This document shows, in pieces, positions 1 through 41,246 of a stretch of DNA of 41,246 nt (within the stretch, counting starts at the first letter, position 1; every line of letters starts with the position of its first letter). The DNA comes from a virus: positions 1 through 41,246 of IMG/VR virus record IMGVR_UViG_3300025466_001268; one strand, given 5' to 3'. Made by a program: the position numbers and the translations under genes. The notes under the pieces are model-generated. The model had not been told where the DNA came from, made no database searches, and worked only from the letters and a program-made list of their open reading frames with translations.

Positions 1-32
1 CGAAATAACCATTTTTCAAATTCAGTAATCAT
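1..32 (-). CDS. partial unknown protein, start only
   Basis: An ATG at 32 opens a frame that runs off the left edge; only about ten residues are visible, beginning MITEFEKWLF. The ATG overlaps the TGA of the preceding gene in the ATGA arrangement that is common in this genome. That overlap is the only support for a gene here. No function can be given. Confidence 0.4.
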   Translation of the reverse strand, partial: MITEFEKWLF

Positions 33-208
33 TCTCTAACTCCAAAATGTTTCTTAATCAAATCACAAACATGAAGATTGTTTCCGTTACTCATCAAGGC
101 AACATGAGCACATTCCTTAATAATCAAGTCGGCAAATAAATCCAGACCCTCTTGGTCTGGATTGTCCTGAATGCCAGCTTGCAATTTAAGCAAATCTAAA
201 TTGATCAT
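29..208 (-). CDS. small conserved phage hypothetical (59 aa)
   Basis: This 59-residue frame is acidic and largely helical, with a central stretch resembling FADLIIKECAHVAL. From memory, small T4-like phage proteins often carry a similar 'FAELI-ECA' segment, but their function is unknown. The ATG at 208 overlaps the TGA of the VWA gene (ATGA), so the two are translationally coupled. The same type of overlap joins it to the partial gene at the window edge. I cannot assign a role. Confidence 0.7.
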   Translation of the reverse strand: MINLDLLKLQAGIQDNPDQEGLDLFADLIIKECAHVALMSNGNNLHVCDLIKKHFGVRE

Positions 209-1452
209 TTACGAGCTTCCTCTTCGTAGTGTGCCCAAATGCCCCATGGTGGCTCACAGTTAGGATTACCTTTAATAATCCATACAGTATCACAGTACAA
301 TTCATCTCCCCAACCACCACATGGCATACCGTCAGTAAACATGATAAATTTCTTAGGTTCAATACCTTCGGCCTTCATAAATTCCCAGTTGGCTTCAAAG
401 TCTGTACCACCGCCACCTTGTGGTTCATATTCAGCAATATCACGCATGTTGTCTGAGTTAAAATCTTGTGGATTGTACACTTCTGTATCAAATGTCCAAA
501 CCTTGATATTGTACTCATCATACGATTCCATAATACCACGGATTTCACTTAAGAAGCACTTGATATCGTCGTGCCCGATACTACCAGATGTGTCTAGTGC
601 AATGCACACATCAATTGTTTCGCCGGGTTTCATACCTGGCAAAATAGCATCCATGTGCCAGGCTTTACGACCAGGACGTGCAAAGGTATAGTCATTCTTA
701 ATAGTACTTTGAATCTGTTGCTCCAACAATTCTTTCCAACCAATCTGTGGTTCTGTTAAGTCCTTAATAAGACGCTTAACACCGCTTGGCAAGTTACCTG
801 CACCTGCGGCCTGTGCAGCCTGGATAACAGCTTCTTTAAGCTCGTCACGGATGGCCTTCTTCTCAGCATCGCTTAGTCGAGGACGACCTTTACCATCTTT
901 ATTGCCTTCACCATCGCTGTCGCCTTCGTCCCCATCTAAGTGTTCGTCCAACAACATCTTAGCAAGATCGTCCATATTAATCTTGTTGGCATTCTTCATC
1001 AAATCATCGTAGACTTCTTCGGCACTCATACCTTTGTACTTAGGATCGTACAATACACCGCATATAGTAATCTTTTCGCCAATACGCTGGTCAATTAAAT
1101 CAGCATTAACGCAAAAGTCATCGGCAATATTCCAAATCTTAGGATCACGGCTATCTCGACGTCCCATGTGATCATATACCGCATGTAATACTTCGTGCCC
1201 AACTAAAAATTCAACTTGTTTCAATGGCATTTTATTAACGAACTCTGAATTGTAATAAAACCTACGCCCGTCTGTTGCGGCTGTTGGCAACCAGTCGTCG
1301 CCATTTACCAAGTTCATACGAGTAGCAAGATTACCAAAGAATGGTGCTTTAAGCAATAAACCAATACGTGCGGTAATCAGTTTTTCACGTGCGGCAGCAT
1401 CTACTTTGGGGTCTGTTACTGTTTTAGGTTTGTTTAATTCTGCTGTAGTCAT
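205..1452 (-). CDS. HExxH metallopeptidase-like / VWA-domain protein (DUF2201 type)
   Basis: The N-terminal half carries a zinc-peptidase signature, HEVLH at residues 86-90. An acidic linker spans about 170-195. The C-terminal half is a von Willebrand A domain whose MIDAS metal site starts DTSGS at 287-291. This order matches the DUF2201 family (putative metallopeptidase plus VWA-like). Such proteins usually act with a MoxR-type AAA ATPase, and one lies about 1.4 kb upstream at 2812-3912. I chose the ATG at 1452 because AAGGA sits 9 nt before it; a GTG at 1458 is too close to that ribosome site. The gene has its own promoter at 1479-1505. Cellular role unknown; metal-dependent protein remodelling is an inference. 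Confidence 0.85.
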   Translation of the reverse strand: MTTAELNKPKTVTDPKVDAAAREKLITARIGLLLKAPFFGNLATRMNLVNGDDWLPTAATDGRRFYYNSEFVNKMPLKQVEFLVGHEVLHAVYDHMGRRDSRDPKIWNIADDFCVNADLIDQRIGEKITICGVLYDPKYKGMSAEEVYDDLMKNANKINMDDLAKMLLDEHLDGDEGDSDGEGNKDGKGRPRLSDAEKKAIRDELKEAVIQAAQAAGAGNLPSGVKRLIKDLTEPQIGWKELLEQQIQSTIKNDYTFARPGRKAWHMDAILPGMKPGETIDVCIALDTSGSIGHDDIKCFLSEIRGIMESYDEYNIKVWTFDTEVYNPQDFNSDNMRDIAEYEPQGGGGTDFEANWEFMKAEGIEPKKFIMFTDGMPCGGWGDELYCDTVWIIKGNPNCEPPWGIWAHYEEEARK

Positions 1453-1478
1453 AGTCACGATTCCTTATCAATATACAT

Positions 1479-1505
1479 ATTATACTACTTTTGCCATTTC
1501 TGGTC
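1479..1505 (-). promoter_or_regulatory. phage promoter with GACnnnAAATGG box
   Basis: On the minus strand a TATAAT (1479-1484) is followed by TGTATAT and preceded, 9 nt upstream, by GACCAGAAATGG (1494-1505). The same arrangement occurs at 3945-3972 and 4414-4440. It takes the place of a -35 hexamer, as activator-dependent middle promoters do in T4. It would drive the VWA gene. Confidence 0.55.
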
Positions 1506-1531
1506 TGTAGTCTAAAAACAACACTTTTTAC

Positions 1532-1972
1532 CTAGAAATTCAGCGGAAAAACACCGTGTGCAACGTCTAACATAACGGCATAGCGACGCCGTTTGTAATA
1601 ATCACCGGTGCCTAGGCTATAGTCCGCAGTAACCCTGTGTTCACGGACAGCATCGGTTTTATTGCTACGAACACGGTAAGTATCCCAACCACGTGCTTCA
1701 AACGTATAACTACCCCCAGTGGTCTTAATACGCCAGCGACTGTTTAGTTGATACTCACTTGAGTCCTTACCTACGTATAAGAACTTAAAGGATGTTTCGA
1801 TCAAGCTCCGGTTACGACGATATTCAGCTGATGCTTTAATACGATCCAGCTTACCGCCGATACTGACCAGGTCCTTGCCATCCAAGCCCATGAGTTGAGC
1901 ATAGGCAACTAACTGTCTAACCTGTTCCTGTTTTTCTACAGGGAATCTTTTAAAAAATAGATCATCTTCCAT
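1532..1972 (-). CDS. hypothetical protein (146 aa)
   Basis: The protein is soluble and basic in its middle, with a helical N-terminal third and a probable beta-rich C-terminal half. I recognise no catalytic motif, signal peptide or membrane segment. The start overlaps the stop of the next upstream gene by one base. It lies between the VWA gene and the MoxR ATPase gene, separated from the VWA gene by a promoter. A role in that module is possible, but nothing in the sequence shows it. Confidence 0.75.
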   Translation of the reverse strand: MEDDLFFKRFPVEKQEQVRQLVAYAQLMGLDGKDLVSIGGKLDRIKASAEYRRNRSLIETSFKFLYVGKDSSEYQLNSRWRIKTTGGSYTFEARGWDTYRVRSNKTDAVREHRVTADYSLGTGDYYKRRRYAVMLDVAHGVFPLNF

Positions 1973-2280
1973 TATGGGTTCCAGTGAAACATAAAGGCAC
2001 TGGCTGTTGCCTCATCTTTAAAATATAACCGCATCTCGTCATACTCAGTGTGCCAGCACCAACGATTTAGGCTTTCTAATCCCTTTCCAGTTGGATGTAA
2101 GGTAATCCACTTACGTTCAACACCCGGGCCGAATACTTCCCAACACCAATTACGCCATTCAAAAAACTGTTCAACTCTTTCTTCTGTACTTTTACCGATT
2201 GCCCAAGTTCTGCCCGGTTCTACATAATAGGCTAAAAACTGATGACCGGTATGCCTGCGGTCTAGTTTAACGAGTTTCAT
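1972..2280 (-). CDS. small phage hypothetical ending in an aromatic FHW motif (102 aa)
   Basis: The ATG at 2280 is preceded by GAGGAAG, a good ribosome site 6-7 nt away. The open frame continues to 2448 but would then overlap most of the neighbouring gene, so I reject the longer version. The protein is rich in Trp, Tyr and His and ends with a segment like DEATASAFMFHWNP. The neighbour at 2545-2745 ends in a similar FMLRW motif, suggesting a common small-protein family. Function unknown. Confidence 0.7.
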   Translation of the reverse strand: MKLVKLDRRHTGHQFLAYYVEPGRTWAIGKSTEERVEQFFEWRNWCWEVFGPGVERKWITLHPTGKGLESLNRWCWHTEYDEMRLYFKDEATASAFMFHWNP

Positions 2281-2548
2281 TGGACTTCCTCGCTCTTGCC
2301 GCAAAGACGTCATTTGCCCGCGTAACTGAGTCGGTGCCCACTGCACGAATTGTTGCTGGTGCGGCAGTAACGGTGACTGTACCTTCGGGTTCGTCTTGAC
2401 AGATTTTTTCATCGTGTACCATCCTTGCCATTTTACAATCCTTACCATTTGCCATACTTATTGCATGATCAGTGATACCTTTACCTGTAGTTTCTGTACT
2501 AACAACGCTACTGATACTTAGGGCTAGTATAACTGCTTCGATAATCAT
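2267..2548 (-). CDS. small exported or membrane-anchored protein (93 aa)
   Basis: Starting at the ATG at 2548, which overlaps the upstream TGA as ATGA and has AAGG 8 nt before it, the protein opens with a hydrophobic stretch like MIIEAVILALSIS. That stretch could be a signal or anchor. It is followed by a Cys-containing region with GKDCK and later ICQ. The pattern recalls small exported proteobacterial proteins, from memory only. The tail is rich in Ala, Thr and Val. The 3' end overlaps the next gene by 14 nt. Function unknown. Confidence 0.6.
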   Translation of the reverse strand: MIIEAVILALSISSVVSTETTGKGITDHAISMANGKDCKMARMVHDEKICQDEPEGTVTVTAAPATIRAVGTDSVTRANDVFAARARKSNETR

Positions 2549-2745
2549 TGCGGCCACCTTAGCATAAAATATGTACGATCAGCTGGTTCTGGTATAAACA
2601 ACATCATACTATTATTACCAAACGCTGTGGCACTTGACTGTTTAAACCATTCAGTAATATCTGCAGCATTTGCGTACCACCAATGTTTATTAAGTATCAC
2701 CATGATTTCTGGTGTATCTAGTTCTTCGCAAAAATCATAGTTCAT
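2545..2745 (-). CDS. small phage hypothetical ending in FMLRW (66 aa)
   Basis: This 66-residue soluble protein ends with DRTYFMLRWPQ, an aromatic tail resembling that of the 1972-2280 product. No Shine-Dalgarno sequence is evident before the ATG at 2745; instead the leader holds a CCTCC that could pair with a GGAGG about 20 nt further upstream. The gene is coupled to the next by an ATGA overlap. Function unknown. Confidence 0.65.
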   Translation of the reverse strand: MNYDFCEELDTPEIMVILNKHWWYANAADITEWFKQSSATAFGNNSMMLFIPEPADRTYFMLRWPQ

Positions 2746-2811
2746 AATAAGTTGGAGGACTTACGGGAAAGGGACCTGCCTCCGTGCCAGTGACTAGCTA
2801 GCGAAAAGTCT

Positions 2812-3912
2812 TTACTTACCACTCGCGGCAATAATATACTTGCCAAAACGCTTGTGGAACTCATCAAACGATGCCATTTTACCTGGTACCATTGGCAAGT
2901 TATAAGTAGTCAATGCAACACGAGCACCCATAACAACCAACTCTGTAGTAAAGTTCGCCATCATAAACTTCAAGAAGTTATCGGCTTGTTTATGCCAATC
3001 AGCAAGTTTATCCTTACCAAGTTTCTTGTACTGTTCTTGCAGTTCATAGCACAGGCTAATAGTCAACGAATACATAGCTGAGATTTCTTTGACTTTGAGT
3101 TCATTTACCTTGCCAGACAATACATCTTCTGGGTTAGGCATTTGTCCTGCAACCTTACGGTGTGCCATAAACTTAACAGCTAGACCTTCGCCTACAGTAC
3201 CTGCGATCAAGTCTGTAAGTTCTGCGTCTGTTGCATCCTTATCATCCAAGAATTGTGACACGAATGTCCAAGAGCGTGGAGTAGCGAATGCACGGCTAGC
3301 TGACTTAGGATCAAAGTCCATCAAGTCTTGTTTAGCGTAGCTCAAGTAACCTACTACATCTTGGTGAACTTGATTGTTTACAGCCCAGTTAAACCAGCTG
3401 TCAAAGTCCTTACGCATTTCCAAGTGAACGAAACGGTTTGCAAGTGGAGTAGGCATACGATATGTAACACCTTTGTCTGACTCACGGTTACCTGCAGCAA
3501 CAATAACTACATTGTCTGGCAACTTGTACTTGCCTACACGACGATTCAAAATCAGCTGATAACCAGCGGCCTGTACAGCAGGTGCCGCAGAGTTCATTTC
3601 GTCCAAGAACAGGACAACGATAGGATACTGACTAGCAAGTTCTTCATCTGGCAAGTCAATTGGGGGAGCCCAATCCATAACTTCTTTGTTCTTATTAAAG
3701 AATGGGATACCGCGAATATCTGTCGGCTCCATTTGACCTAGACGTAAGTCAATCATATGGCCGCCAAGTTCTTCAGTTAAACTTGCAACGATTTCGCTCT
3801 TACCAATTCCGGGAGGACCCCATAGGAATACTGGACGTTTATTTTTGAAACAACGTAAGATACGGCTACGGGCTTCTGTAGGGCTAACACTACGATTCTC
3901 AGTCACGGACAT
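2812..3912 (-). CDS. MoxR-type AAA+ ATPase
   Basis: Residues 31-39 give a clear Walker A motif (WGPPGIGKS). A Walker B motif (VVLFLDEMNSA) follows near residue 100, then a sensor-like AAGNRES segment. This order and the 366-residue length fit the MoxR/AAA_5 group. These ATPases typically pair with VWA-domain proteins to remodel or insert cofactors into other proteins. A VWA protein is encoded just downstream at 205-1452, so the two are probably partners (inference). The ATG at 3912 has AAGGAG 8 nt upstream, and a boxed promoter lies at 3945-3972. Confidence 0.88.
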   Translation of the reverse strand: MSVTENRSVSPTEARSRILRCFKNKRPVFLWGPPGIGKSEIVASLTEELGGHMIDLRLGQMEPTDIRGIPFFNKNKEVMDWAPPIDLPDEELASQYPIVVLFLDEMNSAAPAVQAAGYQLILNRRVGKYKLPDNVVIVAAGNRESDKGVTYRMPTPLANRFVHLEMRKDFDSWFNWAVNNQVHQDVVGYLSYAKQDLMDFDPKSASRAFATPRSWTFVSQFLDDKDATDAELTDLIAGTVGEGLAVKFMAHRKVAGQMPNPEDVLSGKVNELKVKEISAMYSLTISLCYELQEQYKKLGKDKLADWHKQADNFLKFMMANFTTELVVMGARVALTTYNLPMVPGKMASFDEFHKRFGKYIIAASGK

Positions 3913-3944
3913 TTAAAAACTCCTTTTTGTTAATTGATATACAA

Positions 3945-3972
3945 ATTATACAACAACACTTCATTTTATGTC
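3945..3972 (-). promoter_or_regulatory. phage promoter with GACnnnAAATGA box
   Basis: A minus-strand TATAAT (3945-3950), followed by TTGTATAT, lies 10 nt downstream of GACATAAAATGA (3961-3972). It matches the promoters at 1479-1505 and 4414-4440 in motif and spacing. It stands just before the MoxR ATPase gene. Confidence 0.55.
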
Positions 3973-4098
3973 TGTAGTTTTAATACAACTACTTTAAAAA
4001 AGTGCTAGTTTTTATTTTAGGTCAAAAACCAGCAAAAAGTGACCGCAAGTTTCTGGGGTATCAAGGCTCCCCAAGGATCGCACGACCCCATTACAGCC

Positions 4099-4383
4099 TT
4101 ATTCGCTCAGATTCAAAATACGTGCATCATATTCCATAAAACTTACTTGGTGTGGTACAAACACAATCTGACCAACACGGCAACCACGACCACGTTCTAC
4201 AGATTCCTTACCATCAAATACATCTTTGGTAACGGTAATTTTAAAACAATTATAGCCAGGCTCGTTACAATTTGCTGCTTCTACAACGCCTTCAACATAA
4301 CAATCTTCACGACCTGCCATTGGCTTGAAATCGTATGCACGGATTGTTTGACCATTTTTAGCAAAGTTAGCAAATTTCAACAT
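4099..4383 (-). CDS. hypothetical protein (94 aa)
   Basis: The ATG at 4383 has AAGGAG 6 nt upstream and a promoter immediately before it, so I prefer it to the longer frame reaching 4446, which would run into the promoter. The product is a small, mixed alpha/beta soluble protein with four cysteines scattered through the central half and no recognisable motif. It seems to form a short unit of its own, isolated by the terminator at 4448-4473. Confidence 0.72.
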   Translation of the reverse strand: MLKFANFAKNGQTIRAYDFKPMAGREDCYVEGVVEAANCNEPGYNCFKITVTKDVFDGKESVERGRGCRVGQIVFVPHQVSFMEYDARILNLSE

Positions 4384-4413
4384 TTTTAGCTCCTTATTAA
4401 TCACTATACATAC

Positions 4414-4440
4414 ATTATATAGGAGAGGCCATTTCGGGTC
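4414..4440 (-). promoter_or_regulatory. phage promoter with GACnnnAAATGG box
   Basis: The minus strand shows TATAAT (4414-4419) with GACCCGAAATGG (4429-4440) 9 nt upstream. Box and spacing are the same as at 1479-1505. It directly follows a terminator and precedes a gene with a strong ribosome site. Confidence 0.6.
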
Positions 4441-4447
4441 AACCAAA

Positions 4448-4473
4448 AAAATACCGCTAAAAAGCGGTATTTT
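4448..4473 (-). terminator. rho-independent terminator
   Basis: The 8-bp arms ATACCGCT / AGCGGTAT (4451-4458 and 4463-4470) enclose a 4-nt loop. An A-run flanks one side and a T-run the other, extending the stem by three A-T pairs. On the minus strand the hairpin is followed by seven T residues, a classic intrinsic terminator. It ends the helicase/methyltransferase unit 24 nt past its stop codon. Confidence 0.88.
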
Positions 4474-4496
4474 AAGTAGCTAAGTTGTTGTTTTTA

Positions 4497-5666
4497 TTAG
4501 GGTTTTTTGCGAAAAACGTAAATTCCTTCGCTTTTGTACCCGTTTTCTAGCTTATTATTGCCCACTCCCGGGCGTACATTTAGCATCATATCTACAGTTT
4601 CTTGGTACTCAAAACCCACTTTTTCGCTTAGGTTTTTCCAGCGATCAACTATAGCAAATTGCTCTTTGCCGGTTTTATAGTCAGCAATGTTTACAGCATA
4701 CAGCCCTTCACTAGATAGTCCTTTATGAATCATTTTAAGTGTTGGTTCAGCATACAGTTCAAACCAGGCATCTAAATTACTACAACGATTCATACATTGT
4801 GTTTCTTCATCCGAGTAGGTTTCTAAATTAAAGTATGGTGGGCTACTAAAAGCTGCATCGTAATATTCTGGTTCTGGATCAAATTCTTCGCTGGTGCAAT
4901 GGTTCATACTATAACCTTGGCCAAGATTACATTCAAGTAATAAATCACCTAGTGCATCAAGACCATTGAATGTTCGAGTATTCGGATCAATACCAGTATA
5001 ATGATATCTCATTTTACTAGTCATTGCACCCATCATGCGACCGCCGTAGCCTGAACTAAAGTCTAGAACATTGCCCATGAAGTTAGGGCACAGGTATTCC
5101 CACATTGCTCTGGCGTTCATTGGTTTAAAGTTTTGAATGCTACCACCACTTACTAGTTCTAATGCACGACGAATATTCTTTGGTAATACAGTAAATTCAC
5201 CTTCATCGCGATTAACATAACATAATTTAATTGCACGTTTTAATTTTGCATCGTTAAGGAAGCGACCGCGGGTACTGACTTCTTTGTCTTTTCTTGTATA
5301 AGCATCTTGCATGTTTTCAAACCAAAAGCGACCAAATCCAAGGCCTTCGTTATTACCAACGCCTAGTGTGCGGTCTTTGACACTTTTAGTTTTAGTTGAC
5401 AATTCAATTAATTGTTCACGACAACCTTCTAGGTTATAGTAAGTAATAGGAACAATATTAATTGATCGATAGATATCAAATACTCGTTGTTGTATTTCTT
5501 CCTTACCAGCGTCATCGGCAGCCGACCAAGCAGCTTTACCTAGAGCTTTTAATTGCGGTGTAACACTTTCATATCCAGTACAAACTTTATCCGTTGGTGT
5601 AAAATTCCATGCGGTGCATAGATCATTATAATATGTAAGGATTTTAGGATTTGTAATACTTGTCAT
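4497..5666 (-). CDS. SPPY-type DNA methyltransferase
   Basis: The C-terminal half is a class I SAM-dependent methyltransferase. A motif I-like LDFSSGYGG lies at 201-209, and a catalytic motif IV of the form SPPY is at 275-278 followed by FNLETYSDE. SPPY is characteristic of N4-cytosine methylases and some N6-adenine ones. The first 190 residues are helical and of unknown role, perhaps target recognition. It is the last gene of a unit with an SF2 helicase and a second methyltransferase-like protein, which it overlaps by 23 nt. It could protect phage DNA or belong to a restriction-like cassette; the target sequence cannot be predicted. Confidence 0.85.
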   Translation of the reverse strand: MTSITNPKILTYYNDLCTAWNFTPTDKVCTGYESVTPQLKALGKAAWSAADDAGKEEIQQRVFDIYRSINIVPITYYNLEGCREQLIELSTKTKSVKDRTLGVGNNEGLGFGRFWFENMQDAYTRKDKEVSTRGRFLNDAKLKRAIKLCYVNRDEGEFTVLPKNIRRALELVSGGSIQNFKPMNARAMWEYLCPNFMGNVLDFSSGYGGRMMGAMTSKMRYHYTGIDPNTRTFNGLDALGDLLLECNLGQGYSMNHCTSEEFDPEPEYYDAAFSSPPYFNLETYSDEETQCMNRCSNLDAWFELYAEPTLKMIHKGLSSEGLYAVNIADYKTGKEQFAIVDRWKNLSEKVGFEYQETVDMMLNVRPGVGNNKLENGYKSEGIYVFRKKP

Positions 5667-6819
5667 AGATTTGTTTTACTTTATTATAGTTATCTCTTGT
5701 AGGAATGTCAAGCCAGAATCCTTTTCCATTGGCCGGATTGTTAGCATTAAGTGATAGGCTCAATGCTCGTATAGGAGCACTTTCCCAATACTTGATCATT
5801 TTGTCTGCTTCTTCAGGATCAGCGACTTCGATCCATAGTGCATTATGTCCTGTACCGTATTCGGGACCGGCGTACTTTAACACACTTTGATTATTGGGAT
5901 TACCGTTCTTACTAATAACTACTTTGTGCAATCCTACCCCTTCTTGTGGTGTAATGATCTTAGCACTTACCTTGATTACTTTTAAGAAGCCTTTGCCCTT
6001 TGGGCCAACTTGATAGATAAGCGGAACACGACCAGGATTGTTTAATACCTTTTCGTGATTGGACACATAAGATCCGTAGTTGGCATTAATGCCCGGTAAC
6101 CCAAGACTGCATACTTCGTGTGCGTAGGCATACAGTTTAAGATCTAGGCCGGGCAACCGTGCTGGGCTATCAATTTTAAGAATAGTTTCGCCATCGGTAA
6201 ACTCAACAATTTTATTCTTTTTAACAGGCTCAAATATCATCATTGACAGCAAACTACTAGAAGTTCTTTCTAAGTGTCTGAATACGGAAATTTCGTTAAT
6301 CTTATGCGACGAGTAGTCGATTTTATTGGAACGACTAACAATAATTAATCGTTGACATTGTAATCGCCATACGGGTACAAAACTATTAATAGTTTTAAAA
6401 TCCACAGAACTTATTACATAGGTATAGCGATCTTCAATGTTAAAACAGTTCTTTTCGGTTACATTAACTTCAAAGTCTTTATTGTTTACAGCACGTTTAA
6501 AATTGCTACGGGCAATACGAGCTTGTACACTATTAATATCGTTAACAAAGATTTGATTTTGAAAGATATGTTCTAGGCGTTCTTGTTCATCTGGGATGGC
6601 TTTGGCCAGCTTTTCCATAAGAATATCAGCTAGAACCAGCATAATGCTACCGCTACCACATTGTGGATCGCAATAGGTGGTTGCAGGATCCTTAAGATCT
6701 TTTTCCTTAATGTACGACAGCAAAATACGAGCATTAGTTTCAGACAATATAGTTTGATTGCCTTGGCTACTGTACAGCTTTATTTGCTTGATACGTTGGC
6801 GAATGTTATTGGAAATCAT
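5644..6819 (-). CDS. Eco57I/TaqI-like N6-adenine methyltransferase-related protein, probably degenerate
   Basis: A motif I of N6-adenine methylase type, DPQCGSGS, is at residues 51-58. An acidic loop (VNDINSVQARIARSN) follows, as in Eco57I-like enzymes. Where NPPY should appear (around 130-150) I see only VISSVDF, so the catalytic motif seems to be missing. The C-terminal half may be a specificity domain. The ATG at 6819 lies within the end of the helicase gene (14-nt overlap); a TTG at 6849 would lengthen the overlap. The protein may have become a DNA-recognition subunit for the adjacent helicase and SPPY methylase (inference). Confidence 0.65.
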   Translation of the reverse strand: MISNNIRQRIKQIKLYSSQGNQTILSETNARILLSYIKEKDLKDPATTYCDPQCGSGSIMLVLADILMEKLAKAIPDEQERLEHIFQNQIFVNDINSVQARIARSNFKRAVNNKDFEVNVTEKNCFNIEDRYTYVISSVDFKTINSFVPVWRLQCQRLIIVSRSNKIDYSSHKINEISVFRHLERTSSSLLSMMIFEPVKKNKIVEFTDGETILKIDSPARLPGLDLKLYAYAHEVCSLGLPGINANYGSYVSNHEKVLNNPGRVPLIYQVGPKGKGFLKVIKVSAKIITPQEGVGLHKVVISKNGNPNNQSVLKYAGPEYGTGHNALWIEVADPEEADKMIKYWESAPIRALSLSLNANNPANGKGFWLDIPTRDNYNKVKQIYDKYYKS

Positions 6820-9022
6820 TGTATTGGCCCATTGCTCGGTTAATAACAACCTGGTTTACAGCAGGCAAGATTTCCTTCCATTCATCGGGGGTAAGCCCTG
6901 TAATTTCGTTTACTAGCATTGTATCCTTACAGCGAATAATATCGGTTAGACTACTGAATGTAATATTATCAGCCCAACCTACATCAATTAGTTTGAAAAT
7001 TTGCTTAAGAGCATATCGTACTTGTTGTTCGGCAGCTTCTGCTGGGTCAACAGGTTTCTTCCATCCGCTAACTGGTGTACCTGAACTGAACACACGTTTC
7101 TTATTAGAACCTTCTAATATATCATTTCCATTAAGTTGACTCTTGGCACTAGTTTGATTTGAATCTTTCTTTTTATCTGCTAACAGTTGAATAATACCGG
7201 CGTCAATGCCTGCAGGATCTACCGCTTGTCCTACTCGATCCATATAGTTATTGATATCGCTTAAGAAACGTCGACTGATATCTTCACCGGACATAATGTT
7301 CCATTGGTTACCAGTATAGTCGTATACTTCGCTAACATCTAACCATTGACTAATAATATTACTAACAGGTTTAGTAGGATCACTTACACGTTCGCAATGT
7401 TGGTACACTACACTAACGAAACGTTCTGGTGCATAGTCAAATACAATTACACTGGCTTTTTCGTCTCGGGCATTGGGAGTCTTACAACGGAAACTACCTT
7501 GGAAATAGTCTGCGGCACTCTTGTCGTTGTTCATTTGGTGTACTGACCACCACTCAGGTACACTAGTACCTTCTAAGAATCGTCCACAGGTAAGTGTAAT
7601 TGTACCAACACCGCCTTCGATAGTATCACGTTGGATTAGGTCTTTGACTGTTTGAATATCTTTAACACCCTTACCGCTGGCATTGATAATACGACGTTTG
7701 CCAAAGAATGGATGTTTTTTAAGCATCTTTTCTAATGCGTTAATAGCCGCAACATCATTAGGCAATACCCAGAGAGCATGTCTTGACAACATGTCAGCAA
7801 AAGGAAGGAAACGAGCCGGCGGCTTTTTATATGTTTGTACAGCAAAAGTTAGAAACTCGTTAACAGCAATTACATTCTTAAATTGTACTTTATCTGTGGC
7901 AAATAGTTTGGGAAAGGTAAATCCATCTTCCCCTAACATATCTTTAATTTTATCTGGGATATTAACCATAGCATAATTAATATCAGCACGATACTTAAAT
8001 GCTCGAGCTAACACAGTATCCGGAGTAACAAGTGCTTCACGTCGTAATACCTGTTCATCTACATAGTCGAAGTTATAAATGTTGTCAGATTCGTACCGAC
8101 CGCTTAATACAGTCTTATATGGAGTACCACTTAATTCAACTTTATTTTTAAAGTCTAACGTGTCCCACAGGCGTTGAGTGTTATCTGTTTCTGTTGCATA
8201 ATGTTGTTCATCGAATGCAACTAGATCCCATTCAGTATTAAAAATATCAGCAAGTAAGGTATTGGGATTATCAAAATGCTTGTTGATAAATTGCAAGCTG
8301 ACAAATACCACGTCTACATTCTTAGTGGGTTTAATATGCTTGATCTTTTTATAATCGTGATATTGCCAGTCTGCATAATTGACGTGGCTTTCTTCTCCGT
8401 TGGGCAATAAACTAGACCAACTGTCATTAACACCGACCTTGGCTGTAACAACTAAAATCTTGCGAGCTTTAATTTTACGAGCAATTTCGTATGTAATAAA
8501 ACACTTACCTGCTCGCATAATAGCATTAATAAGAATATCATTGATGCCGGAATTGAATTTATCAGCGGCCCAATCAACAATTGACTGTTGGTACGGAAAT
8601 GCTGGAAAGTCTTCTAAGGCCATAACACCGTGCCGGCATTCGTTGATTAACTGTTTGCCCACAGCAACTACATTATCTACTGACTCTTGCTTAGTATCAA
8701 AGAACCACTCGCTTGCGGTGTTGTCACTGGGAACCCACATGCCCATACGCTTTTGCTTTGGGTGCAGAATACCTTGTTCGAGTTGACGCAACTTACTCAG
8801 ACTTTCGTGCTTCTCGCCTGTTTCGCATATATCGCTAACGTCCTCGACGTGTAGTATTTCGTAAGGGTCAGCAGAGTTGGCGGCTGTTACTTGTTCTTTA
8901 ATACGAATTTCTGCGGCTTCACGGGCACTATTGGCACGACGTCGTGCAGAACCATTCTTAACCTGATGTACCTTGCGGTTAAGTTTAGTAGTGTACCAAT
9001 ACATTACACAATAATATTTCAT
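6806..9022 (-). CDS. SF2 helicase of restriction-enzyme type
   Basis: This is a 738-residue superfamily 2 helicase. Motif I is the variant MRAGKC (169-174), motif II is DEQH (271-274), motif III is SGTP (298-301), and a motif VI-like FQGSFRC lies near 510. The Arg-Ala-Gly-Lys form of motif I is seen in helicase subunits of restriction systems. I found no PD-(D/E)xK nuclease signature in the roughly 160-residue N-terminal extension or in the C-terminal region. Two methyltransferase-like genes follow directly. The start overlaps the wall hydrolase stop as ATGA. It may be a phage-borne restriction-like complex or a replication/recombination helicase. Confidence 0.82.
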   Translation of the reverse strand: MKYYCVMYWYTTKLNRKVHQVKNGSARRRANSAREAAEIRIKEQVTAANSADPYEILHVEDVSDICETGEKHESLSKLRQLEQGILHPKQKRMGMWVPSDNTASEWFFDTKQESVDNVVAVGKQLINECRHGVMALEDFPAFPYQQSIVDWAADKFNSGINDILINAIMRAGKCFITYEIARKIKARKILVVTAKVGVNDSWSSLLPNGEESHVNYADWQYHDYKKIKHIKPTKNVDVVFVSLQFINKHFDNPNTLLADIFNTEWDLVAFDEQHYATETDNTQRLWDTLDFKNKVELSGTPYKTVLSGRYESDNIYNFDYVDEQVLRREALVTPDTVLARAFKYRADINYAMVNIPDKIKDMLGEDGFTFPKLFATDKVQFKNVIAVNEFLTFAVQTYKKPPARFLPFADMLSRHALWVLPNDVAAINALEKMLKKHPFFGKRRIINASGKGVKDIQTVKDLIQRDTIEGGVGTITLTCGRFLEGTSVPEWWSVHQMNNDKSAADYFQGSFRCKTPNARDEKASVIVFDYAPERFVSVVYQHCERVSDPTKPVSNIISQWLDVSEVYDYTGNQWNIMSGEDISRRFLSDINNYMDRVGQAVDPAGIDAGIIQLLADKKKDSNQTSAKSQLNGNDILEGSNKKRVFSSGTPVSGWKKPVDPAEAAEQQVRYALKQIFKLIDVGWADNITFSSLTDIIRCKDTMLVNEITGLTPDEWKEILPAVNQVVINRAMGQYNDFQ

Positions 9023-9555
9023 ATGTTTATTGTACTACCTTTGCCTTTAGTATAAAAGATATGTGTTCCAATTTGGGTAATTTTGTACGAAGGATCTGCC
9101 CAGTTTGGCGCTTTGATATAGTCAGCATGATAAAGTAGACTTTTCTGTAGGCTTTTCACACGATAGCCATGCAACGATGAAACAGCAATGTCTCGACTAC
9201 GTTGCCATACGTCGGGGTCTGGCTTATGCAACTTCTTAGCCATAGTCCAACTAAATTGCGCCTTGGCATAAACAACCTTACATACCGTATCGCCCCAGCG
9301 GCCTGCACGTATGCGATTTAATGTTACTGTGGCTACAGCATACTTGCCGACATCGGACTGATTACCAGCTTCGTAATAAATGTTTCGAGTTAAACAATCA
9401 ATGTCGCTCTTAGTGTACTTGATACCGTGATTGGTTTTAACAACGACATCTTCAAGTTGGTCTACACGATCATTAAGTAACTCGGTTTTAAAATCCAATC
9501 TAACTAACAATACAGTAATTACAATACCAAAAAATATGGTAATTTTGTTGTTCAT
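9019..9555 (-). CDS. SleB-like cell wall hydrolase with N-terminal anchor
   Basis: Residues from about 50 onward match the SleB/hydrolase_2 family: LTRNIYYEAGNQ with the catalytic Glu, then AVATVTLNRIRAGRWG and a conserved AQFSW. The first residues after MNNK are a hydrophobic segment (ITIFFGIVITVLLVRL) that could be a signal-anchor, so the enzyme may be membrane-tethered or a SAR-type endolysin. It would cut peptidoglycan. No clear ribosome site separates the ATG at 9555 from a GTG at 9567. No holin is evident next to it. Confidence 0.85.
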   Translation of the reverse strand: MNNKITIFFGIVITVLLVRLDFKTELLNDRVDQLEDVVVKTNHGIKYTKSDIDCLTRNIYYEAGNQSDVGKYAVATVTLNRIRAGRWGDTVCKVVYAKAQFSWTMAKKLHKPDPDVWQRSRDIAVSSLHGYRVKSLQKSLLYHADYIKAPNWADPSYKITQIGTHIFYTKGKGSTINI

Positions 9556-9633
9556 ACAAAAACCCACAGTAGTTACAATACAGCTAGTATACTATAGAAT
9601 GGGTTTTTTGGTCTGTCGCTTTTTTACAACAGT

Positions 9634-10140
9634 TTAGAAGTACTTGTAGCGGGAGTCTACACTACTTTTATCAGTAACCATACGATCAAATTGTCCACTG
9701 CGCCCGTTTGTGTAGAAACCGCTGGGATCTAGAATCTTACCGCGAATTTCTACCCAACTGTGTGGTATCCAACAAAATTCGTCTTCTAATTGATTATTTG
9801 TAATGTATGCAATACGATCTGATTTTTTTCGTGGGTCGAGACCTTGACTACGGCAATCGGCTATTTCCTGTTTGGTAAATGCATCTAGACTTGTATCGGG
9901 AACGTCGGATTTAAACCAGCCGCCTTGTTTTTTGCCGTTTACAATACGGCCAATTGGAACTATTTCTGCTGTCTGTATACCCTTAACTTCGTCTAGAAAT
10001 TTAATTAAATCTTGACTAGCACCGTAACAGTTATTTTGTACAAAGTAGTATCGCATCTGCTCGGGCGTACGACTCCGCCAAAACTCAACAAGCAATGGAT
10101 TGAACTGAGTTAACGGTTGGGACATTTCGTATAAGAGCAT
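9634..10140 (-). CDS. hypothetical protein with a possible Cys-His-Asp triad
   Basis: The product is a 168-residue soluble protein. It has Cys38 in NNCYGAS, His127 in WIPHSWVEI and Asp138 in ILDPSGF. This order and context (Cys before a helix, His-x-Trp/Phe-x-Glu strand, Asp-Pro) resemble transglutaminase-like or papain-fold hydrolases. That is pattern recognition, not a confirmed match. ATG codons at 10140 and 10125 are both possible, with no clear ribosome site. A GATAAATA late-promoter-like box at 10145-10152 lies just upstream. Confidence 0.7.
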   Translation of the reverse strand: MLLYEMSQPLTQFNPLLVEFWRSRTPEQMRYYFVQNNCYGASQDLIKFLDEVKGIQTAEIVPIGRIVNGKKQGGWFKSDVPDTSLDAFTKQEIADCRSQGLDPRKKSDRIAYITNNQLEDEFCWIPHSWVEIRGKILDPSGFYTNGRSGQFDRMVTDKSSVDSRYKYF

Positions 10141-10144
10141 GAAA

Positions 10145-10152
10145 TATTTATC
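10145..10152 (-). promoter_or_regulatory. T4-type late promoter-like box GATAAATA
   Basis: The minus-strand octamer GATAAATA differs from the T4 late promoter TATAAATA in one base. It overlaps the stop of the upstream gene and lies right before the next start. The same octamer stands before two other genes (10821-10828 and, on the plus strand, 21036-21043). Confidence 0.35.
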
Positions 10153-10549
10153 CAGCGTTGTCTAAACTGTCTAAGTAGCCCTTAAGGTTGTTTCCGTGCA
10201 AGCTCAACATTACAGCTTCTTCTTCCTCGAATACAATAAGTTTCTGTCGCTTGAGCAAATAATACATACCTTTGAATAGACGTTCTAATTGCAGTATGTT
10301 GTAGTTGGTTAATTCTTCCGACAAGGCAAAGTCGTAACTGGTCAACTTGAGTTGTGCTTTAACAAACTGTAGACCAGCAAGTGTGAGTCTTAGACTGTTT
10401 GGATCAGTAGGATTCTTCCACCAACGCATTTGCATGTCGGTAGTGTGGCCAAGAGGAATGTCAGCTTGTTCTACAAATATTTTAGTTAGCTGACGTTGGG
10501 TGTAACGCTTAGGGGAAGACTTTGTCACCGGCTTTGAGCAAGACAACAC
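10148..10549 (-). CDS. conserved phage hypothetical (up to 133 aa)
   Basis: The product has a WWKNPTDPNSLRLTLAGLQF segment, a LQLERL...YYLL helix and a tail like EEEEAVMLSLHGNNLKGYL. This layout is familiar from T4-like marine phages but has no assigned function. The start is uncertain: GTG at 10549 or 10528, or TTG at 10546, none with a good ribosome site. The gene overlaps the 3' end of its upstream neighbour by up to 41 nt. Confidence 0.72.
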   Translation of the reverse strand: MLSCSKPVTKSSPKRYTQRQLTKIFVEQADIPLGHTTDMQMRWWKNPTDPNSLRLTLAGLQFVKAQLKLTSYDFALSEELTNYNILQLERLFKGMYYLLKRQKLIVFEEEEAVMLSLHGNNLKGYLDSLDNAG

Positions 10550-10796
10550 TGAACTTGTCGGTCTTGAACAAGGTGTTGAGTTTCTTGCAGAGGTTGATTG
10601 CGTGTCCAGGATTACTGAAACTATTTTTCTTGTACTTAGGACCAGGATACGCTACTAGTACATTTGCTGTTTTTAGATTGATAGGTTGATTGTCGTAGAA
10701 GACCGCCCAGATACCTTCAGAGCTGAGTACTTGTTCGCTCTTATATGTTGTCTTATTTACGTGATCCAACAATACGGTTGGTTTAGGTCGGCTCAT
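10509..10796 (-). CDS. hypothetical protein (95 aa)
   Basis: This small basic protein has alternating hydrophobic strands (IWAVFYDNQPI, TANVLVAYPGPKY, FSVVLLKAGDKVF), suggesting a compact alpha/beta fold. No motif identifies it. AAGGA lies 8 nt before the ATG at 10796, and a GATAAATA late-type box (10821-10828) is about 25 nt upstream of the start, so it may begin a late transcript. Confidence 0.7.
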   Translation of the reverse strand: MSRPKPTVLLDHVNKTTYKSEQVLSSEGIWAVFYDNQPINLKTANVLVAYPGPKYKKNSFSNPGHAINLCKKLNTLFKTDKFSVVLLKAGDKVFP

Positions 10797-10820
10797 TTCA
10801 CTTATCCTTGATATACAGTT

Positions 10821-10828
10821 TATTTATC
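10821..10828 (-). promoter_or_regulatory. T4-type late promoter-like box GATAAATA
   Basis: The minus-strand GATAAATA is positioned about 25 nt upstream of the ATG at 10796, with a Shine-Dalgarno sequence between. It differs from the T4 late consensus only in the first base. It lies in a 49-nt gap between genes, which supports a regulatory role. Confidence 0.42.
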
Positions 10829-10845
10829 TCAATAATATACGTACA

Positions 10846-11064
10846 TTATTTAAAACTTCCACCATCCATGCCGACATTTACACTGGTAATAGAACTTTCC
10901 TGAGTCTTAGATAAGTTGGCGATTGTGGCCATCAAATCGTAGATTTCCGCATGTAAATTGCGAGCTTCTTGCGGATTTAATGTAAGAAGTTTACCATTGC
11001 CTTGGTTCATAGCCCTTACCCTATCATTAAACATTTTAATGTGAAAAGGCAAATTATTGTCCAT
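10846..11064 (-). CDS. conserved T4-like phage hypothetical (72 aa)
   Basis: The ATG at 11064 (MDNNLPFH...) is preceded by GAGAGG and overlaps the upstream gene by 11 nt; the longer frame to 11085 has no such support. The central part, LTLNPQEARNLHAEIYDLMATIANL, is one long helix of a type I associate with T4-like marine phages (recalled, not searched). No enzymatic motif is present. Confidence 0.75.
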   Translation of the reverse strand: MDNNLPFHIKMFNDRVRAMNQGNGKLLTLNPQEARNLHAEIYDLMATIANLSKTQESSITSVNVGMDGGSFK

Positions 11065-11530
11065 TGGCCTCTCGCATCGATTCAACCATACGTTCTTGAG
11101 TCTTAAACGGACCTTGGTATTCGTATCGATTTAGTGTGATAAGTTTAGGACAGTATGCACGTACCCAAGTTGAACTAAATTTAATAATGTAATAGCCAGC
11201 ACAGAAAAAACTTTTTGATTTTGCTGTTTTAGTATAGATAGGCAAGTAACGTTGAACATCCAGGACTTCGTTATGTGGACGATTATTAGATGGGAATCCG
11301 TAGACATCGTAAACGTCTTGTTTTTCACGTTTGACTTTTTCTGCCTTGACAAATTCAATATTGTATTTGGCGCTTATCAATTTAATAGACGAAAACATTT
11401 CACGTTGGTCATCGTGGATGTATACAAATCCACTTTCTTCAACGGCCATGATACTGCCTACTTTATTGCCGTAGAGTTCTACAATCCACATTTTATTTTT
11501 TACTACGGGTTTTGCGATCATTTCGGTCAT
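11054..11530 (-). CDS. conserved T4-like phage hypothetical (158 aa)
   Basis: The product is a beta-rich protein containing YGFPSNNRPHNEVLDVQRYL, KSKSFFCAGYYIIKF and YCPKLITLNRY blocks. I recall similar blocks in T4-like cyanophage proteins of unknown function. The start ATG at 11530 overlaps the previous TGA (ATGA). Its neighbours are also small T4-type unknowns. No active-site motif is evident. Confidence 0.8.
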   Translation of the reverse strand: MTEMIAKPVVKNKMWIVELYGNKVGSIMAVEESGFVYIHDDQREMFSSIKLISAKYNIEFVKAEKVKREKQDVYDVYGFPSNNRPHNEVLDVQRYLPIYTKTAKSKSFFCAGYYIIKFSSTWVRAYCPKLITLNRYEYQGPFKTQERMVESMREANGQ

Positions 11531-11895
11531 ACAATAATTAATCCTATAATTGCGAGATATACAAGTTGGTGCATCATTTGGTCAAAGCCAAGGTGTGCCC
11601 AAAATGCTGGAGTCTGGATATCTCTATTACCCCAGTTCATTTTCGCCCAATCAATATGATAGTGCGTAACAAAGTCAAACAATCCTAATACAAATCCAAC
11701 GACTAATCCTGCCTCAATGCCAAAGAACACCGGCATGATCATCATAGTAGCGATACCGTGTTTAATACTGTGTTGCATTCCAATCCAGTTACCATAGATG
11801 CCTTTGGCGTTTACTTCTTCCATTGTTTGATTAACAAAGTCGATGTACCAATGTTTAAATTGTAATGCTACAAGAATGAGTAAGAGTGTTATCAC
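11527..11895 (-). CDS. integral membrane protein, DUF3307-like
   Basis: The GTG at 11895 forms a GTGA overlap with the preceding stop and has AGGCGAG 5 nt upstream, so I prefer it to a TTG at 11916. The 122-residue product has three or four hydrophobic helices: near the N-terminus, around GIATMMIMPVFFGIEAGLVV, and at the end (LVYLAIIGLIIV). His-containing signatures HSIKHG, THYHIDWAK and FDQMMHQLVY recall DUF3307, a family of phage and bacterial membrane proteins of unknown role. Confidence 0.7.
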   Translation of the reverse strand: MITLLLILVALQFKHWYIDFVNQTMEEVNAKGIYGNWIGMQHSIKHGIATMMIMPVFFGIEAGLVVGFVLGLFDFVTHYHIDWAKMNWGNRDIQTPAFWAHLGFDQMMHQLVYLAIIGLIIV

Positions 11896-12320
11896 TTTTG
11901 CTCGCCTTTTAAACAACTCATAGTTACAATCTTACCCAAGGCTGCATCAAAGTCTTCGCTGTCGTGAATGAGATATAGTTCAGCTTGTCTATTTTCAGCT
12001 AGCCCAGTAAGGTTTATTGTGTTATGATTCTGATGAGGATTAACCTGCACGATCCAGCCACCGTTGGCTTTTGCTACGTTAAAGTTAATAGTAGTGGTTC
12101 CTAAGTTCATTTGTTGTACCTGTGGTTGTGTTGTGTAATAATTGTGTCCTGTGCCGTTATTATAAGGAACGCTGCCGCCGCCTACTCCTAGCGTGTAAGT
12201 GGTTTGTGATGGATTGGTCATTGCCATAGTTTTTTCTTTCTTATATAAGTTATTAAATACGCTATGAGATGGAGCCGCTAGCCAATTTAATATAGCCAAT
12301 CTTAGATTTGCAAAAATCAT
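11892..12320 (-). CDS. GGxIVQV-family phage protein, copy 1
   Basis: This is one of three paralogues in the window, with those at 19903-20175 and 31696-32040. All have an N-terminal amphipathic segment (here LRLAILNWLA), a strand around GGWIVQV, and a C-terminal block of the form LYLIHDSEDFDAALGKIVTMSCLK. This copy has a Gly/Asn/Thr-rich insert after the first 30 residues. I recognise no enzymatic motif. The ATG at 12320 overlaps the RNase H stop (ATGA). Confidence 0.75.
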   Translation of the reverse strand: MIFANLRLAILNWLAAPSHSVFNNLYKKEKTMAMTNPSQTTYTLGVGGGSVPYNNGTGHNYYTTQPQVQQMNLGTTTINFNVAKANGGWIVQVNPHQNHNTINLTGLAENRQAELYLIHDSEDFDAALGKIVTMSCLKGEQK

Positions 12321-13306
12321 TCTGGGTACCCAGCTGATAAGAAGTCTACAAAATTTTGTACATTGTCGCTAATACGTTTTAAATCGTACTTGCCACAAAA
12401 CTTCATAAACTTAGTTCCTATTTGTGGTATCTCTTTACGAACACTATTTGTAGCAATAGTTTCTGCAATTTTTACCTTAATGTCATCTGGTTGTGCGGTT
12501 AAGTCTACAAGTGTTACATTGCGATTATAATCGTCTAGTACACGATGTTCAACACCATTATGGTCAGTCCAGCGTTGCAACATTAGGTTGTTCCACGCAA
12601 AGCCCTTTTTATCACGGTCTTCGAACGCTTCTTGGAGCCCAACTTTATTCTTACTTCCAACTTTCCTAACCCCAGGGAACGCACTGAATACGTTGTCTGT
12701 GGGGTCACCGCGCATACACTTCTCAAAAAGGATCCAAGTCGGATCAGGGATGGATTTGTTTTCCTTAGTTTTTTTATCTTTGACTGGGGAACCTTTTTTG
12801 TCAAAAATGCCTTCAATAGTGTGCAGTTCATCTGATATTCCGTTATACTGTTTTACGTTAGCAGAAAGTAATTGATAAAAATCAGTATCACTACTAACAA
12901 TAACATGTTCGTCCTGCGGGTGTGCTTGTATCCAACCGGCAATTAAATCATCGGCTTCTAATTGTTCGTGCTGTAGCACAGTACAATTACTTTTTTCATA
13001 GACAAAGGTTTTAAGTTCGTCAAACGATTCCCAAAATAACTTTTCTTCTTCTTGTTCAGCTTCGGTTAACGCTGCTCGGGCTACAGCACGATTTTTCTTG
13101 TAAGGCTCATAAAAATCTTTACGCCAGCTACGACCTTCGAGGCAGAACACTACATGGTCAGCTCGCTGATCACGAAATGCTTTTGCTACACTACTTAAGG
13201 TAACATGAATGGCAAAGCCTAGCTTATCCCACGTATCACTTTGGCGGTGGGCGGCATGTCTGGCTCGAAAAAAGGTATTAGCGGTATCTACGATTAAATA
13301 TTTCAT
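12317..13306 (-). CDS. rnh: T4 RNase H-like 5'-3' exonuclease (FEN family)
   Basis: This 329-residue flap endonuclease-type nuclease would remove RNA primers and flaps from lagging-strand DNA. The metal-binding acidic residues are visible: Asp7 in LIVDTAN, the pair at 119-120 in EADDLIAGW, Asp140 and Asp142 in VSSDTDF, and Asp201/Asp204 in GDPTDN, followed by a helix-hairpin-like KVGSKNKVG. Length and motif order match T4 Rnh. It would act with the polymerase and clamp encoded at the right of the window. Confidence 0.93.
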   Translation of the reverse strand: MKYLIVDTANTFFRARHAAHRQSDTWDKLGFAIHVTLSSVAKAFRDQRADHVVFCLEGRSWRKDFYEPYKKNRAVARAALTEAEQEEEKLFWESFDELKTFVYEKSNCTVLQHEQLEADDLIAGWIQAHPQDEHVIVSSDTDFYQLLSANVKQYNGISDELHTIEGIFDKKGSPVKDKKTKENKSIPDPTWILFEKCMRGDPTDNVFSAFPGVRKVGSKNKVGLQEAFEDRDKKGFAWNNLMLQRWTDHNGVEHRVLDDYNRNVTLVDLTAQPDDIKVKIAETIATNSVRKEIPQIGTKFMKFCGKYDLKRISDNVQNFVDFLSAGYPE

Positions 13307-13326
13307 ATAGTAATAGTAGCATATTA

Positions 13327-14019
13327 TTATTTAGCTGTCAAACCTTTAATGAATTCCCAAGCAACTATTCTGTGGCTTTGAATACCAAAATGTTGCCCAT
13401 CCCTTGCACGATCAACGGCTCCACGCGATTCTGGGTTAAAAATATCCCTAGCTGTATATTCGATTATGGGTAACCCAAAAGAATGAACCAATAGCCGATT
13501 TCGGTAATATCGTTGTTGTGCATTATCGTTGTCCATATACCAAACGTGTTCGGTATTGGCTGTGGTAGGAATTACAGATTCGATGCGGTCTTTGTTGTAA
13601 AGTTCAAATCGTGCCATATCGGGCCATAATATGAATACGTGTTGTATATCAAACAGTCCGATGCAGTTAGTTAAGATACGTGCCACAGTATCTGTGCTGG
13701 CGCTTTGTATTCCTAAGTTTAACATAGGAACACTACGTTGTTCGGCAACAATACTAGGCCAAGCATCTTTAAGAGGAACACCAATACCTTCAGTTAAACT
13801 ACAACCTAGTGCTAGGTCTACAGGTTGTCCAAGGTGCTTGGTTAATTCGTCTGTGCGAAAACCATGGGCATTGTATGTATAGGAGATGTCAATATTTTGC
13901 CACAGGTCGCGCTCAATATTATTACGATAACTAATTTCGTGGTCTGAACCCGACCATGGTACTGTTACACCACGATGATTCCAGCTATACGGAAACTGGG
14001 TTGTCTGCCAAAAATTCAT
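13327..14019 (-). CDS. SGNH/GDSL hydrolase-like protein A
   Basis: SGNH blocks are visible: LGCSLTEG near residue 71-78 in place of GDS, NLGIQSAS at about 101-108, and a terminal DGQHFG that would supply the Asp-x-x-His. Such enzymes remove acyl or acetyl groups from sugars and other esters. The ATG at 14019 leaves a 35-nt overlap with the next gene; a longer frame begins at 14058. It stands next to a second SGNH-like gene, so the two probably act as a pair. The substrate is unknown. Confidence 0.75.
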   Translation of the reverse strand: MNFWQTTQFPYSWNHRGVTVPWSGSDHEISYRNNIERDLWQNIDISYTYNAHGFRTDELTKHLGQPVDLALGCSLTEGIGVPLKDAWPSIVAEQRSVPMLNLGIQSASTDTVARILTNCIGLFDIQHVFILWPDMARFELYNKDRIESVIPTTANTEHVWYMDNDNAQQRYYRNRLLVHSFGLPIIEYTARDIFNPESRGAVDRARDGQHFGIQSHRIVAWEFIKGLTAK

Positions 14020-14722
14020 AAAGAAACTCTGCCCACTTTCTATGTGCATCTGCACCATAGTGATAACTATTGGGATTTACTGTTTTAAAGCCTTGGTCGG
14101 CTAACCAGTAGTAGTATGTGTAATTGTGTTCGTACGGATTAACGTAACAGTTATTCCAATCATATTCTGCAGGTGGAACTACACCAGGTTTAAAATGCTG
14201 ACTTCTAATGGCACTGAAATCACTGTAGGTGTTAAAAAATAAATGAGGAATATCAGAATCGCTTAACTCTGTGTGAAATTCGTATATACGGTTGTGCCAG
14301 TCAATTAACTTGCGTTCTCTTGTAGTTTCATCTTGTTCAATTACCCATGTACGATACCGTTCGGCTGCTTCTGGGGGAACTGTATCTGTACCACCGGCTG
14401 TAACTTGATAGTAAGTATCGTTGTACAACCATTCTTCTCGCTCCCAAGTAGACCAACCTATAACTAATAAGTTAGGTTTTTCTGTTTTGAGATACTCTCT
14501 GGTTGTTCTTAATATACGATCATTGCTACTAGCACTTTCTGCATCGCAAACTAGTATAGCAGATAATTGATTTGCTAAATCGCATCCGTAGCTAGCACGT
14601 TCGTTGTCGGGGTGTGGTCGTCTACCTAATGCCCAGTACATTGGGTCATCTTCGGCAAAACAATAAGGATTAACAGCTTCTGCGCCAGCACTATGACTGT
14701 CGCCGTTTACATAAACTATCAC
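13985..14722 (-). CDS. SGNH/GDSL hydrolase-like protein B
   Basis: The protein opens with the classical block I, VNGDSHSAG, with the nucleophile Ser9. A SASSNDRI segment follows near 63-70, and a C-terminal GADAHRKWAEF gives the Asp-x-x-His. It is 245 residues and has no signal peptide, so it acts in the cytoplasm or in the virion. A role in trimming acyl groups from a glycan is inference. It overlaps SGNH protein A and the preceding gene. Confidence 0.8.
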   Translation of the reverse strand: MIVYVNGDSHSAGAEAVNPYCFAEDDPMYWALGRRPHPDNERASYGCDLANQLSAILVCDAESASSNDRILRTTREYLKTEKPNLLVIGWSTWEREEWLYNDTYYQVTAGGTDTVPPEAAERYRTWVIEQDETTRERKLIDWHNRIYEFHTELSDSDIPHLFFNTYSDFSAIRSQHFKPGVVPPAEYDWNNCYVNPYEHNYTYYYWLADQGFKTVNPNSYHYGADAHRKWAEFLYEFLADNPVSV

Positions 14723-15153
14723 GATACTTCAGTTCTTCCGTCGCCTAGGTCTCTGCGATTAATTTCTCGTGGACGATCACCAATTGGCTGATTAGCTTCC
14801 CACTGTTCAAAGTTTTCTGCTACAACATTACGACACACATCGGCAAACCATTGATCTACCATGTCTGCATCTGTTTTGCCTTTAAACCCAGCACGTGCCA
14901 AGTTAGTAATAAACTTATCATTCCAATCTAGTTCAAATGCACCATTGCCAATATTGTCTGGGTCAAGCTCAACCTGAACAACGCTAACCCATGGCTCGCC
15001 GTTGGCGTCGGCAATTTGACGCGGAGTCATTCCTGTAAAGTCAACTTTCTTTTTAGCTGGGGTCTTTTTAACCGGTGTCTTTTTAGCCACAGGTTTTTTA
15101 GCCGGAACTCGTTTTGTTACTGTTTTCTTTGCTACTGGCTTTTTAGTTGCCAT
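14719..15153 (-). CDS. phage protein with histone H1-like basic N-terminus
   Basis: Residues 1-40 consist of Lys/Ala/Pro/Val/Thr repeats (KKPVAKK, KKTPVKKTP), like histone H1 tails, and could bind nucleic acid. The following domain has MTPRQIADANGEPWVS, DPDNIGNGAFELDWN and VDQWFADVCRNVV blocks that I recall from T4-like marine phages. The ATG at 15153 has GAGGAG 7 nt upstream; the earlier start at 15168 is not supported. Function unknown. Confidence 0.75.
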   Translation of the reverse strand: MATKKPVAKKTVTKRVPAKKPVAKKTPVKKTPAKKKVDFTGMTPRQIADANGEPWVSVVQVELDPDNIGNGAFELDWNDKFITNLARAGFKGKTDADMVDQWFADVCRNVVAENFEQWEANQPIGDRPREINRRDLGDGRTEVS

Positions 15154-15631
15154 TGTTGCTCTCCTCAATTTCTAACCAAGTATGGTCACCCATATATTTT
15201 ACTTGACTTATGTACCTATAGTCAACCGGAGTACCAGTTGTCCAATCGTTTGGTCCAGTTTGAATTAACAGCATTTTTTGTTTTCGTTCGTCCCACACTA
15301 ACCAATAACAATGACCCATTACCACTTGAAACTGATATTCAGCGGCATGTACCATATCTGTAATATCCAACCTACGTTTAATACCTGCTGCTTGACGTTC
15401 TAATACTTTAACTAATTCCATAATACGATCGTACTCTTGCTGGGCATACATCCTAGCATGATTGATCATAAGGTCTTTTTGCTTCTCTACAGGTATTAGG
15501 TCAAACTTTGGACCGCCTGCTTCGGTTGGGTATGTACTTATATTGCGATTAAAGAAAGGTATTAAGACATTGCCAACTATAATATCAAAGCTAGTATGAC
15601 CATCAGCAACATTAGACTTCTTTTCAGACAC
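15143..15631 (-). CDS. DUF2452-like protein
   Basis: The 162-residue protein contains FDLIPVEKQKDLMINHA, a long helix ending in ERQAAGIKRRLD, and a CYWLVWDERKQKMLLIQTGP strand pair. This layout matches DUF2452, a family of unknown function shared by bacteria, phages and eukaryotes (from memory of the family). It starts at a GTG overlapping the stop of the upstream gene. No catalytic motif is apparent. Confidence 0.68.
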   Translation of the reverse strand: MSEKKSNVADGHTSFDIIVGNVLIPFFNRNISTYPTEAGGPKFDLIPVEKQKDLMINHARMYAQQEYDRIMELVKVLERQAAGIKRRLDITDMVHAAEYQFQVVMGHCYWLVWDERKQKMLLIQTGPNDWTTGTPVDYRYISQVKYMGDHTWLEIEESNNGN

Positions 15632-15926
15632 CGTATTTTAGTTTCAATATAAGCATTTCAGTAGTGCTATACCAGCGAGTCCATACGGCAGGATCACCGG
15701 GACCTGTAATAACATACTGAGCACGATAGGCCTGAGTTAGCCACAAACGTCGTCCACTAGAATGGCACCGTCTAGGCCACAGCGACCATTTTAAATCAGT
15801 CCACGCCCGTTTTAAAAATTGTTCTTCATTGTAATCGTCAGGCATAACAACTCCTATACTTTCTGGTATTGGCATATGATTAATATTGTATAATCCTTGT
15901 GGGAACATTCCGTACCTTACTTTCAC
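15624..15926 (-). CDS. conserved phage hypothetical (100 aa)
   Basis: This small basic protein has the blocks SLWPRRCHSSGRRLWLTQAYR and ITGPGDPAVWTRWYS. The Pro-Arg-Arg-Cys and Thr-Gly-Pro-Gly features recur in small proteins of T4-like phages as I recall them, without known function. It overlaps the queE stop by 4 nt and is therefore coupled to it. Confidence 0.7.
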   Translation of the reverse strand: MKVRYGMFPQGLYNINHMPIPESIGVVMPDDYNEEQFLKRAWTDLKWSLWPRRCHSSGRRLWLTQAYRAQYVITGPGDPAVWTRWYSTTEMLILKLKYGV

Positions 15927-16783
15927 TTACCCCAACCGTTGCCCCATAAGTCTACGTGTAGTCGTGGGCTATAATTAAATCCACGTTCGCAACAGATATT
16001 GGCAATGTTTAATTTGTTTGCATCATACGGAGTAACAACACCGCCCTGTGGCATTAAGTAAACAACACCTTTAAATCCACCTGCACGGAAAGCATCAACA
16101 GCTCTAACTGCTTCGTTGACGTGATCTACAGTTTCTACAACAAACTTAAGATATGTATGTCCGTATGTTTGATAGATATTAACAATTTTAGGTTTAATAG
16201 CATCTTCCCACAGTTCGCCGGACGCACTTAGTTTAGCACTAACACTAAATGTAACTTCTCTATCGGCCTTTTCACTAGCCCATTCAATTAAGTAATCGCG
16301 GAAGTCTTCGTGTAGTTCTTGAGTACCATTAGTTTCAAATGTAATGTTCTTTAGGTCTGCCATGCGTGGGTGACTTAGTAATTCAGCATAAGCACGTTGC
16401 CAACCTAACAATGGCTCGCCGCCTGTAATAACTAAATGTACATCGTTGCCATTGTTTTGTATCCAGCAGTTGTTAGGAGTCAATGCTAACATTTGATCTA
16501 CAAGTTCTTCAGTAGTCAATGTAGGCGAAAGGTGTTTAAATGCAGGATGCCACGACGCATAACTATCACAGCCTGTCTCAACTAACGGCAAGCTCAAGAA
16601 TGTCGAATATTTGTCTACGACCTTAGCAACTTCGTCTGCACCTGTTGATTTCTCTCCAGGTTTGCAACCAAATCCAGCACACTGGAAGTTACAGCCATAA
16701 GTGCGTAAAAATACACTGGGTACTCCAACAAAGCGACCTTCGCCTTGTAAACTATAAAATAATTCGCTAACTTTAATCTTCAT
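15923..16783 (-). CDS. queE: 7-carboxy-7-deazaguanine synthase (radical SAM)
   Basis: QueE converts 6-carboxytetrahydropterin to 7-carboxy-7-deazaguanine. The start has the family signature SELFYSLQGEG. Cluster ligands appear as CNFQC (Cys31, Cys35) and then TGCDSY (Cys72), with about 36 residues inserted between the second and third Cys. An extra Cys40 lies in the insert. GGEP at 121-124 is the SAM-binding motif. The ATG at 16783 overlaps the MazG-like gene by 11 nt. QueD lies two genes upstream and FolE about 4 kb away, so a deazaguanine pathway is evident. Confidence 0.92.
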   Translation of the reverse strand: MKIKVSELFYSLQGEGRFVGVPSVFLRTYGCNFQCAGFGCKPGEKSTGADEVAKVVDKYSTFLSLPLVETGCDSYASWHPAFKHLSPTLTTEELVDQMLALTPNNCWIQNNGNDVHLVITGGEPLLGWQRAYAELLSHPRMADLKNITFETNGTQELHEDFRDYLIEWASEKADREVTFSVSAKLSASGELWEDAIKPKIVNIYQTYGHTYLKFVVETVDHVNEAVRAVDAFRAGGFKGVVYLMPQGGVVTPYDANKLNIANICCERGFNYSPRLHVDLWGNGWGK

Positions 16784-17042
16784 ATATTTTTGACCATTCA
16801 ACTAATTTTTGACTCTTACGCAACTGCGCCGCACGTAGTTCTGCATCTGTAAAAACTCTATGAGCTTTTAATAGTTCTATCAATAGTGTAACATCGCCTA
16901 GTTCTTGTACTAAATGCTCACGCTGAGTTCCGCCATCTTTGTACGAATTATCAATTCCAAAACGGCGAATCTTGCTAATAGCCTGGATAACTTCAGCACA
17001 CTCCTCTTGGAGTATGTCTAGGATTTCATTTACTTTACTCAC
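16773..17042 (-). CDS. MazG-like nucleotide pyrophosphohydrolase
   Basis: This 89-residue all-alpha protein has the MazG/NTP-PPase metal motif: EECAE at 13-17 and ELGD at 47-50. Such enzymes hydrolyse nucleoside triphosphates to monophosphates and pyrophosphate. It lies between queD and queE with overlaps on both sides, which suggests co-expression with deazaguanine synthesis, perhaps to clear non-canonical nucleotides (inference). Confidence 0.8.
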   Translation of the reverse strand: MSKVNEILDILQEECAEVIQAISKIRRFGIDNSYKDGGTQREHLVQELGDVTLLIELLKAHRVFTDAELRAAQLRKSQKLVEWSKIYED

Positions 17043-17554
17043 GCAAACAAGTCCTCATTCCATTCACGATGGCCTTCACGGAATGCCATATTGCTTTGCG
17101 TTTCTCTAACTTCCACGCGATAGCACCAAAGTCTATCTGCTTCTGCTTGACCCCACATATCCGGGATATAAACACCGTTAACATATTTGTATAATTGATC
17201 TGCTAGACCTTCGCAACCTAACTTTGGTAGGATAGTTAGTTTAGCAAGATTTTTTTCTTGTAGTAATTTGTAAGTTTCAAGTTCTGGATCATCTTCGGCT
17301 ACTAATAGCGTATGATCAAATTGACTTTCTAAGATGCCTTTAAGTTCTTTAAGACCACCGTAGTCGGCAGCCCAGTTACGTACATCTAAATCGTCTGTTC
17401 CAAAGTAAAACTTCATACTAAATGAATAGCCGTGAATTAAGTTACAATGACTGTCTGCTCTCCATTGGCGATAAGCGCAGGGAAATGCGTCGTGGTATTC
17501 TTTGGTGCTGGTATATTTGTACTGTCGCGGAATTGGTATTTCAATTGTATTCAT
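17039..17554 (-). CDS. queD: 6-carboxytetrahydropterin synthase (QueD/PTPS family)
   Basis: QueD turns dihydroneopterin triphosphate into 6-carboxytetrahydropterin. The core DSHCNLIHGYSF supplies His36, the catalytic Cys37 and His41, but Tyr43 stands where most family members have the third zinc His. A FDHTLL pair (80-81) and a late EVRET Glu complete the active site. At 171 residues it is longer than the 120-residue bacterial enzyme. A good sigma70-like promoter and ribosome site (AGGAG) precede it, so it heads the queD-mazG-queE unit. Confidence 0.9.
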   Translation of the reverse strand: MNTIEIPIPRQYKYTSTKEYHDAFPCAYRQWRADSHCNLIHGYSFSMKFYFGTDDLDVRNWAADYGGLKELKGILESQFDHTLLVAEDDPELETYKLLQEKNLAKLTILPKLGCEGLADQLYKYVNGVYIPDMWGQAEADRLWCYRVEVRETQSNMAFREGHREWNEDLFA

Positions 17555-17572
17555 GCTTGATCTCCTATGTTA

Positions 17573-17601
17573 ATTATAGCATAGGCGGCAGAATTTGTAA
17601 A
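17573..17601 (-). promoter_or_regulatory. sigma70-like promoter of queD
   Basis: The minus strand has TTTACA (17596-17601), a 17-nt spacer and TATAAT (17573-17578). The AGGAG ribosome site of queD follows about 10 nt further on. Both hexamers and the spacing are close to consensus. Confidence 0.7.
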
Positions 17602-17641
17602 GCGGGATGACGCCGAAAGGCCGCTGATTTTGGGGATAATA

Positions 17642-17803
17642 CTATTTATTGTTTTGTGCAACTGGGGCATCTGGTTTCTTTGGTTCGTATTTTTCGGGTG
17701 CCGGTAATTGTTTAAGGTATGGATCAATAACATATTGATTAGCACCAAACCAACCTAATGCACCTAAGAAGCCAGCACCGATAATAGCTAGACATGCTAT
17801 CAT
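17642..17803 (-). CDS. tiny membrane protein (53 aa)
   Basis: An ATG at 17803 preceded by GAGGA (5-6 nt spacing) opens a 53-residue frame ending in TAG. The first 20 residues form a hydrophobic helix with Gly and Ala (ACLAIIGAGFLGALGWFGA). The rest is a Pro/Lys-rich tail (PAPEKYEPKKPDAP) likely to be exposed. One transmembrane segment and no other motif. The start lies 2 nt beyond the stop of the preceding gene, consistent with the tight packing. Function unknown. Confidence 0.68.
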   Translation of the reverse strand: MIACLAIIGAGFLGALGWFGANQYVIDPYLKQLPAPEKYEPKKPDAPVAQNNK

Positions 17804-17804
17804 A

Positions 17805-18362
17805 TTATTCCTCTACAAAGAGGCTTTCCTCTTCTACTAGATTATTCCAATGGTCTTTGCTGACAAAAGTTCTATTGCGTTTATTAGCTTCGTCGTTGAT
17901 ATTGCCAATTGGCTTTTCGCCAAATATTTCAACATAGTTATTAATTTGCTCGCTTTCCATTGATTCAACTTCGTTAAATGGATTAAAAGATTGAAACGCA
18001 TAGTTTGTAACGTCCCACACTATTAGTTTTAATTCATTATGATCGATATCAAATCCGTACAACTCTCTAAAGTCTCTTTCTATTACTAGCCAATCGGCTC
18101 CGCTTGATCCTTCGATGCGTATACCTTTGCCCCAACTGTAACAATGTCCAATTTGTCGATAAACACGTTCGCCCCACTCTCTACTAGGGCTTTCCGGAGC
18201 ACTCATTCCAAATTTAATAACAATACCTTTGAACATAATACAATACACATACTTGTCGATGTTGTAGTTTTTAAAATATTGAATGATTCCGGCCGGTACA
18301 GACAATGAACCGATGTTAATAGTATATTTTGGAAACGATGCCCAATTAAATTTGCAATTCAT
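17805..18362 (-). CDS. hypothetical protein, possibly GIY-YIG-like
   Basis: Starting at the ATG at 18362, one base after the upstream stop, the 185-residue product has YVYCIMFKGIVIKFGMS followed by GERVYRQIGH. This resembles the start of a GIY-YIG nuclease domain (Tyr-x-Tyr strand, Lys-x-Gly strand, then an Arg-containing helix). A conserved Glu appears at IERDFRELYG, but the match is partial. It could be an endonuclease or an inactive relative. The longer frame to 18395 overlaps the phosphoribosyltransferase gene and is not needed. Confidence 0.62.
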   Translation of the reverse strand: MNCKFNWASFPKYTINIGSLSVPAGIIQYFKNYNIDKYVYCIMFKGIVIKFGMSAPESPSREWGERVYRQIGHCYSWGKGIRIEGSSGADWLVIERDFRELYGFDIDHNELKLIVWDVTNYAFQSFNPFNEVESMESEQINNYVEIFGEKPIGNINDEANKRNRTFVSKDHWNNLVEEESLFVEE

Positions 18363-18363
18363 T

Positions 18364-18912
18364 TTATTTCCACCATTCTTCCCAAGGAAACACACACCAA
18401 ATTGGTTCCTCTAGTTTGTTGATATTTAGACCCGCATAGTCTACTGTTTTAAAATCACTTGCTTCGTTGTTAATTAACACCGCGGTACGTACATTGTTAC
18501 CCCAGACATCTTCCCAGCGATCGTGCATTGGCATACAACTATCTCGCCAATCTTCTTGAATCCACTGTAAAGTAGCACCGGTATCATTGATATCATCTAC
18601 AATCAAAATCTTTTTAGCACATAGGCTGTAGTCAAAGTCGGATAAGATTTTATCATGTTCGGGCACCCAACCAAATGCATCTTCGGCCATCCATAAGTTA
18701 CTTTCGGGACTGGCATTATCGTCACGAAAGCTAACTTTAAGAGTTTCCATCGGAACATCCAAGTATTGACTAAGCATAAGTGCCGGAACTAGTCCGCCAC
18801 GTGTAAGTCCAACAACATAGTCGGGGTGCCAATCATCTTTTGCCATACTACGAACGATTTCGTGTACCCATCCTTTAACTGTTGAATCTTTATAATATAC
18901 TTGTCTAGACAT
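18364..18912 (-). CDS. phosphoribosyltransferase (type I PRT fold)
   Basis: The PRPP-binding loop ILIVDDINDTGATL is diagnostic of purine/pyrimidine phosphoribosyltransferases. An upstream GLTRGGLVPALML is the second conserved loop, as in xanthine-guanine phosphoribosyltransferases. At 182 residues the length is typical. It would attach ribose-5-phosphate to a base. Nearness to queD, queE and folE makes a 7-deazaguanine base an attractive substrate, but salvage of ordinary purines is just as possible. Confidence 0.85.
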   Translation of the reverse strand: MSRQVYYKDSTVKGWVHEIVRSMAKDDWHPDYVVGLTRGGLVPALMLSQYLDVPMETLKVSFRDDNASPESNLWMAEDAFGWVPEHDKILSDFDYSLCAKKILIVDDINDTGATLQWIQEDWRDSCMPMHDRWEDVWGNNVRTAVLINNEASDFKTVDYAGLNINKLEEPIWCVFPWEEWWK

Positions 18913-19228
18913 AGTGTTCTGCTTCTTTTAAATTGTGTGAAATAATGTAATCCATAAACTTGATTAAAAACATACTAGCGGTACTTGCATCTGCACCATC
19001 AAATCTTACTATATTTTGATTGGAACCATTTTGCATCCTATGACTAGGTTTTGCTTTACCGTATTGTACTTGATTTGTATATTGTTTGCGACCTCGACTA
19101 TCCCACCATTCAACTCTAGTGGCCTGTCCGCCAATCATGTTAAACCACTCGCCCATTTCATCGGTAAGCTCGCCTATGATAAAACGGATTTCGTACGCTA
19201 CTCGACAGCCCGGAGGAAGTGCTTGCAT
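18905..19228 (-). CDS. small phage hypothetical (107 aa)
   Basis: The protein is soluble with a beta-rich first half (RVAYEIRFIIGEL, ATRVEWWDSRG) and a final helix after FDGADASTASMFLIKFMD. That last block resembles the tails of the 1972-2280 and 2545-2745 products (Asp, Ala, then Met-Phe and aromatic residues), hinting at a common family. Its ATG overlaps the TAA of the tiny upstream gene (TAATG). Function unknown. Confidence 0.7.
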   Translation of the reverse strand: MQALPPGCRVAYEIRFIIGELTDEMGEWFNMIGGQATRVEWWDSRGRKQYTNQVQYGKAKPSHRMQNGSNQNIVRFDGADASTASMFLIKFMDYIISHNLKEAEHYV

Positions 19229-19323
19229 TATCGAACTAAATGCCCTATACCAAGTTGATAAACAATACCAGCAATAAGGATAGCAGTAGCAATAACCAAA
19301 GACAATATATCACTGAATTTCAT
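19228..19323 (-). CDS. tiny single-pass membrane protein (31 aa)
   Basis: The frame begins at an ATG (19323) in ATGA overlap with the preceding gene, has AAGGA 10 nt upstream and ends TAATG on the next gene. The 31 residues are almost all a membrane helix (ILSLVIATAILIAGIVY). Couplings on both sides make it likely to be real despite its length. Function unknown. Confidence 0.65.
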   Translation of the reverse strand: MKFSDILSLVIATAILIAGIVYQLGIGHLVR

Positions 19324-19547
19324 TTTTCAAGTTTCCTTAATCGAAGACTTAAATCTCTAGTTTCTGTAACGTGTTGATTGTGTATGCTAGCAAGATCTTT
19401 CTTTAACTTACTAACACGAAGATGTGCGTATATAAGGGCTGCAACAACAAGTGTAAATGTTAACCCCCATCCAGCAATTATTCCTACAATCCAAGACCAT
19501 AATCCGTTTACTTCTCCAACAAGTGTTTGTAGTGTTTGAGCTATCAC
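19320..19547 (-). CDS. single-pass membrane protein with coiled coil (75 aa)
   Basis: A hydrophobic helix (WIVGIIAGWGLTFTLVVAALIYA, about residues 19-41) is followed by a charged helix rich in Lys, Leu and Arg (VSKLKKDLASI...LSLRLRKLEK). The shape recalls phage spanin or Rz-like inner-membrane proteins and also the 25950-26162 product, but no family is recognised. ATGA overlaps link it on both sides to small genes. Confidence 0.72.
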   Translation of the reverse strand: MIAQTLQTLVGEVNGLWSWIVGIIAGWGLTFTLVVAALIYAHLRVSKLKKDLASIHNQHVTETRDLSLRLRKLEK

Positions 19548-19906
19548 GATTTATCTGTTAGTGTTAAAACTACTTTGAGTTGTTCCTGCGCTTCTTGATA
19601 CTTGTTCCACACATCGGCTACTGTTACATTATTTTTAGCAAGTTCCTGTATGCGAGTTTCTTCGTGCATCTTTTTATTAGCCCAATCTAGAGCACTAATA
19701 GCTGCGCCGCTTAGACTAACCTCAACTGATCGATAACCCATACCAAGCCAGCTTGTGCCATCGAACACTTCCATATTACTACCATTCAGTCTGATCATTC
19801 CGGTCATTGGGTTACTTGAATTGGGACTAACGTAAGGATTGCTGCCATATCCCCCATTAACAGAAAGATATCCGTTATTGGGTCCTGAACCAATGCTATT
19901 AATCAT
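19544..19906 (-). CDS. phage hypothetical (120 aa)
   Basis: The N-terminal 35 residues are rich in Gly, Ser, Asn and Pro. They are followed by MTGMIRLNGSNMEVFDGTSW, a motif resembling short beta modules of phage tail-associated proteins. The C-terminal half is helical (VADVWNKYQEAQEQLKVVL). I recall such proteins in T4-like phages next to the GGxIVQV family, as here. Function unknown. Confidence 0.72.
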   Translation of the reverse strand: MINSIGSGPNNGYLSVNGGYGSNPYVSPNSSNPMTGMIRLNGSNMEVFDGTSWLGMGYRSVEVSLSGAAISALDWANKKMHEETRIQELAKNNVTVADVWNKYQEAQEQLKVVLTLTDKS

Positions 19907-20175
19907 GCTCTTAATAACTCCATACTGACAATTTGTCCAATACGTTCGGCAATGTTTTCGCCGTCGGGAATCACGTGTGTGATGTGATTGTTGCGATCAG
20001 TCTTACGATCGTAGCAACGAATCTGTACTACAGTTCCGCCCTGTGCCGGCATAACATTAAAGGATAGGCCTTCTACATCAACAGATCTTGCACCTACCGC
20101 TACATCCTGAACAGGTTGACTATTATGCCAATCATCTCGAACCCACTTAACAACTACTTTCTTTAGCCATTTCAT
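19903..20175 (-). CDS. GGxIVQV-family phage protein, copy 2
   Basis: This 90-residue member is the shortest and perhaps the ancestral form of the three-copy family. It has a basic amphipathic start (MKWLKKVVVKWVRDDW), a GGTVVQIRCYDRKTD strand and a THVIPDGENIAERIGQIVSMELLRA ending. The last block aligns with those of the copies at 11892-12320 and 31696-32040. It is coupled to folE by a 4-nt overlap. Function unknown. Confidence 0.8.
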   Translation of the reverse strand: MKWLKKVVVKWVRDDWHNSQPVQDVAVGARSVDVEGLSFNVMPAQGGTVVQIRCYDRKTDRNNHITHVIPDGENIAERIGQIVSMELLRA

Positions 20176-20951
20176 CTTGGTGCAAAGTCCTGTTGAAGTT
20201 TAATATTGTCCATAAACTCTTTCTTAGTTCCTGGATCTGTTTGAAACACACCTTTTAATACTGTGGTCTGTGTTAGACTTGAGTGTGCCATTATGCCCCT
20301 ATTTTCACAACACCCATGTTGAGCCTGTATATAAACACCAACATTCTCTGAATCAGTGGCCTTCATTATTTCTCGAGCAATATCATTACAAAGTTCCTCT
20401 TGAAGAGTACCACGGCGAGCACACCACTGAGCAATACGAGTGTACTTACTAAGACCAATAAGTTTGTTGGCAGCGATAATGCCAATATAAGCCACGCCAG
20501 ACACGGGCTGGTGATGATGACTACACATGCTACGGAGTTCACTACGCACAACCAACATTCCTTCATATCTATCCGCTGAATCATTTGGAAAAGCTGTTGC
20601 ATCTGGTGCTGGATCATACCTACCTCCCATAATTTCATTGTAATACATCTTGGCCAAGCGTCGTGCTGTGCCTTTTGAGTTTGGGTCATTTTCACGATCA
20701 ATCAACAAGGTATCTAACACCTTTTCAAACGCTTCAGTTGCTTCATTGATTAGGATTTCTTTATCGCCTTTGTGCAAGTAATCGCTGATATTATCACCGG
20801 CCCAGAAGCGTTTACCTTCTCGGCGCATATTAAAGCGAATAGCATCAGCTAAGTTTGCTTCTTCGTAACCTTTGTCGCTCATATTCATTGCGGCATCTTC
20901 GTATCCGGGATGATACGGTGCTTCTTCTACTAGTTTATTTTGATCCGACAT
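20172..20951 (-). CDS. folE: GTP cyclohydrolase I
   Basis: FolE opens GTP to dihydroneopterin triphosphate, the first step towards 7-deazaguanines (and folate). The zinc site is visible as RSMCSHHHQP and HGCCENRG, and the central KLIGLSKYTRIAQWCARRGTLQE block is characteristic. At 259 residues it is longer than usual, with an extra acidic N-terminus of about 40 residues. The leader GGAGAATAAATG is shared with the polymerase gene. With QueD and QueE it gives three of the four steps to preQ0. Confidence 0.93.
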   Translation of the reverse strand: MSDQNKLVEEAPYHPGYEDAAMNMSDKGYEEANLADAIRFNMRREGKRFWAGDNISDYLHKGDKEILINEATEAFEKVLDTLLIDRENDPNSKGTARRLAKMYYNEIMGGRYDPAPDATAFPNDSADRYEGMLVVRSELRSMCSHHHQPVSGVAYIGIIAANKLIGLSKYTRIAQWCARRGTLQEELCNDIAREIMKATDSENVGVYIQAQHGCCENRGIMAHSSLTQTTVLKGVFQTDPGTKKEFMDNIKLQQDFAPR

Positions 20952-20978
20952 TTATTCTCCGAGTGACTATATTTGTAT

Positions 20979-21007
20979 ATTGTATAGTATTTAGATCGCA
21001 GAGTCAA
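20979..21007 (-). promoter_or_regulatory. sigma70-like promoter of folE
   Basis: On the minus strand TTGACT (21002-21007) and TACAAT (20979-20984) are separated by 17 nt. This is one of the best sigma70-type promoters in the window. It lies in the only divergent intergenic region. Confidence 0.75.
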
Positions 21008-21035
21008 TACAATTTTATTTCGTTTCTACTAAATG

Positions 21036-21043
21036 GATAAATA
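21036..21043 (+). promoter_or_regulatory. T4-type late promoter-like box GATAAATA
   Basis: The plus-strand GATAAATA lies about 30 nt upstream of the only plus-strand gene. It is the same octamer found before two minus-strand genes (10145-10152, 10821-10828). No convincing -10/-35 pair for this gene was seen. Confidence 0.42.
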
Positions 21044-21073
21044 TCTTAAATTCCCCGAAAGTCTGTTTAATCA

Positions 21074-22159
21074 ATGAAGCGTGTGGCAATCTGTGTTCCA
21101 AACCCCTGGGATTATATCTCCCGTTACGAAAAGAACTATAGTATTATGGTTCTCAATCCTACAGCACCAGCTGAGAGAACTCAATACCTACTAGACAATG
21201 CCGACTGGAGCATATTTGTAACCCCAGAGCAAGAACTATACAGAGATGGCTGCTACTATCCAAATGAAAAAGTATTTTGGTATACTAGCGGTACTACCGG
21301 CGACAGCAAGTTTTATGGATTTAACGAAACACAAGTAAACTATGTTTGTCAACAAATTATCACAGCTTACAATATAACTGCCAATGATAGGTATGTTGGC
21401 GTTATGGGATTATGGCATGCACATGGTCAAATGTTTTATTGGATGAGCAAGATGATTGGGTGTGAAACCACTTTCTTACCAACGTCAGAAATTAAAAACG
21501 TACACACATATAGCCCAACGTTCCTTACAGGGATTCCGGATATTCTTCGAGTTTTAGCAAAACAAGATCTTAAAGATTTACGATTTATTCGTAGTGCAAG
21601 TTCTGCGTTACCTAGTTACCAATATACCGCCATGAAAGAACGCTTTAGAGTTCCTATAATTGAGTCGTTTGGTATGACAGAGTCTTGCAGTCATAGCTTT
21701 ACTAATCCACTATTTGGTGAACAACGCATTGGTACAGTGGGATTACCTTGCGGAATAGATGCTAGAATTGATGATAATAGTAGATTGTTTATTCGCGGAC
21801 CATGTTTAGCACAATCGGGTTGGTTTGACACAGGCGATTTAGCTGAGCAAGACGATGCAGGCTATTATCGTATACTTGGACGTAGTGTGGATAGAATTAA
21901 CATACGTGGATACAAACTAGATCCAGTTAGCTTAGAAAATCAAATGTTTGAACGGTTGCCTAATCTTAGTCAAATAGCTATATTTGGTCGTGACCGGGTT
22001 AAATGTATCTATGTTGGCGAGTATACAGACGATCAAATTGTGTCGGCACTAAAAGAAATTGGCCCTTACTGCTGGCCAAGTTTAGTAGAACAAGTTGAAG
22101 ATATTCCTAAGAATGCCGCAGGTAAAGTAACTAGGACAATGTTAGATACTATATACTAA
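21074..22159 (+). CDS. short AMP-forming ligase (ANL superfamily adenylation enzyme)
   Basis: ANL core motifs are all present: the P-loop YTSGTTGDSK at 70-79, FGMTES, TGDLAEQDDAGYYRILGR, the hinge DRINIRGYKLD, and the C-terminal catalytic Lys in PKNAAGKVTR. The enzyme would activate a carboxylate as its acyl-AMP and pass it to a thiol or amine. At 361 residues it lacks about 100 or more residues of the usual N-terminal domain, yet the frame is intact. It is the only plus-strand gene, and its end overlaps the converging aminotransferase gene by 11 nt. No acyl carrier protein was found. No clear ribosome site precedes the ATG. Confidence 0.88.
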   Translation: MKRVAICVPNPWDYISRYEKNYSIMVLNPTAPAERTQYLLDNADWSIFVTPEQELYRDGCYYPNEKVFWYTSGTTGDSKFYGFNETQVNYVCQQIITAYNITANDRYVGVMGLWHAHGQMFYWMSKMIGCETTFLPTSEIKNVHTYSPTFLTGIPDILRVLAKQDLKDLRFIRSASSALPSYQYTAMKERFRVPIIESFGMTESCSHSFTNPLFGEQRIGTVGLPCGIDARIDDNSRLFIRGPCLAQSGWFDTGDLAEQDDAGYYRILGRSVDRINIRGYKLDPVSLENQMFERLPNLSQIAIFGRDRVKCIYVGEYTDDQIVSALKEIGPYCWPSLVEQVEDIPKNAAGKVTRTMLDTIY

Positions 22160-22784
22160 TTTTAGTATATGGTGTAATTGTTAACTCCCTGCAGTCAGGG
22201 TAGTTATAAAACTCAGGACGTTGTTCTGTAAATTGTTTAGCGACAAGCATATTAAGACCAGTTACACAGTCCTCGGGTTTCATATAGTAATGAAACCCTA
22301 CGTTAAATTCGCCTTGAGTTGACCAGGGCTTGTATTTAAAAATATTTCTACCATCCATACGCATACGACTAGCAGCTTCATATAGTTCACGATTATCTGT
22401 TAGTAAACATCCACCACGACCTATTTCTAACGGCTTAGTACGACCAAAGCTAACACATTGTACTTGACCATCTCTGTACATATGGCGATCAAACCGACGA
22501 GCACTATCCCAAATCTTACTGCCTTTAAATTCGTATTCGCCAGACCACTCTTCGTCTGTTAACATATAAGGAATGTTTAACTTTTGTAGTATCATTAGTA
22601 CACTTAGGTATGTACGTGCTGGAAACATTACTAAGTTATTATTAAATGTTAGACGAAATGCTATTTCCATTGCGTGTGTAAGCGAATCTGTTGCTACACA
22701 ATATGGAGCACCTGTATAGTGTGCTACTGCTCGTTCGAAGTCTAGTACAGCATCAAATGGATCGTTATAGTCGGTAATCTTCAC
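22149..22784 (-). CDS. short DegT/DnrJ/EryC1/StrS-type aminotransferase
   Basis: Fold type I, PLP-dependent sugar aminotransferase features: ATDSLTHAMEIAFRL near 31-45, FPARTYLSVLMIL at 54-66, Asp93 in IWDSARRF for the pyridine nitrogen, and the Schiff-base Lys117 in SFGRTKPLEIGRGGCLLTD. Only 211 residues are present against about 370 in the family, so the C-terminal domain is missing. It could be a reduced functional form or a regulatory relic. It is coupled to the hydroxylase-like gene by 4 nt and converges on the ligase gene. Confidence 0.82.
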   Translation of the reverse strand: MKITDYNDPFDAVLDFERAVAHYTGAPYCVATDSLTHAMEIAFRLTFNNNLVMFPARTYLSVLMILQKLNIPYMLTDEEWSGEYEFKGSKIWDSARRFDRHMYRDGQVQCVSFGRTKPLEIGRGGCLLTDNRELYEAASRMRMDGRNIFKYKPWSTQGEFNVGFHYYMKPEDCVTGLNMLVAKQFTEQRPEFYNYPDCRELTITPYTKISI

Positions 22785-23278
22785 AGTTGTGTTCCTGTAA
22801 TTTGTAATGTATATCTTGGCTCTGTGCCCATATTAAACGCAGTATGCGGGACATCAAAATTCCACGCAACATAATCTCCGCGTTGCCAATCTACTATAGG
22901 CTTACCGTCAATATCAAAGTAGTGCCCTGGTTGCCAATCATCCATAAACACAATAGCTCGCCAAATAACATTAGTATCAGTGATATTAAATACTCGTTGA
23001 TATGTTAAGTAATGATCTCTGTGAGTAGGAAGTATATCGCCTGTATTCATTTGATATAGTGCAGCCCCAGAGTCTTTCCAACCAAAGAAGTCTAGGAATG
23101 GCTTGGCATACTCGTTATCGTTTAACGGATGGATAGCACCATTAAGATGCATATTGGCGTAACCTTGCGACTTCCACTCTCTAACCATAGCTTCGTCTTT
23201 GTGTGGGAGATACTTATATTCTAACTGTTTAAAGCTATCGTCCCACCAGGGATCTATATGGCCAGTGCGATATTTCAT
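22781..23278 (-). CDS. 2-oxoglutarate/Fe(II) dioxygenase-like, aspartyl/asparaginyl hydroxylase type
   Basis: The double-stranded beta-helix iron triad appears as His86-x-Asp88 (LPTHRDHY) and His145 (VPHTAFNMG), with Arg155 (PRYTLQI) placed to bind 2-oxoglutarate. The WNFDVPHTAFNMG stretch is typical of the Asp/Asn beta-hydroxylase family. The 165-residue protein is a bare catalytic domain. It may hydroxylate a peptide, amino acid or small metabolite made by the surrounding island. It overlaps genes on both sides. Confidence 0.83.
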   Translation of the reverse strand: MKYRTGHIDPWWDDSFKQLEYKYLPHKDEAMVREWKSQGYANMHLNGAIHPLNDNEYAKPFLDFFGWKDSGAALYQMNTGDILPTHRDHYLTYQRVFNITDTNVIWRAIVFMDDWQPGHYFDIDGKPIVDWQRGDYVAWNFDVPHTAFNMGTEPRYTLQITGTQL

Positions 23279-23634
23279 TCTGACAAATGATCTTTCTTGA
23301 TTTCACGTACAGAGCAATTTAACTTTTCTGCCATTGTGTTCTTTAGTGCTACACGCTTGTTATTATGATCGCGAATAGCAATAGCACGTCGGCCAATTTC
23401 TTCTAGCCCTAATTCTGCTTCTCGACCAGTTTTAAGTAATGCTTCTAATTCCCAAATCTCGTTATGTATTTCTTTAAGTTGCTCGTACTCGTCTACAATA
23501 ACACTAATGTCAATGCGTAATGCTTCATTCATATACCAGAGTAATTCTTCTTCATTAGCTTTAGTACGTTTAAATTTAACTTCAGCAATAGCTAATCTAT
23601 CAACTAGTTCAATAACGGGGAATATAGGGTTCAT
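23275..23634 (-). CDS. DUF6165-like protein
   Basis: The protein is helical throughout with an N-terminal PVIELVDRLAIAEVKFKR and a C-terminal RAIAIRDHNNKRVALKNTMAE. These resemble the conserved ends of DUF6165 (a Glu-Leu-Val-Asp start and an Asn-Asp-x-Arg helix), a family often found near glycan-synthesis genes. The match is from memory. It stands between the hydroxylase-like and radical SAM genes with overlaps on both sides. Confidence 0.6.
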   Translation of the reverse strand: MNPIFPVIELVDRLAIAEVKFKRTKANEEELLWYMNEALRIDISVIVDEYEQLKEIHNEIWELEALLKTGREAELGLEEIGRRAIAIRDHNNKRVALKNTMAEKLNCSVREIKKDHLSE

Positions 23635-24659
23635 AGGTATAAGGTTTCGATGTCTTTAGGATTGTTTAATATGTTTTGTATTTTAATGTTACTAATGTTA
23701 GGTCTGCATGGTTGGCAAAACTCTACACGTGTCTTGTTATATATTTCATAGTGGCGTTCGTTAAGCCAACTATCGCGGAAGTCGCCTGCGTCCCAATTGG
23801 CTAGTTCAAATTGCGGATTGCCTTTGCCTTCGCAACAAATGTATATCTTGCCATCTGCACAGAATACAGGAAAGTGAAACATTTGATGACACTTCTTGTA
23901 GTTACGTGGCAATGTTTTGTTTTGATTAGCCCAGTATGGTAATCGATATTCCTGGCTACACTTTTCTAACATAGCAATAGTCGCTTCGGTAATGGGGTGT
24001 GCTTGGTTGTCGATAATAACCGGACGGAAGTAAATCATGCGTCCGCCAAGGTCCGATACTAACTTAAACAAATCATTCATTGCTTCAGGATTATCGTTTA
24101 AGGGATTAATCAAACACTTAAAGTCTACATTAACACCTGCTTCAATTAAACCACGTGCATTGTCCTTAACTTTAGTAAACAAACTCTTACTAGTTAAGCT
24201 ACGGCGTATTTCTTCGTATAGTGGTTCAGTACCAGCGTCAATATCAATACCAATCCAGGCCATCTTGCGTAGTTTATCTACATGTACGGTATCTAGTAAT
24301 CGGTCTAAGTTGCTGCCATTGGTAGTTAAACTAGTAAGGAATCCTAGGTCTATTGTATGCTCAATTACCTTTTCGTAACTGACTAATACAGTAGGTTCGC
24401 CACCACCTGGGTAGGTAATAGTGTGGGTAGTGCCATAACTGTTAGGAGTGTGTGCTCGCCAACCTGCCAGTTTATCTAGTAAGGCAATGTATTCTGTGTA
24501 TTTCTTTTGTACGGGTTTTTCTGCACGGAAGTCAGCAGAGTTACAGTAGTAACAGTCTTGGTTACATACGTTGGTTAGATCTATGTCTACCTGTGCAGGT
24601 AAGATCTTCATAGTGTCCTGGTTTTTCATCCAATGGACTAATTCGGCATATTGATACAT
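23631..24659 (-). CDS. radical SAM protein with SPASM-like C-terminus
   Basis: CNQDCYYC near residues 32-39 is the CxxxCxxC motif for the [4Fe-4S] cluster that cleaves SAM, and PGGGEPT follows as the GGEP-type motif. The C-terminal region has several Cys (KKCHQMF, FCADGKIYICCEG, FCQPCRP) that could hold auxiliary clusters as in SPASM proteins. These often modify peptides or, in some cases, sugars. It sits in the island with aminotransferase, hydroxylase and GalE. The substrate is unknown. Confidence 0.87.
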   Translation of the reverse strand: MYQYAELVHWMKNQDTMKILPAQVDIDLTNVCNQDCYYCNSADFRAEKPVQKKYTEYIALLDKLAGWRAHTPNSYGTTHTITYPGGGEPTVLVSYEKVIEHTIDLGFLTSLTTNGSNLDRLLDTVHVDKLRKMAWIGIDIDAGTEPLYEEIRRSLTSKSLFTKVKDNARGLIEAGVNVDFKCLINPLNDNPEAMNDLFKLVSDLGGRMIYFRPVIIDNQAHPITEATIAMLEKCSQEYRLPYWANQNKTLPRNYKKCHQMFHFPVFCADGKIYICCEGKGNPQFELANWDAGDFRDSWLNERHYEIYNKTRVEFCQPCRPNISNIKIQNILNNPKDIETLYL

Positions 24660-24671
24660 TATTGGGAGTTA

Positions 24672-25658
24672 TTATTGACGAGAGTACCATTTATAGGCAG
24701 AGTCGATAATAGTATTTATGTCGCTGTACTCAGGAGTCCATCCTAATTGTTCACGTGCTTTAGTAGCGTCAGCCACAAGCTCAGCAGGATCTCCCCAACG
24801 ATGTTCGCCGTAATTTACAAAAGGTAATCCGTAATGTTCCACAACATAGTCAACGATTTCCTTGTTGCTTATACCTTTGTTGGTGCCAAGATTAAAGATA
24901 CTAGCACCTTCATTGGGAGTTCCGCCTAGCCAAGCTGGGAATATGTATTCGACACCCTTGACGTGTGCTTGTGCAATATCCCATACGTGTACATAGTCAC
25001 GAATACAAGTTCCGTCTGGTGTTGCGTAATCTCCGCCGTTAATAGTAAACGCACGATTAGCTAAACTTGCTTCTAATACACGAGCAACAATGTGAGTAGC
25101 AGAAGGCTCTTGACCTAAATCGGCTGTTCCTGGCATAGCACCCGCGGCATTAAAGTAACGGAAACACATACTAGGTAATGCGTAAGCACCCCAATAATCT
25201 TTAAGTATTTCTTCGGTCATTGCTTTAGTATTACCATAAGGACTAATAGGATTCTTACGTGCGTGTTCGGGAATAGGTAAACGATCGGGTTGCCCATAGA
25301 CACTAGCACTACTACTAAACATAATAAAAGGCTTCTTGTCAAAGTCTTTGACAAAGTTTAATAGTTTTATAGTCTTGCTAATATTATTGTCATAGTACTC
25401 GCCAGGGTCAGACATACTAGGGCCCACAAGGCTGGTGCCAGCACAATGTACAATAACATCTGGCTGATAATCATACATGGTAGCAAGAGCATCATCACTT
25501 GCAAAATCAGAAATGTAGTATCCATCTAAGTCCTTTAGTGTGTGTTCACGACGAACACGGTCAATAACAATGACGTTATCGCTGTTTTGTTTAAATGCTC
25601 GTGCAACGTGACTACCAATGTAGCCGCACCCGCCCGTTACTACAATTCGTCTAGTCAT
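24672..25658 (-). CDS. galE: UDP-glucose 4-epimerase
   Basis: This is an extended short-chain dehydrogenase with the NAD motif VTGGCGYIGSH, the catalytic Ser region FSSSASVYG and the catalytic YGNTK (Tyr-x3-Lys). The internal FRYFNAAGA and the C-terminal RWGDPAELVAD are typical of GalE. It would interconvert UDP-glucose and UDP-galactose or their N-acetyl forms. At 328 residues it is full length. The ATG at 25658 lies inside a tiny upstream frame (8-nt overlap). Confidence 0.92.
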   Translation of the reverse strand: MTRRIVVTGGCGYIGSHVARAFKQNSDNVIVIDRVRREHTLKDLDGYYISDFASDDALATMYDYQPDVIVHCAGTSLVGPSMSDPGEYYDNNISKTIKLLNFVKDFDKKPFIMFSSSASVYGQPDRLPIPEHARKNPISPYGNTKAMTEEILKDYWGAYALPSMCFRYFNAAGAMPGTADLGQEPSATHIVARVLEASLANRAFTINGGDYATPDGTCIRDYVHVWDIAQAHVKGVEYIFPAWLGGTPNEGASIFNLGTNKGISNKEIVDYVVEHYGLPFVNYGEHRWGDPAELVADATKAREQLGWTPEYSDINTIIDSAYKWYSRQ

Positions 25659-25758
25659 TGTATTTCTTTGTAAAGATATGTACTAACCATAATATACCTA
25701 AGTTTATAGCATAATATATGGCTAGTATAATTGTAATTTTTATTTCTAGTTCAGTCAC
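25651..25758 (-). CDS. tiny membrane protein (35 aa)
   Basis: A GTG at 25758, overlapping the preceding gene's stop, opens 35 codons ending TAG within the start of galE. The product is one hydrophobic helix (ITIILAIYYAINLGILWLVHIF) with a short basic tail. The Shine-Dalgarno sequence is weak, but without this frame the gap would be over 90 nt, unusual here. Confidence 0.5.
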   Translation of the reverse strand: MTELEIKITIILAIYYAINLGILWLVHIFTKKYND

Positions 25759-25969
25759 TTTTCTTTTTGCGAGCTGTTTTAGCTTTAACTGCTGGCTTCT
25801 TTTCTGTGGCAAACATAGCTAGAGCTTCCATAACATCAGCTCTTAGTTTAACATCATCTACTACAAATTCAACCTTACCATTTGGGTATTGTGTGCGTAC
25901 ACTATGGCTACCCACTGTTACAACGGGTTCGCCTGCTACTTCTGATTTTTTACTTTTCTTGGTTGCCAT
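25751..25969 (-). CDS. small basic hypothetical (72 aa)
   Basis: Both ends are Lys-rich (MATKKSKKSE and KAKTARKKKSD) and flank a short beta-rich core around VVTVGSHSVRTQYPNGKVEFVVDD. The charge pattern would allow nucleic-acid binding, but no domain is recognised. The start lies within the end of the neighbouring coiled-coil gene (20-nt overlap). Confidence 0.68.
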   Translation of the reverse strand: MATKKSKKSEVAGEPVVTVGSHSVRTQYPNGKVEFVVDDVKLRADVMEALAMFATEKKPAVKAKTARKKKSD

Positions 25970-26162
25970 TTATCTGTTTCCTTAGTTCTTTATTTTCTGC
26001 TACTAAATCACGTGTAAGTTTTTTATAGTATACAATATCTTTACGCATAGTGTCAATTACAGCGGTATCGTATTTGTCTTGATTAGACGGTTCTTTGCGT
26101 ACTGATACACGACCGCATAGTATGCCAGATCCTATTGCAATAAGCCATAAAATAATATCCAT
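25950..26162 (-). CDS. single-pass membrane protein with coiled coil (70 aa)
   Basis: The first 17 residues (MDIILWLIAIGSGILCG) form an N-terminal anchor. A charged helix then runs from about 35 to the end (DTMRKDIVYYKKLTRDLVAENKELRKQI), a likely coiled coil. The layout parallels the 19320-19547 product. The ATG follows the previous stop directly. Function unknown. Confidence 0.7.
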   Translation of the reverse strand: MDIILWLIAIGSGILCGRVSVRKEPSNQDKYDTAVIDTMRKDIVYYKKLTRDLVAENKELRKQINGNQEK

Positions 26163-26345
26163 TTATTTTTTTGCCCTTGGCGTAGTGCAACTATCGGCCC
26201 ATAGTTTTTGCGCTTGCTTTTGATACGCTTCTAGTTCACACTTATCTCGCCATTCTTTGTATTGTTGTTCATTACGTGCGTGGCTTCCGTCGCAGTAAGG
26301 AGGGTGCATGGTTTTACCGCATCCGCATTTAGGAGAGCCCATCAT
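26163..26345 (-). CDS. CDGSH-type [2Fe-2S] iron-sulfur protein (60 aa)
   Basis: Residues 7-22 read CGCGKTMHPPYCDGSH, an exact fit to the CDGSH consensus C-x-C-x2-(S/T)-x3-P-x-C-D-G-(S/A/T)-H. The ligands would be Cys7, Cys9, Cys18 and His22, as in mitoNEET-type proteins. The rest is a charged helix. The double ATG at 26345/26342 overlaps the preceding TGA and has AAGGA 7 nt upstream; a frame start at 26405 would overlap that gene by more. It may transfer electrons or clusters, possibly to the radical SAM or dioxygenase proteins nearby (inference). Confidence 0.85.
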   Translation of the reverse strand: MMGSPKCGCGKTMHPPYCDGSHARNEQQYKEWRDKCELEAYQKQAQKLWADSCTTPRAKK

Positions 26346-26551
26346 TCTGGAATCCTTATATTTAATCCGCGCCATTCTAGTATAGGCCCGCCAGTAATAT
26401 CCCACCCTGTTTCTTCAGCCCACATGATGCGATGCGGCCATGGCCACGAAGCAGTTTTTACTTCATACATACCCGGATTAACAGGATCAACTTCACCAGG
26501 GAACCAGTCTGTTAATAATGATTCTAAATCTTCAGTTGTAAAGGTTGTCAC
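26342..26551 (-). CDS. small phage protein with PGMYE...WRGL domain (69 aa)
   Basis: A GTG at 26551 with GGGAC 4-5 nt upstream begins a 69-residue acidic protein. Its core VNPGMYEVKT...RIMWAEETGW...PILEWRGL resembles part of the 26642-27769 product (VYPGYYNAVW...LYWDGKEFGEW...VLTWQGF). I recall similar short 'PG-Y-E ... WRG' modules in bacterial and prophage proteins of unknown role. It is coupled to the CDGSH gene by an ATGA overlap. Confidence 0.68.
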   Translation of the reverse strand: MTTFTTEDLESLLTDWFPGEVDPVNPGMYEVKTASWPWPHRIMWAEETGWDITGGPILEWRGLNIRIPE

Positions 26552-26645
26552 ACAAGTCCCTAATTATATTACATAACCCAACGGTTATTAAGGTTGAAAT
26601 AGGAGTTGCTACTACAGTTAGTAGTAGCCACGATAAATTACTCAT
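26532..26645 (-). CDS. tiny membrane protein (37 aa)
   Basis: An ATG at 26645 overlaps the stop of the large acidic gene (ATGA) and opens 37 codons. The product is hydrophobic in its first 23 residues (LSWLLLTVVATPISTLITVGL) and ends in a polar tail. Its 3' end overlaps the next gene by 20 nt. Coupling and hydrophobicity are the support; function unknown. Confidence 0.55.
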   Translation of the reverse strand: MSNLSWLLLTVVATPISTLITVGLCNIIRDLCDNLYN

Positions 26646-27769
26646 TTGCAATACATCTCACGATTCTTACGACCTTTAGCAGTATCGGGATCATAATCAA
26701 TCCACGTAAACTCTGTGCCATCGCACTTGGGACAATGATCTGAAAAATCGTCATCTGTGCGTCGATCATCACCCATGCCTACCCAACCGCATTTTTTATT
26801 ATCGCATTTAATGTCAACTGGTTCTTTAGGTCTATTTGCCCAGTCGCTTGTGTCCCAATTAAATCCTTGCCAAGTTAGTACACCAGATACAGGTTTAAAC
26901 TTACCAAACTCCCACTCACCAAATTCTTTGCCGTCCCAGTATAAGCTACCATAGGTAGTACCAAAGTTGCTCCATACTGCATTATAGTATCCTGGATATA
27001 CTGGTTGCTGTTTCTTAAAATCAAACTTAGGACTCGATTCCCATGACTCTGGGCTTGTGCCATACTCAGGATGTCCCCAATCTTTATCGCCTGGCTCGTA
27101 ACGTTCAAAGTTGCCTTTGTCATCAATTAAACGAACCATATTAAAGTCAGAGCTCTTACCATCTGTACCACCACCCCAGTTGTCAATATCTTCGCCATCG
27201 TATTGCACACCGCTAACAATTTCTTCACCGTCAATTTCTTCGTAGCATAAGATTAGTTTAGTAATATCAAACGGCGCACGAAGTTCTAAGTCTGCTTCAA
27301 AGAATGTGCCTTTTTCGTTACTGCTACCAACAAACACAATCTCGCCCTTTTTGCGACTACCAATCCATGATTCATCAATGCATGACCATTCTGGACTATC
27401 ATCACTGCATCCATCGCAATCCTCTAATGAATGTTCAAATACAGTATCGCCATTTTCATCTTCGATATGTAGTGTCCCAGCATCACGGCTAACACCACTT
27501 GTATGGGCCATATCATCGCACTCGTACCAAGAACCCGGTGGAAATGGTAACATGTCTTGATCAAGGTCTAGTTCTTCGGCAGCATCACTGTCCCAAGCAA
27601 TATCGCTTAGATCAACTTGATGTTCCATACAGTAGTCCCAAACTTTAGGATCTACAGTACCCATAACTTTTTCGCCACCATAGCCCCACATACTAATCTT
27701 ATAAGTGCGTGGTGTAAATTTAAGAACTTCTACTAATTGTTCTGCTGTGATTTCTTTTGTATCCGACAT
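26642..27769 (-). CDS. large acidic phage hypothetical with C-terminal zinc ribbon
   Basis: This 375-residue, strongly acidic protein appears to have three parts. The N-terminal 100 residues have no known fold. A middle beta-rich part contains many Asp/Glu and a CDGCSDD loop. A C-terminal segment shares the PGYY...LYWDG...TWQGF module of the neighbour at 26342-26551 and then has a zinc-ribbon-like CDNKKCGW...HCPKCDG. The ribbon suggests binding to nucleic acid or protein. Function unknown. Confidence 0.75.
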   Translation of the reverse strand: MSDTKEITAEQLVEVLKFTPRTYKISMWGYGGEKVMGTVDPKVWDYCMEHQVDLSDIAWDSDAAEELDLDQDMLPFPPGSWYECDDMAHTSGVSRDAGTLHIEDENGDTVFEHSLEDCDGCSDDSPEWSCIDESWIGSRKKGEIVFVGSSNEKGTFFEADLELRAPFDITKLILCYEEIDGEEIVSGVQYDGEDIDNWGGGTDGKSSDFNMVRLIDDKGNFERYEPGDKDWGHPEYGTSPESWESSPKFDFKKQQPVYPGYYNAVWSNFGTTYGSLYWDGKEFGEWEFGKFKPVSGVLTWQGFNWDTSDWANRPKEPVDIKCDNKKCGWVGMGDDRRTDDDFSDHCPKCDGTEFTWIDYDPDTAKGRKNREMYCK

Positions 27770-27777
27770 AGTGCGCC

Positions 27778-28659
27778 TTAAAGTGTTTTAATCCAATCCC
27801 AAGTTTTGGACAGTCCTGTTTGTAAATCTACTTCTGGTTGAAATTTGATATCTGTATACATTTTACTATTATCTAATATCTTGTGCAAGATTCCGTTGTC
27901 CATTTCACTGCCCCACTGTAGTTTTAATGCGGGATCAACCAAATTTAATACCATTTCGGTTATATTTCGGATAGTAATGCCCTGTCCTGTGCTAATGTTA
28001 GTGGGCTTTTGGGTAGCAACGTCGAGTTCGCAATAACGGCAAACAGCTTCAGCAACATCGGTGATATAAATGAAATCACGTACAGCAATACCTGTGCCTA
28101 GCATAGGAATGGTATCTGTTTCTCGTTTAATCTTATTAAACAAACTACCAACAAAGTGACTCTTTTCAAAATGCAATGGTTCACCTGGACCATAGGCATT
28201 AGACACAACCAAATACTCCCATGGAATATCCATTGTTTCCATAGTTTTAAGTAACCATGTCTTACTCATAGCACTATACTTTACACTTGGATGATAGTTG
28301 TCGCTGGTGCCAATCATTGACTCTGTGATTAAGTCCGTAGCTGATTGTGGATAGATACAGGCACTACTAATAGCAACAAACTTACGAGGTCGAATTCGAT
28401 CTACTAGTCGACAGATGTTTGCTGACATTGTTATGTTACGATACAGTAACTCTCTACCATACTGTTGATTAAACACAATGCCACCAAAGAATCCAGCACT
28501 ATCAACGACAACATCGTAGTCGCCATTGATTGCCTCTACACTTTTACTATTAAGTAAGTCGCAGTTGTTGCTGTTGATAATAGTCCAAGACCAATCAGGA
28601 CGTTGGGCTACAATATTGCTTCCGATAAAGCCTGTGCCGCCTAAGATTAGTACTTTCAT
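27778..28659 (-). CDS. NAD-dependent sugar epimerase/reductase, GDP-fucose-synthase-like
   Basis: An extended SDR with the nucleotide-binding LILGGTGFIGSN at the N-terminus and the SSACIYP segment that is typical of GDP-L-fucose synthase-like enzymes. The catalytic Tyr and Lys occur as KYSAMSK, spaced Tyr-x4-Lys rather than the usual Tyr-x3-Lys. VRDFIYITDVAEA and NISTGQGITIRNI are further family blocks. At 293 residues it is slightly short. It shares a 4-nt overlap with the cupin gene, so a sugar-nucleotide path is likely. Confidence 0.85.
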   Translation of the reverse strand: MKVLILGGTGFIGSNIVAQRPDWSWTIINSNNCDLLNSKSVEAINGDYDVVVDSAGFFGGIVFNQQYGRELLYRNITMSANICRLVDRIRPRKFVAISSACIYPQSATDLITESMIGTSDNYHPSVKYSAMSKTWLLKTMETMDIPWEYLVVSNAYGPGEPLHFEKSHFVGSLFNKIKRETDTIPMLGTGIAVRDFIYITDVAEAVCRYCELDVATQKPTNISTGQGITIRNITEMVLNLVDPALKLQWGSEMDNGILHKILDNSKMYTDIKFQPEVDLQTGLSKTWDWIKTL

Positions 28660-29030
28660 TTAATTGGAGTAATAGGATTAGCGCAATCGTTCCAACGCTT
28701 AGTTAAGAAACTAACTGACTTACAGTCAGTTAACGGAACAAATGTATGTGGAGTTAATACAGGAATATAAACAGTTTGCCCAGGAGCCATAATAATTTTA
28801 CGTGTAGTGCCATCGTCTAAGGGTTCTAGATACAGACCTTCGCCGTGTACCAACATAATATATTCATCAAACTCAGTGTGGAAATGATGACCACGAGTAA
28901 CACCTGCTTTGGTATTAAGATAAACAAACTCTACAATGTTATCGTGTGGGATATAGCTATAGATAGCACCACGGCTATCTACACCTTTATCATTGATATC
29001 TGGTTCAAGTAATTGTATGCGTCCGGTCAT
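28656..29030 (-). CDS. cupin protein, sugar isomerase/epimerase-like (CapF/WxcM type)
   Basis: A single-domain cupin of 124 residues: SRGAIYSYIP, then KAGVTRGHHFHTEFDEYIMLVHGEG as cupin motif 1 with His-x-His and Glu, and PHTFVPL as motif 2 with His. The GVTRGHHFH form is close to the C-terminal cupin of CapF and to WxcM/FdtA sugar isomerases. It would act on the nucleotide sugar of the neighbouring epimerase, but a cupin with another substrate is possible. Confidence 0.8.
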   Translation of the reverse strand: MTGRIQLLEPDINDKGVDSRGAIYSYIPHDNIVEFVYLNTKAGVTRGHHFHTEFDEYIMLVHGEGLYLEPLDDGTTRKIIMAPGQTVYIPVLTPHTFVPLTDCKSVSFLTKRWNDCANPITPIK

Positions 29031-29641
29031 TTAATGTGTATTTCTTTAGAGTCTGATTCTATAGCATCAACTATGTGTTTGGCTACATACGCAGGATCTA
29101 ATGCTGCTAGCTCATCATATTGTTGATCAACTACTTCACGTGGTTGTGTATAACAAAAGTTTCTATGTCTAAAGTTAGTTTTAACTAGACCAAATTTAAC
29201 TTCAAGTATGTCAATGTGTGTAGCTTCTTGTCTAATTAAATCAATAGCAAATTTGCTACCTGCTTTAGTACTAGCGTAGACACTATGGAAAGGCCTAGCT
29301 TCATCTAATACGCTACTGCTACACCAAACATATTTACCGCTAGGTCTAGTGTTAGCAAAGTGTTTAAGCAAGAATAAGTTGCTAACATAGTTTACATTGA
29401 TTTGGCTTAATTGATTCTTCCAGCTGTTCTTTAAAAAGCCTTGGTAAGTACCTTCGGTATGTCCAGCGCAATTGATTAAAATATCTACAGTGGATAAGTC
29501 TATATTAAAAATAGTCTCAGGATAGTTGAGATCTAAATCCTTGGAAGATATAGTAGCTACATTATAACCACGGGCCGCTAACTCTTCTTTACATTTAGAT
29601 CCTACACCACCTGTTGCACCAATAATTAATACATTAGGCAT
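29027..29641 (-). CDS. short-chain dehydrogenase/reductase
   Basis: Classical SDR features are present: LIIGATGGVGS for NAD(P) binding, INCAGH in place of NNAG, WCSSS with the catalytic Ser, and VYASTKAGS giving Tyr-x3-Lys. At 204 residues it is a little short but complete. It overlaps the cupin gene by 4 nt and the glycosyltransferase gene by 1 nt, so it probably reduces or oxidises a sugar in the same path. Confidence 0.87.
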   Translation of the reverse strand: MPNVLIIGATGGVGSKCKEELAARGYNVATISSKDLDLNYPETIFNIDLSTVDILINCAGHTEGTYQGFLKNSWKNQLSQINVNYVSNLFLLKHFANTRPSGKYVWCSSSVLDEARPFHSVYASTKAGSKFAIDLIRQEATHIDILEVKFGLVKTNFRHRNFCYTQPREVVDQQYDELAALDPAYVAKHIVDAIESDSKEIHIK

Positions 29642-30834
29642 TAATATTTGCTTTCATGTGTGTGTTTACGATAGTCAGTACTCATGCGACGCCATGATTC
29701 GCCGTTACCTTCTAATATATCTACAATACGATCAATGGTACCATCTGTCCAGTCACTAATCTTACCTTGATTCTTGTGCGGATATCCTAATGCTAAACTT
29801 AACTTGTCAATAGCATCGTCTAAACTCCAAGGAACGTATAACCTTGTTGCGTCATTTGCAAAAGTTTCAGGGAAGCTACGATAAGCAGGATATAAAACAT
29901 TCGATCCAAGCGTATCTGCTTCTGATACGGTATTTGAAACCCAGTCTTGTAAAGCGCAATTAAACAATACCCTAGTGTCATTAAGCAAATTATAGTAATC
30001 ATTTTTTTCCAAGTCCTCATAGACTGTAAGTAATCCACGTGCTTGTAAATCTCTAGTACGGTTCATGTAGCTATCGTTATTGCTTTTTAATTTTGCACCA
30101 CTAAAGATACAGAACTCAGTGGTCGAATGTGGAGTACGACGATGCCATTCTTCAATCAAGTCCATGTAAAAATCAGGTTGTTTTTCTTGGTCCCAACGTG
30201 CAGCAAATCCAACACGCATTGGTCGATCATGAAAATGTTTAAGTTCGCCCGGTACACGACCACGAACTTCTTCTTTGCCAAATGCCAGCCCAGAAATATT
30301 ATAAATGTTTCCTTCCCACCCAGCAACCTTCATATGCATGGCCATTTCTTCATTGCTGGCTAGAATAATATCCGCAAAACTATCCACCATTTTTTCGTAA
30401 AGGCCCATCCACTTCTGCATACCCCACACGTGTACAAAATCGTCAGGATCAATGGATTGAGCAAGACAACGTACAGCAATACGGGGACGGTGAGCAGGAT
30501 CGATTTGATCCATAATATAAGGTAAGCTCTCGATACCTGGTTGAAACATGTCTTCAAAGTAGATAACATCTTCATTTGTAACTTCTCCTTGCTTCATCTT
30601 TTTAACAAGATTCATTAGTTGGCTCATACCAAAGTAAGTACGACCATGTGCGTCTAACACTTGTCCAGTTACAATAGCTTGGTCATTACTTAATGTTTCG
30701 CCTTCTACGATTTCGTAGTCGATACCACGACGTTCAAAGACTGCACGGTTCCACTCCTGTAGTTGTAGAGTGTAACGAGCTTTATAGGGCTCTAAGCCCA
30801 TGTACCATAATTTACGCATTTTATATAATTTCAT
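29641..30834 (-). CDS. GT-B glycosyltransferase
   Basis: The C-terminal half looks like a GT4-type donor-binding domain: MRVGFAARWDQEKQPDFYMDLI corresponds to the start of the second Rossmann domain. LLNDTRVLFNCALQDWVSNTVSEADTLG provides the Glu-containing donor loop (EADTLG). The N-terminal half has a WGMQKWMGLYEKM segment and no membrane helix. It would move the sugar made by the upstream enzymes onto an acceptor: a surface glycan, a virion protein or modified DNA. It is the first gene of its unit, after a long hairpin at 30878-30921. Confidence 0.82.
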   Translation of the reverse strand: MKLYKMRKLWYMGLEPYKARYTLQLQEWNRAVFERRGIDYEIVEGETLSNDQAIVTGQVLDAHGRTYFGMSQLMNLVKKMKQGEVTNEDVIYFEDMFQPGIESLPYIMDQIDPAHRPRIAVRCLAQSIDPDDFVHVWGMQKWMGLYEKMVDSFADIILASNEEMAMHMKVAGWEGNIYNISGLAFGKEEVRGRVPGELKHFHDRPMRVGFAARWDQEKQPDFYMDLIEEWHRRTPHSTTEFCIFSGAKLKSNNDSYMNRTRDLQARGLLTVYEDLEKNDYYNLLNDTRVLFNCALQDWVSNTVSEADTLGSNVLYPAYRSFPETFANDATRLYVPWSLDDAIDKLSLALGYPHKNQGKISDWTDGTIDRIVDILEGNGESWRRMSTDYRKHTHESKY

Positions 30835-30877
30835 TCTTTAATAATATGGAAAAAACTATCAAATGGAATACGATAGA

Positions 30878-30921
30878 CAGAAAATCTAATAGCCTCTGTT
30901 AACGTGCTAAAAGATTTTCTG
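30878..30921 (-). repeat. long imperfect hairpin between genes
   Basis: The 10-bp arms CAGAAAATCT and AGATTTTCTG (30878-30887, 30912-30921) enclose an AA/AA internal mismatch, then a 4-bp inner stem (TAGC/GCTA) and a 12-nt loop containing the palindrome GTTAAC. It fills the 123-nt gap between two genes. There is no T-run directly after it on the minus strand, so it is not a typical terminator. It might be an RNA processing site, a leader structure or a protein-binding site. Confidence 0.6.
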
Positions 30922-30957
30922 GCTCTAGTCTGTCCTAGATAGTAGCTAACTGTGTAA

Positions 30958-31218
30958 TTAGTCACGCGGTTTCCAATTTGTATCACGTGGGCGGAAGTCT
31001 TTGCGCTCACGCTTAGGAGTACGCCATTGATCCCACGGCTCGCGACCTTTAGTCATTTTAACGTATTCGCCGTAGGGTGTGCGCTCGTTATACAAGTGCT
31101 TCTCATCGTAGGGGTAACCAAAGTCTCGACAAAAACGCTCATAGCGTTCTAAATCTTCAAAGATGGTTACTACTTCGGGTTTGAAACGAAGATACTTCTT
31201 TAGCCATTCTTGGGCCAT
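30958..31218 (-). CDS. conserved T4-like phage hypothetical (86 aa)
   Basis: The ATG at 31218 (MAQEWLKKYLRF) has AAGGAG 7 nt upstream, so the longer frame to 31281 is rejected. The product is highly charged, with IFEDLERYERFCRDFGYPYD and a C-terminus rich in Arg, Lys and Trp (WDQWRTPKRERKDFRPRD). The pattern is familiar from T4-like phages. A nucleic-acid-binding role is possible but not shown. Confidence 0.75.
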   Translation of the reverse strand: MAQEWLKKYLRFKPEVVTIFEDLERYERFCRDFGYPYDEKHLYNERTPYGEYVKMTKGREPWDQWRTPKRERKDFRPRDTNWKPRD

Positions 31219-31229
31219 TTTAATACTCC

Positions 31230-31694
31230 TTAAATTACGATTGAAAGATTTGGACGGGTGAGGTTGTAAGTAATTGAGCATCCGTTTTCACCGTCCTCGG
31301 ATACTTCAATAGTAATTGCACGTCCTGGATAGCGACCTGCAATTTGTAAATACAAGTCATCTGCAATCATTTCGCAAGACTTGTAGTTAAGTTCTAAAAC
31401 TCGATTTTCATTAAAGGGACCGGTCCCAGAGTAAAGGTTCTCAAGCCAGCGTTTGAACTGGATGAACTCGATGTCCCTGTCGTTATGGAAGACATCGATT
31501 GACACCCTGAAATGAAAGATATGACGATGAGGGCTAGCAAGGAACGAAACATTATATTCATCGTTAGTATTTAACTGTGGATCAGTAGCGGCTGCTGGAT
31601 AGCAGTGGATGCCTTCTCGTTGAAAAGTAACCCAAATTTGACGTTGTGCTGCATCTTTAACTCTTTCGATTGTTTCACGTTGCTCTTGATTCAT
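31230..31694 (-). CDS. T-fold protein resembling 6-carboxytetrahydropterin synthase
   Basis: The order of blocks follows the QueD/PTPS tunnelling fold: a strand with His56-x-His58 (SPHRHIFHFRVSIDVF), IEFIQFKRWLENL in place of the lid helix, a helix starting SCEMIADDLYLQI with Glu108, and a final IEVSEDGENG strand with Glu. The catalytic Cys-x3-His of true QueD is absent. It could be a diverged pterin-binding enzyme or a structural relative. I recall related unnamed proteins in T4-like phages. Confidence 0.7.
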   Translation of the reverse strand: MNQEQRETIERVKDAAQRQIWVTFQREGIHCYPAAATDPQLNTNDEYNVSFLASPHRHIFHFRVSIDVFHNDRDIEFIQFKRWLENLYSGTGPFNENRVLELNYKSCEMIADDLYLQIAGRYPGRAITIEVSEDGENGCSITYNLTRPNLSIVI

Positions 31695-31695
31695 T

Positions 31696-32040
31696 TTATG
31701 CCTTGAGTTTGTTTAGTGTAATAATTTTGCCTAGTTCTCGATCAAAGTCGGCGCCGTCGGGAATGATATGCAAGTCACCGTTACTGTAATCACTTTGGCT
31801 TACCTGTACAATAGTCCCGCCATTGGCTGGAGTAATTTTTACAGTAATTGTTCCGTTACTGTTAATTGGTGTAGAACTATACCCACCAGACACGCCATTT
31901 GGGTTGATAGTTAACGTACCTGGATTTAAGTATGTACTCATTAAATTATATTCCTGTGGTTTATCTTTTTGTATTGTAATTCTACCTGCCGCTAACCAGT
32001 TTAGTATGCTGATGCGGAAGTTGCGAAACCATAATTTCAT
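31696..32040 (-). CDS. GGxIVQV-family phage protein, copy 3
   Basis: Third member of the family at 11892-12320 and 19903-20175. It has an amphipathic start (LWFRNFRISILNWLAAG) nearly matching copy 1, a Gly/Asn/Ser/Thr-rich middle, GGTIVQVSQSDYSNG, and the ending LHIIPDGADFDRELGKIITLNKLKA. It overlaps its upstream neighbour by 4 nt. Function unknown; the repeated N-terminal helix suggests shared localisation or assembly. Confidence 0.77.
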   Translation of the reverse strand: MKLWFRNFRISILNWLAAGRITIQKDKPQEYNLMSTYLNPGTLTINPNGVSGGYSSTPINSNGTITVKITPANGGTIVQVSQSDYSNGDLHIIPDGADFDRELGKIITLNKLKA

Positions 32041-32549
32041 TTAATTACTTCGTCTTTAGTATATTTAGACCAATCGGTAAACACCCGACGATCTTTTAAA
32101 TCATGTAAGCTATGACACCAAACTCCGGGATTGGTTGCAGCAAAGTCTTTGTCATCGAGCTTAATTGTAGCATTATATCCTAATAGTTGTAAATAGGGCA
32201 GTTTCACCGAAATCATTGGAATGAAGTTGTTAAACTCAGTTAACCGACTTTGTGTTACAAATTCTACCATAGCCACATCAAAATCTAATGTAGATAACCA
32301 ACCATGCTCTAAACAATCTACAATCATCATTTCCCAATCTTGCCATTCGTCGGCATCTATTTTACCTTGTGGGAAACTTTGATTAGCACCAAAGTAAATA
32401 TGACTGCAATTATTATTCATTGCTTCTTGTAGAATAATTTGGCTATCCTGTATTCCAACTACAAATAGAGTTTTATGCCCAAATGCCGGACTGTGTTCTA
32501 CTTCTGTGCCAATAAAGAAATCTACTTGTTCGTGTCCTGCTCGCTTCAT
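32037..32549 (-). CDS. conserved T4-like phage hypothetical (170 aa)
   Basis: An alpha/beta protein with FFIGTEVEHSPAFGHKTLFVVG, CSHIYFGANQSF, a LSTLDFDVAMVEFV strand and a C-terminal LDDKDFAATNPGVWCHSLHDL block. I recall these blocks as conserved in T4-like marine phages, without known function. Repeated strand-helix units suggest a Rossmann-like or barrel core. It overlaps the DUF465-like gene by 4 nt. Confidence 0.78.
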   Translation of the reverse strand: MKRAGHEQVDFFIGTEVEHSPAFGHKTLFVVGIQDSQIILQEAMNNNCSHIYFGANQSFPQGKIDADEWQDWEMMIVDCLEHGWLSTLDFDVAMVEFVTQSRLTEFNNFIPMISVKLPYLQLLGYNATIKLDDKDFAATNPGVWCHSLHDLKDRRVFTDWSKYTKDEVIK

Positions 32550-32728
32550 TTATGCTCTTTCGTGTGTTCTGTTAGTTTAACAATTTCGTCCCGCAAATGC
32601 AACCTCTGTTTCTTCAAAACCTCTAAGGTTACATCTTCAAATACACCAGTTGATTCCATACCATCGATTCGTTTGTCCAAAACGCGATGTAATTCTTCTA
32701 AATGGGCAATACGGTTAGTCCAAGTCAT
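32546..32728 (-). CDS. DUF465-like coiled-coil protein (60 aa)
   Basis: This 60-residue protein is a helical hairpin with HRVLDKRIDGMES and TLEVLKKQRLHLRDEIVKL, the pattern of DUF465 (YdcH-like) small bacterial proteins. DUF465 proteins have no settled function. It is linked to its neighbours by ATGA and TAATG overlaps, so it is translated with the radical SAM gene upstream. Confidence 0.75.
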   Translation of the reverse strand: MTWTNRIAHLEELHRVLDKRIDGMESTGVFEDVTLEVLKKQRLHLRDEIVKLTEHTKEHK

Positions 32729-33864
32729 TATATCTCCGTTATAAAAGTTTGGTTGAAGTTTTGGTTTCTAATACTATCTAGCATACTAGTAAACTCATTA
32801 AATTTCTTTACAAGTCCTGCATGTTCTGGTGCTGATACCAAAGTAGATTGTAAATTTTTTAAATTGTCTAACTCACGTTCGGGATTATTAGCAATATCTT
32901 TTAATATATCAATTGATCTTTGTAGTTCTACTAGTGCTTGGTGCCTACGCATGCCAGACAATGCTTGTGGATGTAAATGCCTAGGATATGTAACTGTATG
33001 AAACATAATTTCCAATGGTTGTCTATTGTACGTATCCTTAAGATCGATAAACCAAGATACAAGTTTAGATAATGTTAATATACTGTAAGCACTAATAGTT
33101 GTATTAATAGCAACACTATGATCTAATCCGAGGATATCGTTTACATTCTTTTCTATTGTCGCCCATTTAGAACCGTAGCGTATATACTCAGCCGCATCTT
33201 CTATAGCGTCAATGCTTAAGGTCCAGTGTACATCATCAAACTGACTAATTAACATTAGCATCTTAGGATTAACAGTAGATACATTAGTTGTAATAATTAA
33301 CTGTACATTAGTGCGCCCTGCATCAATTAACTCTTGTAAAATACGTAAGTTTTCTTTGATTAACAATGGTTCGCCACCAGTTAAGTTAAGACGTTTTAGT
33401 GTTGGGTAGTATTCTTTAATCTCATTGGATATATTACTACGATCTAATTTAATAAATTGTGTACTGTAGAATTTTTTAAGTTCTGGATGTTCATCGACTT
33501 CTTTATCAATGCTAGTACTAAAGTTTGGTTCGCAAGTACGGCAAGCAAAGTTACATAGATTATCGTAACGTAGATCTAAGTATTCTATAGCGTGTGGAAC
33601 TGTTTCAGCAGTATACTTAGGCCAATCACGTAGTGCATCAGTGCGTGTGCTAGTTAAATTGTTAGCTTCGTTTTTTACACAAGCTTCGCAACTCTTAGGT
33701 GCAGAACCTGATAAAATAGTTTCTTTAATAGTTTGGAGGAATTCGCTACGTTCAAACTCTGCAGAAGTAACTGCTAGTTGTTCTGTGCTTGAGCAACATA
33801 CTTTAATTCCGCTTGGTTGTATAAATTGATGTATCCATGGTAGTGGACAGAAAAAATCAGACAT
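32728..33864 (-). CDS. twitch-domain radical SAM protein
   Basis: An N-terminal CPLPWIHQFIQPSGIKVCC segment with Cys residues is typical of the twitch-containing radical SAM group. SCEACVKNE gives further cluster-type Cys. CNFACRTC provides the CxxxCxxC for the SAM cluster, and LTGGEPLL the GGEP motif. The 378-residue length fits. Such proteins occur in phages near glycan or modification genes, with unknown substrates. It overlaps the TGT-like gene by 8 nt, raising the possibility that it modifies the inserted base. Confidence 0.87.
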   Translation of the reverse strand: MSDFFCPLPWIHQFIQPSGIKVCCSSTEQLAVTSAEFERSEFLQTIKETILSGSAPKSCEACVKNEANNLTSTRTDALRDWPKYTAETVPHAIEYLDLRYDNLCNFACRTCEPNFSTSIDKEVDEHPELKKFYSTQFIKLDRSNISNEIKEYYPTLKRLNLTGGEPLLIKENLRILQELIDAGRTNVQLIITTNVSTVNPKMLMLISQFDDVHWTLSIDAIEDAAEYIRYGSKWATIEKNVNDILGLDHSVAINTTISAYSILTLSKLVSWFIDLKDTYNRQPLEIMFHTVTYPRHLHPQALSGMRRHQALVELQRSIDILKDIANNPERELDNLKNLQSTLVSAPEHAGLVKKFNEFTSMLDSIRNQNFNQTFITEI

Positions 33865-35404
33865 TGCCTTCTAACGCATCCAATTTAGATTCGTCAAATT
33901 CTAGTTCGGGATCAACAACATCGTCCTGCCCGCCCTCTACTTCAAACAACATATCAAACATAGCATTGCCGTTGATAGCTTTCTTGCCTTTAAATCCACG
34001 TGTACCGATAATCTCAGTCCAGTATGTACTGTAACTGTCAATTAAGTCCAGGGCTTTTTGCTTGTCCGTTTCGGCAAAGATTTGTTCTACTAAGTGTTCA
34101 AAGTATTCACCGCCTGGCCCACTACTACGCATCATTGCAGGATGAGCACCAGCATCAAAGCGACGGTTAGCTTCTTGTACAGCAGTCAAGTGCATCCATA
34201 CATTATGACCCATTAAGAGTGCATAGCTAAATGAATCCCAAGATGTTTTACCTTCTTTACCATTCTTGTTTAAGTCTCCTGGCTTGTAGATACATACATC
34301 CTTCATCTTCATCATATTGGATATAGGGCTATCTTCCCAACGTGGGTAAATGCCATCAGCAACTACTCCGTCGGACCACTTTCGTGTGTCTGTTGCGTAT
34401 TTTTTGTCATCTGCGCTAGGCGCCATGCGGTATGACCATTTACCGTTGTCAGGAAATACGTTCTCGAAGTAGACTTGGCCGTTGGCAGTTGCCAAAAACG
34501 GACTAGCGCAATCAAAGCTAATAGTGAAACTAGGATTGACATATTTTCTAATGTTCCTTTGTATAACGGTGAGCAAGACTGCCCACTCTAGTTTACTTGT
34601 ACCCAAGAAGTGCATCCAATCATGCCGACCTTCTTGTAGCAAGTTATCGTGACGTAGAGTCACTAATCGTTTAAGGATTAAGTGTACGTCACACATGTTC
34701 TGGCCTCCCATAGCCCAACCATTGAAGTGTGTATCTGGATACTTAACAGGATCACAGTAGTCCTTCATAGTTTCGTACCAACGATCTGCGTCGGGGTGAT
34801 TAGCACCTTGTAATACGTTAAGGATCTTAACCCCGCCATTGGCAACACCCTTGCGATGTTTCATGAAGTATTCGTTATTGAACTTTGTAGCATCTACGGC
34901 TTCTTCTAAAGTTTTAATACCACACTTAGCACTAGCGTTCTTATCATGAATGACCCAGGTCGGAATATCAAGGGTCATACCATAATCAGCAATACCATCT
35001 AACCAAGCCAAAACTTGTTCACGTTTCTTCTGGGCTTTAGGGCATCCTGATCCAGCCTTCCAATCTCCTTCCCATAATCCTTTAGCAATCTGGAATCCAC
35101 CAGAGTCGCCTAGCATTAGTGTGTTGGGATCTCGATTGCGTACCATATCCTCTGACCAGTCTTGCTTGTTAAGGTCGAGGTTTGCGTGGCCACCGGAGTA
35201 AAGCGACCACTTATAAGGAAACAAACCCTTCTGGTCATTTAACCAGTTCATTTGTTCCATATCTGTTAAACCCTGCGGAAAACGTGCAGGGTCTACATAT
35301 TCTTCGTTACGTTGCTTACCTACAAAGGTAGCATAGAAACCACTGATAGCCGGAAGGAACACAGCATAGTCGTTTTGTTTAGCGGTTAGGTTATCTTGCG
35401 TCAT
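33857..35404 (-). CDS. dpdA: DpdA/TGT-like 7-deazaguanine transglycosylase
   Basis: The (beta/alpha)8 tRNA-guanine transglycosylase family is recognised by LGDSGGFQ with Asp100 and by SFDCASP with Asp298, the positions of the two catalytic aspartates. MHFLGTSKLEW lies before the second. The CxCxxC zinc site of bacterial tRNA enzymes is not visible, and the protein is long (515 residues). In phages with FolE/QueD/QueE, such proteins (DpdA) exchange guanine for a deazaguanine in DNA. That function is inferred from motifs plus context. The ATG at 35404 overlaps the sulfotransferase gene by 14 nt; no ribosome site is clear. Confidence 0.82.
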   Translation of the reverse strand: MTQDNLTAKQNDYAVFLPAISGFYATFVGKQRNEEYVDPARFPQGLTDMEQMNWLNDQKGLFPYKWSLYSGGHANLDLNKQDWSEDMVRNRDPNTLMLGDSGGFQIAKGLWEGDWKAGSGCPKAQKKREQVLAWLDGIADYGMTLDIPTWVIHDKNASAKCGIKTLEEAVDATKFNNEYFMKHRKGVANGGVKILNVLQGANHPDADRWYETMKDYCDPVKYPDTHFNGWAMGGQNMCDVHLILKRLVTLRHDNLLQEGRHDWMHFLGTSKLEWAVLLTVIQRNIRKYVNPSFTISFDCASPFLATANGQVYFENVFPDNGKWSYRMAPSADDKKYATDTRKWSDGVVADGIYPRWEDSPISNMMKMKDVCIYKPGDLNKNGKEGKTSWDSFSYALLMGHNVWMHLTAVQEANRRFDAGAHPAMMRSSGPGGEYFEHLVEQIFAETDKQKALDLIDSYSTYWTEIIGTRGFKGKKAINGNAMFDMLFEVEGGQDDVVDPELEFDESKLDALEGNV

Positions 35405-36020
35405 TGTAGAATTGTACACTATCTAATAGGTTAAAGTCATTTATATATCGCTCGCTTATACGTTCTACTAGCTCAGGTCTGTTAACAAGTCTGTTACGAA
35501 TAAATTTTGATATTTGTTGTTGATCGTAATGATTTTCTGATTTGTTATCAAATACATCGTTAACTACAATATCCTTACCTAGATACTGTGAGATATGGTT
35601 GACAGTATCTCTGCTTAGTTGGAAGTATGTAGTCTGCATTAGTATAGGCAATTGATCAACAAACTCTGCTTGCGGTGTAGTATGATCATCAAATACTAGA
35701 TTGTCAAATATAAGTCTTTCTGCTAACGAATTAAAATCTTTAACAAAATGATCACTGCCGTATGCATCACCTAGGATCCAACTAGTTGCGTAAGTAGCAA
35801 AGCCACTAATCCAACGTTCTACAGGATCACGTAATACAACAATAGCTTGCTTAATCAAATGACTACTATCCCCGATACAATGATGTTCCCACCCATTGTC
35901 TAGTAATACATTACTTAAAAATGTACTACCGTTCTTAGGTATATTTAGATAAAATACACCCTCGGGAGATAAAAAACCTCCACCGGGTGCATATCCGCGA
36001 GCTTCTAGTCCTTCGAGCAT
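35391..36020 (-). CDS. PAPS-dependent sulfotransferase-like protein
   Basis: FYLNIPKNGSTFLSNVL (residues 23-39) matches the 5'-phosphosulfate loop and IVVLRDPVERWISGF (60-74) the 3'-phosphate loop of carbohydrate sulfotransferases. The rest is helical, and 209 residues is near the lower limit for the family. It would move a sulfo group from PAPS to a hydroxyl or amine, probably on a sugar. It lies between the sliding clamp and the TGT-like gene, coupled by TAATG on one side. No PAPS synthesis genes are in the window. Confidence 0.82.
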   Translation of the reverse strand: MLEGLEARGYAPGGGFLSPEGVFYLNIPKNGSTFLSNVLLDNGWEHHCIGDSSHLIKQAIVVLRDPVERWISGFATYATSWILGDAYGSDHFVKDFNSLAERLIFDNLVFDDHTTPQAEFVDQLPILMQTTYFQLSRDTVNHISQYLGKDIVVNDVFDNKSENHYDQQQISKFIRNRLVNRPELVERISERYINDFNLLDSVQFYNDAR

Positions 36021-36754
36021 TACTTAGTTTGTGCTGGCAACATATAGTGATAAACAGCAAGACCCGAATCAACTGTAATTTCAGCAACACCATCATCCGA
36101 AATCTTAAATGTCTTATCACCTGGTAATCCTAAAATACTGTTTACTACGCTAACTGGCCAGTTTAACTGTTTAGACAAATTACCATCTGTTGTAGCAAAT
36201 GTAAACGAACCTGCATGACTACTTGCTTCACCAAAGAAAAACTTTAGTTCACCGTTTTCTGTTTTACTACTAAATGTGGTAGCATCAGAGTGTGCCATTG
36301 CTTGGAACTTTAACTTCTGAATGCTTAGTGCAGTAGGAGTAACTTCTACGTTCCACTTAACTGGCTTCATCTTAACGTTCTTTAATTGATCATTAATAAC
36401 AGCAGTTGACATAAAGCGATATGCGTTTTTAAAATCGCCGCCTTTATTTTCAAAGTTAATACTAGCAGGTACATCGTTGCCTTCTGGATCTTTTTGTGTA
36501 GCAACAGTAATCTTAGCATCTTCTTTGTATTCTGGAATGTTAAGAATTGTGTTTAAACGATCCAAGTTAGGCATACCAAATACGCCAACAAAATCAGCGA
36601 TAGGTGCCTTAAAGTCTGCGTTTAATACAACCGTTTTAGTTGCTTGGTCGAAAGCATTAATTTGTGTGCCTTCTTTAGTACCAGTAACTTTAATCATTGA
36701 AATAACGCCTAGGCCATAAGTGTGTTGTACAATATCTTTTAAGTGATCAAACAT
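36020..36754 (-). CDS. 45: DNA polymerase sliding clamp (T4 gp45-like)
   Basis: The 244-residue protein corresponds in length and layout to T4 gp45 (228 residues), the trimeric ring that holds the polymerase on DNA and, in T4, also activates late transcription. Family-like features include the FKAPIADFVGVFGMPNLDRLNTIL segment in the first domain and AHSDATTFSS and AVYHYMLPA strands in the second. No enzymatic motif is expected. The leader GGAGAATAAAAATG resembles those of folE and the polymerase. It stands close to the polymerase gene, as replication genes do in T4-like phages. Confidence 0.87.
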   Translation of the reverse strand: MFDHLKDIVQHTYGLGVISMIKVTGTKEGTQINAFDQATKTVVLNADFKAPIADFVGVFGMPNLDRLNTILNIPEYKEDAKITVATQKDPEGNDVPASINFENKGGDFKNAYRFMSTAVINDQLKNVKMKPVKWNVEVTPTALSIQKLKFQAMAHSDATTFSSKTENGELKFFFGEASSHAGSFTFATTDGNLSKQLNWPVSVVNSILGLPGDKTFKISDDGVAEITVDSGLAVYHYMLPAQTK

Positions 36755-36801
36755 TTTTATTCTCCGTAATAGTAGTAGTGTATAGATTTATTTAGAAAAA
36801 G

Positions 36802-37740
36802 TCAAACATTAATAGGTTTTATTTCGCCTAACGCTTGATGAGCTTTAACCGTATGTAATTCACCTGGCCGTTTAATTTCTAGCCAGCTGATATTAGTTTC
36901 GTAATCGAACGTGCTTGCGATATCGAATCCTAAACTTTCGCACAATGGCAACAACATCGATTTTGGCATGTAACTTTGACTAAAGTTTTCTGCCATACCT
37001 GCACCAGTTGGTGTATCGCCATCATTAAAACTGAACATAAAAGTACCCCCTGGTCTAAGTACTGTATATATTTGTTTTAAATATTGTTTCATTGTATCAA
37101 TACTTACATAGTTAAAATACCCCCAACTAAACACAAAGGCCATTTGTCCCTGTGGCAACTTTGACAAATCGTGGTCAACTAAATGGTATTGGCGCAATCT
37201 GCGTCGGTATTCTGGTGTAAACTTGTGCGCGGTACTATCAATAAATTCTTGATGTCTGTCCATAATATACAATGGATCTGCTGCTACTAAGAACTGTGTC
37301 CATTCGCCGTCACGGCAACCAATTTCTAGTGCAGGATAACGCCAGCTTGTATGTAATAAGATACGTTGTTTAACAACATCCTCAACATCTTCGCTTAGTA
37401 TAATACGTCTATTGTTGCGTATATGATCGACATCTCCATAACGTTCTTCAAGTTCGTAGTTGTTAGCAAATAGCTTATGTGTGAGCTCGCCTATTTGATC
37501 GTTTACTTTTTGTAAATACTCGTGTGTTTCCTCTAACGGCTGAATGGCTTTCCCGATTAGTTCATCGTAGTACTTAACCAGGTTTTCAACATATACTGCA
37601 TGTTCAAAGTCCATCGATGACACTTGAAACTTAATACTAGCAATACGATCACGCAGTTTTAATAATTCATCAACTACTGCTCCTGTTTCTACAGCCTGTG
37701 CTAATCTGTGTTTGAAGGTTACTAAGTTATGTAGAGCCAT
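36802..37740 (-). CDS. SAM-dependent methyltransferase with N-terminal coiled coil
   Basis: Residues 1-125 are a long charged helical region. It is followed by a class I methyltransferase domain: motif I ALEIGCRDGEW, a VFSWGYFNYV strand, and the YTVLRPGGTFMFSFND block that marks post-motif III. No DNA-methylase NPPY/SPPY is present, so a sugar, small-molecule or protein substrate is likelier. It lies between the clamp and polymerase genes, two bases from the polymerase stop. Confidence 0.83.
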   Translation of the reverse strand: MALHNLVTFKHRLAQAVETGAVVDELLKLRDRIASIKFQVSSMDFEHAVYVENLVKYYDELIGKAIQPLEETHEYLQKVNDQIGELTHKLFANNYELEERYGDVDHIRNNRRIILSEDVEDVVKQRILLHTSWRYPALEIGCRDGEWTQFLVAADPLYIMDRHQEFIDSTAHKFTPEYRRRLRQYHLVDHDLSKLPQGQMAFVFSWGYFNYVSIDTMKQYLKQIYTVLRPGGTFMFSFNDGDTPTGAGMAENFSQSYMPKSMLLPLCESLGFDIASTFDYETNISWLEIKRPGELHTVKAHQALGEIKPINV

Positions 37741-37742
37741 GA

Positions 37743-40403
37743 TTATTCCCAGGTAAACAAATCATCAAATGTTGTTTTAATATCTGTGCTTTCGGCAATA
37801 CGCCACTCAAGCACACCCAGTAAGTTCTCTACCTTTTGATCTACAATAGTTGATTCCATTAGGCTATCATCAAATGGCAAGTCCTTAAACCACGCAGGAA
37901 TATGAGTTTCATCTGTTGGGTAACCTACGCTAGTATACCCTACTGGATTATCTTTTAACTTACATACAATAGTTTTCATGCCGTCTACAATAGTTGTAGA
38001 ATAGTTATCACCATGCATACGCTTAAGGTTATTCCAGTTCATTGCGGCACGAACGTGTCCGGGCATGTTGGCTTTACCTAGACGTGCTTCTTCGGCAGCG
38101 TACTTGGTCAAGTTGTTTACACGCTTAGGTGTGCCTTTCTCCCAAGCCGGACGTTCTGCAAACTTTAATTTAAACTCTTTGACTTTTTCAATGATAGCTT
38201 CACGTTGTGCACCTGTTAGTACATCCATAAGCAATTCACTTAAGAACTCCTGTACAATCTTAGGAGTATCTGAACGTTTCAAGTCTAAGCCCATGGCCTT
38301 CATCTTACCTGGCTTGCCGTGGGTGTCTAAGCGTACACCTTCCATGTCAAAGATTAACACACCATAACGTTTCTTCTTAATAAACAGGCCTTTTGACGCA
38401 ATAAGCTCACGACCTGCTTTAATAATAGCACCCATATCTCTAGGACAGTGGCAAGCACGTTCCATAAATGCAGGGAATGAGTTATTAACAGAGTCAGCAA
38501 TGGTATCGTATAGTTGCACACAGATTTCTCTGTTCCACTCCATGCGTCCTGCTTCTACTTCCTCTTTGATTTGCGGCCAGGCTGAGAAATAGACTGAGTC
38601 CGTGTCCCCGTAGATGATCGACGAGCCGATGTGATTGTAGTCACCTGTGATTGCTTCGTTGACGTGGCTGTCCATGTGCTTCGCGATGATACGACCCGTA
38701 AGCGTTGTACTTTGGCCAATGCGTTGGTCAAAGAAACGGCAACCTGGGTTAAGGATAGCGCCGTATAGCGAGTTGAGATTAATTTTCTTAACGAGTTGCC
38801 TTTTGTCCCAGAACGCTTCATCTTCCTTAGATGTTGCGGTTTTCTTTTTAGCTTGCATTTCTTTACGTTCAGCATACCATCTCTCCAGGAGTCCGGGAAT
38901 TATACCCTTTATATTAAACTTAAATATTGTACCATTGGCACTTAACGTCCACGGTTGATTACTATCAAATATTAGGCGCCATACGTCAGCAGCACTTAAT
39001 ATGTCACTACCACCCGATTCCCAGTCTACGGTAATCTCTGTGCCTATTTCTGAATTCATTACCGCTTGATACTCTAGGCTACCAAACATGTTTTCCCATG
39101 CATCAGCAAAACTAGCACCGCCATCCATCTTCTCTTTAATGTAATGGTCAGTCATTGTAGTTCTTAACTGTCCAACAACCGTTTCTGGCCCCATGTTAAG
39201 AGCACGGATCGCTGAGGGGTAGAGTGAGTTAAGATCGATTGCTCCGATGTATTCGTGCATGCCTTTTTTGGGATAAGCAACATAGGCACCGGCCGCTTGT
39301 GTGTCTCCTTGGTCATCTCTGGATCTCCTGTTAGGTACAACTAAGCCACGGGCATGGGCTTCGTTGATAATTGCTTGCTCAGTGACTGCTACAGCACCCA
39401 TTGTGGTTTGTAGCAATACAGTATTATCGTGTGCCAGTTCATTAGCTAGGTCTAAGAAACGTAACTTCTTATCTAGCTTGGCAAGAATCATTGTATCCTG
39501 TCGGTTATAGTCAATAAACTTTGGGAAATCTTTATTGTATAGCTGATCTAATGTGCCTTCATATGCAACTTTGCTTTCGCCTAATTCGTATTCGCCGATA
39601 GCATCTAATGAGTAGCTATGACGTTCTTCGTATGTGTACTTGCGATACAGTTGCATATAGTCTAGGTGTACACGACCTAGTAAGTCAAATGTTAAATTCT
39701 CTGCACCAAAGCGTTCAAACATACGTTGCTTAGGTAATTGTCCCCACAAGCATAGTCTGCGTGTATCATCCTTGGATAGTACACGAGTAATACGCATAGT
39801 AGTATAGGGAATATCGAAACCTTCTGAGTTCCAACCACTTAAGATGTCTGCGTCTTGTATTAAGTCCAAGAACGTGTTAAGCATATCTTCTTCACGCTCA
39901 AACAAATAACAGTTTTCGTACTGGTCACAAATTTCTTGTGCAGTTTCCCACGAGTAACTCTTAGGCGGAACAACCAAGGTGACAAGTTTGTCCATCCAGT
40001 CTAAGTAAACTGAGAACGCAGTAATAGGATTAAATGGATCTTCGGGTTTGGAGTAGCCTCTTAGTGGATCAAAGTCTACCTCAATATCGAAAAAGGCTGT
40101 TTGTAGTTTAGGCGAGTCAATACCTAAATAGTTTTCTTCTAAGCAACGGAAGATGGGATTAATGTCTGACTCCCATAAGCGTTTGCTGCCATTGATACGT
40201 TGTTCTTTATGAAACTCTTTACCATTCTTAGTAGAAAAACGTGACACGGGCGTGTCAAAGATAGTGCGGAACTTACCGCGAGGGTCGTCGTAGTAGAATA
40301 CATAGTTAGCTGGATACTCTTTAAAAACACGTTCTCCATTAACACGTTCTACCACATGTATGCGATCATGATCGCGATCAAACAATGCGTCAATATATGA
40401 CAT
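37743..40403 (-). CDS. 43: family B DNA polymerase (T4 gp43-like)
   Basis: The replicative polymerase with 3'-5' proofreading has all motifs at near-T4 positions. Exo I is FFDIEVD (Asp106, Glu108), exo II WNSEGFDIPY (Asp197) and exo III YNRQD (Asp303). Motif A is DLNSLYPS (Asp390), motif B KKINLNSLYG (540-548) and motif C YGDTDSVY (Asp600, Asp602), with a KKKRYG after it. The C-terminal TTFDDLFTWE is probably the clamp-binding tail. At 886 residues the length matches T4 (898) and the gene is intact, not split. A 73-nt leader with two hairpins precedes it. Confidence 0.97.
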   Translation of the reverse strand: MSYIDALFDRDHDRIHVVERVNGERVFKEYPANYVFYYDDPRGKFRTIFDTPVSRFSTKNGKEFHKEQRINGSKRLWESDINPIFRCLEENYLGIDSPKLQTAFFDIEVDFDPLRGYSKPEDPFNPITAFSVYLDWMDKLVTLVVPPKSYSWETAQEICDQYENCYLFEREEDMLNTFLDLIQDADILSGWNSEGFDIPYTTMRITRVLSKDDTRRLCLWGQLPKQRMFERFGAENLTFDLLGRVHLDYMQLYRKYTYEERHSYSLDAIGEYELGESKVAYEGTLDQLYNKDFPKFIDYNRQDTMILAKLDKKLRFLDLANELAHDNTVLLQTTMGAVAVTEQAIINEAHARGLVVPNRRSRDDQGDTQAAGAYVAYPKKGMHEYIGAIDLNSLYPSAIRALNMGPETVVGQLRTTMTDHYIKEKMDGGASFADAWENMFGSLEYQAVMNSEIGTEITVDWESGGSDILSAADVWRLIFDSNQPWTLSANGTIFKFNIKGIIPGLLERWYAERKEMQAKKKTATSKEDEAFWDKRQLVKKINLNSLYGAILNPGCRFFDQRIGQSTTLTGRIIAKHMDSHVNEAITGDYNHIGSSIIYGDTDSVYFSAWPQIKEEVEAGRMEWNREICVQLYDTIADSVNNSFPAFMERACHCPRDMGAIIKAGRELIASKGLFIKKKRYGVLIFDMEGVRLDTHGKPGKMKAMGLDLKRSDTPKIVQEFLSELLMDVLTGAQREAIIEKVKEFKLKFAERPAWEKGTPKRVNNLTKYAAEEARLGKANMPGHVRAAMNWNNLKRMHGDNYSTTIVDGMKTIVCKLKDNPVGYTSVGYPTDETHIPAWFKDLPFDDSLMESTIVDQKVENLLGVLEWRIAESTDIKTTFDDLFTWE

Positions 40404-40417
40404 TTATTCTCCAATGT

Positions 40418-40437
40418 GTGTAACTTTGAGCTTACAC
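40418..40437 (-). promoter_or_regulatory. hairpin before the polymerase ribosome site, possible autogenous operator
   Basis: In the mRNA, GUGUAA and UUACAC form a perfect 6-bp stem with an 8-nt loop (GCUCAAAG). It ends 5 nt upstream of the GGAG of the polymerase gene. T4 gp43 represses its own translation by binding a hairpin with an 8-nt loop next to its ribosome site, so a similar role is plausible. The loop sequence is not the T4 one. Confidence 0.55.
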
Positions 40438-40448
40438 TTACTCTACAT

Positions 40449-40463
40449 GCCGGTTAAGCCAGC
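40449..40463 (-). promoter_or_regulatory. small hairpin at the start of the polymerase leader
   Basis: GCUGG and CCGGC form a 5-bp stem (one G-U pair) with a CUUAA loop. It lies right at the expected transcript start below the promoter at 40471-40499. It might stabilise the 5' end. Confidence 0.42.
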
Positions 40464-40470
40464 GAGTCTT

Positions 40471-40499
40471 ATTATACTACTTTACTGCTACTAATACAA
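40471..40499 (-). promoter_or_regulatory. sigma70-like promoter of the DNA polymerase gene
   Basis: The minus strand has TTGTAT (40494-40499) and TATAAT (40471-40476) with 17 nt between them. The promoter overlaps the last codons of the upstream membrane protein gene. Confidence 0.65.
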
Positions 40500-40788
40500 G
40501 TTTAGTTAAACCAACTGTGTCAATACAAAACAATAAAGCATAGTTGGCTAACATTCCAAAACTGCCACGGGTCCATGCAGCCCATGCATATACAAGAGTG
40601 CTACATACCCAAATACTATACAATGGTAACAGTGGAGGATCTGGTAAGAACCAAGTCATACCAAATGCACACCCTACACTACCAAACCATGCACCTATTT
40701 CTAAACAAAAGCGTAAGGGCCAATCTTGGTAGTCCTTACGCATCCAGTTAGAAGTATTAGACAGCCAACCAGAGACAGTTTGCTTCAA
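40477..40788 (-). CDS. phage membrane protein (103 aa)
   Basis: Three hydrophobic helices are visible: WPLRFCLEIGAWFGSVGCAFG, PLYSIWVCSTLVYAWAAW and MLANYALLFCIDTVGL. They are linked by short loops, after an N-terminal soluble stretch of about 25 residues. The layout (Asn-Tyr and Ile-Asp in the last helix) recalls small membrane proteins of T4-like marine phages and, loosely, PnuC-like transporters. It overlaps the DsbA-like gene by 4 nt. Function unknown. Confidence 0.72.
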   Translation of the reverse strand: MKQTVSGWLSNTSNWMRKDYQDWPLRFCLEIGAWFGSVGCAFGMTWFLPDPPLLPLYSIWVCSTLVYAWAAWTRGSFGMLANYALLFCIDTVGLTKLVLVAVK

Positions 40789-41048
40789 AGTGTTTTACCA
40801 ACAGTTTCGAGGATAGTATTTAATTCTTCATTGTCTTGATTGGTTTCACCAAGTTTAGATTTTTGGGCAATCCTAATTGCCTTCTTTAGGATAGCTGGTT
40901 TAATTTCCATTTCTTCTGCAATGGCTTTAACTGTATCCGATAAGCCGGCATTTAAGTCTTCGATTTCTTGTAGTACGGCCATACCCTCATTTATGATCTG
41001 AGTCAATTTTGCTTTTTGTTCGTTTGAGAACATGCGTGAACCTGCCAT
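40785..41048 (-). CDS. dsbA: DsbA-like double-stranded DNA-binding protein
   Basis: An 87-residue, all-helical protein with the layout of T4-like DsbA: a first helix KLTQIINEGMAVLQEIEDL, then LSDTVKAIAEEMEIKPAILKKAIRIAQKS, which could be a helix-turn-helix for DNA. Length (T4 DsbA is 89 residues) and location among replication genes agree. In T4, DsbA binds late promoter DNA. The identification rests on remembered cyanophage homologues and is moderate. A good promoter and AGGAG ribosome site precede it. Confidence 0.62.
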   Translation of the reverse strand: MAGSRMFSNEQKAKLTQIINEGMAVLQEIEDLNAGLSDTVKAIAEEMEIKPAILKKAIRIAQKSKLGETNQDNEELNTILETVGKTL

Positions 41049-41072
41049 TTGAATCTCCTATGTAATTGATTT

Positions 41073-41101
41073 ATTATACAGTATTTAATTCAATAACGCA
41101 A
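41073..41101 (-). promoter_or_regulatory. sigma70-like promoter of the dsbA-like gene
   Basis: The minus strand has TTGCGT (41096-41101), 17 nt, then TATAAT (41073-41078). The gene's AGGAG ribosome site follows 14-18 nt downstream. Confidence 0.62.
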
Positions 41102-41117
41102 GAGGAGTTTAGAAAAG

Positions 41118-41201
41118 TTATTCAAAGAAAAACCGCTTTTTCCAAATACATTCCGGAGCACGACTTCCATATATTCGAAGGGCAGCGGCGAGCCCATTCA
41201 C
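41118..41201 (-). CDS. possible very short protein (27 aa) near the right edge
   Basis: A GTG at 41201 opens 27 codons ending TAA. The predicted peptide (VNGLAAALRIYGSRAPECIW, then basic and Phe-rich) looks protein-like in composition. There is no clear ribosome site, and the frame is closed by a TAG just upstream. It may be a true micro-gene, a decayed gene end or chance. Confidence 0.25.
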   Translation of the reverse strand: MNGLAAALRIYGSRAPECIWKKRFFFE

Positions 41202-41208
41202 ACCGTAA

Positions 41209-41246
41209 TTAAACGGATCCTAAGGTGAATCTCTTATTTTGGTATA
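41209..41246 (-). CDS. possible C-terminus of a gene entering from the right
   Basis: One minus-strand frame is open from the edge for 11 codons (ending RFTLGSV) to a TAA at 41209-41211. It could be the end of a gene beyond the window, but two other frames are open for part of this stretch, so the choice is weak. Confidence 0.25.
   Translation of the reverse strand, partial: YQNKRFTLGSV

Follow-up and report, generated by a model that had tools for sequence, protein, structure and literature searches.

7-Deazaguanine modification of phage DNA, which involves FolE, QueD, QueE and QueC together with DpdA or DpdA2, is among the described systems closest to the locus analysed here (Hutinet 2019, PMC6884629); phage nt-1, for example, has dPreQ0 in its DNA. 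As in that system, FolE, QueD, QueE and a TGT-fold DpdA-like protein are clustered, and linked relatives of our locus carry a DpdA2-type enzyme. However, our locus also contains a conserved GT-B glycosyltransferase, a further QueD-like protein and a nucleotide-sugar cassette that is exchangeable, and QueC, part of the published system, was not found in its relatives. Sugars on altered phage bases are known from the T-even phages, with the alpha/beta-glucosyltransferases of T4 and the arabinosyl-hydroxymethylcytosine of RB69, which has putative UDP-arabinose genes (PMC8056088). There too, a base is altered before a phage glycosyltransferase adds a sugar, and in some of these phages the region also holds sugar-nucleotide genes; but the T-even base is hydroxymethylcytosine, brought in as a nucleotide, whereas our locus points to a purine deazaguanine introduced by transglycosylation and to a GT4-like enzyme. 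The huimycin cluster of Kutzneria (PMC7439116) likewise combines preQ0/7-deazaguanine genes with a dedicated glycosyltransferase (HuiG) that glycosylates a deazapurine, yet its product is a free natural product outside DNA, and the cluster has QueC and a methyltransferase but no DpdA. Galactosyl- and mannosyl-queuosine (PMC10639084) do carry a sugar on a 7-deazaguanine base in nucleic acid, but in mammalian tRNA, where the acceptor is queuosine's cyclopentenediol; our locus showed no genes for that group. A sugar on a phage 7-deazaguanine base was not found in the set of papers searched.

Results

The window is a 41,246-nucleotide viral stretch (IMG/VR record IMGVR_UViG_3300025466_001268), in which the initial annotation had proposed a biosynthetic island at 21074-30834. 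All eleven gene types that it listed were located there (Table 1). ANL/AMP-binding, DegT, Radical SAM, Epimerase (two genes), short-chain dehydrogenase and, barely, cupin lie above the Pfam cut-off, while three are sub-threshold matches (Asp_Arg_Hydrox, DUF6165 and CDGSH). The coupling by overlaps attributed to most of the block is borne out: overlaps of 1-4 bases are real (at 22781/22784, 23275/23278, 23631/23634, 28656/28659, 29027/29030 and 29641). The earlier reading needs correcting in that the block is broken by the acidic 375-aa ORF and by small ORFs, while the ANL gene, on the opposite strand, is convergent with the remaining genes. The earlier reading had also missed the context: FolE, QueD and QueE flank the block on one side and a DpdA-like transglycosylase and a QueD-like protein on the other. 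The functional unit exceeds the block on both sides, covering about 15.9-35.4 kb. Searched by megablast, GenBank phages gave no match to the block. The block is more than a chance assembly, since related contigs repeatedly carry GalE, DegT, rSAM, DUF6165, AspH and ANL genes in the same slot.

Table 1. Genes of the locus, with positions in the window and supporting evidence
Feature	Position	Strand	Evidence
QueE-like radical SAM enzyme (makes 7-carboxy-7-deazaguanine, CDG)	15923-16801	-	PHROG 2076 E 8e-53
QueD/6-pyruvoyl tetrahydropterin synthase (PTPS) family	17039-17554	-	Pfam PTPS E 8e-14
Phosphoribosyltransferase-like (PRT)	18364-18912	-	Pfam Pribosyltran E 3e-13
FolE, GTP cyclohydrolase I	20172-20951	-	Pfam E 1.6e-39; PHROG 2197
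Short ANL (acyl/aryl-adenylate) ligase	21074-22159	+	Pfam AMP-binding E 1.6e-25 (90 bits); PDB oxalyl-CoA synthetase E 2e-23
Short DegT-type PLP protein, 211 aa	22149-22784	-	Pfam E 2.5e-15 (57 bits)
Asp/Asn-hydroxylase-like dioxygenase (AspH-like; weak)	22781-23278	-	Pfam Asp_Arg_Hydrox E 0.008, below cut-off
DUF6165-like	23275-23634	-	Pfam E 0.015, below cut-off
Radical SAM enzyme (rSAM1)	23631-24659	-	Pfam E 1.3e-11; Cys-rich C-terminus, SPASM-like by eye; 32 related loci
GalE, UDP-glucose 4-epimerase	24672-25658	-	TIGR01179 (NCBIfam galE equivalog) above cut-off, 305 vs 262; PDB GalE E 8e-70
CDGSH-like Fe-S protein (weak)	26163-26405	-	Pfam E 7e-5, 23.5 vs 29.5 bits, below cut-off
Acidic 375-aa protein	26642-27769	-	Relatives in 10/68 cassettes
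GDP-L-fucose-synthase-like SDR (NAD-epimerase)	27778-28659	-	NCBIfam NF047922 E 4e-37, below cut-off; PDB GDP-fucose synthase E 5e-23
Cupin, FdtA/RmlC-like	28656-29030	-	Pfam Polysacc_synt_C 29.5 vs 28.7 cut-off, barely passes
Short-chain dehydrogenase (SDR)	29027-29641	-	Pfam adh_short E 4e-14
Glycosyltransferase, GT-B fold, GT4-like; locus core gene	29641-30834	-	Predicted structure m7e5369125ba9, fold matches
Small conserved protein between glycosyltransferase and QueD-like gene	30958-31281	-	
QueD-like paralogue	31230-31694	-	Invariant H30, H56, H58, E108, E133
Conserved protein between DpdA and QueD-like gene	32037-32549	-	
DpdA-like guanine transglycosylase	33857-35419	-	DSGGFQ motif; predicted structure m4c33a4e01177

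FolE, QueD and QueE are found together, as the phage 7-deazaguanine DNA modification pathway needs, and their order is conserved in relatives; the position of the phosphoribosyltransferase-like gene is conserved in relatives and in phage BUCT-ZZ01. In the QueD alignment Cys37 and His41 are invariant, and HGY replaces HGH. QueC was found above the PF06508 cut-off in none of 25 related records (two gave weak sub-threshold matches), whereas the same search detected it in 11 of 14 control genomes. Hence, we do not file the locus under the preQ0 branch, and the pathway probably either ends at CDG or has its product redirected by the QueD-like protein. The window being a fragment, the rest of the genome may hold QueC or additional genes.

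The QueD-like paralogue retains the PTPS-type H..HxH and E residues without the catalytic Cys. In hhalign it aligns with QueD at E 2e-4, whereas the best of 12 other families reaches 0.024, and its homologues adjoin que genes in other phages; it probably acts on CDG. If it strips the carboxyl group of CDG, position 7 would offer no obvious sugar acceptor, which counts against the glycosylated base that we favour below. The 32037-32549 protein also occurs in phage ACP17, between FolE and DpdA. For the DpdA-like protein, all 17 PDB folds matching the model at E<0.001 are tRNA-guanine transglycosylases (TGT), and it is 33% identical over its full length to PA5oct gp168. Sequence profiles found neither the DpdA-like nor the QueD-like protein in the PDB, and hhalign of the DpdA alignment with the lone nt-1 DpdA2 sequence gave too weak a match; identity was settled by the fold and by PA5oct. 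The fold places the protein with the DpdA-type, TGT-fold transglycosylases; its predicted substrate is DNA rather than tRNA. In 2023 Cui reportedly described DpdL, a QueD-like protein that decarboxylates CDG, and a subfamily called DpdA3; these may correspond to the 31230-31694 protein and to the DpdA of the window, respectively.

That the TGT-like enzyme and the glycosyltransferase instead yield a glycosylated queuosine-like base in tRNA is very unlikely. The nearest solved folds of the DpdA-like enzyme are indeed tRNA enzymes, and galactosyl- and mannosyl-queuosine are known in mammalian tRNA (PMC10639084); yet the linked homologues of phages X1, ACP17 and BUCT-ZZ01, which are not of the window type, group with the DpdA2 of nt-1 (E 4e-41 to 1e-49), a phage with dPreQ0 in its DNA (PMC6884629), and no tRNA gene was found in the window.

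The glycosyltransferase has no Pfam match above the cut-off, but its predicted model has a GT-B/GT4 fold, and R213, K218 and D297-x7-E305, the GT4 catalytic residues, are invariant in its alignment. The T4 alpha/beta-glucosyltransferases are not among its 50 best fold matches, an absence that does not exclude kinship. By eye, the protein seems to resemble queuosine mannosyltransferase. DpdA lies within 6 kb of its relatives in all 72 contigs with room, the QueD-like gene within 3 kb in 81 of 82 and FolE within 10 kb in 48 of 49, counts corrected, like those for cassettes, for four contigs listed twice in IMG/VR; within the freshwater family this linkage partly reflects shared descent. Of 19 large related records, 18 have the gene as a single copy beside DpdA; in the other (L017), another GT-B-like protein occupies its slot. 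Beyond this family, five cultured lineages (BUCT-ZZ01, ACP17, PA5oct-like phages, Phosso and X1) have homologues next to DpdA, the QueD-like gene or both, in several cases with overlapping stops and starts. Two DpdA types accompany it, the window/PA5oct type and the nt-1 DpdA2 type, and a distant marine contig (L118) retains the order DpdA-32037-QueD-like-GT-GalE-FolE-PRT-QueE. Counting against the reading favoured below, distant relatives in Xanthomonas PhiXhv-12 have GlmS and a deacetylase as neighbours, and the annotation in that region shows no que gene. The block had been proposed to build a modified sugar and transfer it to a glycan, the virion or DNA; for the glycosyltransferase, DNA is the likely target, because in several phage lineages it is tied to 7-deazaguanine DNA-modification genes.

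The fold of this enzyme also matches the UDP-glucose:tetrahydrobiopterin glucosyltransferase of Synechococcus 7942 (5zes, Z 22.2), and FolE, a PTPS-family gene and an SDR (as sepiapterin reductase) are present, so that the locus could be read as making a tetrahydrobiopterin glucoside as in cyanobacteria. We find this scarcely credible: 5zes (BGluT) ties with many GT4 enzymes and is not retrieved by the sequence profile of the glycosyltransferase, a pterin glycoside pathway has no use for QueE and DpdA, the SDR is absent from the other cassettes compared, and Acidovorax, Pseudomonas, Sinorhizobium and Xanthomonas phages have linked glycosyltransferases. As psbA was found in none of 21 records, a cyanobacterial host is unsupported for the family as a whole, though BUCT-ZZ01 infects Synechococcus.

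The idea of one island kept as a unit was not supported by comparison of gene order: between the glycosyltransferase and FolE the cassette is modular, with 43 gene sets in 68 contigs, ranging from almost nothing through GalE plus the short DegT, or ADP-heptose-like genes, to the 13-ORF set of the window. Mapped on a tree of 59 glycosyltransferases, cassette labels change 18 times at the least, compared with 9 possible and 36 after shuffling. Of the opposite picture, genes scattered and independent, the independence holds, for they are gained and lost separately, but the scattering does not, as they return to the same slot. GalE is present in 49 of 68 cassettes, the short DegT, which lacks the small C-terminal domain but keeps an invariant PLP-lysine (K117), in 40, the ANL gene in 12 and the AspH-like gene in 5, while no other cassette among the 68 contigs contained the epimerase-cupin-SDR trio or a close relative of either SDR. 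The Pfam match of the ANL protein covers residues 68-238; the N-terminal part of the family is missing and the C-terminal domain has a PKNAAGK motif. Its phage matches were rejected as informative, being generic ligases of about 24% identity. A viperin assignment was also rejected: viperin models match both radical SAM proteins, but the PDB sequence matches of rSAM1 include no viperin.

This modularity bears on whether two systems share the site, the glycosyltransferase (perhaps with GalE) modifying deazaguanine, and most of the cassette being an exchangeable insert at a hotspot, with glycans or proteins of the virion or host surface as its targets. The repeated switching of gene sets is in its favour, as are the many cassettes with small ORFs only and no sugar genes. 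rSAM1 and DUF6165 co-occur in 32 loci, usually adjacent or overlapping, and may serve another target: in two contigs (L028 and L030) they occur without deazaguanine genes or the glycosyltransferase, beside glycosyltransferase-like, SGNH-like and SPASM-like genes, and in a third (L005) they lie on the opposite side of QueE, distant from FolE. Against it, the best GalE and short-DegT copies in large genomes are confined to this slot (except for a weaker second DegT copy in G008), GalE directly follows the glycosyltransferase in many loci, including distant marine ones, and separate clades each hold nucleotide-sugar genes within the deazaguanine locus, such as a heptose kinase/nucleotidyltransferase/HldD-like set (L042) or nucleotidyltransferases, a second glycosyltransferase and an epimerase (L095 clade). 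We consider two separate systems unlikely, though they deserve serious weight.

Discussion

The block is, on balance, probably the sugar-supply and transfer part of a predicted 7-deazaguanine DNA hypermodification locus. FolE, QueD and QueE would convert GTP into CDG, where the pathway would end unless the QueD-like protein diverts it, and the DpdA-like enzyme would swap guanine in phage DNA for the deazaguanine base. The GT-B enzyme, judging from its linkage, would then attach a sugar to the modified base, either in DNA or before insertion. GalE may provide UDP-galactose, and the short DegT, AspH-like, ANL, GDP-fucose-synthase-like SDR, cupin, SDR and rSAM proteins may tailor the UDP-galactose sugar or make another. 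Relatives exchange the cassette, for instance for ADP-heptose-like genes, while the glycosyltransferase, DpdA, QueD-like protein, FolE and QueE stay constant. In T-even phages, glucosylated or arabinosylated hydroxymethylcytosine protects the DNA from host nucleases, and the bulky base would act likewise here. Quite possibly, though we advance this more tentatively, the phage DNA carries a glycosylated 7-deazaguanine whose sugar (galactose-type, amino- or acyl-tailored, or heptose) is swapped via the cassette beside a fixed glycosyltransferase.

The prediction spans 95 related contigs and the cultured phages BUCT-ZZ01, ACP17, PA5oct-like, X1 and Phosso; since cultured phages with laboratory hosts carry the locus, it is directly testable by mass spectrometry. 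If it is true, 7-deazaguanine would be a handle for sugar hypermodification in phages, as hydroxymethylcytosine is in T-even phages, and modular exchange of the sugar could be expected to offset changes in host nucleases.

Genes for 7-deazaguanine modification flank the block

The window is an IMG/VR virus fragment of 41,246 bases. The eleven gene types from which the initial annotation had drawn a candidate phage biosynthetic island (the block, 21074-30834) were all found, mostly with overlaps. Its gene set thus stood, with the qualifications that AspH, DUF6165 and CDGSH are sub-threshold matches and that the ANL gene lies on the opposite strand. GalE, which scores above its equivalog cut-off and has a PDB match at E 8e-70, is the best-defined enzyme of the block. 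The short DegT is without the small domain; its PLP lysine is conserved in 26/26 aligned rows. No Pfam family matched the GT-B enzyme (GT) above cut-off; its predicted structure is a confident GT-B model (pLDDT 83) resembling GT4 enzymes, for example MshA, BshA and sucrose-phosphate synthase (fold matches, Z about 24). The GDP-fucose-synthase-like enzyme has YxxxxK in place of the expected YxxxK, a spacing that may alter its activity.

FolE, a phosphoribosyltransferase, QueD and QueE stand on one side of the block; on the other are a protein with PTPS-type residues and one with a tRNA-guanine transglycosylase fold. The block is thus embedded in a locus for 7-deazaguanine modification. For the model of the DpdA-like protein (pLDDT 87), all 17 of the 17 PDB matches with E <0.001 are tRNA-guanine transglycosylases.

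Features of the locus and its surroundings in the window
Feature	Positions	Side of block
Two SGNH-hydrolase-like proteins	13327-14722	
QueE	15923-16801	low-coordinate
Small MazG-like protein	16773-17042	
QueD	17039-17554	low-coordinate
Phosphoribosyltransferase	18364-18912	low-coordinate
FolE	20172-20951	low-coordinate
DUF6165-like protein	23275-23634	
Radical SAM protein rSAM1	23631-24659	
GDP-fucose-synthase-like enzyme	27778-28659	
GT	29641-30834	
QueD-like, small protein with PTPS-type residues	31230-31694	high-coordinate
Second radical SAM protein	32728-33864	
DpdA-like, 520-aa protein with DSGGFQ motif	33857-35419	high-coordinate
Sulfotransferase-family protein	35391-36020	
Glycine-rich small proteins	11892-12320, 19544-19906, 31696-32040	

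Several further genes were seen around the block. The second radical SAM gene, with a Cys-rich N-terminus, lies between DpdA and ORF 32037; PADLOC models of prokaryotic viperins match both this gene and rSAM1 (E 7e-13 and 4e-21). A small protein, MazG-like by eye, sits between QueE and QueD, and in Cellulophaga phiST a MazG-like gene adjoins FolE and the QueD-like gene. Two neighbouring proteins resemble SGNH hydrolases by eye, with one weak DUF6071 match. Glycine-rich small proteins of similar make-up are dispersed among the genes, also in L017, L042 and L095.

The glycosyltransferase is linked to the locus

Gene order was compared by tblastn of the window proteins against 114 loci, and a constant order emerged: DNA polymerase (PHROG 262 in the window phage), 36020-type protein, DpdA, 32037, QueD-like, 30958, GT, variable cassette, FolE, phosphoribosyltransferase, QueD and QueE. 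The related virus records reach 374 kb. With duplicate contigs taken out and only contigs with room as denominators, DpdA lies ≤6 kb from GT in 72/72 contigs, the QueD-like gene ≤3 kb in 81/82 and FolE ≤10 kb in 48/49. GT is therefore a member of the 7-deazaguanine-modification locus. In L017 the usual GT is absent and a different protein, GT-B-like by eye, occupies the same slot.

Outside the window's family, GT adjoins DpdA and/or the QueD-like gene in phages BUCT-ZZ01 (GT 63% identical to that of the window), ACP17, PA5oct, Phosso and Xanthomonas X1, and all these GTs are homologous (window versus X1, E 1e-14). The linked transglycosylases are of two types, one shared by the window and PA5oct (33% identity over the full length, E 1e-88), the other resembling DpdA2 of phage nt-1 and found in X1, ACP17 and BUCT-ZZ01 (E 4e-41 to 1e-49). 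That one GT family accompanies two DpdA types argues for an association reflecting function beyond shared descent.

Distant GT relatives occur in Xanthomonas PhiXhv-12 and Erwinia Ep032 (L133 6878-7981; L132). The PhiXhv-12 relative adjoins GlmS-like and deacetylase-like genes; none of the annotated genes in view is a que gene, and this relative perhaps belongs to a different sugar-DNA system. Phage contigs with the locus that are binned into bacterial MAGs (L118-L121; Rickettsiales, Phycisphaerae, Syntrophomonadaceae, Rhodobacteraceae) are probably mis-binned.

The genes between GT and FolE form a variable cassette

Between 237 and 8,690 bases separate GT from FolE, and 68 distinct contigs carry 43 gene sets in this exchangeable cassette: GalE in 49, the short DegT in 40, rSAM1 in 18, DUF6165 in 17, ANL in 12, AspH in five and heptose-type genes in four. 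GalE, DegT, rSAM, DUF6165, AspH and ANL occur together in four contigs, the window among them; its trio of GDP-fucose-synthase-like SDR, cupin and SDR recurs in none of the other cassettes of this set. When cassette labels are mapped onto a tree built from 59 distinct GTs, at least 18 changes are required. In large genomes, close GalE and short DegT copies are confined to this slot, except for a weaker second DegT in G008. The best NCBIfam matches in L042 are heptose-7-phosphate kinase, heptose-1-phosphate adenylyltransferase and ADP-heptose epimerase, all below equivalog cut-offs; a cupin and a phosphatase-like protein accompany them. In the L095 clade this cassette is missing; there a nucleotidyltransferase-cupin fusion precedes GT, another nucleotidyltransferase follows FolE, and QueE is followed by a second GT and an epimerase. 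Proteins akin to the SGNH-hydrolase-like pair also turn up inside other cassettes.

Because rSAM1 and DUF6165 also occur without deazaguanine genes, in L028 and L030, some of the cassette genes may act on a different target. In those two loci GT and DpdA are absent, and the pair is accompanied by SGNH-like and GT-A-like genes and by additional SPASM-like radical SAM genes, forming a second phage cluster.

The predicted base and a proposed modification

QueC was above cut-off in none of 25 related records, the same search detecting it in 11/14 control genomes. The pathway should thus end at 7-carboxy-7-deazaguanine (CDG), unless the QueD-like protein alters CDG or the host provides QueC. The QueD-like protein conserves H30, H56, H58, E108 and E133 and has no catalytic cysteine. 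Its alignment with QueD, at E 2e-4, is weak yet specific: 12 other families gave 0.024 or worse. Homologues adjoin que genes in several phages, among them Cellulophaga phiST and Rhizobium RHph_I1_18. A QueD-like CDG decarboxylase was reportedly described in 2023. In Vibrio phage Bakedbeans (L128 5254-6405) the QueD-like domain makes up the C-terminal portion of a longer protein of 383 aa. The QueD of the window's family has HGY where the HGH zinc motif is usual, its first histidine being absent from the usual place; the QueD-like protein, unlike this QueD, has H..HxH without the cysteine. Judged from these motifs, the two may be complementary.

We propose that the DpdA-like transglycosylase would act on DNA and that GT would transfer a sugar from UDP-galactose to the deazaguanine base, the remaining cassette genes presumably tailoring that sugar. 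The product of the sulfotransferase-family gene, directly before DpdA and retained yet diverged in relatives (25-49% identity), might sulfate it as well. The scheme is weakest where rSAM1 and DUF6165 travel apart from deazaguanine genes, and in that no acceptor atom is evident if the carboxyl group is lost; in that case the 2-amino group would be one alternative, by analogy with huimycin, whose sugar sits there (PMC7439116).

No sugar on a phage 7-deazaguanine was found in the literature searched, which lacked two key papers, so that the novelty of the scheme is provisional. The scheme is likened to the sugar-decorated hydroxymethylcytosine of T-even phages, the acceptor here being a transglycosylated deazaguanine; some phages with that modification also carry sugar-nucleotide genes (PMC8056088). 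Just as sugar protects T-even DNA (PMC8056088), the proposed modification would protect the DNA of these phages from nucleases.
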